Shown here one piece after another: positions 1 to 64,000 of a DNA stretch of 64,000 bases (position 1 is the first letter of the stretch; every line of letters starts with the position of its first letter). Source of the stretch: Metaphire vulgaris (lineage: Eukaryota > Annelida > Clitellata > Crassiclitellata > Megascolecidae); NCBI GenBank assembly GCA_018105865.1, contig CM030849.1:8476087-8540086 (forward strand), written 5' to 3'. The notes under the pieces are model-generated. The model saw nothing but the letters and a program-made list of their open reading frames with translations. It ran no database searches and had not been told where the DNA came from. The position numbers and the translations under genes are program-made.

Positions 1-460
1 CAAGAATTCTTGACTAAAAGGACGATGAAGATCAGTCTTACGGCTGTAAGATGGCAGCAGCGTTTGGTCGCAGACTGTGTGCCACTCTTATAATTATTGA
101 TTGTCAAGATTGAAGCAGGATGATACGAAGATGGTGAAAATCGATGACTTTTTGTTGGCAGGATGGTTGGTTGTCTGGTCTTCATCTGAATCTTGCATCT
201 GAATCCAATTGCGAAGGTAAGTTCAATTGGTTTTATGAATGGGAACAGGTCTGTTTCGAGGGGGAATTCCATACTTTCCATACTAATAGATAGATTCTAT
301 ACTGGAACTCCTCCCGGAGGAAATAACTAGAGAGATCACCCCAGACCTATTTGCACTGAAACTGAAGACGCACCTTTTGGGGCTTCCTACAAAATGTCTC
401 TGTGAAGCGCTCTTGACTATAGCCTTCGTCAGCCATACAGCGGTATATAAATTGTTTAAT
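1..460 (+). mobile_element. LINE 3'-end remnant (copy 1)
   Basis: Around 300-395 the plus strand encodes the usual C-terminal tail of CR1/Jockey-type reverse transcriptases: a Trp-Asn-Ser motif followed about 20 residues later by LKLKTHL. It is followed directly by a (TAA)n tail. Two single-base deletions relative to copy 2 (near 308 and 378) break the frame here. This is a dead fragment. Confidence 0.6.
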
Positions 461-464
461 AATA

Positions 465-519
<55 letters not shown>
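461..519. repeat. (TAA)n microsatellite
   Basis: About 19 TAA units follow the LINE tail and probably grew from its 3' simple repeat. The tract has a slightly different length in copy 2 (49103-49163). Confidence 0.95.
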
Positions 520-520
<1 letters not shown>

Positions 521-2089
521 GCGGCGATCTGTGTGTTGTGTGACAACACATTACCTCGAGCTGATCCCATCGACTAATATAAGAAAGGCAAAAGCTGATT
601 AGAGAAGCGAGTAGCCAATCTGAACAGAGAAACAAAGCAACCTAGTGAAAAATAATATTTCATGTCATTTTCAGATAAAAAGTCATTAAGTCATTACGTT
701 ATTAAGTCATTATGTCCTCCGTTCGCTATTAATTAGCGACAAAGGCGGGCCCAATCTGTAAATGCTGGACTCAAACAAAAAATGATTCAAGTCACAGTAA
801 CGACCTTCTTCGTTTCCGTCTTCGTTGTTACCTACACGCAAAGAGCGAAAGACGCGTAACATAAGGGTGGACCACATTCAATTGCAGGTCATTTTGTCAT
901 TAGACGCTGTGGTTAAATCAAAAGGCGCCGCTCTTTTGACAAACCGCCACAGGCCCGCCTGGAGGGGGGGATCAGAGGACAAATGCCCATGCGCGGCCAG
1001 GCGATTCCTAGAGACTCCATAAACTTACCTCATATATATAGAGTATGTTGGCTTACTGGTCTTGTGAGCGCCCGGGATGGACAAGCGATTCAACAGGGCT
1101 GACATGAGGTAGAAAAGTCTTGAAAGGTCTTGACAGGCGAAAGAGGTCGTCCAGGGGCCCAGATTTTTTCTGTCGACGGGCATGAACCGCCGCCGTCAAT
1201 ACTTGTCAGCAATAATTATTTGCGAGATAATTACATAATAAGACTTGCATCTGCTCCATTTGCGTCGAACGCAAAATTAGCAAAATGTTGGTCGCATATT
1301 CAAGACATGAATTAACGCTGTACTATATGTAATTAACTAAATATGCTCACGTGCTCTGGTTCCAATGACCGTCTAGACTTGCTGATGTTCTAACCCTAGA
1401 CTACAAATTGGCAATAACAAGGTTTGCAAGGATTGCTCTATTTTCTAACCCGATTCGTGACATTAGACTCGGTCAGTGACACTGTCACGTCAACCACTGT
1501 CACGTCAACCACTGTCACGTTAACGAATCCGTTCACTTATAGAGTAGCTTTTATGAGACGCGAATGGTTTTGCTGTTGTCAATAACTCGTACACTCGTGA
1601 CTTTAATTATGACTGTATCAGATCAACTATTCAATATCCGACAAACAACGTGCTGTGGCAGGAACCTAAAATTCGATAAGGAAGAAGCAATCTTAATACA
1701 TGAAATGAACAATTAATTGAGACGCACGTCCAATTGCTAAATAAAACGAAGAGATTAGGACTTCTGTTTAAAATCTGAATGACGCCATCTAATTAGGAAA
1801 TAATGCAATTAATTGTGTCGTTCTGTTGGTCTAATTACTCGACGATCAACTGGACCCACAATTTCCCTGATTGACATCCTTCAATTTTAAGATTTACAAA
1901 TGTGTGCTTTTCGCATAAATGATTCAGTTTATTTCTTAGAGTACGCATTGCAGTAAATTTGAATTTGTTGACAGACAAATCCTATGAAATCTGCCTCTTC
2001 TCGACACTGAGCTGGAACAATTCAGCCAACTGAATGCATGAAAATCGAAATGAAGATATTGAAACACAACCCTTTAGTGAAAGTTAGCA
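520..2089. other. Intergenic or intronic DNA with no recognised gene
   Basis: No exon, RNA gene or complete transposon was recognised. The only structure seen is the 15-bp repeat at 1480-1524. In copy 1 this stretch probably lies in the intron before amidase exon 3. Confidence 0.5.
1480..1524. repeat. 15-bp minisatellite, 3 units
   Basis: Three head-to-tail copies of CACTGTCACGTCAAC, the last with one substitution. It is preserved unchanged in copy 2 near 50122-50166. Confidence 0.9.
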
Positions 2090-2345
2090 GGGGCGCAAAG
2101 CTAGTAGAGTGCTAACAACGTTGAACTAAAGAGCAGAAGGTCGCTGGTTCGATGCCCGCAGGAGCCCTAGGGTCGACTCGGCCTTACTCACCAGAGGGCA
2201 GTGGCAAAATGAGTGGCAGCGGTAGACGCCGCTGCGTAAAGTCAAACAGGCACGCTACGCGATGCGCTCGCTAGTCCCGTATTCCTTACGTATTGCACGC
2301 CTGGCTGAGGGCTATAGAAACGGAGATCAGCGCAGCCCTGTGAGA
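2090..2345 (+). mobile_element. tRNA-derived SINE (copy 1)
   Basis: The head resembles a tRNA, with an A-box-like TAGTAGAGTGC at 2102-2112 and a B box GGTTCGATGCCC at 2146-2157, the internal promoter of RNA polymerase III. No matching acceptor stem closes, so it is not a working tRNA. A unique body follows to about 2345. The counterpart in copy 2 is 50732-50990. Confidence 0.75.
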
Positions 2346-2832
2346 ACGTAGCCAAGGGGGAGGTTTGGGGGTTAAACACCCTTGGCTGTTCGACCTGAAA
2401 ATTTTTGTGTTATTACACAATATTTATTTTCGGGCGCGGCTTTGGGGGCTAAACCCCCACTTGGCTGCCCGACCCCAACGTTTCTTAGCGCTATAGAATA
2501 TAACAGCTAGCTGCATTTAAGGTGGCGATCTTTTTTGCTTGTTCGCATTGGAAAGGAAAGCAACAGAAGAAATCACCGTAGGCTGACTTTTTTTGCTTGT
2601 CAAGATTTTCAAAGCTGGGAATGTTCATAACCCCCCTTTCGAAAATCCTGGATACGCCACTGTAATCTGTCACTCTAAACGTCCATCTAGATTCAAAATA
2701 ACCCGTAACTTCGAAAGAAGTTTACCAACGTGCAACGCTATTGCATACTGTATATATCACAATAGCCACCAGATATCCAGTTTGAACGTGTAATCGTCTG
2801 CAGTTGTTTGCTGTTGGAAGGAGTGTCTGCAG

Positions 2833-3036
2833 CCGGTGAATACACTTGCCAGTTGAGAGCCGGTGGGATGCGCATCCACGAGAGCAGGCGGTCGACTCCA
2901 TACGATTGCAAGGACAAGGGATGCCGGAATACGTGCAAAGGCGGTCAGTGTGTGGCGTACGTGACTTGCAGCTGCAAAGAGAAATGGACGATGGGCTCCT
3001 AGCACTGGATGCTGGAGAAGAGGAAGGACAGTCAAG
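2833..3036 (+). pseudogene. Secreted NlpC/P60-like amidase, exon 3, frameshifted (copy 1)
   Basis: This is the counterpart of the intact copy 2 exon at 51474-51676. It begins after CTGCAG and would end at AAG before gtcaac. The exon encodes the motif GGQCVAYV, whose Cys is the expected nucleophile of the NlpC/P60-like fold. One extra G at about 2979 (copy 1 reads AAAGAGAAA where copy 2 reads AAAAGAAA) shifts the frame and brings a stop within about eight codons, at about 2999-3001. Exons 4 and 5 downstream remain open, so the damage is either recent or a sequencing error. The 5' exons lie outside the window. Confidence 0.65.
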
Positions 3037-3223
3037 GTCAACGAACAATATTCTATAGGCTAATAGTCTTAATTACATGAACAGTCGTATGATGAAACAA
3101 ACTATGGGGGGATGTTAACAGTACACGGAATGGCCTTAGATTACAAAGGGGAAGCTTTTAAATACACTGCACAATGCACATCTAATCATATTAATGTCTT
3201 CCTTTGTTTAGTTTGCGATGGCC

Positions 3224-3225
<2 letters not shown>

Positions 3226-3292
<67 letters not shown>

Positions 3293-3395
3293 GTACGGTA
3301 CGGTATGGTACGGTGCGGTACGGCACGGTAAGGTACGGCACGGTATGGTATGGTATGGTATGGTATGGTATGGTGTGGTGTGGCGTGTATGGTAT
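3226..3395. repeat. (TAA)n followed by GGTAY pentamer repeat (copy 1)
   Basis: A 65-bp TAA run gives way at about 3291 to some 20 copies of a pentanucleotide of the type GGTAC/GGTAT. The pentamer block is longer in copy 2 (51932-52078). It lies in the intron between amidase exons 3 and 4. Confidence 0.95.
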
Positions 3396-3399
3396 GGTC

Positions 3400-3788
3400 A
3401 ACCGCCCACGCTTAACGCACGGTTCTCACAATGCCAATTCGATTCGTTCCAGTCTCTATCCCAGGACGACGTGGCATCGGTGATTCGAGCACTGCCGGAC
3501 AAGCAGTGCGCCAGCGACGACCCTCTACCGACATTTCTTCTCAAGGAATCATCCGACCTACTCGTACCTTTTATCACCGAGCTATTTAACCGTTTCCTTG
3601 TCTGCTGGAATCGTACCGACGACTTTCAAGTCCCCCTACATCATTTCCAGACTTAAGAAACCCAGCTTGGATGCCGACGACATCAGGTCGTACAGACCGA
3701 TTTCCAACTTGACAGTGCTGTCGAAGCTACTTGAGCGGCTCGTCTCTAAACAGCTTATTACAAAGTTACAAATAACTCGTGCGATATA
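3400..3788 (+). mobile_element. LINE reverse-transcriptase N-terminal fragment (copy 1)
   Basis: The plus strand encodes the segment leading into a non-LTR reverse transcriptase, including SDDPLPTFLLKE, SYRPISNL and LSKLLERLVSKQL, typical of CR1/Jockey-group elements. An extra C in the run near 3630 splits the frame here; copy 2 is open through the same point. The fragment stops before the catalytic YADD region. Confidence 0.85.
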
Positions 3789-3953
3789 ACCATGTTTTAA
3801 GTCTCTCTTTAAAAGTATTCAAGGTCGTAGAGAGCTGTATTGATGGCGGTAGACAATTCCATGCCCGAGCCGCGGCCGCGGGAAATGCTCGATCTCCGAC
3901 GGTTCGGAGGCACGTCCTCGGGACCACCAATAAGGCGGATCCGGCCGATCTCA

Positions 3954-3957
<4 letters not shown>
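3766..3957 (-). mobile_element. LINE reverse-transcriptase C-terminal fragment, opposite strand (copy 1)
   Basis: The minus strand reads GDRAFPAAAARAWNCLPPSI and FKERLKTWLY, the C-terminal signature of CR1/Jockey-like LINE ORF2. It abuts the sense RT fragment tail to tail. That order is not the usual twin-priming product, so two insertions or an inversion are more likely. Confidence 0.85.

Positions 3958-4011
<54 letters not shown>
3958..4011. repeat. (TA)n microsatellite (copy 1)
   Basis: About 27 TA units; shorter in copy 2 (52639-52686). Confidence 0.95.
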
Positions 4012-4013
<2 letters not shown>

Positions 4014-4506
4014 CATAGTGGACTTGAACTTCTTTATCAGATGGTGTAGAGAAGGAGGGATATTTAATTAACCTCCTTGAGGTTACATTCTCTGGCACTT
4101 TTCCATGCAAAAAGCGTTCCGTGCATTCCTTACAATGCTTCCGAAGGACCGTCCCATATGTCACACTATTCAGCGGCGAACAATGGTTCGCTCCTTTGGC
4201 CGAATTGCATTGGATATTGGAATGCCAATAATTGGCTCAGAGTGTCCACTAAGAATACCTCGTGTGACACAGACCGCGGCTCCATTTGGTTGGGCGTGTC
4301 ACCAAAACAATTAAGTGGGTGGTCACCTCCTGCTCCTGCAGCTGCACCTGCTCCACTGGAGACGTAGACAAAAGACGACCGTTAGCCGTCCTTAACGCTA
4401 TTAGTTTTAGAATTCTTCGACGACCGCAACTCGTCGTTTTAACGCTAGGAAGGTTAAGAGAAGAAGATTATTGAGTTAAATCTGTTTTTCTATCGCATGC
4501 AAACAG

Positions 4507-4632
4507 GGAGCGAACGGAATGTGTAATAGAAACATTGCAGCGAATACAGCGATCGCCACGTTCAATTCGCAGGGACGCTACTATGGTCACGCTGCAGTAT
4601 TCATACGATGCTTAAACGACTACACTGTCCAG
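4507..4632 (+). CDS. Secreted NlpC/P60-like amidase, exon 4 (copy 1)
   Basis: The 42-codon exon is bounded by an acceptor (gcaaacag) and a donor (gtactt) and is phase 0 at both ends. It encodes NTAIATFNSQGRYYGHAAVF, which matches the core I..GTAIATF...GRY..HAAIF pattern that I know from BPSL0067-type NlpC/P60-like proteins. The His in GHAAVF would be the second catalytic residue, paired with the Cys of exon 3. Its sequence is the same in copy 2 (53182-53307). Because exon 3 of this copy is frameshifted, this exon may belong to a decaying gene. Confidence 0.75.
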
Positions 4633-4837
4633 GTACTTTGCCACTATAGATACATGAAAATTTAATATTAAAAGGCTATTACTGGATATCAAACTCTGGA
4701 ACTTCATTAGGTAAGATCGATCTGTAGATAAAATAATCACTTTACGACTCGTGTTTGCGCAGACCTTTCTATTTCTTGCGATTTCAGTTTAAATTCTTAG
4801 CGTGAAAAGTAGAAAATAATAGTAGTAATAATAATAA

Positions 4838-4869
4838 TTATTATTTATTATTATTATTATTTATTATTA

Positions 4870-4920
<51 letters not shown>

Positions 4921-5080
4921 GTGCACTTCTGTAGCACCATTTCTAATACCCATGGCCCATGGGTATCAATCGATGGTAATTAAAATCCATCCGGAAATGA
5001 CCAGGTCATTCCAGAGATCAGTCAGTGGAAAACAGCAAGACAGACTAAGGTCTAAATGAAATCATAGCATCGAAATGTCT
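4838..5080. mobile_element. (ATT)n plus LINE/SINE tail fragment (copy 1)
   Basis: An ATT run (4838-4920) joins a segment beginning cacttctgtagcacc. Its layout (ATT tail, aacttctatagcgcc-like start, two near-palindromic blocks with CCATCCGGAAATGA) recurs at 15855-15985 and 26930-27070. I read it as the antisense 3' end of one retroposon family. Confidence 0.55.
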
Positions 5081-5389
5081 TTTTAAATTTATTTTTCTAT
5101 AATGATTAGCAACAAGTCATAAAGATTAGGACCAATCATTAGATTAAGCTTATTTAAACGAACTGTGTCATCTTAATATCCCAGCCTTCAGCTATCTACA
5201 AATAGGGTAATCGGAAAATATTCTAAAATTGAATCACTCAGTTAATCTCCAGTCAAATTTGAATTTATTGCTGTCATATTAGTAGTCAATACATTCTTGA
5301 TCTTGTCGTTACGTCATCTATGCATTACTATGAAAAGCATTTAGGCCTACTTTGTTTTTTTATGCGATAATCAATTTATTATACTGTAG

Positions 5390-5623
5390 GTTTACGATCA
5401 AGGCTGTTGCAAAAGCATTGGATATGCTAAGTACGGCTCGTCCCATCGCTTCTTCAAAGCATTTGCGACCATAACCAACCCTGGCTGCGGGGACAGAGCT
5501 TCGTGGCCATGTCGTGTCGAAAGAGCGGGGTCTACCTGCTGCCCAATCTCTGTTCCTGGCTGCAGGCGAGCAAAATATTGGTGGGATGCGATGAATCAAG
5601 AGGAAGACGAAGCTCCAATCTAA
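5390..5623 (+). CDS. Secreted NlpC/P60-like amidase, last exon (copy 1)
   Basis: The exon follows the acceptor ttatactgtag and runs 77 codons to TAA. It opens with VYDQGCCKSIGYAKYG; in the family I know, the strand after the catalytic His ends in a similar V(Y/V)DQ motif. A Cys-rich tail follows (NPGCGDRASWPC, STCCPISVPGC) and ends in acidic residues. The exon is phase 0 and joins exon 4 (…TVQ|VYDQ…). Copy 2 carries the same reading frame at 54063-54296, which supports it as coding rather than chance. Confidence 0.75.
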   Translation, partial: VYDQGCCKSIGYAKYGSSHRFFKAFATITNPGCGDRASWPCRVERAGSTCCPISVPGCRRAKYWWDAMNQEEDEAPI

Positions 5624-6376
5624 CCAGCTTCCAATTTATTTCTTACTTGATGTAATAATAAGAGATATTTAAGCAATTAGCAATATTTAAGACAACCGCT
5701 TAATTGTATTCGCAGTTTTTTTCAATTTTTAAAAAGTAAATGACTCATTGTTTTATTGGTGGTTACTAAATCGTTCAATAGGCTCAGTTGCACCTGATAA
5801 TAAAAACAGTGTGGGTCGATATAGAAGTTTCAGACAGAGAGTGAAAGGCAGATAAGGGAATTTGAACCCCGAAAAGACTGAATGTCTGAGGTGACCGTCT
5901 TAATAAGTGAAACTTTCCAACCCCCTCCCCCTGGAAAAGACGCTTCGTTGTAGCTGCAAAAATTGCTTCAGTTGCTAACCGTGACTATGCTAGTGGTAGT
6001 TTAGCTATACTAAACGGATTTAGTGTTAATGCGCTTATTATAATTATCTGCAGTCGGAAAGATAAAGAAACAAGAAATTGGACGCACGAGAATGTATTCT
6101 ACTGTAAACTATTTACAATGTTCTTTTGGAGAATCGACAACTTCTGGTCACAGCGTGGTCATTGGTTTACAACTTCTGTTTTATAAAATTGCTATATTCG
6201 TGCAGGAAAGCATAAATATGTTTTTTCTATAAAATAAAATTTCTTAGAACAGTCAAGAAATTGGCCCTATTTGTATTTTGATTCTTCGACTTAGTCTGGC
6301 CACAGTATGGCCATTGTAAATGACTCATTTGCCTCGTTTTTCTTGGAAAAATGATTTATCACTCATGAGGCATACC
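5624..6376. other. Intergenic spacer after the amidase gene (copy 1)
   Basis: This presumably contains the amidase 3' UTR. No further exon was recognised. Copy 2 (54297-55041) differs by a roughly 14-bp deletion near 54348 and scattered substitutions. Confidence 0.5.
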
Positions 6377-6753
6377 CATAGGCGGCGCACTCCTATCGGC
6401 CCCATCGGCCCAGGCCGGGATACTTTTAAAAGTACCCCGGCCCGCCATAGGCCGTGGCGAGGTACTTTTTAAGAAGAAATAACTTTCAATTTTCAATTTG
6501 TAATCTTACATTACACAAAGCCTACAATGTCGCCTAACTCTTGGTTTTTAGGCTTAAAATCAAACTTTCGGGACATCGATCATTTCTATGCCATACATTT
6601 GTAAAGATGTTGTAATTTTTTTGATTAAAAGGCATTTTAGAAACATTTCTGTCTATTTTATAAATCACGCTTGAAAATGCATGTTGACTATAGTTTAAAG
6701 TCTATACAGTGGTAGATGGGCCGGGTACTTTTTATTGTCTTCCGCCGCCTATG
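6377..6753. mobile_element. Non-autonomous hAT element, TSD GGCATACC (copy 1)
   Basis: The ends CATAGGCGGCG… and …CGCCGCCTATG are inverted, and the element is flanked on both sides by the 8-bp direct repeat GGCATACC (6369-6376 and 6754-6761). An 8-bp duplication and CA-starting termini are the hAT signature. It shares its ends with the larger element at 46593-48053. Confidence 0.92.
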
Positions 6754-7395
6754 GGCATACCTGCAGCTAAACCATTCGTACGGAGTGGCTTCGCTCAGCA
6801 AATCTTTGTAACTGTATCTGATCCACCAATGACTTGTTTCTTATATTACGCAGGTCGCTTTGTTAATATTGAGACCACTTTGACGCGATTGACTTTCACA
6901 TTGACGAGCTAATTCATAGAACTATAGTTAGCGATAATGGCTTCATGTTGTGGCCTCTCTTGCTATATATCTTACCAATCAAACAATCAATTAATCAAAT
7001 GTTTAATCAAAGAACAGTTTGTAAGCAGTCATCCAGGCCTATTAAGTCTACACAAATAACATTGGTCAGCAGTGAAATGTTGCTCATTTAAAAAGGTCAC
7101 AATCTGTAATAATTTGATGTCCTGAACACGAATATGACCAGTACAATCTTTTTATTGGCTTTAGTTTTGAATATATTTCACATAGCTCATTTTCTATGTT
7201 TCATCGTGTAAATGTATCCAGTAGGACTGTAACAAGATGTGTTAAATAAGCCTCAAATGATGTAATATTGCGTCACCGTGCATAATACCACCATACATCA
7301 CACGCAGTTTATTGCATCATTTTCTGATGCAATGCAGTATTACTGCCAGGAGACTGCTGAAGTACTTAGCTTACTGCATAGCGTACTATCTAAGG

Positions 7396-8194
7396 CCAGT
7401 CAGAAAGGTTGAGCATTTAAAATATTTCAGACTACGTAGGACATCCAAAGCGCCACCAGCAGTTGGAGCCTTTCTTCAGAGGCGGACCGAGGGGCAGGGG
7501 ACATATGTCCCCGGGCGCCGAGGTGAGGGGCGCCAAAATCGGGTATTTGGGTAAGTGAAATGCACAATAAAAAAGAAGAAAAACGTGCGACGACCTTTTT
7601 TGCTGGTCAGCACTATATGAAGAGGAGCGCCGTAAGAGCTGAGGGGCGCCGAAAACGATGTGACGACCTTTTTTGCTCGTCAGCAATGTTAGGGGCGCCA
7701 AAAGTACACTTTGTCCCCGGGCGCCAAACACCCTAGATCCGCCGCTGTTTCTTCATAAGGAAATGTAATATGATATACTGTCCCGATATTGAAGGCCTCG
7801 TGAATGTTTTAGAAATCACTCATGAGAGATTCTTCGAAACTTCGTAGACTCTTCGAAACTGAGTCTTAAGACAATGGAAATCATCTTCCATCTATTCTAG
7901 TAACTCATGTTATCCATAAGAAAGAGACGTGCGTTTGTTTGAAGCAGCTACTGAATTCCATGGAGTATAGTGCTGACGAGCAAAAAAAGGTCGTCGCACG
8001 TTTTTCTTCTTTTTTATTGTGCGCTTCACTTACCCAAATACCCGATTTTGGCGCCCCCTCACCTCGGCGCCCGGGGACATATGTCCCCCCGTCCCCCTCG
8101 GTCCGCCTCTGTGAAGAAAGGCTCCAACTGCTGGTGGCGCTTTGGATGTCCCACCTAGCCTGAAATATTTTAATTGGTCAACCTTTCTGACTGG
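7396..8194. repeat. Long inverted repeat with 222/229-bp arms (copy 1)
   Basis: The left arm 7396-7617 is the reverse complement of the right arm 7966-8194, around a loop of about 350 bp. Both arms contain part of the same hAT MITE plus the same host flank (AGCCTTTCTTCA and beyond), so the inverted duplication happened after that MITE inserted. Confidence 0.9.
7477..7747. mobile_element. hAT MITE, TSD TTTCTTCA (copy 1)
   Basis: Ends CAGAGGCGGACC… and …GATCCGCCGCTG, followed by TTTCTTCA. In copy 2 the full 8-bp duplication is seen on both sides; here the left flank lost two bases (CA). Confidence 0.85.
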
Positions 8195-9264
8195 TCTATA
8201 GCACGTAGGCCAAAAGCTGGCGCCTCTATTGTAGAAAACCTTTTAATGGGACCGCAGGAGGAATACACACTGGGTTAGCTGAACAAGGGAATAATTATTG
8301 ATCTCCGGAAGTCTCTGTCAACTCATTAGTGGCAATACCTAATCAGAAAACATTTGCAGGCTTTTTGTCAAATGTTAGTTTTCTTCCTTCTACAAATCTT
8401 TCTTTGAGATCTTCTTTTATGTTGTCTACCAATTTTATTTCTGGGCCTGTCTCTGCCTTTTTTTTTACCTCCCTTGTATGTGTAGAGTGCTTTTTGGGAA
8501 GTTTCGAGCCTTCCAGCCTGTTTACATGTCCATACCACGTTAGCCTCCTTTTTCTGGGTTTGTCTATGATGGTATTTTTAGCCCAATCCGCTGCCGTATC
8601 TCTTCATTTCTAAGTTTTTTAATTAAAGGGCGCTAATTCGTCATTTAATACTAAATATTTTTATTAATACCGCAATGCTATGCTACCGCAAAATTGAACG
8701 TATTTTACACTTATGATTATTATACTTCATTTTAAAAAAGAATTTTAAAAAGTTTCTGAATATTGTTTCAACTTTAATAATTATAATGAATATTTTCAAA
8801 CGAAACGTTAATTTTGACATTGGAAAGACAAGAGGAGGGAGTTAATGCGTTGTGACGTCATATTTGGGGATCTGACTTTTTGTGACGACGTGTGACGAAG
8901 GGGATGGGGTAAAAAACTGCCAAAATCGTGTAATGTCATTTATGGATAGCCCCTATGCATTTATATATACTGTAGATATGTACAATATATATAACAATAT
9001 ATATATATTATATTGTTATATATATATCATCCCTAACACTACACTCCTTTACAAGTAGGCCTAACACACAATATACAATATATAATTGTGTGCGTACGCA
9101 CTCGGAGATTGAGCCTTGCAGTTTGATAATGGCTATATTAAGGCCAAAGGCTAGAAACGGGAAGTAATTAATTATGTGTCGATGCCTTGTTGACAATTTC
9201 TGCCTATGCGCTTTCTCTTTGGCCATTTTGATATCGTACGCCTGCTTCCGGAACATAGAGCCGC
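8195..9264. other. Spacer upstream of the saposin gene (copy 1)
   Basis: No exon was recognised. It holds AT-rich DNA and an imperfect (TA)n palindrome (about 8960-9028). A fragment at about 8845-8955 ends in GGATAGCCCC and may be half of a MITE related to 25858-26256. Confidence 0.45.
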
Positions 9265-9272
9265 TTTATAAG
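9265..9272 (+). promoter_or_regulatory. TATA box of saposin-like gene (copy 1)
   Basis: TTTATAAG lies about 130 bp before the start codon, so transcription is expected to begin near 9297. It is conserved exactly at 57934-57941 in copy 2. Confidence 0.6.
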
Positions 9273-9397
9273 CATACAGCTAGGTCAACGAGAGAATCTG
9301 ATGATCTCAGTTCTGATCTGTGATCACAAGCGTTTCATTCTGTCTGGGCTCTCTTCAGTTTCGAAGATCTGAACCAACTGGAGACGTGCAGGACAAC

Positions 9398-9434
9398 ATG
9401 CGACTGATTGCGATTCTTGCACTGACAGCGCTGG
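9398..9434 (+). CDS. Saposin-like gene exon 1: signal peptide
   Basis: ATG opens a hydrophobic leader MRLIAILALTAL, and the exon stops in phase 1 at G|gtaaga. Joined to exon 2 it continues ASTSVVATDS, where signal cleavage would fit. The only change in copy 2 is a synonymous CTG to TTG. Confidence 0.85.
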
Positions 9435-12053
9435 GTAAGAGCTTCTCTAACGTAGCAGCTACATCCGAACTCTTTCCGTTTAGACGTGAAGACTGCTTAA
9501 GTCAAATATTTACTGTTGAGATAAAAAAGAATAAGTGTATTGTTATCGTTATCAGTGTTCTCTTAAAGGACAATCATCCCTAACACTAGACGCCTTTACA
9601 AGTAACACACCTTGTTTCTTATCGCTTTTGCTTTTAAGTGCTGACCACTTGTGTCTTTGTAAATTGTTTGGAAATGTATTGAATAATTAATCTAAAGATT
9701 TATAGACCGCTAGGCCTATTTAACACAGTCAAGTCAATTCAATTCGCCATTGTCGCTTGGGTCAACGACCTCCATCTGCTTTATCTCGGGCAGCAGACGA
9801 TCTCCTGATAGACCAACCCACATGGTGATATTGTCCAGCCAAAATATCCTTGGTCAGCATGTCCTCCGACTCCTTCGACGAGTCCTGTCACTACAATGCT
9901 TTCAACGGTGTCGTGTGTTTGTCTCATCGCGTGCCGCAAAGTATCTCAGCTTCCTTGACTTTACTTGATGTAGTATCTCATGGTTTGTCAAACTTTTTGG
10001 AACCGCCACCCACTTCAGCGGTTTTGTAACGTACCGCGACCCTGAAAACTTAGTGTCAACTAAAAGTGGATAAAGCACTAGTAATTTTTATATAGGCCTA
10101 AGCCTCAGCCTTGTATGAACTAACTAAGCGAATTTGCAACTTTGCAAGGCTGGTGACATTATGCATGGCGTTTGTTAGAAAACGACCCTTTGGAAGCTAT
10201 TTTTACACCGCGACCCATTAAACTGGGCTCTGTGACCCACTTTTGGATCGCGACCCACAGTGTGGGAAACACTGCACTAGTTCTTTCTCTGTTTTGGTAA
10301 AATTGGAGATTGGAGACTTGTTCGTTCGTTAATAACTTTGTCCATGGGATGCGTAGCAGTTTCCTTAAGCATTTATTCTCTGATGCCTGAGTGCAGTTTT
10401 GATTATATGCGATCGCATATTTAACCAATTTTTAAATGCGCCACATTTTCTGTCATTTTTACTGCATATGTAATTTCTGCATATATGCGGCAATTATTGT
10501 ATCTGCATTTTCGCTAGTTCGTCACATATACACATATATTGTTACTATTTGCAATTTTCCTAATATAGTCAAAGATTTACAGAAGTACAGCGCCTGTTTG
10601 GATGACATGTTTTCTCGTCACTCTCGAAAACACCGCAATTTTCCGCAAATATTTGAGGTCAAATAGGCGCATAAATGGAAAATCGTATTTCCGCCGCTTA
10701 TTTAGGACCTTTCCCAGAAATTCAACGCATTAAACGCACAGACCTAATTTATGCATTTTTTAAACAAGTGTTGGTTTATTGAAAGCAAAGTCAGCAGTGT
10801 TCATGAAATTAACTGCGGAATTTTTTCCAAATCGACTCACAATTAGCGAAATTATGCTGATAACTGTGCTGGCCTAATTTTTTTCTTACGCGGTGCAGAT
10901 CAGAATCTAACTCACATTAGAAACAGTAGAGAAAATGTTGCGTCGAACGCTTCGCTTGCTTGGTCTTTTGGACAAAGGTTTATTCATAAATATTACTGTG
11001 GTCGTACACTTGAATTCTCCACTGTACTGACTGCGCTATAATATAAGTCAATTATTTCATAATTTATCCCACTTAGGCATAATTTTTAACTATCTATATA
11101 CACAGACTTTCATTTTTCTCAAACACCCGAGTTGACAACCTGGATGGCAATTAAAAGAGATCACAAAACTTTCACGTTTGCCTGAGAAAGAGGTAGAGAG
11201 ATAGAGAAAGGAGAAAATTGTGCATTAAGCTTAGTTTTGACAAACAATTTTCATGCGAATGTTTCCTTTTGTGTATGCAGAACATGATTTCCTTTTCATT
11301 CGCTGATTTGAGTCGTAGCAGTCATAACAGTCCGTCATCTAGGTTTTTTTTACAAAGGTCAATACTGGTTTTAGTCCTCTCTTTGCATTCTGGACACAAA
11401 GAAGGCCACAAAAGGAGTGTCGCTTTGGGTTGACGAGGCAGTATGCGGGTTTTTAATTACCCATAGTTTCCCCCTAGACTTCCTCTTACATTTTTACCAT
11501 ATTTCGCTAACAATTGAGTGATTTCAATATTATGGTAGATGACAGCTATAGTTAAGTTTTCTTTTTCTATATCGTTTATACTTACTATAGGCCCAGTGGC
11601 GGCTCTAGGATTTGGCAAGTGCGGGGCCGTTGGGATGGCAACTTCTAATCATGGGGGGGCCAACCATTTGTTGTTTAATGTATGTAGCATAAAGTATATG
11701 GTCCCAACTGGGGGGGCACTGGGGGGCAGGCACTCAATAGGGGGCACGGGCCCTCTGCCCCCCCGGTGGAGCCGCCACTGTATAGGTCTATCCTGTAGCA
11801 TATTGTTAGTCTTTAGTCCTCGTTCGAGCGTTTGCTTGCCAACAAGAGCAACGTAAATTCGCCAGACTTAATATCCAGACTTCCCGAAGATCCGATGTCC
11901 TTTCTTCTACTTCCTCGTCGACGTGTTTTTCCTCTGGCGTTTCTCGTTTCCGCCTTTATACTTAGCCACTACCCAGGCTGATCTCTTATTATACGCCTTT
12001 GAATAGTAAAATAAGAGGCGCTATACAAGTGTTTTATTACATTACATTATAGA

Positions 12054-12093
<40 letters not shown>

Positions 12094-14121
12094 TGATTTT
12101 AAGTGGTTTAGGAGGCTAAGTAAGCCTGTGTTAAAACCACTGATGTAACCATTCAATAACCTAGTTTATCGAGATAGCCTTTGAATCCGTTTACTGTTTC
12201 AACTGTCACTTCCACCTCGTCCAAACTGTTCCATTTGTCCACAACCCTTGCACTAAAAAAGTTTTTCTTTCTTGGACCAACCCTCTGCTTAAACAATTTG
12301 CACTTGTGGCCTCTTGTGCTGCTATAGTGTGCCAATGTAAAGAATCGATCATATGGCACATCTACTTTCCCAGTCATTATTTTGTATGTTTCTATCAAAT
12401 CCCCCTCTCTCTCTTCTTCTTTCTAATGTTGTCAGTCCACAATATTGAAGTCTTTTTTCGTAGCTTAAATTACGGCACCCATTGACCATCTTCGTTGCTC
12501 GTCTTTGCACTTTTATTACTAAAAGTTCTATATCTTTTTTCAAGAATGGATTCCAAGCCTGAGCACAGTATTCTAGATGAGGCCTTACTAATGACTTATA
12601 AAGTTTAATGATATCTTTGTCTCGACTCACTATTGTCCTTTTCATCATTTCCAACATTTGGTTTCCCTTTTTTGCTGCCTCCATGCATTGGTGAGATGGA
12701 TTCATACTTTTATGGATGATTATCCCCAAGTCTCTTTCTTTTTCTGTTGTGGTTAGAACCTTCCCCCTAAAGAATATTCATTGCCGTTGTTAGATTTCCC
12801 AAGATGCATTACAGAACATTTATCAATATTGAAAAGCATCTGCCAGTCCACAGACCACTGATATAATTTCCTTAGATCTCCTTGTAAAATTTTTGCATCA
12901 TCCTCCGAGTCTATATTTCTGCATATCTTTGTTTCAACGGCAAACTTTGAAATTTTAGATAGTAATCCTTCATCGATATCATTTATATATATTAGAAAAA
13001 GCAATGGCCCAAGCACTGAACCCTGAGGCACTCCACTGATAACACTTGCCCATTCCGAATGGCCTCCCCTAATGCCAACCTTCTGTCTTCTTCCCTTCAA
13101 CCAATTTTGAATTCATCTGAGAATATTCCCTTTATTCCACAGGATTAATAAACGAGCTTTACCTTCAGTGTCTTTTGTTTTTCTTTCTTACGTTACGTGA
13201 TCTATCTTCTTTCGCCCTCTTTTTGTTGTGTTGTATAATGTAAAACTCAAGAATTATTTATCGTTTGGGTTAAATTAATGAGTATGGTCGATCACTTTCT
13301 CCAGCGCTTTTCCGTCACATTCAAGCCCTCTTTCTCCTGACAATTGTCCAACTTGTTTTTATCATGTCCTGTCTTTTTTGAATTTCCTGTCTTTTCAAAC
13401 AGTTCAATCCTGTCCTGTATCTCTCAGTGTTTTATGACCGGTTGATGCGTTCATCTTAGTTCTTGCTGATATAATTAAGTGACGAATCACTCTCCATGTC
13501 ACTTTATCTATCGTCTGTTTTGACAGATACCTCTGATTCGCAGATAGCGGTCCTTCTATATATATATTCATCGTGTTTCTAGTAGACAGCGATGAGGTTT
13601 TATACAGTTATCTCTCATATCATCACTGTTAAACCATTATTAATCTAGCCATGAGAAGGCCAGTGTTTAATCATAACAATCCTGTCCTGTCTTTTTTCCT
13701 GTACAGTGTTTCCGTGACCGGTTGATGCGCGTGCTTGATAATAGTGTGCGTCTGTTTTGACAGATACCTATTACGGCGGTCCTTCCTAGTAAGTAGGCAG
13801 CTACATCTCTCAGCATCACTGCCCACCAAATTTGAAGGAATACTACATGGACTAACCCGGAAATATCGGCCGGAAATTTTGGAATAGAATGGACTAACAG
13901 CTTTGTCAGTTTCCCCGGCTTTTTCAGTTTCCCCGGAGTCCAGGAGTCTAGATTAAACACTGGTGAAGGCTCAGCGAAAGACGACACATAACACAGACCA
14001 TTTTTACTTCTACTACATCAGGAGTGCTTACTTGTCATAAAGAGAGGTCGACAACCGCCTTAAATCAGCCGTTGCCGTGAAAATTTGAAAGCATTTCCGT
14101 ACATAGGCTACTTTTATAGCG

Positions 14122-14180
<59 letters not shown>

Positions 14181-17100
14181 TGTGTAGTGACTGTGCTGTG
14201 TTTCTTTGTAGCTTCAACGTCGGTTGTCGCCACCGATTCTTGTGACTTGGGACCGACATTTTGGTGTGAAACTCGAGACAATGCCAAGATCTGCAGTGCC
14301 GTCGAATACTGCAATGCATTCGTCTGGGAGACTCGAAGTGTCGAGGTCGGTTGGAAAAACAAAGACGAATAAATGTTCCATTTCATTGAAATATTCTCCA
14401 ACTTTTAGCTAATTATGGTGTTAAAATTACGCTACGGGCAAACTTTCAACGGAGACGGATTTATTGCATTTCCATTTTATTTCCCAATAGACGTCCCTAC
14501 TCTAGTCAGAGTAGCCTACTTAGAAGGTTTTGAGAAATTCATGAATTTGCGAGTGGTAAATCTCAGTTAAATGTCTAGAAAATGTCAACAAAATTTCGGT
14601 TTCATTTTCTCTCCTGAAAATTCACGAGAGACATCCGGTTGCTATTTTTAAAATCTATGCGGAAACTAGATTTGGAAATTCTGAAGGAAGCTTAAGTAGG
14701 CCTAAGCATCGCGCATTATCTTGCCGCCAGATGTCGCAAAAGAGATAATTGCTAAAAATAAAGTCCCGTCCGACTTGAATTTGAATAGGCCTACATTTGC
14801 CTGAAAGAGAAAGAGCCTCACTCACTGCTACGAATTGGTTTCAGGCCTAATCAATACGCTACGGAGAAGATCTCTTGCTAGTCTACGACTGATGGCGTAA
14901 TTTTGAAAAGCAACCCATTTCAAAGATAATTAAGACTCAGTGGTAGTTTATGAGTTTGCACTCACTGCATCTACTTCAAATCCTCCTCCATCATGGCGAC
15001 CATTGATTGTCACATATCTTCGTCTGACCAGATGACATTTCTGTCTGCAGACGAAGCTCTCCAAATTAACTACAGTAGATGCAGTGAGAAGGAGGCCAAG
15101 GGGCCCGTGCCCCTATTGAGTGTCTAGTGCCCCCTCCAGTTGGGACGATATAACAAATGGTTGGCCCACTGATCTGTTGCCACCCCAAATAGCTAAATCA
15201 TCCACTGAGTAGATGACGATATAACAATGTCACTGTCTGAACCAAATAGAATCATCCGTTCCACGAGTAGCCTATATTAATTATCTCAATCGTCAAGTTT
15301 AAAACATTTCACTATAAGCCCACACGTCGCTAGTATCTAAAAAGATTCTTAACGCTCTAATCTAAACACTTTCTCGAACGCAAATACGTTACTGAAACAT
15401 ACTGCCGTCAATCGAGTGGAGGGAACATTAGGACTCCTGCAGACATCGAACTCGCTTCCATCGGGTTTGGTGACATTTGATCCCGCGACAGTTAATCACT
15501 GACATCTAATCCCTTCCACACTTAATCATGCGACAATTAATCACACGACAGTTAAACACGAGACATAAAAATCTCTCGATGACCAGCAGCCTCCGTGGTC
15601 GGTCAAGACTGACCGCATTAGGCTTAATTGTCGAGTTTCGCTTTGTCGAGTGACACAGCACAATAATCGAATACTGCAGTGTGATAACAGTGTTACAAAA
15701 TTAATGCTGATGCTCGCCCATCATCTTCTGACAGACGCGTCTATAAGTAAACCTACAACACGCAGCGTGGAAATATCGAAAATTTAGATAAATTGATTTT
15801 TTAAATCGAAAAATATTGCATAATAGCCAGGCTTCCAAACCTACATGTAGGTCTAATCTAATCTAATCTTGAACTTCTATAGCGCCACTTTCATAATGCA
15901 CAGGAGCATCAACCGATGGCACACCAAATCCAAATCACTACAGATCCAGGTCAAATCCAGGGTATCCGGCCGGACAAACGGGTGACAGCCTATGGTGGAT
16001 AAGCCCGGTAAAAAGATGGTTTTTTTTTGGGTGGGTGATGGGTGATTAAATGTTGCGTGATTAAAGGTCCGTGCACTCTTTCATTAACTCTCCAGTTCAG
16101 GGTTGTTGCCGCATTTCTGTCTTCCCACCTCTATGCAATATAACTGTAAAAGCGAAATATATACGCTTGGCTTCATCTATCTTGATTGATCATTGAAATA
16201 AGCTATTGCTGTGATTGGGTTTTAGGCAGACGCCACTGGAACACGCTCTGACTCTTGTCAGGATTGCACGAAATTCTTCACTTCTTTGAAGTCATTCTTA
16301 TTAAATGAATCTCTTGTAAGAGTTTCATAACTTCAATTTTTAAATCTAAATAATTCGAAAATGCGCCACTTTCTGATAACGCACATTTTAAATCTTTTAG
16401 AATTTTGCATAGCAACCAGCAGAAATGTTTTGAGTTTGTACAGCTGTAATAGAGAATGTCATAAATGATTTCGTCTGATTAATTTCTTGATTCTTTGAGA
16501 AAATCGATCACTTAACCAAAATGCGAAAATTAAACGGTTGCTCAATTGAGCCTATAGTATTGCTTAGCTTGCCTTGAAGATACATTAGTCCTTTTTGATT
16601 GGCTATGAAACACAGATGATCAATTATTACAATTCCTATTGTCTCTGCAACAGTTGTTCAGAATTGCTTTTTGCCGTCCAAAAATACCTTACCTAATATT
16701 TTGATTGCATAAAATTAACAGTCAACATACGCAGCAGCATAGGTCGAGTTAACGGAACTTCGTTTTTGTTGTTGTTTTCCAAGGCATTTGCTCAGGACCT
16801 GATTGTGGAGTGGATCTGCAAAACCATGGGAAAGTATCGTCAGACGGTAAATGCTTCCTCTCAAGCTTTGTTAGTTAGTAGCGAACAAACGCTTGTAAGC
16901 TATTTGAAATTTGTTTAGCAATAGATTCATATTCAAAAGTAGTAATTTGTCTATTTCGACCTCAATATGAATCATTAAAATATTAACTGTCATTTATCGG
17001 AATTCAATTTGAATACAAGTGTGAAATGAGTGATGAAAGTTGAGTGCACTTTTGGCAATATTACAAAGATGAATTTCGATGTAAGGTTCGTAAGATCTGG

Positions 17101-17810
17101 ATACGCCAATATTCCAGATATTCCTCTAAACGTTTTGGGATGACTTTTTATTTTAGGTTCAGATTGTGACTCATCAGAAATTCAGTTTTGCAGTCTTGAA
17201 ACTCAGTTTTGAAATTAAGTTGTATTTGATTGTCACGAAGCCGTGGGTTTTTTAAACTCTGGACTGGTCATAAGAAGTTCTTCATCTGGTCGTATTCGCA
17301 TAGCTGCTATCAATTTGTCACAAAGCAGTTAGCTGGCCGTATATAAATATAGACAAAAGTAATGAAAGAAGAGCAAAATCCTTTCTTTAACTCAAACTTC
17401 TTCAACAATAACTTCTTCAACAATAATCAATTCAACACGAACTCTTCTCCTTCATAGCGTTCAATAATAACAATATGCACAATATTTCAACTTCACGAGA
17501 ATATAGGCTACATAAATTGCATTTCCGTAGCGTTACCGTTCTCTTTTCAGGTCTAACAGAAGAAAGTTCTCTTTCAATGTCCGTCGTTTCTTTTCTTTTA
17601 TTTACCGACGATTTCTAATATTCAGAGGAACCTATTTTAAACATTTTCTATTCTCGTATAACTCGAACGCATTTCTAACAGTTTCTACCGAACACGGTTC
17701 ATTTTCACCGTTATCAAAAACTCATCTTCCACAACGCCTCCTTTTTCTGAATATTTTCTCTAACTCTCCTACCATACACAACCTACCACTACCACGACCT
17801 AAACACTACT

Positions 17811-17857
<47 letters not shown>

Positions 17858-20800
17858 CGCACTCGTATTCATCCCAGTCTGTACACGAATAGTCAATCTC
17901 TTTTATACAACAGTATACAGTTAACTACCTATGCATATACATAATATCTATAAACACCATGTCACTCATGGTGAAATCAATCACTCATAGCTGAAATCAA
18001 TGTCACTTTGGGACATTGATTTCATCAATCGTTAACTGTCTGACTAATACAGATTTTTATAGACGCCGATGTGTTAAGTAGGAAAAGAGAAAAGAATATA
18101 CGATTCCAATCCTTTTTTTGAAGTAATCGCATGGATCGGTGGGTTTATTTTTCTGACTTTCTATTTTAGTGCGAGACCAGCGTTAAGACGTACCTACCAA
18201 ACATCTCTAAATTCTTGATATCTCAAATAGTAAGTATGATGATCACTCACTGTTTTTCTGTGTCGTCATTTATCTTAGTTGAGTTGTTATACTACTAGAA
18301 CGACAGAATTGCATGGAAATTAAAACAATTATTTTTCTCTCAATTAGTTTGCAAATTATATTGATAGCGAATAGAAATTTAGCGCTATCGAACTGTGACA
18401 TCTTAACAGACATTTAAACTTCTTATTTAAATAAAAACGAAACCATTACAGTAATCTATTTCGTCTTTTCTCTTTCAATGGTTTATGCTCCCCTTTTGCT
18501 TTCTCCGACATTATCTGTCAGGATCCAAAGACCGTTTGTAAACAAGTGCAGCTTTGTCAGAAGGAAGAACAAGATTCGAATTCAGAGTTTGAAGATTTCT
18601 TTTTCATCAACTGGAGCGAAATGTTTGACGATTCCAGGAACTTCGTTGGAATAGTACGTATAAGAAGTGTCTCTCACGTTTTAGAATGGAAACCTGTAGA
18701 AATCTTTTTGAATCGGAAATGTCCGTTTAGAGTCAATGTTTATTCTAGGCCTTTTAGGGGGGGAGAATTCCCCCTCAAGTTTTAATCAAACTTTTTTTTT
18801 GGGAGAAATTTCATTCTCAAGCCAACATATACAATTTTTGGAAAAGCTGATTGCGTCTTTTTTTAAAAACTCAGAAAAGCCCAGATTTGCAAACAGGCTC
18901 TAAAGCCTCTAACCCAAATCTTTTTCACATTGAGCATAAAGAAAATACACATAAAAAGAGTGCTGAACACGGTCAAATGAATCAAATTTCAGACTCCAAA
19001 TGTCAAATATTGCAAAACATTAATCTATTTTCAATACTTTTTTAAAAGTCCAGATTCTGCAAAAAAACAGATCCCAGACTATATCCGAAAAGCCCCGGAC
19101 TGGAGAGAATGGCATCACTGGATGTAATCCCGAATATACAAAGTTAATATTAACGACTGAGTTTACAAATGTCTCCATCACAATGGCGAAAATTTTAAAT
19201 TTCAATCAAGATCCAACGATTCAAAATTTGAATGCTTCCAGTCTGCGTCACTGCTGCTTCCCCAAACCCAATTCAGTCAGACTAATAACGTAGGTCTACG
19301 CCATTTATGACGCTAATGTTACGCTGTCATAGACAGTGGCGTGGCTAAGAGAGGGTCCGGGGAGAACTGGTGATCTTGAAAACAGTTTTTCGGTTGGAAG
19401 AATGCCAATATTGTCTGTATAGTATGCACAAAATCTCACCACTCTCACTAAAGCCCGCTAGTCGGGACTGGGAATGTCAGACTCCGAAAGCCATGACCCC
19501 CATTCCGGAACTCTCTACACCACTGGTCATAGAGGTAACTCTAAATTTGATTGGCACGACATGAAAATACCTCTAATAAATCATTCCAGCAACGATTTCG
19601 ATTATATTTCTGCTTTTAATAGTCAAAAATCTGCGTTGACTGTCAAAGATTCGTAGACGCATCGAAAAACTTAGGAACGCAGTTTCAGGTGAGAAACACG
19701 TTCGTCGTTTAAATGTCTTAAAATAATGCGGAACAACTGATTTATTAGATGTGCAGAGCCATGACTAGGTGGGGCAGGAGAAAATTGAGTTAAAGATTGT
19801 TATTGTTATTGTTATTGTTCATGACAATTTATATAGCGCCGTAACATAGCAAGGGCCAAAGTCAAGGGTGCTTTACAATAAGCGTGTAAACAAGATGTTG
19901 AATAGGTGCGTTTTTAACTTGTTCGCAAACTCTCCGAAGGAAGTCACGGACGACACGAAGTCCGGCAGTGAATTCCACAGGAGAGGATTTCCGCGCGAGA
20001 AAGAGCGTTCGCCAAACTTGACGGTCTTCGACGGAGGTGGAACATAAAGTTGAAGTCGAGTTCTGGAACGAAGGTGGAGCCGTTGATCTGTCCATGCCGG
20101 TCTTCGAACGAGCGTCGCAAGATATTCCGGGCAGAATGGGTCGTGTAGAGCCCGAAACGTTAACCAGCAGCGCTTGAACACGATTCGCTCCGGGACGCGT
20201 AGCCAGTGCAACTTGTCCCGGAGTAGTGAGGTCACGTGATCATGCCACCGCACCCTGAAGATCACCCGAGCGGTGGCATTGAGGATTGATTGGAGCCGGG
20301 CGAGCTGGCGATCAGGAAGGCCCAGCAGTGCCCCATTGCAGTAGTCGATTCGTGTTACGACGAAGGCGCGAGCCAGTTGTATGGCGGCCGCCGTCGAGAT
20401 GAATCGACGTACCTCTCTAATCGTTCGGAGTTGCCGGAAACACGCTCGGGTCACGTTCTCGACATGGCCTACGAACGACAGCGTCTCATCTAAAAGTACT
20501 CCGAGCAGACGCACCTCCGTCGACGGTTGGATGTCGGCTTCGTCAAAGGTGAAGCTCAGTACGAGGGATCAGATATTTCTTTCTCGGTGTGCTGAACCAG
20601 ATCAGCTCGGTCTTCCTGGGGTTTAGGGCCAACCGATTGATGGCGGCCCAACGCGCGATCTCACATATGCAGTCTTTAAGACGCCTCAAGAGAAGATCGG
20701 TCTCCGACGGCAGACAGGAGGAATATACCTGTCCATCATCGGCGTACGCGTGCCAGGATAAACCAAACGATTCGACGATACGCCCGACATCCGCCACGTA

Positions 20801-23800
20801 GAGTACGAATAGGAGTGGGCCGAGGGCTGACCCCTGCGGCACGCCGCTGATTACTCTGCGTGAGGCTGACAGGGAACCGTCCCAGGACACTGACTGTGTG
20901 CGGTCCGCAAGATAGTCCTTCAGCCACGCCAAAGCTGGGCCCGTGACCCCGAAGGTAAGTTCCAGACGACGAGCAAGCGTAGCATGGTCTACCGTATCAA
21001 AGCGGCCGAGAAGTCGAGCAGACATAAGAGCGACAGTCCTCCGTTAGCTGTCGAGTCGAAGATGTCGTTAAGTATCTTCATCAAGGCTGTCTCGGTGGAG
21101 TGGCCTTGACGATAGGCCGATTGGTGTTTTGGCAATAGGCCGTTTCTGATCAGGTAAGTCACGAGTTGCCGATTAACCAGACGTTCCAGCAGTTTCGACA
21201 GGAACGGGAGATTTGACACTGGACGAAAGTTAGAAACGTCCGACGGGTCGAGACCTGGACGTTTCAAGTGAGGGCGAACGATGGCGTGTTTCCACTGAGC
21301 TGGAAACTCGACACTCGAAAGTGAGGCTGAAAGAATCGCAGTGACGAACGGGGCCAATGTATCAATGGCCTCTTTCAGCAACCAGGTCGGAAGGGGATCC
21401 GATGGACACTGTTTATTCGGAGCAGCCTATCAAAGATATCAATAGTGTTACTTGCATTGTGACCAGAGTTGAATTTGACTCTAAGAAAGAACAGGTCAAT
21501 AAGAGTTTGTCTGAAGCCGATTGATCGTCCAGCTGTGTCAGGACTGCTGGGTACTATTTTGGTGGGTGTGTTGTGAGGGTTTTGAAGATGACCACTGCAA
21601 TCTTGCATAGCATGTCTTGGTGCTGTACGGTGCTGTATTCAGTGCAGCTGAACAAGGATCGGAATGGATTGGAATAAGGATGTAACAAAAATAACAATAA
21701 AAGTAATAATTATAATAATTATAACGATAACAATCCTATAAATAGTTAAACAAGTAAAAAAAAAGAAAATTTATCTTTGACTATGGTCGAACCTAAAATC
21801 GTCTCTGGCGCAATGCACAAAGTGTTGTCCTGATATCACTGATTTCAGTATCGAATTGACTTTGTTTCGTTAAACTGCCAACGTGGCGTCAAAGAAGCTC
21901 CAGCAGAAGAATGACACGATGACAGGAAAACGTACATTCGCTGATCTGTGTTCTATTTCAGCCTCTGATCAAAGATCTGACGGTTAAGATGGTCTGCTCA
22001 AAATTCAGCGGAAGCGTAAAATTGGTAAATACTTTGATTGATCCATCAAATCTTCCAAAAAGAAGCAGGACCGGTCACATAAATCTTTGCAGAGTAGGCG
22101 AGATGTAATGTAACCGCCCGCCCACACACAAACAATGAAGCTGAGCCATTGGTCCTGGTCGTGGCCTTGAGGGTTGAGTCCTTGTTAACAGCCCTGTCAT
22201 TCGCTGACCAGTTGAAGCCCAAATACGATAAACGTTCGTGAGAACTTTGAAATTCTCTTTCTAAACACGTTCCTTTATAAATTACTCCAGACTTTGAACC
22301 AACTGACAAAAAGATCGAAATAGACGATGGCAGTTGTGACGATTGATTTCTGCGGTTGAGAGATACAACGACGACTGAAGAATGTCTTCATTTCATGGAA
22401 GCATTGAGTGCATTTTCTTTGTTGCATTTCCTTTAGGAATGTGAAATGGTCGCAAACGTCTTGCCTTCAGCATTTGGAGCAGCATTGAAATATATTGTAA
22501 GTTAGAGTACAGAGTCAATGAAGATTTATTACTTTACATCTAATTGATATACCGCCAGGACTGCTAGGAGAATTAAATGATAGTAATGATTAGTTTTTAG
22601 TCATGGCGAATATCTTAATCTCATAATTGACGAGATCTGCTCCATCATGTCATATCTATAAGAGCTACTCCATCCTCTTAGCTCTACAGCTAACAAGCGC
22701 ATTACAATGTCAAAGAATAGACGATCCGTGGCACGCATAACTGGTCGGCCATGTCTTCGGTCAACAGCCCAAGGTCTCCTCTGCAGTCTCTAAGTACTGA
22801 CCTCTTTATTCCTGAAGCGGGAGCGCTGAAAATGCAGGGCGGGAAAATGACGGACGCAAAAATAACAATAACGTGAAAATGCAGAACGGGAAACTGACGG
22901 ACCAAATGGCTTGGCTTGAAAATGCAGGACTGGAGCAAATTAATTATATACTAAGCCGAAAAACTAGTGCCAATGACTAAGGATAGGCTTAGGGAGTAGA
23001 TGTCTTATTAAGCGATAGATGTATCCAAAGTGAAAAACTGTGATGCCGAATAATCAATAAAAATGCTACATATAAGAAGGCAATTAACACATAAGCATTC
23101 TCAAGGAATTTAATTTTTAAAAAACGCAAATAGTAATAAAACGAAGCATACATATAAAAACGATAGCAGTAGAATGTCAAAGGCAGACCTAACATTTAAA
23201 GTACTGCATTAAAACTAATCCATTTAAAATTATTGCATTAGAACTAATCCACATAATTAATCCTATTGTCGGCGGCAGCAGCGATAGCAGCAAAAACTTT
23301 CCTGCTGAATAATCAACAAACTAGCTACCTATTGCAGCGCAACTAACACATCAGCAACTAGAAAACATATACTAAGAAAAGTTCTAACACGAAATAGACA
23401 TGTAAAGAAAAAAATGCGTCACATACAAAAACGTGTATATGTGCCAACAAAGAAAGTTACGTTCTGCAACCGTCGCCCTCCAATAGGTGTGTATGTGTGT
23501 GTATGTGTCTGTGTGTGTTTGTTTGTGTTTGTGTGGAGAGATAAGTCAGATATGCGAGAAATGTCGCAGTCTGCATAGCCAATTTAAAATCCAAATGGCG
23601 CCAATTAACACAAAAAGGCGACTTATTAGTTTTCTTATTACGTGGCGTTTTGTCGCTCACTTCTGTAGGTTATAACATTTTATATTTGCAATTTGCTGAC
23701 CATTTAAAAACGTCCCTTCTATCATTGTTATGTCATCATGTATCGAAGTGGCCTGCCACTTGGTCCTTCATTTTCCAGTCCTGCATTTTCCCGTCCGGCA

Positions 23801-24456
23801 TTTTCAGTCGACCCCCTGAAACGAGGTCTTGAGTCAGTTTGCCTAACTTTTGGAATGCTCCTGAGTAGTCCTGATCCCAGCATACGAAATATAGCAACTG
23901 CTGATTTATGGCTATCTTCTTGAAACGACTTAAAACATCTCTTTGTCAATATACAGTAATCACAGAGGAAGCTATTCAGAAGAGACGCTATACAAATATT
24001 CTGCTACACTACATTACATCTACAGTGTATTCGTTAAAGTCTGTAGTAACTGTTTTGTGCCATCGATTTGCTTCTGTAGGATTCGACGAAGGCATGCGGC
24101 GCTGCGTTTTTCAGGGTGTGTTCTAGGTCGAATGCCGCCAGTGATTCTGCCTTCAACGAAGACTCATTTGAGCTTCCTAGCGACAATGGACCTTCTCCTC
24201 TCGGAAACATCGCCGTATTTAAATACTTCTTCATAATTAAGTTAATTAACTGTCGATTTTTCTCGTCTAAAAGCTCCTTTAGCCTACGTCCTATGATAAG
24301 GCAGTCAGTCAGTTTTAACACTTTTGCGGAACTTTAGCCAAAGAAGTCAATTAAATTAATTAATAGATATTTCTGAGTTTATGCAGCTGCAATGAGAAGA
24401 TATTAATGAAAAAAATTAATTATCGCCTAATAAACCGACTACGACTGTTTTAGCAT

Positions 24457-24513
<57 letters not shown>

Positions 24514-25244
24514 TTAGCTGTTTCTGTTTTTGTCATGGATCACATATCATTACTATCTCACCGACAGACAGCAGATTTCGAATAAAGTTTCGGGCAATAA
24601 TTTTCCATTATTTAGATCAAAATAGAAATAATGAATTCGCATTTTGTATAATTAAATTCCTATTAAAAACCTGATTCTGTCAAAATTCTTAGATGAAAGT
24701 ATGGAGTTATGATGAGTCCGCTAAGACCTGCACAGATTGTCAGCAGTTTTTCAAAGCGCTCGTGGGTTTTCTTCAGAACGATGCTCTAGTGAGTCGATTC
24801 TAAATCTCATTTAACAAAGTAACTCTATTGACCATTAAGAGTAGGAGAACATTCTATTGTGAGATTCCATATTCCCATGAAATTATCTTCATTTAGGACT
24901 CAAGAGCGAATGTAAATAGACTGATACTGACGATTAGGATGCATTTAATTACGTGAACTTGTTCAACTTTACTAAGTATTTTTACAACGACGAATAACAT
25001 TTATAGTTATTGCTCAGGAAACGAGGTTGTGATAAGCCTTCAATTGACAGCATGGCAGTCAACTGGTCAGTGTCACTGCAGCTCTTCGACCATGTCTTGA
25101 GCCACCCCCCCCCTTCTAAAAAAATCTTTATTTTGTAAAGCTCGATAACATCTGCAGTTTAACCTACGCTGTTTATGAGACGTGACTCACCCCGCATTTA
25201 TGATTATTCACTTAGTGAATGACTTAATGAGCGCTAACAACCAT

Positions 25245-25298
<54 letters not shown>

Positions 25299-27280
25299 TA
25301 ATAATAACATCTTAGATCAGCTGCGGGTTTGAGAGCGCAAATTGAATTTCGTCAGATCTGAGATCAATCCTTTGTGTTATATTAAATATGCTATTTTGTT
25401 GCGTAAATGCATATTCATGACTCAATTAACGTGCTTTCTAGGAAATATTTATTGTAATTGCATGACTTGGTTGCTCCTGTTAGCGAAAGGTCTAACAGTT
25501 TCCTATGCTTTTATTGAAGACCTACGTTCAGGACGTTATTTTGGAACAGGTTTGTCCGAAGACCCGTCGCTTCCAGAAACAGGTAGAATTTTGGCAACAA
25601 ACCTCTTTGCATTAGTGACGGTATTATATTAGAGATTTTATCTCTAAAGATAATCGATTTCCGAGCTGCTTATATTGTGATAGAGACGTGGACAATTGCC
25701 GGCGATCCTTGTCTTTCTACGCAGAAACTCTGCATTAATCGTATCGCGTCTACGGCTCTTCTACAGTTGACTCAAAAGTGTCAATAGTGTCTACAGCTGT
25801 TTACTTGTAGTTTTGAAGCTGTTTTTCATTTCGGGGGAGGGGCCAGAGAGTAGCTAGGGGGCTGTCCATTAATTACGTCAGCAATTTAGGGGGAGGGGTT
25901 TGGAAAAGTTTGACAGTTGTTGACAAGGGGAGGGGGGTCAAGAGAAGTTGACGTCAACAATTTCACTTTTTTCAAATAATCAAAAAACAGGAAATTTCAT
26001 AGAATACTACTTATTACAATGGAAAAAAGCATTAGAAAAAAGTTCATCACCACCACATTTTGACACTCGATGAGGAAAAATGGTCATTACTACACAAATA
26101 ATAACCTTGTTATTGGGACCTGTCTTTGATCTTGAGGGGGGGTCAAGAGTTGTTGACGTAATTATGAGGGGGTTAAGTGAAAGTTGACAGTTGTTGACAA
26201 GGGGGAGGAGGTCAAAAATTGCCCAAACATTGTTGACATAATTAATGGACAGCCCCTAGAGTGTCCGGCGCCCGGGGACAAATCATACTGATAGTGCCCC
26301 TCAACCTCACGAAAACCCTGACAAGCGAATAAAGGTCGTTTCAACTATATTTATGCTTCTTTTTGTTGTTTTTTGCTACAATAAACCCGATTTTGGCGCC
26401 CCCCCCCACCTCGGCACCTGGGACATATGCACCCCTAGTTACGCCTCTGGAGGTATATGGTTGCATGAACAAAGAAAATATATGAATATTGTGCGGTCTT
26501 TTTTAATTGCTCGTAGGAGATCCCCCGAAAATGTCGATATCCCCCTATTCCGAAACCATGGTCGTTACGCCACTGCTGCCCTTTGAAAATTTTGCTCCGA
26601 AGTTTCGCAATCAATCAATAAGTCACTGAATTTAGAGATATTTCACAAACTCTTAGCTTAGATTAGCTGTGCCTATAACTGGAGTCTGAGTGTCATCGCA
26701 AGAATGTAGCTATATATCTTCTTCTTCGATATTGTAGTGCGAGGAACTGACGAAAAACTATCTTCCATCGACCGTCAAATTGCTCCTAAGCATGATCGTG
26801 AGTCGTTATTTGTAACTGTTGACTTTGTTCTGTCTAATTCCCTGTGAACGTCTTGGGGCGACAGAATTGAGTTCTTTGGTCATAATGCAGTAGTCGTTTG
26901 CCACTCTCGCTATGCTAATTTTCATTATCTATGAACTTCTATAGCGCCAATTCCAATACTCCGAAGTATCAATCGATGATACTCCAAATCCATGCGCCGA
27001 AGGTTAATTCCGGAAATCAGTGAGACTGAAGAAGCAGCAAGGCAGACTGCGGATAAAAAGAGAAACCGAAAAAGACGTTATTTAACTCTAGATTCTACAG
27101 TACACGGCAAAAGCATCCTAAAACTGTGTGAATTTCGTCATGTAATCAAGGTACTACATGACTGAAGAAAGTCAAGTTGTACTTCGACGCATACAACAAC
27201 TCATGGGCTCAAAATGATTAGTAATAGCTGATGCTGGTGTTATATGTCACTTGCCACTCTAAACTGGTGGGCAAATAAGT

Positions 27281-27340
<60 letters not shown>

Positions 27341-28610
27341 TTTCATCCTCCAGGCTCGAATTCTGACTGGCGGCTCATCTTATCGTAGAGCTGATTCTCG
27401 GTCGCGCATGAATTACAACGATTTCAGTTTCAGTTTAAGTTGTTCATTCATTCATTTCTAAATGTATTTGTGTCTGGTGCTTTGGACATTGATCATTGAG
27501 AAATCAGATATAGATTCCGTGATTTTTTTTCTTACTCTTAGGATCCAAAAAAGACCTGCACTCTGATGAAAGCTTGTCCCCGGAACACGCTGAAAGAGCA
27601 AGACAACATCCTCTCTGACTTCGAAAGCCGACTCGACTCGATCGACTACCAAAAACTCACCGATATATTATTACAGCAGGTGAAGGTTTGAAAGAAACAA
27701 ATTGCTGATTTCAAAGCAATTGAAGACCAGTCATCAGGACCTCCCATAGGCAGTGCTTATAATCTAGACTCCTGGACTCGGGAGGAAACTGACAAATCCG
27801 GGGAAACTGACAAAGCCGGGGAATTCTGCTGGGGGCTGCTGTTAGTTGATGTAGTATGCCAAAATTTCCAGGGGGAATTTGAAATTTCCGGGGGGGAGGG
27901 AAAGGTCAATTTGCCTCCCGTAAACGGCCTAGATTAAACCCTGCCCATAGGTTATGTGTCTTAGTTACTAATGGCGTCCAAATGTAAATTAGTACAAATG
28001 CAGATTATTTATTGTTTACTCCGATTAGAGAAAATATAGATTCCATAGATTCCACTTGTGCTTCTTCACGAACTATTTACCAGATCTATGAGCATTTTTT
28101 TGCATTGCGTAGGAGCCAGTCTCTTGGTAGAACGTGTGAGAGCAGTCTCAAAAACTGCCTGTTGTACAGTTTAGTTCAACAGATCTTGATCTAATAGTGA
28201 AACTCTTGTTTTTACTAACTTGACTCCTTCTGCGTTCGTTTATCGACCCATCAAAATTTGGTAACTCCCTGAATTTGTGAGAAGCGTGTCATCTGAGTTA
28301 ACACGTTGACTGCGGCCTATTAAATAACTGAGACGCGGATACTATTGACGAGAGTCTACGACCTCCGTGGCTTTCCAGTTCTTATACAAAATGCGTGCGA
28401 TCATGCGTGAAGTGAGTGACAGCCGTTAGATTATTCCCAAGGCCCGATCACGTTAGACGCCTACAGAGGAAAATATCTTGAAACAGATGCAAATGTTTAG
28501 AGGCTAGAGCCACCTGTTACTAGAATGACTTTCTCTTTCCTCAGGTATGCACCAATTCATACGAAAAAGTGCAGGTGGTTTGTAATGTGCTCCATAACCG
28601 CGCTACGTAG
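9398..28610 (+). CDS. Secreted saposin-like protein (SapA plus about four SapB units), gene span
   Basis: Twelve recognised exons: 9398-9434, 14212-14345, 16226-16315, 16784-16846, 18170-18229, 18522-18653, 21962-22024, 22437-22496, 24693-24788, 26738-26797, 27542-27679 and 28545-28610. Apart from the exon 1/2 junction (phase 1), all joins are phase 0 and the frame stays open, giving about 332 residues. Order: signal peptide, one saposin-A domain, a complete saposin-B unit with six Cys, a second unit lacking the first Cys pair, a third unit missing its helix-2 exon (none found in 24789-26737), and a truncated fourth. Saposin-type proteins bind lipids, either in lysosomal sphingolipid breakdown or as secreted membrane-lytic agents. 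A small prosaposin-like or amoebapore-like secreted protein is most likely. Introns hold LINEs and MITEs. Confidence 0.8.
9979..10274. mobile_element. Degenerate hAT-like MITE (copy 1)
   Basis: The right end reads on the minus strand CAGTGTTTCCCACACTGTGG, a typical hAT MITE terminus. The left end (catggtttgtcaaac) is a decayed inverted match. No target duplication survives. Confidence 0.5.
11594..11780. mobile_element. hAT MITE, TSD TATAGGCC (copy 1)
   Basis: Inverted ends CAGTGGCGGCTC… / …GAGCCGCCACTG are flanked by TATAGGCC on the left and TATAGGTC on the right. Copy 2 keeps both flanks identical, so the mismatch here is a later mutation. Confidence 0.93.
12053..13115 (-). mobile_element. 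5'-truncated CR1-like LINE in saposin intron 1 (copy 1)
   Basis: The minus strand encodes reverse-transcriptase motifs [20 protein letters not shown], then a degraded catalytic box (FAVETK where F/YADDT is expected), then SLVRPHLEYCAQAW and VVDKWNSL near the C-terminus. A stop and two frame breaks make it inactive. Its 3' end is a TAA/TTA repeat at 12053-12092, preceded by a conserved tail that recurs alone at 29573 and 43555. Confidence 0.88.
13370..13850. repeat. Local duplication present only in copy 1
   Basis: Two diverged versions of a block containing TGTCCTGTCTTTT, GACCGGTTGATGCG and TGTTTTGACAGATACCT occur at about 13370-13560 and 13675-13800. Copy 2 has one version (about 62005-62140). 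This explains why the offset between copies drops by over 200 bp here. Confidence 0.7.
13850..13962. mobile_element. Damaged hAT MITE, right part, TSD GTGAAGGC (copy 1)
   Basis: The right end CTAGATTAAACACTG is followed by GTGAAGGC. Copy 2 shows the complete 192-bp element with the same flank on both sides. Here the left part is rearranged; a short left terminus CAGTGTTTAATC survives near 13661. Confidence 0.75.
14125..14186. repeat. (TC)n(TG)n just before the saposin-A exon (copy 1)
   Basis: This pyrimidine-rich dinucleotide tract ends 25 bp before the exon 2 acceptor and may act as its polypyrimidine tract. TC and TG unit numbers differ in copy 2. Confidence 0.95.
14212..14345 (+). CDS. 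Saposin-like gene exon 2: saposin-A domain
   Basis: The exon follows tttctttgtag and encodes CDLGPTFWC, then AVEYC and FVW, the CxLGPxxWC…AVxxC…VW pattern of the saposin-A domain that normally precedes or follows SapB units in prosaposin. The chosen donor is GAG|gtcggt, weak at +3 but phase 0, which matches the next exon. If it is not spliced, the frame reaches TAA at 14370-14372 inside an AATAAA signal (14368-14373), which would give a short SapA-only protein. Confidence 0.85.
15082..15207. mobile_element. Internally deleted hAT MITE, TSD AGTAGATG (copy 1)
   Basis: The flanks AGTAGATG (15074-15081 and 15208-15215) are intact, but the inverted ends are largely lost (cagtgagaagg… / …catccactg). 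Copy 2 carries the intact 191-bp version at 63524-63714. Confidence 0.85.
15470..16065. repeat. GACA(A/G)TTAATCAC-type degenerate repeats with inverted counterpart
   Basis: At 15470-15570 short units like CGACAGTTAATCAC repeat irregularly. At about 16025-16065 the reverse complement (GGGTGATTAAATGTTGCGTG) appears. This suggests a decayed foldback element in saposin intron 2; its limits are uncertain. Confidence 0.45.
15855..15985 (-). mobile_element. Retroposon 3'-end fragment in saposin intron 2
   Basis: It starts (TAATC)n then TTGAACTTCTATAGCGCC. The same opening and internal layout occur at 26930-27070 and, more diverged, at 4921-5080, so this is a dispersed antisense retroposon tail. Confidence 0.55.
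16226..16315 (+). CDS. Saposin-like gene exon 3: SapB unit 1, helix 1
   Basis: Thirty codons between ttttag and gtaaga, phase 0. SCQDCTKFFTSL gives the first Cys pair (CxxC) and first amphipathic helix of a saposin-B fold. Exon 9 (TCTDCQQFFKAL) is its clear paralogue. Confidence 0.85.
16784..16846 (+). CDS. Saposin-like gene exon 4: SapB unit 1, helix 2
   Basis: Twenty-one codons between ttttccaag and gtaaat. VEWICKTMG supplies the third Cys, nine residues before the fourth Cys at the start of exon 5, which is the normal SapB spacing. Confidence 0.8.
17814..17854. repeat. (TC)n microsatellite in saposin intron 4
   Basis: About 20 TC units. The rest of intron 4 (16847-18169) shows no recognised element. 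Confidence 0.95.
18170..18229 (+). CDS. Saposin-like gene exon 5: SapB unit 1, helix 3-4
   Basis: Twenty codons between tctattttag and gtaagt. CETSVKTYLPNISKFL matches the second half of SapB domains (C….v..Y.P.i...l). Confidence 0.87.
18522..18653 (+). CDS. Saposin-like gene exon 6: end of SapB unit 1 and start of unit 2
   Basis: DPKTVCKQVQLC closes unit 1 with Cys 5 and 6. After an acidic linker, FFFINWSEMF occupies the place of helix 1 of unit 2, but with no CxxC pair, so this unit cannot form the usual outer disulfides. Donor gtacgt, phase 0. Confidence 0.88.
19334..19525. mobile_element. hAT MITE, TSD GTCATAGA
   Basis: The ends CAGTGGCGTGGC… and …TACACCACTG are flanked by GTCATAGA at 19326-19333 and 19526-19533. 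It lies in saposin intron 6. Confidence 0.9.
19797..21610 (-). mobile_element. 5'-truncated CR1/Jockey-like LINE in saposin intron 6
   Basis: The minus strand carries most of a reverse transcriptase: SNFRPVSNLPFLSKLLERL, QSAYRQGHSTETAL, FDTVDHATLARRL, SGVPQGSALGPLLF and the catalytic AYADD (YADD at 20735-20746), then a thumb region with RIDYCNGALLGLP and a C-terminal WNSLPDFV. Frame breaks near 21395, 21020 and 20530 inactivate it. The 3' end is a (AACAAT)n repeat at 19797-19819. GC content is visibly higher than the flanks, consistent with a fairly recent insertion. Confidence 0.93.
21962..22024 (+). CDS. Saposin-like gene exon 7: SapB unit 2, helix 2
   Basis: Twenty-one codons between ctatttcag and gtaaat. 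VKMVCSKFSG carries the third Cys of the unit; its length and phase equal those of exon 4. Confidence 0.83.
22437..22496 (+). CDS. Saposin-like gene exon 8: SapB unit 2, helix 3-4
   Basis: Twenty codons between cctttag and gtaagt. ECEMVANVLPSAFG is the counterpart of exon 5 and gives Cys 4. Confidence 0.83.
22810..23825. mobile_element. Element with GAAAATGCAGGAC-type inverted ends
   Basis: The left end holds three spaced copies of a GAAAATGCAG(G/A)(A/G)C(G/T)GG unit with GACGGACCAA. The right end (23750-23805) holds the reverse complement, TTGGTCCTTCATTTTCCAG and CATTTTC. A smaller relative is at 43970-44296. The family is unknown; a (TG)n tract lies inside at 23485-23535. Confidence 0.6.
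23835..24015 (+). mobile_element. LINE C-terminal and 3'-tail fragment
   Basis: The frame reads KRLKTSL and then a tail GACGCTATACAAATATTCTG followed by ACATTACAT. The same tail ends an element at about 11985-12050. It is a decayed fragment in saposin intron 8. Confidence 0.5.
24459..24512. repeat. (CAT)n microsatellite
   Basis: About 18 CAT units in saposin intron 8. No other structure was recognised between 24016 and 24692. Confidence 0.95.
24693..24788 (+). CDS. Saposin-like gene exon 9: end of SapB unit 2, start of unit 3
   Basis: Thirty-two codons between attcttag and gtgagt. AKTCTDCQQFFKALVGFL gives a CxxC pair and helix 1. The stretch before it (KVWSYDESAKTC) stands where unit 2 should carry Cys 5 and 6 but shows only one. 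Confidence 0.82.
25858..26256. mobile_element. MITE with perfect 18-bp inverted ends
   Basis: GGGGCTGTCCATTAATTA at 25858-25875 is exactly inverted at 26239-26256. Flanking TAG on both sides may be a 3-bp target duplication. Subterminal GTTGAC(A/G)-type repeats occur inside. The superfamily was not assigned. Confidence 0.85.
26270..26452 (-). mobile_element. hAT MITE fragment related to 7477-7747
   Basis: On the minus strand it begins CAGAGGCGTAACTAGGGG and continues CGCCAAAATCGGG, as in the family at 7477. The opposite end is truncated at GGCGCCCGGGG. Confidence 0.6.
26738..26797 (+). CDS. Saposin-like gene exon 10: SapB unit 3, helix 3-4
   Basis: Twenty codons between gatattgtag and gtgagt. 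CEELTKNYLPSTVKLLL is a clear paralogue of exon 5. Confidence 0.87.
26930..27070 (-). mobile_element. Retroposon 3'-end fragment
   Basis: It begins AACTTCTATAGCGCC and shares its layout with 15855-15985 and 4921-5080. Confidence 0.55.
27282..27339. repeat. (TA)n microsatellite
   Basis: About 29 TA units in the intron before saposin exon 11. Confidence 0.95.
27542..27679 (+). CDS. Saposin-like gene exon 11: end of SapB unit 3, start of unit 4
   Basis: Forty-six codons between ttactcttag and gtgaag. DPKKTCTLMKAC closes unit 3 just as exon 6 closes unit 1. LSDFESRLDS and YQKLTDILLQQ follow as helices 1-2 of a fourth unit, again without the first Cys pair. Confidence 0.87.
27751..27943. mobile_element. 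hAT MITE, TSD CCCATAGG
   Basis: The ends CAGTGCTTATAATCTAG… and …CTAGATTAAACCCTG are flanked by CCCATAGG at 27743-27750 and 27944-27951. It belongs to the family of 62201-62392, in the opposite orientation. Confidence 0.9.
28545..28610 (+). CDS. Saposin-like gene exon 12: last exon
   Basis: Twenty-one codons and TAG after tttcctcag. VCTNSYEKVQVVC supplies two Cys with SapB Cys3-Cys4 spacing, then the protein stops after NVLHNRAT, so unit 4 is cut in half. Confidence 0.78.
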   Translation, partial: VCTNSYEKVQVVCNVLHNRAT

Positions 28611-28689
28611 ACCTTGTCAGGGACTAGTAGTTATCTCAACAATGGCGATTGGATAAAACAATCAATGTCACGGGTCAAGAATGCAAAGC

Positions 28690-28695
28690 AATAAA
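28690..28695 (+). terminator. AATAAA poly(A) signal of saposin-like gene
   Basis: First AATAAA after the stop codon, 80 bp downstream, which is a plausible distance for a short 3' UTR. Confidence 0.45.
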
Positions 28696-29268
28696 AATGG
28701 CAATTATTGTGGCAAAGTGGACGCTATAGCCGATATAAATTCCAGGACCTTAGTAAGGACCTCAATTATCTGGTCCAAAAATGCTGACGGCATTACGTCT
28801 ATGGTGATACAAGTTATTTGGGGTATTTATATTGAAGCTGAGGCGTGGGGTTTAGAGGGTGGGTCATTTAGAAGGCCAATCGACGTTCTTCAGTAGAATG
28901 TGGCGCTTCCGATTGGTCATTTAGTCCACCTGCAACAATAGACGGCGCGCCAATCTCAAGTGAAACCAAGACTTCTATTGTAATTAGTATGGAGCGAATT
29001 GAGCTTCGTTATTGAGGCGGCGGAGCATGAGTATATTGTGGTTTTTTGAACAGGTGTTTATAGGACAAATATTCATACATTTTCTATAAAATTTGCTTGT
29101 CTTGATCGGTCACTCATTTTAGTAGCTAGAGGAAGCAGAAAAATGAATCCAAGATCCGTATAAGCTAAGATATTTGGCATTGAACTAAGGACGTCATATG
29201 ACGTCCCTAGCGCCCTGAGAAACCAAAATAAGGACGTCAGTTGACGTCCCTAGCGTTCAACGTGTTAA

Positions 29269-29572
29269 CTTGTGTTCTGCTCTTTGGAAAATTTTGCACT
29301 GAAACCTCACTTTATCGCAATTCAATGAATCATTCATGAATGGTCTCACAATTCGCATCTTCTTATTGGTTATTGTGCGCAAATCATTTTACATATTTTC
29401 GATCACTGTTCATTGTTCAAGATACGTTGGCGTCATTGTCAGGGTTCTATTCTTATTATTCGACAGAATTTGACTGCTTCGAAATGCGAGGTTTGCAAAC
29501 GGTCCCTCACGTTCATCCGAGAAGCGCTTAAGTCATTTCGGGTAAATGTTACATCAGTTACATAATAGGTTA
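29269..29572. other. Intergenic DNA, nothing recognised
   Basis: No coding signal or repeat was seen. Confidence 0.5.
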
Positions 29573-29657
29573 CATCAGTGGTTTTCACACAGGCTTACTT
29601 AGCCTCCTAAAACACTTAAAATCACATTATTATTGTTATTGTTATTATTATTATTAT
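29573..29657 (+). mobile_element. 5'-truncated LINE 3' tail
   Basis: The sequence from TACATCAGTGGTTTTCACAC through CCACTTAAAATCACATTATT-like bases is the reverse complement of the tail of the LINE at 12053-13115. Only about 65 bp of element remains before the simple repeat. Confidence 0.75.
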
Positions 29658-29870
<213 letters not shown>

Positions 29871-29895
29871 CAGTGTTGTGATCAAGTCCTTTCTC

Positions 29896-30420
29896 TGGAA
29901 GTCCAAGTCCAAGTTCAAGTGCAGGACATTCAAGTCCAAGTCCAAGTGAGGGACCGTCAAGTGCAAGTCCAAACCGTGAAGTCCGAGTCCAAGTCCAAGT
30001 CAGAGCGTTCCATTTTAAACAAAGCATCAACCAGTGACAACCACAATAATTTCGTTCCATGCAGTGTTGCCACTCTGATGTTTTAATAAAACTACATTCG
30101 GGCATAAAACAATTAAAAAATTAAAATTTGCCAGACGTTTTTGATAATAATTCAAATTAGGAAATTTATAAGTTATAACATAACCTTTATATCAGTAAAA
30201 TGATAAGATCACTAAAATTATTATAATATTATATTAATAATATTAATAAGTTAAGCAGTTTAACATGAGAACCAAGTCCTCTTTCTGGAAGTCCAAGTCC
30301 AAGTCCAAGTCTTTGATCATCAAGTCCAAGTCCAAGTCTAAGTCCGGAATCGTCAAGTCCAAGTACAAGTCCAAGTCCGCAATTTCTGGACTCGAGTCCG
30401 CTTCAAATCCAAGTCCAAGT
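29896..30420. repeat. Two blocks of TCCAAG hexamer minisatellite
   Basis: Degenerate AAGTCC/TCCAAG units fill 29896-29998 and 30288-30420, separated by about 290 bp of AT-rich DNA. The second block runs directly into the first unit of the 845-bp array. Confidence 0.9.
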
Positions 30421-30421
30421 C

Positions 30422-33400
30422 TTGTGGGCATACGGGGCCTAATCGATAAAAACCTTCTTAAAACGTTTCTTTTATTATTATTATTATTTCTAGACAATTT
30501 CTCCAGCGCAGTAAACAAGGCTAAGGCCTACGACAAAAGCGCTTTGACATAAATTCTATCAATAAAATCTATAGGACTAGGACTATGCTACGAAAAACTA
30601 TAATCGTATAAATCTCAACACTAGACATGGTCATATTTTGTTATAAATCACAATTAAAAATGCATTTAGGCTATCTACTGTAAGTTAGTTAAGCACCTCG
30701 ACCCTCAACGACCGCTGCCGTTATATAGTAAACGGGCCAGGGTACTTTTTATTGTCTTCCGCCGCCTCTGACAAACTGTAAGTACTTCAGATACAACATC
30801 TGCGCAAATTATTCCATAGTGATGAGTGTAGGCCTAGGACTATGCTACGAAAAACTATAATCGTATAAATCTCAACACTAGACATGGTCACCCCAAGATT
30901 TATGAGACTCCCCCGAGTTGTTTTTCGCCATAGTTTTCATCCTTCCCAATCCTATTGTATGGAGCCTTATTCTTGATTTTATATCTTCTTGCTGACTGCC
31001 TGTGCTTTCAATGACACCTTCAACACATCTGAATGGCCTGACTCTTTCCATGTTTTTGTCCATTCATTGTAATATTCACGATTTTTGTATTCCCTTTCGT
31101 TGTGTTATTAAAAACATTTTATTTTTGTTTACAATTACAGTACACATGGACTACTGCCTTCTTGCAAATGTGATGAAATAAAAGTGTTGCAGAATGCAAA
31201 TGTTTAAAACCGTGCCAGTTCACCTTGTGAATAAACATCTTACAGTCCCAGTGGCGTGCAGGGAGTTGTGGGCATACGGGGCCTAATCGATAAAAACCTT
31301 CTTAAAACGTTTCTTTTATTATTATTATTATTTCTAGACAATTTCTCCAGCGCAGTAAACAAGGCTAAGGCCTACGACAAAAGCGCTTTGACATAAATTC
31401 TATCAATAAAATCTATAGGACTAGGACTATGCTACGAAAAACTATAATCGTATAAATCTCAACACTAGACATGGTCATATTTTTGTTATAAATCACAATT
31501 AAAAATGCATTTAGGCTATCTACTGTAAGTTAGTTAAGCACCTCGACCCTCAACGACCGCTGCCGTTATATAGTAAACGGGCCGGGGTACTTTTATTGTC
31601 TTCCGCCGCCTCTGACAAACTGTAAGTACTTCAGATACAACATCTGCGCAAATTATTCCATAGTGATGAGTGTAGGCCTAGGACTATGCTACGAAAAACT
31701 ATAATCGTATAAATCTCAACACTAGACATGGTCACCCCCCAAGATTTATGAGACTCCCCTGAGTTGTTTTTCGCCATAGTTTTCATCCTTCCCAATCCTA
31801 TTGTATGGAGCCTTATTCTTGATTTTATATCTTCTTGCTGACTGCCTGTGCTTTCAATGACACCTTCAACACATCTGAATGGCCTGACTCTTTCCATGTT
31901 TTTGTCCATTCATTGTAATATTCACGATTTTTGTATTCCCTTTCGTTGTGTTATTAAAAACATTTTATTTTTGTTTACAATTACAGTACACATGGACTAC
32001 TGCCTTCTTGCAAATGTGATGAAATAAAAGTGTTGCAGAATGCAAATGTTTAAAACCGTGCCAGTTCACCTTGTGAATAAACATCTTACAGTCCCAGTGG
32101 CGTGCAGGGAGTTGTGGGCATACAGGGCCTAATCGATAAAAACCTTCTTAAAACGTTTCTTTTATTATTATTATTATTTCTAGACAATTTCTCCAGCGCA
32201 GTAAACAAGGCTAAGGCCTACGACAAAAGCGCTTTGACATAAATTCTATCAATAAAATCTATAGGACTAGGACTATGCTACGAAAAACTATAATCGTATA
32301 AATCTCAACACTAGACATGGTCATATTTTGTTATAAATCACAATTAAAAATGCATTTAGGCTATCTACTGTAAGTTAGTTAAGCACCTCGACCCTCAACG
32401 ACCGCTGCCGTTATATAGTAAACGGGCCGGGGTACTTTTTTATTGTCTTCCGCCGCCTCTGACAAACTGTAAGTACTTCAGATACAACATCTGCGCAAAT
32501 TATTCCATAGTGATGAGTGTAGGCCTAGGACTATGCTACGAAAAACTATAATCGTATAAATCTCAACACTAGACATGGTCACCCCAAGATTTATGAGACT
32601 CCCCCGAGTTGTTTTTCGCCATAGTTTTCATCCTTCCCAATCCTATTGTATGGAGCCTTATTCTTGATTTTATATCTTCTTGCTGACTGCCTGTGCTTTC
32701 AATGACACCTTCAACACATCTGAATGGCCTGACTCTTTCCATGTTTTTGTCCATTCATTGTAATATTCACGATTTTTGTATTCCCTTTCGTTGTGTTATT
32801 AAAAACATTTTATTTTTGTTTACAATTACAGTACACATGGACTACTGCCTTCTTGCAAATGTGATGAAATAAAAGTGTTGCAGAATGCAAATGTTTAAAA
32901 CCGTGCCAGTTCACCTTGTGAATAAACATCTTACAGTCCCAGTGGCGTGCAGGGAGTTGTGGGCATACGGGGCCTAATCGATAAAACCTTCTTAAAACGT
33001 TTCTTTTATTATTATTATTATTTCTAGACAATTTCTCCAGCGCAGTAAACAAGGCTAAGGCCTACGACAAAAGCGCTTTGACATAAATTCTATCAATAAA
33101 ATCTATAGGACTAGGACTATGCTACGAAAAACTATAATCGTATAAATCTCAACACTAGACATGGTCATATTTTGTTATAAATCACAATTAAAAATGCATT
33201 TAGGCTATCTACTGTAAGTTAGTTAAGCACCTCGACCCTCAACGACCGCTGCCGTTATATAGTAAACGGGCCGGGGTACTTTTATTGTCTTCCGCCGCCT
33301 CTGACAAACTGTAAGTACTTCAGATACAACATCTGCGCAAATTATTCCATAGTGATGAGTGTAGGCCTAGGACTATGCTACGAAAAACTATAATCGTATA

Positions 33401-36400
33401 AATCTCAACACTAGACATGGTCACCCCAAGATTTATGAGACTCCCCCGAGTTGTTTTTCGCCATAGTTTTCATCCTTCCCAATCCTATTGTATGGAGCCT
33501 TATTCTTGATTTTATATCTTCTTGCTGACTGCCTGTGCTTTCAATGACACCTTCAACACATCTGAATGGCCTGACTCTTTCCATGTTTTTGTCCATTCAT
33601 TGTAATATTCACGATTTTTGTATTCCCTTTCGTTGTGTTATTAAAAACATTTTATTTTTGTTTACAATTACAGTACACATGGACTACTGCCTTCTTGCAA
33701 ATGTGATGAAATAAAAGTGTTGCAGAATGCAAATGTTTAAAACCGTGCCAGTTCACCTTGTGAATAAACATCTTACAGTCCCAGTGGCGTGCAGGGAGTT
33801 GTGGGCATACGGGGCCTAATCGATAAAAACCTTCTTAAAACGTTTCTTTTATTATTATTATTATTTCTAGACAATTTCTCCAGCGCAGTAAACAAGGCTA
33901 AGGCCTACGACAAAAGCGCTTTGACATAAATTCTATCAATAAAATCTATAGGACTAGGACTATGCTACGAAAAACTATAATCGTATAAATCTCAACACTA
34001 GACATGGTCATATTTTGTTATAAATCACAATTAAAAATGCATTTAGGCTATCTACTGTAAATTAGTTAAGCACCTCGACCCTCAACGACCGCTGCCGTTA
34101 TATAGTAAACGGGCCGGGGGTACTTTTATTGTCTTCCGCCGCCTCTGACAAACTGTAAGTACTTCAGATACAACATCTGCGCAAATTATTCCATAGTGAT
34201 GAGTGTAGGCCTAGGACTATGCTACGAAAAACTATAATCGTATAAATCTCAACACTAGACATGGTCACCCCCAAGATTTATGAGACTCCCCCCGAGTTGT
34301 TTTTCGCCATAGTTTTCATCCTTCCCAATCCTATTGTATGGAGCCTTATTCTTGATTTTATATCTTCTTGCTGACTGCCTGTGCTTTCAATGACACCTTC
34401 AACACATCTGAATGGCCTGACTCTTTCCATGTTTTTGTCCATTCATTGTAATATTCACGATTTTTGTATTCCCTTTCGTTGTGTTATTAAAAACATTTTA
34501 TTTTTGTTTACAATTACAGTACACATGGACTACTGCCTTCTTGCAAATGTGATGAAATAAAAGTGTTGCAGAATGCAAATGTTTAAAACCGTGCCAGTTC
34601 ACCTTGTGAATAAACATCTTACAGTCCCAGTGGCGTGCAGGGAGTTGTGGGCATACGGGGCCTAATCGATAAAAACCTTCTTAAAACGTTTCTTTTATTA
34701 TTATTATTATTTCTAGACAATTTCTCCAGCGCAGTAAACAAGGCTAAGGCCTACGACAAAAGCGCTTTGACATAAATTCTATCAATAAAATCTATAGGAC
34801 TAGGACTATGCTACGAAAAACTATAATCGTATAAATCTCAACACTAGACATGGTCATATTTTTGTTATAAATCACAATTAAAAATGCATTTAGGCTATCT
34901 ACTGTAAGTTAGTTAAGCACCTCGACCCTCAACGACCGCTGCCGTTATATAGTAAACGGGCCGGGGTACTTTTATTGTCTTCCGCCGCCTCTGACAAACT
35001 GTAAGTACTTCAGATACAACATCTGCGCAAATTATTCCATAGTGATGAGTGTAGGCCTAGGACTATGCTACGAAAAACTATAATCGTATAAATCTCAACA
35101 CTAGACATGGTCACCCCAAGATTTATGAGACTCCCCGAGTTGTTTTTCGCCATAGTTTTCATCCTTCCCAATCCTATTGTATGGAGCCTTATTCTTGATT
35201 TTATATCTTCTTGCTGACTGCCTGTGCTTTCAATGACACCTTCAACACATCTGAATGGCCTGACTCTTTCCATGTTTTTGTCCATTCATTGTAATATTCA
35301 CGATTTTTGTATTCCCTTTCGTTGTGTTATTAAAAACATTTTATTTTTTTGTTTACAATTACAGTACACATGGACTACTGCCTTCTTGCAAATGTGATGA
35401 AATAAAAGTGTTGCAGAATGCAAATGTTTAAAACCGTGCCAGTTCACCTTGTGAATAAACATCTTACAGTCCCAGTGGCGTGCAGGGAGTTGTGGGCATA
35501 CGGGGCCTAATCGATAAAAACCTTCTTAAAACGTTTCTTTTATTATTATTATTATTTCTAGACAATTTCTCCAGCGCAGTAAACAAGGCTAAGGCCTACG
35601 ACAAAAGCGCTTTGACATAAATTCTATCAATAAAATCTATAGGACTAGGACTATGCTACGAAAAACTATAATCGTATAAATCTCAACACTAGACATGGTC
35701 ATATTTTTGTTATAAATCACAATTAAAAATGCATTTAGGCTATCTACTGTAAGTTAGTTAAGCACCTCGACCCTCAACGACCGCTGCCGTTATATAGTAA
35801 ACGGGCCGGGGTACTTTTATTGTCTTCCGCCGCCTCTGACAAACTGTAAGTACTTCAGATACAACATCTGCGCAAATTATTCCATAGTGATGAGTGTAGG
35901 CCTAGGACTATGCTACGAAAAACTATAATCGTATAAATCTCAACACTAGACATGGTCACCCCAAGATTTATGAGACTCCCCGAGTTGTTTTTCGCCATAG
36001 TTTTCATCCTTCCCAATCCTATTGTATGGAGCCTTATTCTTGATTTTATATCTTCTTGCTGACTGCCTGTGCTTTCAATGACACCTTCAACACATCTGAA
36101 TGGCCTGACTCTTTCCATGTTTTTGTCCATTCATTGTAATATTCACGATTTTTGTATTCCCTTTCGTTGTGTTATTAAAAACATTTTATTTTTTGTTTAC
36201 AATTACAGTACACATGGACTACTGCCTTCTTGCAAATGTGATGAAATAAAAGTGTTGCAGAATGCAAATGTTTAAAACCGTGCCAGTTCACCTTGTGAAT
36301 AAACATCTTACAGTCCCAGTGGCGTGCAGGGAGTTGTGGGCATACGGGGCCTAATCGATAAAAACCTTCTTAAAACGTTTCTTTTATTATTATTATTATT

Positions 36401-39216
36401 TCTAGACAATTTCTCCAGCGCAGTAAACAAGGCTAAGGCCTACGACAAAAGCGCTTTGACATAAATTCTATCAATAAAATCTATAGGACTAGGACTATGC
36501 TACGAAAAACTATAATCGTATAAATCTCAACACTAGACATGGTCATATTTTGTTATAAATCACAATTAAAAATGCATTTAGGCTATCTACTGTAAGTTAG
36601 TTAAGCACCTCGACCCTCAACGACCGCTGCCGTTATATAGTAAACGGGCCGGGGTACTTTTTATTGTCTTCCGCCGCCTCTGACAAACTGTAAGTACTTC
36701 AGATACAACATCTGCGCAAATTATTCCATAGTGATGAGTGTAGGCCTAGGACTATGCTACGAAAAACTATAATCGTATAAATCTCAACACTAGACATGGT
36801 CACCCCCAAGATTTATGAGACTCCCCCCGAGTTGTTTTTCGCCATAGTTTTCATCCTTCCCAATCCTATTGTATGGAGCCTTATTCTTGATTTTATATCT
36901 TCTTGCTGACTGCCTGTGCTTTCAATGACACCTTCAACACATCTGAATGGCCTGACTCTTTCCATGTTTTTGTCCATTCATTGTAATATTCACGATTTTT
37001 GTATTCCCTTTCGTTGTGTTATTAAAAACATTTTATTTTTGTTTACAATTACAGTACACATGGACTACTGCCTTCTTGCAAATGTGATGAAATAAAAGTG
37101 TTGCAGAATGCAAATGTTTAAAACCGTGCCAGTTCACCTTGTGAATAAACATCTTACAGTCCCAGTGGCGTGCAGGGAGTTGTGGGCATACGGGGCCTAA
37201 TCGATAAAAACCTTCTTAAAACGTTTCTTTTATTATTATTATTATTTCTAGACAATTTCTCCAGCGCAGTAAACAAGGCTAAGGCCTACGACAAAAGCGC
37301 TTTGACATAAATTCTATCAATAAAATCTATAGGACTAGGACTATGCTACGAAAAACTATAATCGTATAAATCTCAACACTAGACATGGTCATATTTTGTT
37401 ATAAATCACAATTAAAAATGCATTTAGGCTATCTACTGTAAGTTAGTTAAGCACCTCGACCCTCAACGACCGCTGCCGTTATATAGTAAACGGGCCGGGG
37501 TACTTTTTATTGTCTTCCGCCGCCTCTGACAAACTGTAAGTACTTCAGATACAACATCTGCGCAAATTATTCCATAGTGATGAGTGTAGGCCTAGGACTA
37601 TGCTACGAAAAACTATAATCGTATAAATCTCAACACTAGACATGGTCACCCCAAGATTTATGAGACTCCCCCGAGTTGTTTTTCGCCATAGTTTTCATCC
37701 TTCCCAATCCTATTGTATGGAGCCTTATTCTTGATTTTATATCTTCTTGCTGACTGCCTGTGCTTTCAATGACACCTTCAACACATCTGAATGGCCTGAC
37801 TCTTTCCATGTTTTTGTCCATTCATTGTAATATTCACGATTTTTGTATTCCCTTTCGTTGTGTTATTAAAAACATTTTATTTTTGTTTACAATTACAGTA
37901 CACATGGACTACTGCCTTCTTGCAAATGTGATGAAATAAAAGTGTTGCAGAATGCAAATGTTTAAAACCGTGCCAGTTCACCTTGTGAATAAACATCTTA
38001 CAGTCCCAGTGGCGTGCAGGGAGTTGTGGGCATACGGGGCCTAATCGATAAAAACCTTCTTAAAACGTTTCTTTTATTATTATTATTATTTCTAGACAAT
38101 TTCTCCAGCGCAGTAAACAAGGCTAAGGCCTACGACAAAAGCGCTTTGACATAAATTCTATCAATAAAATCTATAGGACTAGGACTATGCTACGAAAAAC
38201 TATAATCGTATAAATCTCAACACTAGACATGGTCATATTTTGTTATAAATCACAATTAAAAATGCATTTAGGCTATCTACTGTAAGTTAGTTAAGCACCT
38301 CGACCCTCAACGACCGCTGCCGTTATATAGTAAACGGGCCGGGGGTTTTTATTGTCTTCCGCCGCCTCTGACAAACTGTAAGTACTTCAGATACAACATC
38401 TGCGCAAATTATTCCATAGTGATGAGTGTAGGCCTAGGACTATGCTACGAAAAACTATAATCGTATAAATCTCAACACTAGACATGGTCACCCCCAAGAT
38501 TTATGAGACTCCCCCCGAGTTGTTTTTCGCCATAGTTTTCATCCTTCCCAATCCTATTGTATGGAGCCTTATTCTTGATTTTATATCTTCTTGCTGACTG
38601 CCTGTGCTTTCAATGACACCTTCAACACATCTGAATGGCCTGACTCTTTCCATGTTTTTGTCCATTCATTGTAATATTCACGATTTTTGTATTCCCTTTC
38701 GTTGTGTTATTAAAAACATTTTATTTTTGTTTACAATTACAGTACACATGGACTACTGCCTTCTTGCAAATGTGATGAAATAAAAGTGTTGCAGAATGCA
38801 AATGTTTAAAACCGTGCCAGTTCACCTTGTGAATAAACATCTTACAGTCCCAGTGGCGTGCAGGGAGTTGTGGGCATACGGGGCCTAATCGATAAAAACC
38901 TTCTTAAAACGTTTCTTTTATTATTATTATTATTTCTAGACAATTTCTCCAGCGCAGTAAACAAGGCTAAGGCCTACGACAAAAGCGCTTTGACATAAAT
39001 TCTATCAATAAAATCTATAGGACTAGGACTATGCTACGAAAAACTATAATCGTATAAATCTCAACACTAGACATGGTCATATTTTGTTATAAATCACAAT
39101 TAAAAATGCATTTAGGCTATCTACTGTAAGTTAGTTAAGCACCTCGACCCTCAACGACCGCTGCCGTTATATAGTAAACGGGCCGGGGTACTTTTTATTG
39201 TCTTCCGCCGCCTCTG
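30422..39216. repeat. hAT-derived satellite: about 10.4 tandem units of about 845 bp
   Basis: The anchor TTGTGGGCATAC(G/A)GGGCC recurs at about 30422, 31265, 32111, 32956, 33798, 34644, 35489, 36333, 37179, 38023 and 38867, with spacings of 842-846 bp. Units differ mainly by homopolymer length. Each contains the hAT right terminus CCGCCTCTG fused directly to ACAAACTGTAAGTAC, a sequence that is internal (47347) in the single-copy element 46593-48053. A 60-bp block (GACTATGCTACGAAAAACTA onward to CATGGTCA) occurs twice per unit. The last unit ends exactly at the transposon terminus (39216). Confidence 0.95.
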
Positions 39217-39816
39217 ATTTTTGTACAGCTACAAACCTGCGCTGTAGGCTATATCTAGTCACGCAGGTCAACAACTAAAATGGCCCAAAATCCGTATTTC
39301 CATGCAGGCTATTCTAATCTTTCTGCTAATTTGCAGTTGGGTGATAATTGCACTGATACCTGAACCTCGACAATGAAGACTATTAGTATTTAACCACAAA
39401 ACCTGGTTGCTTGACCTTAATCTGTAATGCATCGTCTCATTCGAACATTTTTATTTTGAAAAGTAGACCAACTGATACTATCTCCCCGCTGTTATTTGCT
39501 CAAATACATCAGATTGTGCAGCCTCTAGACTAGATGCATGTCCACAAGTCAACAGTGAAAAATTCTTAAACGAAGGTAGGTCTACAGGATCCATGTCCCT
39601 GATTGGACGCGCAGAACACATTGTAGCGCCAAAACTTTACCGAATCTCAGACCTCGTACAAAATATTCCACGGCTACAATAGATGTTTACAAACTATCTG
39701 GCGACGAATCAACAAATTGCACAAATTCTCTACTCACTAGACCTATATATAATCGTGACACAGGAGGCAGGTACCAGATGGAACCACGTGTACGCCACGA
39801 CTGATAAGGAATAACT
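39217..39816. other. Spacer after the array
   Basis: No gene was recognised; single-copy DNA in this window. Confidence 0.5.
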
Positions 39817-39817
39817 C

Positions 39818-39874
<57 letters not shown>
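39817..39874. repeat. (TA)n microsatellite
   Basis: About 28 TA units, 30 bp upstream of a TATA box. Confidence 0.95.
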
Positions 39875-39880
<6 letters not shown>

Positions 39881-39903
39881 AGTCAATCGATGACACGGCG
39901 CAC

Positions 39904-40026
39904 TATAAATAGAGATCTTCATAGCAGAAGAATCTATTGACGAAGAAGAAACTCATCGTCGTTCCGTTGTTCTGCGGTGAAGAAATCGACGAAAAGACTC
40001 GATCGTCAAAGTAAAACGTTCAATCA
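39904..40026 (+). promoter_or_regulatory. Orphan TATA promoter and possible 5' UTR exon
   Basis: TATAAATAG at 39904-39912 would start transcription near 39934. The following DNA runs to a good donor, CA|gtaaga, at 40027. The layout resembles the amidase promoter at 45305 (TATA, short leader, donor). No coding exon was recognised downstream, so the gene served, if any, is unknown. Confidence 0.35.
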
Positions 40027-40904
40027 GTAAGACGTCGTTCGCTATACATGCATGTCTAAATTCAGCACTTTTCAGAATGAATACTGTACATGATGTTTTA
40101 TATGAAAGATTATATTATAAACAATTATAAACAATATTGAATACTTTACATTGTATTTTCTTTATACAACTATAAGCGTATTTTTAAAAACAAATTATAG
40201 GCCTATGTATAAGCTCATGCAGTTGTCATCTAAATTGAAATTCTTGCAGAAAATTGTCAAAATCGAAATGAGGAGGAAATTTTCCTCTCAAATCAGAATT
40301 TAAAATTGACCTCTCTATTTTAATTTTATTTCAAAATTTACCTCTCTATTTATGCCTACACGATCATTTTAGCGTGCTGTCATTTGTATTTGTTCCATTT
40401 TCTGATTTCTCATATTCTCGCGGCATATAATAGTGTTAGAGTATGTGACAGAAAAAAATTATACAATTTCTGTAGTGCTGTTCAGATTGATTCCATTGAA
40501 GAGCTCTCGCCCAAAAAGAATTTGAAAGGAAAAGTCTTCAGGTGTTTCACAAAGTGTCGTAGCGTCATTGCTTACAAGGAGTCCAGTCCAAGACATTTAA
40601 ACATCTTTGACAAAACTCGACTTCTTTCCTAGATTGTCTGCAGAGGAGCGTAAGATGGAAATCTTTCGAGTTGAACGCTCTGACAAACGTAGCAAAACAA
40701 TTAACAGCAAATTATAATTTTGCAGTCAACTTTACAAGTTAATTAATGGTCCTTGTGCTTTGCAGTTTAAGTACAAATTTCCTAGTTAATTCTTAGAAAA
40801 ATTCACACTTGCCTTACGTCTTAAACAATTGTTTGAAATGAAGTGCTAGAGAAACCTCTTAGGAATCAGATGGTTTGGCAAATTCAACAACAAAAAGATA
40901 AAGT
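40027..40904. other. Region with a short unassigned ORF
   Basis: An 82-codon open frame at 40384-40632 (SPKKNLKGKVFRCFTKC inside) begins at TTG rather than ATG. An acceptor-like site (attttag) precedes it at about 40371. There is no recognised family and no copy to compare; coding status is doubtful. Confidence 0.25.
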
Positions 40905-41165
40905 AAAGAATGAGCATAAGGAAAGACATCATCCAGACAGTCATTGAACGGAAACTCCGAGTGTTTGACCATATCTGCAGAATGAGTGACGCAAGACTGA
41001 TAAAAGGATCATGCTCGGAGTAATGGAAGGCGAAAACACCAGAGGAAGACCACAAGAAGAAAGGATAGGCAATACTAAAGAATGTTGCAACATGGATACA
41101 TATGACGCTGACAGACTTACAGAGCCACACACGACAGAGATGAATAGAGGAGAGAAGAACTCAAA
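40905..41165 (+). mobile_element. RTE/L1-type LINE C-terminal remnant
   Basis: The plus strand reads IERKLRVFDHICRM, then in a shifted frame MLGVMEGENTRGRP and CNMDTYDADRL. This is the familiar R.LRWFGHI.RM…G.R.RGRP ending of endonuclease-reverse transcriptases. A frameshift lies near 41010. Confidence 0.75.
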
Positions 41166-41465
41166 TTGCAATAATGTTTTTTCCATTTACTACTGCTTTC
41201 TCCTGAATGGTCCTGACCAAGGACTTCTAAATGGTAGGGTTCCTTGTCCTGACCCGTGTTTGCCCGCGCATTTATATGTGTAACCCAATTCTTGACTTTA
41301 GTTATAGACGCACGATACTCAATACAAATTGGAACTATGTCCAACGAAGAACTAATCCTTTATTAATCGATTTGCTTCTTAGTTTCACGATTTACGGTTA
41401 AAGTTAAGTCTAAGCAATGAACAAAAACGGTGTCCAAATAACTGGTCTAAAGCTGGTCTAAGATC

Positions 41466-41785
41466 CCGTGGCGTGCAGAGATTGGTGAGCGCCAGGACAA
41501 AGTCGATAACAAATGTTTGGCGAACAAAAGTCAATTTTGGCTCCTCTCCATCTGGTCGGCGCCCGAGGCCACTACCCCACCGGCCCCTCTCAGGGTCATT
41601 TCTAGGATTATCAATTTGGGGTGTGTCGGTAAATTCTGGGGTCTCCTACCAAAAAAGTCTGACAGGCAAAAAAGTCACCCCATAGCTTAGATTTGGGATG
41701 CTGGGGGTGTCGGTCTCAAATTTGGAGGGTTGTTGGAGGGGTGTTAGGGGTGTAAAACTAATCCTGTTCCCTCTGCACGCTATTG
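41466..41785. mobile_element. hAT MITE, TSD CTAAGATC
   Basis: The ends CCGTGGCGTGCAGAG… and …CTCTGCACGCTATTG are inverted and flanked by CTAAGATC at 41458-41465 and 41786-41793. A related terminus, CAGTGGCGTGCAGGGA, lies inside every unit of the 845-bp array. Confidence 0.92.
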
Positions 41786-41827
41786 CTAAGATCAGATTAA
41801 AGCACAGTTGATTGCACAGACGTTTGT

Positions 41828-42373
41828 TTACTTACAGATAATAACTTTCAGAAGAGAGTTGTAGATCCACAGGAGAGCCACTAAGGCGTACAGACCAGAG
41901 GCCAACATCAGCCCGTCGTAATACAAAGCGGTTGCATGGTCGGCGATGAAAAACCAGCCGCTGGTGAGAAGGCTCTGCTTGAAGGCATCCAGTACAGGTC
42001 CATTGTAGACATTGTAGATGAAATGTACGAGCCAGCTGCAGAAGAGACTTTTGCCGACGCTTGAAACGGACATTTCTTGTTGTGTCGCTGCGCTCAGAAA
42101 TAGTCCAAACGCAGTCGGAATGATAGCCACGATGAATGCGACGATCATGACGATGACAGCGAAGGACTGGTAGTAGTAGTATCTACGGGCCGACAGAATC
42201 CGATTGGCCTGTTCAATGTTGTCGACAACCATGACGATCAATCCAACGGTTGACAACACGTAGGACAGATCAGCGAATGTCGATGGATCCTTCTTGCGGA
42301 GCACCAGAGAACTGACCGCCAGTGCCAACCAGATCAAGGCGCCGTAGAATTCGACGGTGCTGAGATTTGGCAT
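41828..42373 (-). CDS. Multi-pass membrane protein, unknown family
   Basis: An uninterrupted 181-codon frame starts at ATG (42373). Hydrophobic stretches lie at about residues 9-26, 33-53, 65-97, 108-122 and 147-175, so four to five membrane spans are likely, with short loops. Charged residues cluster between spans (RKKD near 26-29). Codon use looks ordinary and there are no frame breaks, unlike the surrounding debris. The frame ends VIICK then TAA, but the last codons overlap a strong donor (ATCT|gtaagt, minus strand), so this may be an internal or first exon that continues downstream instead of ending here. I do not recognise the family and see no neighbour that hints at function. Confidence 0.6.
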   Translation of the reverse strand: MPNLSTVEFYGALIWLALAVSSLVLRKKDPSTFADLSYVLSTVGLIVMVVDNIEQANRILSARRYYYYQSFAVIVMIVAFIVAIIPTAFGLFLSAATQQEMSVSSVGKSLFCSWLVHFIYNVYNGPVLDAFKQSLLTSGWFFIADHATALYYDGLMLASGLYALVALLWIYNSLLKVIICK

Positions 42374-42689
42374 TGCCAGTGTATCAGAAATCTGGTCAAG
42401 TTCGAAAACAATTTAAAATTTAATATGCAATTAATCAGGTAACTAACTACCGACTTATGTTCAGCTAAAACACTCGGTTGATCAAATTCTTGCTTGCGTC
42501 AACTGATGAGTTAAATTATCTATTTTGACTTCGTCACACTAATAGACTGATTATACAGTAGTTGTGACGTGTAATTTTTGTGACGTGTAATTTATTTATT
42601 ATGCTCACGCATTCCATTGTAGATGAGTTACCACACTAATCTTGCATTTAATAATTATAATAATAGTATATGTATATGTATATGTATAT
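42374..42689. other. Upstream region of the membrane-protein ORF
   Basis: AT-rich; no clear TATA box was seen on the minus strand. GTTGTGACGTGTAATTT is partly repeated at about 42561-42590. Confidence 0.4.
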
Positions 42690-42693
42690 GTAT

Positions 42694-42759
<66 letters not shown>

Positions 42760-43194
42760 ATATTATTATTATTATTAGTAGTAGTAATAATATTATTATT
42801 ATTAGTAGTAGTAGTAATAATAATAATAATAATAGTAGTGGTAATAGTAGTAGTAGTAGTTGTAGTAGTAGTAGTAGTAGTAGCTGTGGTAGTAGTAGTA
42901 GTAGTAGTGCAGTAGTAGTAATATAGTTAGCAGCAGCAGTAGCAGTGGTAGTGGTGGTGGTAACAGCAGCAGCAGCAGCAGTGGTGGTGGTGGTGGTGGC
43001 CAGCAGTGGTGGTGGGCCTGGTGGTGGTGGTGGTGGCAGTGGTGGCAGTGGTGGGTGGTGGTGGTGGTGGTGCTGTGGTGGTGGCAGCAGTGGCAGTGGT
43101 GGTGGTGGTGGTGGTGGTGGTGGTGGTGGTGGTGGCAGCAGTGGCAGCAGCAGCAGCAGTGGCAGCAGTGCAGCAGTGGTGGCAGCAGTGGTGG

Positions 43195-43239
<45 letters not shown>

Positions 43240-43258
43240 CAGTAGTAGTAGTAGCAGC

Positions 43259-43334
<76 letters not shown>
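42690..43334. repeat. Compound trinucleotide tract (GTA/ATT/GGT/GCA)n
   Basis: About 640 bp of interleaved trinucleotide runs: GTA, then ATT and AAT, then GGT and GCA, then GTA again. All long Ser, Val, Leu, Cys or Gln ORFs across it are repeat artefacts. Confidence 0.98.
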
Positions 43335-43554
43335 TGGCGAATTCAGAAATAGCCATAGAAATACAGTAGCTAGCAATCAATAATAGCTTTGCCTGAGGTC
43401 CAATAGACATAATACATCCATAAGAATTGCCAGTGTAGTGTAGAAACTAGAAAGGCTAAGGGGTTGGCATTCAGTAGAGGGCGCCAGACGTCAAAATAGA
43501 AGAACGGAATTGAGCTTAGTGAGATAGCACACCTCTTTTGCACACCTCTGCAGA

Positions 43555-43629
43555 TGGTTACATCAGTGGTTTTCACACAGGCTTACTTAGCCTCCTAAAC
43601 CACTTAAAATCACATTATTATTATTATTT
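43555..43629 (+). mobile_element. 5'-truncated LINE 3' tail
   Basis: This is the reverse complement of the LINE tail at 12090-12155 and 60750-60815, including CAGATGGTTACATCAGTGG, ending in ATT repeats. It is the same family as 29573-29657. Confidence 0.78.
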
Positions 43630-43719
43630 TAGGTCGCAGAAATCCTTTAAATAGCGGCCCTTGCAATGGTTCCAGGCCGATAGCTGAGGGCAGCGTTTGT
43701 GTGGAAAGGAAGGTGCTTA

Positions 43720-43975
43720 TGGTATCCTTACATGGATAGGGCACCTGAGCACCCTAAGGAGAGCAGCTTAGGTGGAAGGCACCCGGGGTTAAGGAAAGCA
43801 CCCGGATAGGGAGAGCAGTGAGCACTTTAGGTGGAAGGCACCCGGAGATAGGGAAGGCACCCTGAGGAAGGAGCACCCTGAAGTCGGAGCACCCTGAGGT
43901 CGGAGCACCCTGGGGTTAAGAGCACCATTGGTAGAAGCACCATAGGTGCGGTGCGATAGGTGCGGTGCGCCTGAA
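43720..43975. repeat. GC-rich degenerate minisatellite
   Basis: Irregular units built around GGAAGGCACCCGG and GGAGCACCCTGAGG. A further block of GGTGCGGTGCG-type units continues near 44305-44370. Confidence 0.75.
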
Positions 43976-44296
43976 AATGCAGGACTGGAAAATGACGGAC
44001 CAAATTTTAAAATGATCGACAGCAAACAAGAAAACCAAATGAGCAGTCGCTCAGTAGCCGCCGTAAACAATTTTCTTCATGACGGTTGGATTGATAACTC
44101 ACGTTTGATTGTCAACGGTTACGCGGTTTGATGCCGGCAACTACACTCGAATGCAATTTTTAAACGCTGTAATCCATAGCGTTTGAGCACACACAGAGGC
44201 TCTAGATTTGGTCCATCATTTTCCAGTCCTGCATTTTCTAGTGGTTGCTTTTTATAGTCCGTCATTTTCCAGTCCTGCATTTTCAGCGATCCCGGC
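43970..44296. mobile_element. Element with GAAAATGCAGGACTGG inverted ends
   Basis: GAAAATGCAGGACTGGAAAA at 43973 is inverted near 44221-44237 and again near 44265-44285. It is the small member of the family at 22810-23825. Confidence 0.65.
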
Positions 44297-44654
44297 TTGA
44301 GGTATAGGTGCGAGAGGTGCGGTGTGGTAGGAGCGGTGCGGTGCTTGAGGTATAGGTGCGGTGTGGAGAGTCAGGTGCACCCTGGAAATCCCTGGTCATC
44401 ATAACCTAGTTTACCCTATACTGCTACTAGTTCTTTTTGTCTTTTGCCTTTGCCTTTGTTCTGTCTGCACCGTTTTTACCGGTTACCGGTTTAGATTCGG
44501 ACCAACGCTTATGTTGTCAACCGGTTCGATCGCCTCTTTGGCGAACTGGAATGGAAACCAGCAAATTAGATGTAACCTCCATCAGGGGGCAGCGAACCAG
44601 ATAAATTTTGTCTTGCAAGAATTTAAGCGCTTATTCTGTTTTGTAGCATCCATT

Positions 44655-44657
44655 TTC

Positions 44658-44706
<49 letters not shown>

Positions 44707-44768
44707 CAACATAGCTATAACATTGATCGAATGGTCGAAAGTAAATATGCCCTCGCTCCTTAGGCATC

Positions 44769-44827
<59 letters not shown>

Positions 44828-44870
44828 CACATTTATAATATTGATCAAATAGTCGAAGGCAAATACGCCG
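44655..44870. repeat. (TA)n plus about 45-bp unit, repeated twice
   Basis: Two TA runs (44660-44707, 44774-44824) are each followed by a similar block: TTGATCGAATGGTCGAAAG and TTGATCAAATAGTCGAAGG. Either a tandem duplication or two tails of one retroposon. Confidence 0.75.
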
Positions 44871-45304
44871 TGCTCTCAAAATATACTGTATGTACGCATG
44901 AACTGCTATGCTGGTTTTCAACTGATACTGAAAGATTTAACGCGGAAAGCTACAGTATTGCACGTTAAGTCTCCACATTGTACGCCAAAGCTGAACAATG
45001 AACATATCTAATCGGTGATAGTTCTAGACCCACATTGTAGTTTGAAAATAGCCTACTAATGTCGCAAGGGACTTTATAAGTTAAATACAAGCTGGTGCAT
45101 TGTGTAAACTGATAATCAATCAAAGATAAGGCATCTGCGTAATGTCCATTGTGAAATATCTAATCACTAACAGTAACGTAGGCCTACTTAAAATAGCTCT
45201 GATTAAGAGGAAGTAGGAGATTTACGCTGCAATAATTATTTGGGCTAATGCTGAGCTATTGTACAGGAAATTTAAGCATTCAAAATACCCTCAGAATCTC
45301 ACGG

Positions 45305-45313
45305 TATATAAAA
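45305..45313 (+). promoter_or_regulatory. TATA box of amidase gene (copy 2)
   Basis: TATATAAAA lies 30 bp before a presumed start site near 45335. A short non-coding leader runs to the donor CATCAA|gtaaga at 45390. The coding exon follows after a 773-bp intron. Confidence 0.6.
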
Positions 45314-45334
45314 GTGTCGGCCAGACACTTTTAG

Positions 45335-48300
45335 TATCGACGGAAGAATATCTGGCCCGAGTGATCGTTTTTCTGTCTCCGGGCATCAAGTAAGAGAATA
45401 TTTGCTAGCACTGTTTACTTCATTTTTGGAAACTATCTTCCACTTTGTCACGATGCAATTAGTGGCTCGTAAAGTGAATGTTGGTAGCAGTGGCGGCTCC
45501 ACGCGGGGGATGAGTGTGGATGCATCCCTCACCGGACTTCTTCTTTATTTTGCTTGTCAAAAAACCTATTTTTGGAAAGGTGTTGTAAAACTACAGGGGA
45601 AAACTAAGGATGACCTTTTTCGCTTGTTAACCTATTTTTCGATAAAAGTGTAGTAAAATTAGAGAAAATTTCCATTTTGTCAGTCTTTTATCGGCAAAGT
45701 TTATTGATTTTGCCTTATCTTTTCATCCTCCACCAATCCCCCACCAACTTTCTATGAATTAATTTCATTCCCCATCAAGAAATCCTGGAACCGCCACTGG
45801 TTGATAGTTGGAATGAGCTGATATATACAGTATATCGTGTACTTGTAAAAATCTTTATTCTAATTAATTCTGGTAATATTAAATTTTGATTAGATGATGT
45901 AGTCAATTAAGCGACTAGTAAAACATATTCAGTCCTAATTATCGCTCAGTAACAGTATACTCTAGACATCTGCAAAGCGACGTAGCTGAATAATTAGTAC
46001 AATAGTTTAAATATAGTATTGCTGATTTCGCTTAAAACTAACTGTTAGTAGTCATCCGCTATCAAAAATATCACTAATAAACAAGGTATTTTGTTTCTTA
46101 CGGCATATGAAATTTCGAAAGTGCTGCTTCTAATGTTGAAGTCTGCGAATGTCTGTGTTCAGGTTCGCCATGAAACTGGTCTGGTTTCTCGTCGTCGTTT
46201 CACTGGCTGCCGTTGCCCAGTGTGACATCACCGGCATGAACCTCACAGCTGGTGACTGCCTCTGCATCAGCGCAGATGAGGTCGATGAGGCCGATGTCCG
46301 ATCATCGGGTAAGCTTCAACGCTTCTAGAAGTATTTCTGTCGTTCGCATGTAGTGTCTATGGTGGACTGAGGAAGGAGGAAGGAGGAAGAGGATCAGGCT
46401 GCTTCCGGACCTCGGGAGTAAGTGAGAGATCACAAATTCACCTTGGACTAGAGGAAAATAAGACCGTGAAAGAGATCAACTGATATAATTCACTTATTCA
46501 TGGCCTATGAATACGTTGATGATGGCGATAATGTTGGTTGTTATTGCGATTACCGCGATGCAGATGACGATAATAATGATGATGATGCCAGACATAGGCG
46601 GCGCACTCCTATCGGCCCCGTCGGCCCAGGCCGGGGTACTTTTGAAGGTACCCCGGCCCGCCATAGGTCGGGCCGGGGTACTTTTTAGGAAGTAAGAACT
46701 GAAGAATTGCGATTCTTTAAATTGTTTGGTTAAATTCTCACTTCGAATTTCGAAAAAAGCCGCTGTCGCTGGAGGGCGAATGCTCTGCCGAATAGGGCTT
46801 TATAGTTGCAAGATCAGATAAGATCAGATAGGCATGTCATATTCTCATTTAACCAGAAGGCGTCAAACACGGCAGTCATAATCTTATTAGATTACACAGC
46901 TGCTGTCGCGGGAGGAGGAACGCACTGCCCAATAAGGCTTCATAGTAGAAAGATCAGATAAGATCAGGCAGGGTCATATACACCTTTAACCTGAGGTGTC
47001 AAACGCAGCAGTAACGTACGTCTATAAGTTAACATTAGATTAAAAAGACGGCGGAAGGCCCTTTGACGAACCAAGTGGAGAGACGGTGGGCGAAAAGGCG
47101 AAGGGCAGCAGAGGACACCAGGAAGCAGTAGAGGGCGTTAGAGTGTTTCACCGAGAGATGGCAGTCGGATTTGGGTCCCGATCGAAAGTGATCAGTTAGA
47201 GCTTCACCGTGTTTGCATAAATTGCGGAAAGCAATGTAACGACTTCAGGGATTGATTCAATCGTTCAACAGACAACAGCGCTTCGCCATCGACATAATGG
47301 ACAAGTTTGTTGTTAAACGTCGTAAACTGAATGTCGAAGACCCTGAACAAACTGTAAGTACTTCAGATACAACATCTGCGCAAATTATTCCATAGTGATG
47401 AGTGTAGGCCTAGGACTATGCTACGAAAAACTATAATCGTATAAATCTCAACACTAGACATGGTCACCCCCAAGATTTATGGGACTCCCGAGTTGTTTTT
47501 CGCCATAGTTTTCATCCTTCCCAATCCTATTGTATGGAGCCTTATTCTTGATTTTATATCTTCTTGCTGACTGCCTGTGCTTTCAATCACACCTTCAACA
47601 CATCTGAATGGCCTGACTCTTTCCGTGTTTTTGTCCATTCATTGTAATATTCACGATTTTTGTATTCCCTTTCGTTGTGTCCATCACCCTTGTTTTTGTT
47701 TCACTTATTTGTAGCCTAATCCATAGTTTTGCCTGTATTACTCACAGGTTACGTCGTTATCGCCTAATAACATAAATGGTTCAATTGAAGAAGATCTGAG
47801 ACACTTTGTATTAATTCTAAATGCAAATCAACCTACTGATATACAGTATCTGTATATCCGACAAAGTTAGATGCAAAGAAACTTCGCACGATAAAAACCT
47901 TCTTAAAACGTTTCTTTTGTTATAAATCACAATTGAATATGCATTTTGGCTATCTAGCCTACTGTAAGTTAGTTAGGCACCTCGACCCTCAACGACCGCT
48001 GCCGTTATATAGTAAACGGGCCGGGGTACTTTTATTGTCTTCCGCCGCCTCTGATGCCAGATGGGATACTAGCAGCAAGATTAAAGTGATCCTTGTACGT
48101 GTAGATGTATAAGGTGCCCATATCATTAACTATTGAAACATTTTCAAAATTGAATTGATCGTCTGGTTCCATAGCACTTGTAAAGAGCAGTAGTTGCTTA
48201 TAATGTCCATGTCATTCATTGTGATTCCTGGAATGACCCGGTCTTTTGCTGATGAATTTGAAATACCATCGATTGATAATTTTAGAGTAGTAGAAATGGT

Positions 48301-49099
48301 GCTATAAAAGTGCATAATTATTATTGCATGCCCATATGTACAAATTCAAAGCCTGTGGTGATGTTATCGGTTCTGTCGGCTCCGGTCATTGCTTCAAATA
48401 CAACGGACAGAGATCTGTATGCGCTCTGGAAAAAGGCAAGACTTTTTCCAGATCAATTGGAACGACAAGGCGAGTTTTGTTCTAAGCCATGACTGTCATT
48501 TTCTCAACTGTAGCCTCATTTCAGTCTAATATGGCATACGACAGTGGGAGAGGTCTGGTCTAGTACTTTTTCATAAGCTCATAAGCATCTTTCAATTTTA
48601 ATAGACGATTACGTTCTCTTTGATGAATTAAGCAATAACATTCAAGAATTCTTGACTAAAAGGACGATGAAGATCAGTCTTACGGCTGTAAGATGGCAGC
48701 AGCGTTTGGTCGCAGACTGTGTGCCACTCTTATAATTATTGATTGTCAAGATTGAAGCAGGATGATACGAAGATGGTGAAAATCGATGACTTTTTGTTGG
48801 CAGGATGGTTGGTTGTCTGGTCTTCATCTGAATCTTGCATCTGAATCCAATTGCGAAGGTAAGTTCAATTGGTTTTATGAATGGGAACAGGTCTGTTTCG
48901 AGGGGGAATTCCATACTTTCCATACTAATAGATAGATTCTATACTGGAACTCCCTCCCGGAGGAAATAACTAGAGAGATCACCCCAGACCTATTTGCACT
49001 GAAACTGAAGACGCACCTTTTTGGGGCTTCCTACAAAATGTCTCTGTGAAGCGCTCTTGACTATAGCCTTCGTCAGCCATACAGCGGTATATAAATTGT

Positions 49100-49165
<66 letters not shown>

Positions 49166-51863
49166 GCGGCGATCTGTGTGTTGTGTGACAACACATTACC
49201 TCGAGCTGATCCCATCGACTAATATAAGAAAGGCAAAAGCTGATTAGAGAAGCGAGTAGCCAATCTGAACAGAGAAACAAAGCAACCTAGTGAAAAATAA
49301 TATTTCATGTCATTTTCAGATAAAAAGTCATTAAGTCATTACGTTATTAAGTCATTATGTCCTCCGTTCGCTATTAATTAGCGACAAAGGCGGGCCCAAT
49401 CTGTAAATGCTGGACTCAAACAAAAATGATTCAAGTCACAGTAACGACCTTCTTCGTTTCCGTCTTCGTTGTTACCTACACGCGCAAAGAGCGAAAGACG
49501 CGTAACATAAGGGTGGACCCATTCAATTGCAGGTCATTTTGTCATTAGACGCTGTGGTTAAATCAAAGGCGCCGCTCTTTTGACAAACCGCCACAGGCCC
49601 GCCTGGAGGGGGATCAGAGGACAAATGCCCATGCGCGGCCAGGCGATTCCTAGAGACTCCATAAACTTACCTCATATATATAGAGTATGTTGGCTTACTG
49701 GTCTTGTGAGCGCCCGGGATGGACAAGCGATTCAACAGGGCTGACATGAGGTAGAAAAGTCTTGAAAGGTCTTGACAGGCGAAAGAGGTCGTCCAGGGGC
49801 CCAGATTTTTTTCTGTCGACGGGCATGAACCGCCGCCGTCAATACTTGTCAGCAATAATTATTTGCGAGATAATTACATAATAAGACTTGCATCTGCTCC
49901 ATTTGCGTCGAACGCAAAATTAGCAAAATGTTGGTCGCATATTCAAGACATGAATTAACGCTGTACTATATGTAATTAACTAAATATGCTCACGTGCTCT
50001 GGTTCCAATGACCGTCTAGACTTGCTGATGTTCTAACCTAGACTACAAATTGGCAATAACAAGGTTTGCAAGGATTGCTCTATTTTCTAACCCGATTCGT
50101 GACATTAGACTCGGTCAGTGACACTGTCACGTCAACCACTGTCACGTCAACCACTGTCACGTTAACGAATCCGTTCACTTATAGAGTAGCTTTTATGAGA
50201 CGCGAATGGTTTTGCTGTTGTCAATAACTCGTACACTCGTGACTTTAATTATGACTGTATCAGATCAACTATTCAATATCCGACAAACAACGTGCTGTGG
50301 CAGGAACCTAAAATTCGATAAGGAAGAAGCAATCTTAATACATGAAATGAACAATTAATTGAGACGCACGTCCAATTGCTAAATAAAACGAAGAGATTAG
50401 GACTTCTGTTTAAAATCTGAATGACGCCATCTAATTAGGAAATAATGCAATTAATTGTGTCGTTCTGTTGGTCTAATTACTCGACGATCAACTGGACCCA
50501 CAATTTCCCTGATTGACATCCTTCAATTTTAAGATTTACAAATGTGTGCTTTTCGCATAAATGATTCAGTTTATTTCTTAGAGTACGCATTGCAGTAAAT
50601 TTGAATTTGTTGACAGACAAATCCTATGAAATCTGCCTCTTCTCGACACTGAGCTGGAACAATTCAGCCAACTGAATGCATGAAAATCGAAATGAAGATA
50701 TTGAAACACAACCCTTTAGTGAAAGTTAGCAGGGGCGCAAAGCTAGTAGAGTGCTAACAACGTTGAACTAAAGAGCAGAAGGTCGCTGGTTCGATGCCCG
50801 CAGGAGCCCTAGGGTCGACTCGGCCTTACTCACTAGAGGGCAGTGGCAAAATGAGTGGCAGCGGTAGACGCCGCTGCGTAAAGTCAAACAGGCACGCTAC
50901 GCGATGCGCTCGCTAGTCCCGTATTCCTTACGTATTGCACGCCTGGCTGAGAGCTATAGAAACGGAGATCAGCACCGCCCTGTGAGAACGTAGCCAAGGG
51001 GAGGTTTGGGGGTTAAACACTCTTGGCTGTTCGACCTGAAAATTTTTGTGTTATTACACAATATTTATTTTCGGGCGCGGCTTTGGGGGCTAAACCCCCA
51101 CTTGGCTGCCCGACCCCAACGTTTCTTAGCGCTATAGAATATAACAGCTAGCTGCATTTAAGGTGGCGATCTTTTTTGCTTGTTCGCATTGGAAAGGAAA
51201 GCAACAGAAGAAATCACCGTAGGCTGACTTTTTTTGCTTGTCAAGATTTTCAAAGCTGGGAATGTTCATAACCCCCCTTTCGAAAATCCTGGATACGCCA
51301 CTGTAATCTGTCACTCTAAACGTCCATCTAGATTCAAAATAACCCGTAACTTCGAAAGAAGTTTACCAACGTGCAACGCTATTGCATACTGTATATATCA
51401 CAATAGCCACCAGATATCCAGTTTGAACGTGTAATCGTCTGCAGTTGTTTGCTGTTGGAAGGAGTGTCTGCAGCCGGTGAATACACTTGCCAGTTGAGAG
51501 CCGGTGGGATGCGCATCCACGAGAGCAGGCGGTCGACTCCATACGATTGCAAGGACAAGGGATGCCGGAATACGTGCAAAGGCGGTCAGTGTGTGGCGTA
51601 CGTGACTTGCAGCTGCAAAAGAAATGGACGATGGGCTCCTAGCACTGGATGCTGGAGAAGAGGAAGGACAGTCAAGGTCAACGAACAATATTCTATAGGC
51701 TAATAGTCTTAATTACATGAACAGTCGTATGATGAAACAAACTATGGGGGGATGTTAACAGTACACGGAATGGCCTTAGATTACAAAGGGGAAGCTTTTA
51801 AATACACTGCACAATGCACATCTAATCATATTAATGTCTTCCTTTGTTTAGTTTGCGATGGCC

Positions 51864-51932
<69 letters not shown>

Positions 51933-52634
51933 GTAATAGGTACGGTACGGTATGGTATGGTATGGTATGGTATGGTACGGTATGGTACGGTGCGGTATGG
52001 TATGGTATGGTATGGTATGGCACGGTATGGCATGGTATGGCATGGTATGGTATGGTGTGGTGTGGCGTGTATGGTATGGTCAACCGCCCACGCTTAACGC
52101 ACGGTTCTCACAATGCCAATTCGGTTCGTTCCAGTCTCTGTCTCAGGACGACGTGGCATCGGTGATTCGAGCACTGCCGGACAAGCAGTGCGCCAGCGAC
52201 GACCCTCTACCGACATTTCTTCTCAAGGAATCATCCGACCTACTCGTACCTTTTATCACCGAGCTATTTAACCGTTCGATTGTCTGCTGGAATCGTACCG
52301 ACGACTTTCAAGTCCCCTACATCATTTCCAGACTTAAGAAACCCAGCTTGGATGCCGACGACATCAGGTCGTACAGACCGATTTCCAACTTGACAGTGCT
52401 GTCGAAGCTACTTGAGCGGCTCGTCTCTAAACAACTTATTACAAAGTTACAGATAACTCGTGCGATATAACCATGTTTTAAGTCTCTCTTTAAAAGTATT
52501 CAAGGTCGTAGAGAGCTGTATTGATGGCGGTTGACAATTCCATGCCCGAGCCGCAGCCATGGGAAATGCTCGATCCCCGACGGTTCGGAGGCGCGTCCTC
52601 AGGACCACCAATAAGGCGGATCCGGCCGATCTCA

Positions 52635-52688
<54 letters not shown>

Positions 52689-53533
52689 CATAGTGGACTT
52701 GAACTTCTTTATCAGATGGTGTAGAGAAGGAGGGATATTTAATTAACCTCCTTGAGGTTACATTCTCTGGCACTTTTCCATGCAAAAAGCGTTCCGTGCA
52801 TTCCTTACAATGCTTCCGAAGGACCGTCCCATATGTCACACTATTCAGCGGCGAACAATGGTTCGCTCCTTTGGCCGAATTGCATTGGATATTGGAATGC
52901 CAATAATTGGCTCAGAGTGTCCACTAAGAATACCTCGTGTGACACAGACCGCGGCTCCATTTGGTTGGGCGTGTCACCAAAACAATTAAGTGGGTGGTCA
53001 CCTCCTGCTCCTGCAGCTGCACCTGCTCCACTGGAGACGTAGACAAAAGACGACCGTGACACGTCCTTAACGCTATTAGTTTCAGAATTCTCCGACGACC
53101 GCAACTCGTCGTTTTAACGCTAGGAAGGTTAAGAGAAGAAGATTATTGAGTTAAATCTGTTTTTCTATCGCATGCAAACAGGGAGCGAACGGAATGTGTA
53201 ATAGAAACATTGCAGCGAATACAGCGATCGCCACGTTCAATTCGCAGGGACGCTACTATGGTCACGCTGCAGTATTCATACGATGCTTAAACGACTACAC
53301 TGTCCAGGTACTTTGCCACTATAGATACATGAAAATTTAATATTAAAAGGCTATTACTGGATATCAAACTCTGGAACTTCATTAGGTAAGATCGATCTGT
53401 AGATAAAATAATCACTTTACGACTCGTGTTTGCGCAGACCTTTCTATTTCTTGCGATTTCAGTTTAAATTCTTAGCGTGAAAAGTAGAAAATAATAGTAG
53501 TAATAATAATATTATTATTATTTATTATTATTA

Positions 53534-53593
<60 letters not shown>

Positions 53594-54296
53594 GTGCACT
53601 TCTGTAGCACCATTTCTAATACCCATGGCCCATGGGTATCAATCGATGGTAATTAAAATCCATCCGGAAATGACCAGGTCATTCCAGAGATCAGTCAGTG
53701 GGAAACAGCAAGACAGACTAAGGTCTAAATGAAATCATAGCATCGAAATGTCTTTTTAAATTTATTTTTCTATAATGATTAGCAACAAGTCATAAAGATT
53801 AGGACCAATCATTAGATTAAGCTTATTTAAACGAACTGTGTCATCTTAATATCCCAGCCTTCAGCTATCTACAAATAGGGGTAATCGGAAAATATTCTAA
53901 AATTGAATCACTCAGTTAATCTCCAGTCAAATTTGAATTTATTGCTGTCATATTAGTAGTCAATACATTCTTGATCTTGTCGTTACGTCATCTATGCATT
54001 ACTATGAAAAGCATTTAGGCCTACTTTGTTTTTTATGCGATAATCAATTTATTATACTGTAGGTTTACGATCAAGGCTGTTGCAAAAGCATTGGATATGC
54101 TAAGTACGGCTCGTCCCATCGCTTCTTCAAAGCATTTGCGACCATAACCAACCCTGGCTGCGGGGACAGAGCTTCGTGGCCATGTCGTGTCGAAAGAGCG
54201 GGGTCTACCTGCTGCCCAATCTCTGTTCCTGGCTGCAGGCGAGCAAAATATTGGTGGGATGCGATGAATCAAGAGGAAGACGAAGCTCCAATCTAA
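45335..54296 (+). CDS. Secreted NlpC/P60-like (BPSL0067-like) amidase, gene span (copy 2)
   Basis: Proposed exons: leader 45335-45389, then 46163-46308 (coding from 46170), 51474-51676, 53182-53307 and 54063-54296. The coding parts sum to 702 bp, an open frame of 233 codons plus stop, with compatible phases (1, 0, 0). Seen: signal peptide MKLVWFLVVVSLAAVAQ, Cys-rich N-terminal region, GGQCVAYV (catalytic Cys), NTAIATF, GRYYGHAAVF (catalytic His), VYDQ, then a Cys-rich tail. This motif order is that of NlpC/P60-like cysteine hydrolases of the BPSL0067 type, which are expected to cut peptidoglycan peptides. Joining 46308 to 51474 is the weakest step (5.2-kb intron); the first coding exon could belong to another gene. 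Confidence 0.65.
45488..45799. mobile_element. hAT MITE in amidase intron 1, TSD GTTGGTAG
   Basis: The ends CAGTGGCGGCTCCA… and …GAACCGCCACTG are flanked by GTTGGTAG (left) and GTTGATAG (right), one mismatch in eight. Confidence 0.88.
46170..46308 (+). CDS. First coding exon: signal peptide plus SH3b-like start
   Basis: ATG follows the acceptor tgtgttcag (exon from 46163). The leader is hydrophobic with a cleavage-like AVAQ|C. AGDCLCISADEVDEADVRSS then resembles the first strand of bacterial-type SH3 (SH3b) domains (C…A..lnVRSs). The exon ends TCG G|gtaagc in phase 1, which fits the exon at 51474. It lies 2.3 kb outside copy 2 of the duplication, so a matching exon for copy 1 would lie beyond the window's left edge. 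Confidence 0.7.
46593..48053. mobile_element. Non-autonomous hAT element, 1461 bp, TSD ATGCCAGA
   Basis: The ends CATAGGCGGCG… / …CCGCCGCCTCTG are inverted and flanked by ATGCCAGA at 46585-46592 and 48054-48061. Inside are two diverged copies of a roughly 125-bp block (about 46757-46880 and 46905-47015, each with AGATCAGATAAGATCAG), a short transposase-like first exon (47297-47353), and the single-copy version of the satellite sequence (47347-48053). It sits in the presumed amidase intron 2. Confidence 0.95.
47297..47353 (+). pseudogene. Possible hAT transposase first exon relic
   Basis: ATG opens MDKFVVKRRKLNVEDPEQT and ends at a consensus donor (ACT|gtaagt). Short basic MDKF(L/V)…KR starts are common in BED/ZMYM-related hAT transposases. 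No later transposase exon is present, so only the start survives. Confidence 0.45.
48062..48642. other. Single-copy DNA before copy 2 of the duplication
   Basis: No exon was recognised. A TATAAAA at 48303-48309 has no leader or gene that I could recognise. Confidence 0.45.
48643..49102 (+). mobile_element. LINE 3'-end remnant (copy 2)
   Basis: Here the C-terminal frame is intact: WNSLPEEITREITPDLF then LKLKTHLFG near 48945-49026, before a (TAA)n tail at 49103-49163. Confidence 0.65.
49103..49163. repeat. (TAA)n microsatellite (copy 2)
   Basis: About 20 units. Confidence 0.95.
49164..50731. other. Amidase intron DNA, nothing recognised (copy 2)
   Basis: Matches 520-2089, including the three-unit 15-bp repeat. 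Confidence 0.5.
50732..50990 (+). mobile_element. tRNA-derived SINE (copy 2)
   Basis: Counterpart of 2090-2345, with the same A- and B-box sequences and a few substitutions in the body. Confidence 0.75.
51474..51676 (+). CDS. Amidase exon 3 with catalytic Cys motif (copy 2)
   Basis: The exon follows tgtctgcag, starts in phase 1 (CC GGT GAA) and encodes YTCQLRAGGMRIHES, then CKGGQCVAYVTC, APSTGCWRRGRTVK. G(G)QCVAYV is the nucleophile motif of CHAP/NlpC/P60-like hydrolases. The donor AAG|gtcaac is weak but phase 0 and gives …GRTVK|GANGMCN…, which aligns with the W..G..V.G spacing of the family. Without splicing, the frame ends at TAA, 51701-51703. Confidence 0.75.
51864..52078. repeat. (TAA)n and GGTAY pentamer repeat (copy 2)
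   Basis: The TAA run is followed by about 28 pentamer units, some eight more than in copy 1. Confidence 0.95.
52080..52470 (+). mobile_element. LINE reverse-transcriptase N-terminal fragment (copy 2)
   Basis: The same fragment as 3400-3788 but in one open frame through SYRPISNLTVLSKLLERLVS. Confidence 0.87.
52447..52640 (-). mobile_element. LINE reverse-transcriptase C-terminal fragment, opposite strand (copy 2)
   Basis: Counterpart of 3766-3957 (RAWNCQPPSI, FKERLKTWLY). A (TA)n run follows at 52641-52686. Confidence 0.85.
53182..53307 (+). CDS. Amidase exon 4 with catalytic His (copy 2)
   Basis: The 42 codons between gcaaacag and gtactt are identical to copy 1 in reading. NTAIATF and GRYYGHAAVF are the diagnostic motifs. 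It ends …YTVQ and joins VYDQ of the last exon. Confidence 0.82.
53505..53750. mobile_element. (ATT)n plus retroposon tail fragment (copy 2)
   Basis: Counterpart of 4838-5080; the ATT tract is slightly longer. Confidence 0.55.
54063..54296 (+). CDS. Amidase last exon (copy 2)
   Basis: Seventy-seven codons and TAA after ttatactgtag, with the same frame as copy 1: VYDQGCCKSIG, PGCGDRASWPC, STCCPISVPGC, KYWWDAMNQ. Eight Cys in this exon suggest extra disulfides typical of a secreted protein. Confidence 0.8.
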   Translation, partial: VYDQGCCKSIGYAKYGSSHRFFKAFATITNPGCGDRASWPCRVERAGSTCCPISVPGCRRAKYWWDAMNQEEDEAPI

Positions 54297-55041
54297 CCAG
54301 CTTCCAATTTATTTCTTACTTGATGTAATAATAAGAGATATTTAAGCCATGACAACCGCTTAATCGTATTCGCAGCGTTTTTCAATTTTTAAACAGAAAA
54401 TGACTCATTGTTTTATTGGTGGTTACTAAATCGTTCAATAGACAGTTGCACCTGATTATAAAAACAGTGTGGGTCGATATAGAAGTTGCAGACAGAGAGC
54501 GAAAGGCAGATAAGGGAATTTGAACTCTTAAAAGACTGAATGTCTGAGGTGACCGTCTTAATAAGTGAAACTTTCCAACCCCGCTCCCTTTGGAAAAGAC
54601 GCTTCGTTGTAGCTGCAACAATTGCTTCAGTTGCTAACCGTGACTATGCTAGTGGTAGTTTAGCTAGGCCTATATTAAACGGATTTAGTGTTAATGCGCT
54701 TATTATAATTATCTGCAGTCGGAAAGATAAAGAAACAAGAAATTGGACGCACGAGAATGTATTCTACTGTAAACTATTTACAATGTTCTTTTGGAGAATC
54801 GACAACTTCTGGCCACAGCATGGTCATTGGTCCACAACTTCTGTTTTATAAAATTGCTATATTCGTGCAGGAAAGCATAAATATGTTTTTTCTATAAAAT
54901 AAAATTTCTTAGAACAGTCAAGAAATTGGCCCTATTTGTATTTTGATTCTTCGACTTAGTCTGGCCACAGTATGGCCATTGTAAATGACTCATTTGCCTC
55001 GTTTTTCTTGGAAAAATGATTTATCACTCATGAGGCATACC
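54297..55041. other. Spacer after amidase gene (copy 2)
   Basis: Nothing was recognised beyond the presumed 3' UTR. Confidence 0.5.
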
Positions 55042-55419
55042 CATAGGCGGCGCACTCCTATCGGCCCCATCGGCCCAGGCCGGGATACTTTTAAAAGTAC
55101 CCCGGCCCGCCATAGGCCGTGGCGAGGTACTTTTTAAGAAGAAATAACTTTCAATTTTCAATTTGTAATCTTACATTACACAAAGCCTACAATGTCGCCT
55201 AACTCTTGGTTTTTAGGCTTAAAATCAAACTTTCGGGACATCGATCATTTCTATGCCATACATTTGTAAAGATGTTGTAATTTTTTTGATTAAAAGGCAT
55301 TTTAGAAACATTTCTGTCTATTTTATAAATCACGCTTGAAAATGCATGTTGACTATAGTTTAAAGTCTATACAGTGGTAGATGGGCCGGGGTACTTTTTA
55401 TTGTCTTCCGCCGCCTATG
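55042..55419. mobile_element. Non-autonomous hAT element, TSD GGCATACC (copy 2)
   Basis: Same element and same 8-bp flanks (55034-55041, 55420-55427) as 6377-6753, so it inserted before the duplication. Confidence 0.92.
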
Positions 55420-56069
55420 GGCATACCTGCAGCTAAACCATTCGTACGGAGTGGCTTCGCTCAGCAAATCTTTGTAACTGTATCTGATCCACCAATGACT
55501 TGTTTCTTATATTACGCAGGTCGCTTTGTTAATATTGAGACCACTTTGACGCGATTGACTTTCACATTGACGAGCTAATTCATAGAACTATAGTTAGCGA
55601 TAATGGCTTCATGTTGTGGCCTCTCTTGCTATATATCTTACCAATCAAACAATCAATTAATCAAATGTTTAATCAAAGAACAGTTTGTAAGCAGTCATCC
55701 AGGCCTATTAAGTCTACACAAATAACATTGGTCAGCAGTGAAATGTTGCTCATTTAAAAAGGTCACAATCTGTAATAATTTGATGTCCTGAACACGAATA
55801 TGACCAGTACAATCTTTTTATTGGCTTTAGTTTTGAATATATTTCACATAGCTCATTTTCTATGTTTCATCGTGTAAATGTATCCAGTAGGACTGTAACA
55901 AGATGTGTTAAATAAGCCTCAAATGATGTAATATTGCGTCACCGTGCATAATACCACCATACACACATCACACGCAGTTTATTGCATCATTTTCTGATGC
56001 AATGCAGTATTACTGCCAGGAGACTGCTGAAGTACTGTAAGCTTACTGCAGTAGCGTACTATCTAAAGG

Positions 56070-56864
56070 CCAGTCAGAAAGGTTGAGCATTTAAAATATT
56101 TCAGACTACGTGGGACATCCAAAGCGCCACCAGCAGTTGGAGCCTTTCTTCACAGAGGCGGACCGAGGGGGCAGGGGGACATATGTCCCCGGGCGCCGAG
56201 GTGAGGGGGCGCCAAAATCGGGTATTTGGGTAAGTGAAATGCACAATAAAAAAGAAGAAAAACGTGCGACGACCTTTTTTGCTGGTCAGCACTATATGAA
56301 GAGGAGCGCCGTAAGAGCTGAGGGGCGCCGAAAACGATGTGACGACCTTTTTTGCTCGTCAGCAATGTTAGGGGCGCCAAAAGTACACTTTGTCCCCGGG
56401 CGCCAAACACCCTAGATCCGCCGCTGTTTCTTCATAAGGAAAGGTAATATGATATACTGTCCCGATATTGAAGGCCTCGTGAATGTTTTAGAAATCACTC
56501 ATGAGAGATTCTTCGAAACTTCGTAGACTCTTCGAAACTGAGTCTTAAGACAATGGAAATCATCTTCCATCTATTCTAGTAACTCATGTTATCCATAAGA
56601 AAGAGACGTGCGTTTGTTTGAAGCAGCTACTGAATTCCATGGAGTATAGTGCTGACGAGCAAAAAAGGTCGTCGCACGTTTTTATTCTTTTTTATTGTGC
56701 GCTTCACTTACCCAAATACCCGATTGTGGCGCCCCCTCACCTCGGCGCCCGGGGACATATGTCCCCCTCGGTCCGCCTCTGTGAAGAAAGGCTCCAACTG
56801 CTGGTGGCGCTTTGGATGTCCCACCTAGCCTGAAATATTTTAATTGGTCAACCTTTCTGACTGG
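56070..56864. repeat. Long inverted repeat (copy 2)
   Basis: Arms 56070-56296 and 56645-56864; counterpart of 7396-8194. Confidence 0.9.
56153..56426. mobile_element. hAT MITE, TSD TTTCTTCA (copy 2)
   Basis: Ends CAGAGGCGGACC… / …GATCCGCCGCTG with perfect TTTCTTCA flanks at 56145-56152 and 56427-56434. The reverse-complement flank TGAAGAAA also follows the partial copy in the right arm. Confidence 0.93.
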
Positions 56865-57933
56865 TCTATAGCACGTAGGCCAAAAGCTGGCGCCTCTATT
56901 GTAGAAAACCTTTTAATGGGACCGCAGGAGGAATACACACTGGGTTAGCTGAATAAGGGAATAATTATTGATCTCCGGAAGTCTCTGTCAACTCATTAGT
57001 GGCAATACCTAATCAGAAAACATTTGCAGGCTTTTTGTCAAATGTTAGTTTTCTTCCTTCTACAAATCTTTCTTTGAGATCTTCTTTTATGTTGTCTACC
57101 TACCAATTTTATTTCTGGGCCTGTCTCTGCCTTTTTTTACCTCCCTTGTATGTGTAGAGTGCTTTTTGGGAAGTTTCGAGCCTTCCAGCCTGTTTACATG
57201 TCCATACCACGTTAGCCTCCTTTTTCTGGGTTTGTCTATGATGGTATTTTTAGCCCAATCCGCTGCCGTATCTCTTCATTTCTAAGTTTTTTAATTAAAG
57301 GGCGCTAATTCGTCATTTAATACTAAATATTTTTATTAATACCGCAATGCTATGCTACCGCAAAATTGAACGTATTTTACACTTATGATTATTATACTTC
57401 ATTTTAAAAAAGAATTTTAAAAAGTTTCTGAATATTGTTTCAACTTTAATAATTATAATGAATATTTTCAAACGAAACGTTAATTTTGACATTGGAAAGA
57501 CAAGAGGAGGAGTTAATGCGTTGTGACGTCATATTTGGGGATCTGACTTTTGTGACGACGTGTGACGAAGGGGATGGGGTAAAAACTGCCAAAATCGTGT
57601 AATGTCATTTATGGATAGCCCCTATGCATTTATATATACTGTAGATATGTACAATATATATAACAATATATATATATTATATTGTTATATATATATCATC
57701 CCTAACACTACACTCCTTTACAAGTAGGCCTAACACACAATATACAATATATAATTGTGTGCGTACGCACTCGGAGATTGAGCCTTGCAGTTTGATAATG
57801 GCTATATTAAGGCCAAAGGCTAGAAACGGGAAGTAATTAATTATGTGTCGATGCCTTGTTGACAATTTCTGCCTATGCGCTTTCTCTTTGGCCATTTTGA
57901 TATCGTACGCCTGCTTCCGGAACATAGAGCCGC

Positions 57934-57941
57934 TTTATAAG
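57934..57941 (+). promoter_or_regulatory. TATA box of saposin-like gene (copy 2)
   Basis: TTTATAAG, identical in sequence and spacing to 9265-9272. The DNA between the inverted repeat and here (56865-57933) shows no gene. Confidence 0.6.
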
Positions 57942-58066
57942 CATACAGCTAGGTCAACGAGAGAATCTGATGATCTCAGTTCTGATCTGTGATCACAAGC
58001 GTTTCATTCTGTCTGGGCTCTCTTCAGTTTCGAAGATCTGAACCAACTGGAGACGTGCAGGACAAC

Positions 58067-58103
58067 ATGCGACTGATTGCGATTCTTGCATTGACAGCGC
58101 TGG
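58067..58103 (+). CDS. Saposin-like gene exon 1: signal peptide (copy 2)
   Basis: Identical protein to copy 1 (MRLIAILALTAL), donor gtaaga, phase 1. Confidence 0.83.
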
Positions 58104-60245
58104 GTAAGAGCTTCTCTAACGTAGCAGCTACATCCGAACTCTTTCCGTTTAGACGTGAAGACTGCTTAAGTCAAATATTTACTGTTGAGATAAAAAAGAA
58201 TAAGTGTATTGTTATCGTTATCAGTGTTCTCTTAAAGGACAATCATCCCTAACACTAGACGCCTTTACAAGTAACACACCTTGTTTCTTATCGCTTTTGC
58301 TTTTAAGTGCTGACCACTTGTGTCTTTGTAAATTGTTTGGAAATGTATTGAATAATTAATCTAAAGATTTATAGACCGTTAGGCCTATTTAACAAAGTCA
58401 AGTCAATGCGCCATCGTCGCTTGGGCCAACGACCTCCATCTGCTTTATCTCGGGCAGCAGACGATCTCCTGATAGACCAACCCACATGGAGATATTGTCC
58501 AGCCAACATATCCTGGGTCAGCATGTCCTCCGACTCCTTCGACGAGTCCTGTCACTACAATGCTTTCAACGGTGTCGTGTGTTCGTCTCATCACGTGCCC
58601 CAAAGTATCTCAGCTTCCTTGACTTTACTTGATGTAGTATCTCATGGTTTGCCAAACTTTTAGGAACCGCGACTCACTTCAGCGGTTTTGTAACGTACCG
58701 CGACCCTGAAAACTTAGTGTCAACTGAAAGTGGATAAAGCACTAGTAATTTTAATATAAACTAACTAAGCGAATTTGCAACTTTGCAAGGCTAGTGACAT
58801 TATGCATGGTGTTTGTTAGAAAACGACCCTTTGGAAGCTATTTATTACACCGCGACCCATTAAACTGGGCTCTGTGACCCACTTTTGGATCGCGACCCAC
58901 AGTTTGGGAAACACTGCACTAGTTCTTTCTCTGTTTTGGTAAAATTGGAGATTGGAGACTTGTTCGTTCGTTAATAACTTTGTCCATGGGATGCGTAGCA
59001 GTTTCCTTAAGCATTTATTCTCTGATGCCTGAGTGCAGTTTTGATTATATGCGATCGCATATTTAACCAATTTTTAAATGCGCCACATTTTCTGTCATTT
59101 TTACTGCATATGTAATTTCTGCATATATGCGGAAATTATTGTATCTGCATTTTCGCTAGTTCGTCACATATACACATATAGGCCTATTGTTACTATTTGC
59201 AATTTTCCTAATAATTATAGTCAAAGATTTACAGAAGTACAGCGCCTGTTTGGATGACATGTTTTCTCGTCACTCTCGAAAACACCGCAATTTTCCGCAA
59301 ATATTTGAGGTCAAATAGGCGCATAAATGGAAAATCGTATTTCCGCCGCTTATTTAGGACCTTTCCCAGAAATTCAACGCATTAAACGCACAGACCTAAT
59401 TTATGCATTTTTTAAACAAGTGTTGGTTTATTGAAAGCAAAGTCAGCAGTGTTCATGAAATTAACTGCGGAATTTTTTCCAAATCGACTCACAATTAGCG
59501 AAATTATGCTGATAACTGTGCTGGCCTAATTTTTTTCTTACGCGGTGCAGATCAGAATCTAACTCACATTAGAAACAGTAGAGAAAATGTTGCGTCGAAC
59601 GCTTCGCTTGCTTGGTCTTTTGGACAAAGGTTTATTCATAAATATTACTGTGGTCGTACACTTGAATTCTCCACTGTACTGACTGCGCTATAATATAAGT
59701 CAATTATTTCATAATTTATCCCACTTAGGCATAATTTTTAACTATCTATATACACAGACTTTCATTTTTCTCAAACACCCGAGTTGACAACCTGGATGGC
59801 AATTAAAAGAGATCACAAAACTTTCACGTTTGCCTGAGAAAGAGGTAGAGAGATAGAGAAAGGAGAAAATTGTGCATTAAGCTTAGTTTTGACAAACAAT
59901 TTTCATGCGAATGTTTCCTTTTGTGTATGCAGAACATGATTTCCTTTTCATTCGCTGATTTGAGTCGTAGCAGTCATAACAGTCCGTCATCTAGGTTTTT
60001 TTTACAAAGGTCAATACTGGTTTTAGTCCTCTCTGTGCACTCTGGACACAAAGAAGGCCACAAAAGGAGTGTCGCTTTGGGTTGACGAGGCAGTATGATG
60101 GTTTTTAATTACCCATAGTTTCCCCCTAGACTTCCCCTTACATTTTTACCATATTTCGCTAACAATTGAGTGATTTCAATATTAAGGTAGATGACAGCTA
60201 TAGTTAAGTTTTCTTTTTCTATATCGTTTATAGTTACTATAGGCC

Positions 60246-60435
60246 CAGTGGCGGCTCTAGGATTTGGCAAGAGCGGGGCCGTTGGGGTGGCAACTTCTAA
60301 TCATGGGGGACCAACCATTTGTTGTTTAATGTATGTAGCATTAAGTATATGGTCCCAACTGGGGGGGCCACTGGGGGGCAGGTACTCAATAGGGGGCACG
60401 GGCCCTCTACCCCCCCCCCGGTGGAGCCGCCACTG
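60246..60435. mobile_element. hAT MITE, TSD TATAGGCC (copy 2)
   Basis: Perfect 8-bp flanks at 60238-60245 and 60436-60443; counterpart of 11594-11780. Confidence 0.94.
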
Positions 60436-60708
60436 TATAGGCCTATCCTGTAGCATATTGTTAGTCTTTAGTCCTCGTTCGAGTGTTTGCTTGCCAACAA
60501 GGGCAACGTAAATTCGCCAGACTTAATATCCAGACTTCCCGAAGATCCGATGTCCTTTCTTCTACTTCCTCGTCGATGTGTTTTTCCTCTGGCGTTTCTC
60601 GTTTCCGCCTTTATACTTAGCCACTACCCAGGCTGATCTCTTATTATACGCCTTTGAATAGTAAAATAAGAGGCGCTATACAAGTGTTTTATTACATTAC
60701 ATTATAGA

Positions 60709-60710
<2 letters not shown>

Positions 60711-60751
<41 letters not shown>

Positions 60752-61775
60752 TGATTTTAAGTGGTTTAGGAGGCTAAGTAAGCCTGTGTGAAAACCACTG
60801 ATGTAACCATCTGCATTCAATAACCTAGTTTATCGAGATAGCCTTTGAATCCGTTTACTGTTTCAACTATCACTCCCACCTCGTCCAAACTATTCCATTT
60901 GTCCACAACCCTTGCACTAAAAATTGTTTCTTTCTTGGACCCACCCTCTGCTTAAACAATTTGCATTTGTGGCCTCTTGTGTTGCTATAGTGTGCCAATG
61001 TAAAGAATCGATCGTATGGCACATCTACTTTCCCGCTCATTATTTTGTATGTTTCTATCAAATCCCCCCTCTCTCTCTTCTTCTTTCTAATGTTGTCAGT
61101 CCACAATATTGAAGTCTTTTTTCGTAGCTTAAATTATGACACCCATTGACCATCTTCGTTGCTCGTCTTTGCACTTTTGCTAAAAGCTCTATATCTTTTT
61201 TCAAGAATGGATTTCAAGCCTGAACACAGTATTCCAGATGAGGTCTTACTAATGACTTATAAAGTTTTATGATTATATCTTTGTCTCGACTCACTATTGT
61301 CCTTTTCATCATTTCCAACATTTGGTTTCCCTTTTTTGCTGCCTCCATGCATTGGTGAGATGGATTCATACTTATATGGATGATTACCCCCAAGTCTCTT
61401 TCTTTTTCTGTTGTGGTTAGAACCTTCCCCCTAAAGAATATTCATTACCATTATTAGACTTCCCAACATGCATTACAGAACATTTATCAATATTGAAAAG
61501 CATCTGCCAGTCCACAGACCACTGAAATAATTTCCTTAGATCTCCTTGTAAAATTTTTGCATCATCCTCCGAGTCTATATTTCTGCATATCTTTGTTTCA
61601 ACGGCAAACTTTGAAATTTTAGATAGTAATCCTTCATCGATATCATTTATCTATATATTAGAAAAAGCAATGGCCCAAGCACTGAGCCCTGAGGCACTCC
61701 ACTGATAACTCTTGCCCATTGCGAATGGCCTCCCCTAATGCCAACCTTCTGTCTTCTTCCCTTCAACCAATTTTG
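60711..61775 (-). mobile_element. 5'-truncated CR1-like LINE in saposin intron 1 (copy 2)
   Basis: Same insertion as 12053-13115, with additional substitutions and indels in the reverse-transcriptase frame and the same TAA/TTA tail (60711-60751). Confidence 0.87.
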
Positions 61776-62200
61776 AATTCATCTGAGAATATTCCCCTTT
61801 ATTCCACAGGATTAATAAACGAGCTTTACCTTCAGTGTCTTTTTGTTTTTCTTTCTTACGTGATCTATCTTCTTTCGTTGTTATGTAATGTAAAACTCAA
61901 GAATTATTTAGCGTTTGGGTTAAATTAATGAGTATACGAATCACTTTCTCCAGCGCTTTTCCGTCACATTCAAGCCCTCTTTCTCCTGTATTGTGTTGTA
62001 TTATCATGTCCTGTCTTTTCCTTTCCTGTCTTTTCGTGTCCTGTCCTGTACAGTGTTTCCATGACCGGTTGATGCGCATCCTTGATATAATTAATAGTGT
62101 GCGTCTGTTTTGACAGATACCTATTACGGCGGTCCTTCCTAGTAAGTAGGCAGCTACATCTCTCAGCATCACTGCCCACCATCGCTAGCCATGTGAAGGC

Positions 62201-62392
62201 CAGTGTTTAATCTAGGCCGTTTCCGGGGGAAAATTTGCTCTTTCCCCCCGGAAATTTCAAATTCCCACCCGGAAATTTTGGAATACTACATGGACTAACA
62301 GCGGCCCCTAGCAGAATTCCCCCCGGCTTTGTCAGTTTCCCCCCGGCTTTTTCAGTTTCCCCCCGGAGTCCATGAGTCTAGATTAAACACTG
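62201..62392. mobile_element. hAT MITE, TSD GTGAAGGC (copy 2)
   Basis: The ends CAGTGTTTAATCTAG… / …CTAGATTAAACACTG form a perfect 15-bp inverted repeat, with GTGAAGGC at 62193-62200 and 62393-62400. Confidence 0.95.
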
Positions 62393-62551
62393 GTGAAGGC
62401 TCAACGAAAGACGACACATAACACAGACCATTTTTACTTCTACTACATCGGGAGTGCTTACTTGTCATAAAGAGAGGTCGACAACCGCCTTAAATCAGCC
62501 GTTGCCGTGAAAATTTGAAAGCATTTCCGTACATAGGCTACTTTTATAGCG

Positions 62552-62554
<3 letters not shown>

Positions 62555-62615
<61 letters not shown>

Positions 62616-62616
62616 A
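62555..62616. repeat. (TC)n(TG)n before saposin-A exon (copy 2)
   Basis: Similar total length to copy 1, but with more TC and fewer TG units. Confidence 0.95.
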
Positions 62617-62641
62617 GTGACTGTGCTGTGTTTCTTTGTAG

Positions 62642-62775
62642 CTTCAACGTCGGTTGTCGCCACCGATTCTTGTGACTTGGGACCGACATTTTGGTGTGAA
62701 AATCGAGACAATGCCAAGATCTGCAGTGCCGTCGAATACTGCAATGCATTCGTCTGGGAGACTCGAAGTGTCGAG
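62642..62775 (+). CDS. Saposin-like gene exon 2: saposin-A domain (copy 2)
   Basis: Same exon as 14212-14345 with one amino-acid change after the WC motif (CETRD becomes CENRD). All Cys are kept. The remaining exons fall beyond the window. Confidence 0.83.
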
Positions 62776-63523
62776 GTCGGTTGGAAAAACAAAGACGAAT
62801 AAATGTTCCATTTCGTTGAAATATTCTCCAACTTTTAGCTAATTATGGTGTTAAAATTACGTTACGGGCAAACTTTCAACGGAGACGGATTTATTGCATT
62901 TCCATTTTATTTCCCAATAGACGTCCCTACTCTAGTCAGAGTAGCCTACTTCGAAGGTTTTGAAATTCATGAATTTGCGAGTGGTAAATCTCAGTTAAAT
63001 GTCTAGAAAATGTCAACAAAATTTCGGTTTCATTTTCTCTCCTGGAAATTCACGAGAGACTCATCCGATTGCTATTTTTAAAATCTATGCGGAAACTAGA
63101 TTTGGAAATTCTGAAGGAAGCTTAAGTAGGCCTAAGCATCGCGCATTATCTTGCCGCCAGATGTCGCAAAAGAGATAATTGCTAAAAATAAAGTCCCGTC
63201 CGACTTGAATTTGAATAGGCCTACATTTGCCTGAAAGAGAAAGAGCCTCACTCACTGCTACGAATTGGCTTTAGGCCTAATCAATACGCTACGGAGAAGA
63301 TCTCTTGCTAGTCTACGACTGATGGCGTAATTTTGAAAAGCGACCCATTTCAAAGATAATTAAGACTCAGTGGTAGTTTATGAGTTTGCACTCACTGCAT
63401 CTACTTCAAATCCTCCTCCATCATGGCGACCATTGATTGTCACATATCTTCGTCTGACCAGATGACATTTCTGTCTGCAGACGAAGCTCTCCATATTAAT
63501 CAGAAGGAGAACTACAGTAGATG

Positions 63524-63714
63524 CAGTGGCGGCTCCACCGGGGGGCCAGGGGGGCCCGTGCCCCTATTGAGTGTCTGCCCCCCCCAGTGCCCCCCTCCAG
63601 TTGGGACTCTATACTTAATGCTACATACATTAAACAACAAATGGTTGGCCCCCCTTGATTAGAAGTTGCCACCCCAACGGCCCCCCCACTTGCTAAATCC
63701 TAGAGCCGCCACTG
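63524..63714. mobile_element. hAT MITE, TSD AGTAGATG (copy 2)
   Basis: CAGTGGCGGCTCCA… / …TAGAGCCGCCACTG with AGTAGATG at 63516-63523 and 63715-63722. It is intact here and degraded in copy 1. Confidence 0.95.
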
Positions 63715-64000
63715 AGTAGATGACGATATAACAATGTCACTGTCTGAACCAAATAGAATCGTCCGTGCCAAGAGTAGCCTATATTAATTATCTCAATCGT
63801 CAAGTTTAAAACATTTCACTATATGCCCACACGTCGCTAGTATCTAAAAAGGTTCTTAACGCTCTAATCTAAACACTTTCTCGAACGCAAATACGTTACT
63901 GAAACATACTGCCGTCAATCGTCTGGAGGGAACATTAGAACTCCTGCAGGCATCGAACTCGCTTCCATCGGTTTGGTGACATTTGATCCCGCGACAGTTA

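Follow-up and report, generated by a model that had tools for sequence, protein, structure and literature searches.

Two neighbouring genes in the earthworm Metaphire vulgaris, one for an amidase and one for a saposin-like protein, occur twice in a stretch of 64,000 nucleotides (the window), and the question raised by this arrangement is whether the two products act jointly on bacteria, with the wall attacked by one and the membrane by the other, as a sequence-only reading had proposed. On the basis of gene models, homologues and genome-wide searches, we consider it likely that the amidase gene is one of many in an SH3b-Tae2 family that has expanded and whose products are secreted (Tae2, type VI secretion amidase effector 2), and that beside it a prosaposin-like gene lies by chance of position.

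Amidase gene in two copies

The exons for a secreted amidase of the BPSL0067/Tae2 type occupy positions 46170-54296 (+ strand) in copy B. Exon 1 (46170-46308) carries a signal peptide (by eye) and the start of an SH3b domain (MKLVWFLVVVSLAAVAQC-DITGMN...) and ends in phase 1. Between it and the amidase-domain exons lie two SH3b exons, a middle one (48352-48469; ACGDVIGSVGSGHCFKYNGQRSVCAL ... DFFQINWNDK) with an internal frame break and a possible GC-AG donor (by eye), and a last one (48804-48858; DGWLSGLHLNLASESNCE) that ends in phase 1. The amidase domain is spread over a catalytic-Cys exon (51462-51676; GGQCVAYV), whose acceptor may be at 51462 or 51474 and for which comparison of the record P0002 with another amidase locus (C72) suggests the earlier site, an exon with NTAIATF and the catalytic His (GHAAVF; 53182-53307) and a final exon (54063-54296; VYDQ...) carrying the stop codon, all on the + strand. 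Spliced as the earlier reading proposed, the copy B exons do give a protein of 233 residues.

In copy A, also on the + strand, the corresponding features are the last SH3b exon (162-216), the catalytic-Cys exon (2821-3036; start placed by homology), which differs from that of copy B by a one-base indel at 2979, and the third and final amidase exons (4507-4632 and 5390-5623), both identical to those of copy B. The motifs follow one another in the same order and on the same strand in the two copies, as had been claimed (GGQCVAYV at 2940 and 51581, NTAIATF at 4543 and 53218, GHAAVF at 4585 and 53260, and VYDQ at 5390 and 54063, in A and B, respectively). The middle SH3b exon of copy A, at about -290 (that is, upstream of the window), has the same frame break as in copy B, and the indel at 2979 adds a second break in the catalytic-Cys exon. 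No counterpart of amidase exon 1 (46170-46308) was found at copy A; exon 1 of a paralogue lies upstream of it at about -9.3 kb, and this paralogous 5' fragment (about -9.3 to -7.3 kb) might be the source of a signal peptide for copy A.

These breaks, together with the absence of exon 1 from copy A, could be taken to mean that both window amidases are decaying pseudogenes, and the SH3b break, being shared by the two, did not arise as a separate error in each copy. Against such decay, the exon phases of copy B allow exon 1 to join the catalytic-Cys exon in frame, so that a 233-residue protein without SH3b is possible, and dN/dS relative to the paralogue is 0.255. Copies A and B also differ by 0 substitutions in 634 exon bases (SH3b-C and the three amidase exons), compared with 1.6% in non-exon bases; however, divergence varies greatly from place to place in the block (from 0 to 6% per kb, and non-exon DNA in the first 2 kb has no substitutions either), so we do not press the associated binomial probability of 2e-4. 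The first 2 kb of the alignment hold 10 indels and no substitutions, a pattern of assembly indel noise that weakens the reading of frame breaks as decay, which we consider unlikely overall. As the frame of the middle SH3b exon is broken in copies A and B and, with a different base count, in the closest paralogue, the SH3b domain may have been lost or skipped in this subfamily.

Family and fold of the amidase

The amidase had been described as NlpC/P60-like. The 233-residue model matches the NCBIfam BPSL0067_fam (NF033857) by a narrow margin (28.7 bits; cut-off, 27), which bears out the BPSL0067 part of that assignment, but not Pfam NlpC/P60 (PF00877); among Pfam families, CHAP alone appeared, at 19.6 bits against a cut-off of 26. 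All 20 aligned members match NF033857 at E <= 0.01, with the catalytic-site Cys in 18 of them (Ser in the other 2) and the His in 20 of 20. The window amidase has both residues, whose catalytic role we take from the papain-like fold. A modelled homologue that covers 79% of the query with 60% identity, used in place of the window protein, has the Tae2 fold according to a profile search and VIA-align. The fold assignment depends on these two methods, since Foldseek by itself returned no PDB match for the homologue structure at E <= 0.001; VIA-align covered Foldseek's candidates only, so that other families could also fit. Of the nine top-ranking Foldseek rows, eight belong to NlpC proteins or cell-wall endopeptidases, with weak E values (2.5e-3 to 7e-2). 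A single-sequence search of the PDB with the amidase gave no match, and none of the 19 homologue matches is a record identical to it. By inference, BPSL0067_fam is the same family as Tae2.

An SH3b domain lies N-terminal to the enzyme in homologues, by fold, and in the record P0002; Pfam SH3_3 detects it weakly, in 2 of 19 homologues (best E, 0.037). In a tree of 58 of the 83 homologues plus the window protein (25 dropped; three rows with long branches), in which groups were defined by cysteine count and a motif rather than by taxonomy, the SH3b label requires 9 changes, and some rows are fragments. Cysteines are numerous, reaching 23 in the 293-residue homologue P0003. In having SH3b ahead of a papain-like amidase, such homologues resemble the SH3b-NlpC/P60 hydrolases known from Trichomonas (6BIM, 6BIQ) and from bacteria (2EVR, 3NPF); unlike in those enzymes, the catalytic domain here is of the Tae2/BPSL0067 type, without a Pfam NlpC/P60 match.

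Compared with Tae2 (PDB 6WIN) and tick Dae2, the family described here adds the SH3b domain and many cysteines, and its catalytic domain is probably of bacterial origin. Viral contigs gave no relatives, and a search of GTDB genome contigs with profile A1 returned 191 pattern stretches, 0 of them confirmed, so bacterial donors were not located in this way. NF033857 had no match in the worm's own genome and likewise none in 14 control genomes, which makes that search uninformative.

Given that the nearest characterised animal relatives of the amidase are the tick Dae2 proteins (PMC11347951 and PMC10318531), an antibacterial role is reasonable for it, as the sequence-only reading proposed for the locus as a whole; a joint role with the saposin is unsupported. 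By analogy with Dae2, the family, in which a signal peptide precedes a bacterial-type SH3b domain for wall binding and a cysteine-rich Tae2/Dae2-type (BPSL0067) papain-like amidase domain, would act as follows, judging from fold and kin: the enzyme would be secreted to the gut or body fluid, bind exposed peptidoglycan (by SH3b where this is kept) and cut peptidoglycan peptides by Cys-His thiol attack, so that bacteria are lysed or digested. The enzyme could instead be digestive, serving to obtain nutrients from ingested bacteria and not for defence. Clitellate SH3b-fused i-type lysozymes have been described as digestive and put forward as markers of bacterivory, and their mature N-terminus follows cleavage before DIT, as the window signal peptide appears (by eye) to be cleaved (PMC11083476). 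We regard this as a serious possibility, somewhat short of an even chance; its mechanism is that of our preferred explanation, and purpose alone differs.

Saposin neighbour and the duplicated block

In copy B, saposin exon 1 (58067-58103, +; MRLIAILALTALG) encodes a signal peptide (by eye) and ends in phase 1, and a SapA exon follows (62642-62775, +) that matches PF02199 (E 2.4e-12; 47 bits, cut-off 22), which bears out the proposed saposin family. Their copy A counterparts are at 9398-9434 and 14212-14345 (+). Further SapB-like exons lie on the + strand beyond copy A's SapA. SapB module 1 comprises four exons (16226-16315, SDSCQDCTKFF...; 16784-16846; 18170-18229; and 18522-18590, DPKTVCKQVQLC, with an approximate 3' end), and the assembled piece matches PF03489 (E 6.1e-8; 33.1 bits, cut-off 21) and has no SapB_1 match. 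Modules 2-4 were recognized by exon pattern only, and two such exons, tested alone, had no saposin match: module 2 (exon 1, 19623-19688; exon 3, 22437-22496), module 3 (exon 1, 24693-24788, one of those without a Pfam saposin match; exon 3, 26738-26797; exon 4, 27542-27640, DPKKTCTLMKAC, with an approximate 3' end) and module 4 (exon 1, 29452-29541, with an approximate start). A search for second exons in modules 2 and 3 found none, and later exons of module 4 were not found at copy A. No SapB exons of copy B lie within the 64-kb window; the last one found for it is at 80598.

Prosaposin, a lysosomal lipid co-factor, is built of a signal peptide, SapA and then SapB-like modules, whereas pore-forming saposin-like proteins such as amoebapore and caenopore are single-SapB proteins without SapA. 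The window gene shares the SapB fold with these pore-formers; unlike them, it has SapA and further SapB-like exons, which would give it the build of prosaposin. It would encode a prosaposin-like precursor (proactivator polypeptide) with SapA and about four SapB modules, the latter split into short phase-0 exons; the gene model is partial, and the exons identified include no C-terminal SapA. It probably has a lipid-handling role of its own in the lysosome.

Copies A and B form a segmental duplication, with 97.4% identity over 13.5 kb inside the window and 97.7% over the whole unit (about -2051 to 30416 for A and 46593 to 77983 for B). The claim that the pair was duplicated as a unit stands for the neighbourhood, but not for the complete genes: amidase exon 1 of copy B lies 285 bases upstream of the unit, and the last SapB exon (80598) is also outside it, its repeat having no match near A. 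The duplication edges cut both genes in copy A, which is truncated at both ends and probably not a full working pair. The spacing given as 3.6 kb was close, as amidase stop and saposin ATG are separated by 3771 bases in copy B and by 3775 in copy A.

That A and B are an assembly artefact, two haplotypes placed end to end, would be in keeping with the 97.7% identity, the divergence of 0 to 6% per kb and the indel-only differences at one end. We nevertheless judge it distinctly improbable, as the breakpoints of homology lie inside a 16-Mb contig, none of the repeats over 400 bases in a listing of at most 60 rows carries the alignment on into the 60 kb to either side, where that of haplotypes would continue, and an 845-base tandem array is present at copy A's right edge only.

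Amidase loci across the genome

Searching the worm's own genome (728 Mb, 246 contigs) gave 11 loci for the amidase query, by our grouping of 29 exon matches, and 5 for the saposin query; 11 may be an overcount, since C72, given its nearly identical peptides, may be an alternative copy of the 5.62-Mb locus on C18. A saposin match is not the next neighbour at 9 of the 11 amidase loci, and 3 of the 5 saposin loci are on contigs without an amidase match. Further copies of the pair did not appear: amidase and saposin are neighbours nowhere else than at A and B (2 of 11 amidase loci, in this one genome), which stem from one duplication event rather than from independent loci.

The proposed wall-plus-membrane module is accordingly not supported. 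Its premise, that the saposin product perturbs bacterial membranes while the amidase cuts the wall and that the pair was kept and copied together, draws on the two genes sharing a strand at a distance of 3.77 kb. A single copying of one 32-kb block accounts for the second occurrence of the pair, and as introns and intergenic DNA were co-duplicated with it, joint function is not implied; the cut edges of copy A and the SapA-plus-SapB build of the saposin, with further SapB-like exons, also stand against it. We consider such a module very improbable, and likewise the reading in which a single animal locus would be the source for both halves of a kill.

With chance neighbourhood as the preferred reading of the pair, what the locus adds concerns the amidase. 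Ixodes ricinus has two reported Dae2 types, against 11 amidase loci here (PMC11347951). SH3b was already known on i-type lysozymes of clitellates and mussels and on a Mytilus edulis PGRP (PMC11083476 and PMC3308963), which are likewise secreted animal wall hydrolases bearing this cassette, but whose catalytic domains are unrelated; its occurrence together with Tae2 or Dae2 was not found in the open-access papers searched. The pair of SH3b exons after exon 1 is flanked by phase-1 introns, and the presence of such a cassette on a Tae2-type amidase points to exon shuffling as a way in which animals join wall binders to wall cutters. The fold of a bacterial interbacterial weapon (Tae2) would thus be carried in an animal lineage by secreted enzymes that are rich in cysteine and fused to SH3b, a family with 11 loci in this single genome.

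The duplicated block and its edges

Within the window, the two copies of the duplicated block, A and B, are 97.4% identical across 13.5 kb, and their alignment runs on, with insertions, to the window end. In the genome (728 Mb, 246 contigs; the window being C18:8476087-8540086, with 60 kb of flank examined on each side), the duplicated unit spans -2051..30416 in copy A (negative coordinates lie upstream of the window) and 46593..77983 in copy B, aligning as four pieces that are 96.9-98.0% identical. The signal exon of the amidase (46170-46308) falls outside the left edge of this unit and no counterpart of it was found at A, although a paralogue has such an exon about 9.3 kb upstream; the last saposin exon falls outside the right edge, and the repeat that holds it had no match near A. 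As the unit edges exclude both exons, copy A is cut short on either side; the breakpoints, as placed in the sequence, speak against a simple haplotype duplication.

The right edge of copy A carries a tandem array (30422-39217) in which an 845-base unit is repeated about 10.4 times, the repeats being 99.3-99.7% alike; copy B shows no such array at its edge, though 338 bases of the unit occur again at 47343-47680. A 194-codon open frame on the minus strand (41828-42412) is strongly hydrophobic, probably encodes a multi-pass membrane protein and had no Pfam match above the cut-off, with related DNA (85-88%) lying outside the window, at 92047-93285 and 112658-113932 in window coordinates. A very long trinucleotide repeat (about 214 GTA units, 84% match) occupies 42694-43334.

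The saposin neighbour

The saposin signal exon begins 3771 bases (copy B) or 3775 bases (copy A) past the amidase stop. The SapA exon proposed from sequence alone was borne out (Pfam PF02199, E 2.4e-12), and in copy A a phase-0 exon series codes for SapA and SapB modules, the first 144 assembled residues matching SapA (3.9e-11) and SapB_2 (6.1e-8), with no match to SapB_1. Three more SapB modules, of one to three exons each, were recognized by pattern; two of their exons, each searched alone, gave no saposin match. Copy B counterparts of the SapB exons lie outside the window, where an extra SapB exon occurs at 80598. This exon is repeated with the same peptide at 101389 and 119841, in a second repeated block downstream, so the saposin gene's 3′ end has itself been multiplied. 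The amidase's neighbour is prosaposin-like, the series of SapA and SapB modules being the prosaposin build; some saposin-like proteins may attack membranes, but those are typically single-domain.

The amidase query gave 29 exon matches across the genome, which we grouped into 11 loci (five at 8.42-8.53 Mb of C18, A and B included; three at 13.35, 5.62 and 6.04 Mb of C18; two on contig C72; one on C91), and the saposin query gave 11 matches at five loci (A, B, and contigs C23, C37 and C30); as the searches score only their best candidates (41/41 and 20/20), these locus counts are lower bounds, and the amidase count may also be too high given that C72 may duplicate the 5.62-Mb locus. The two-gene module of the sequence-only reading holds as adjacency in both copies, but the genes occur together only at A and B (2 of the 11 amidase loci), that is, in one event, and the 9.9-kb stretch fetched at each of five further amidase loci contained no saposin match. 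One duplication accounts for the two genes being neighbours twice. Dae2, a tick relative of bacterial Tae2, reportedly cannot cross the outer membrane unaided (PMC7962413), so cooperation between amidase and saposin, though unsupported here, is not absurd as an idea.

Fate of the SH3b exons

The four amidase motifs described earlier are indeed present twice on the plus strand (2940-5390 and 51581-54063), and splicing at consensus sites reproduced the proposed 233-residue protein for copy B. Several homologues, however, carry an SH3b (wall-binding) domain between signal peptide and amidase, and searching the window with homologues, together with reading the sequence, placed SH3b exons of copy B at 48352-48469 (middle) and 48804-48858 (last). 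As amidase exon 1 shares its end phase with the last SH3b exon, the SH3b exons could be included or skipped without a frame change. They are present in the homologue record P0002 (from a 1214-base contig), which is near-identical to locus C72 of this genome in each of five blocks (97.6% in the middle SH3b exon) and has the appearance expected of a transcript spliced in this species or one very near to it.

In the window the middle exon is out of frame, with an identical break in A and B; at this site the paralogue closest to them, at 13.35 Mb, is likewise out of frame, by a different base count, while the amidase exons look constrained (dN/dS 0.255 across 181 codons). On this basis the window subfamily may have dropped SH3b; or the window's amidase genes are in decay, or this exon is misassembled. 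Indel noise is indeed seen in the assembly: over the initial 2 kb of the duplicated block (48643-50643 versus 1-2000) the copies differ by 10 small indels and no substitution, a sign of assembly indel errors, 7 of the 10 sitting in runs of ≥3 equal bases. If SH3b was dropped, the 233-residue model is correct after all.

Origin and role of the amidase family

A second search with the catalytic-domain profile returned 81 proteins, those named including one from the rotifer Brachionus calyciflorus and a BPSL0067 protein from the bacterium Roseateles. In an unrooted tree of 59 rows (the window protein and 58 of the 83 homologues, grouped by cysteine count, most without a named source), a branch with support 96/86 splits low-cysteine rows, with Roseateles, from cysteine-rich rows, with Brachionus, a pattern that would fit one transfer out of bacteria followed by diversification in animals. 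By eye, the mature SH3b part encoded at 46170-46308 appears to start with DIT, and the same start is reported for a clitellate i-type lysozyme that carries an SH3b domain (PMC11083476); this common start suggests an animal SH3b cassette shared by the two enzymes and spread by exon shuffling.

Upstream of the window, from -54.9 kb to -7.3 kb, lies a row of SH3b-amidase paralogues on the same strand, some of them partial. We conclude that Metaphire vulgaris has an expanded family of secreted SH3b-Tae2-type amidases which, by analogy with Dae2, are most likely antibacterial or bacteria-digesting.
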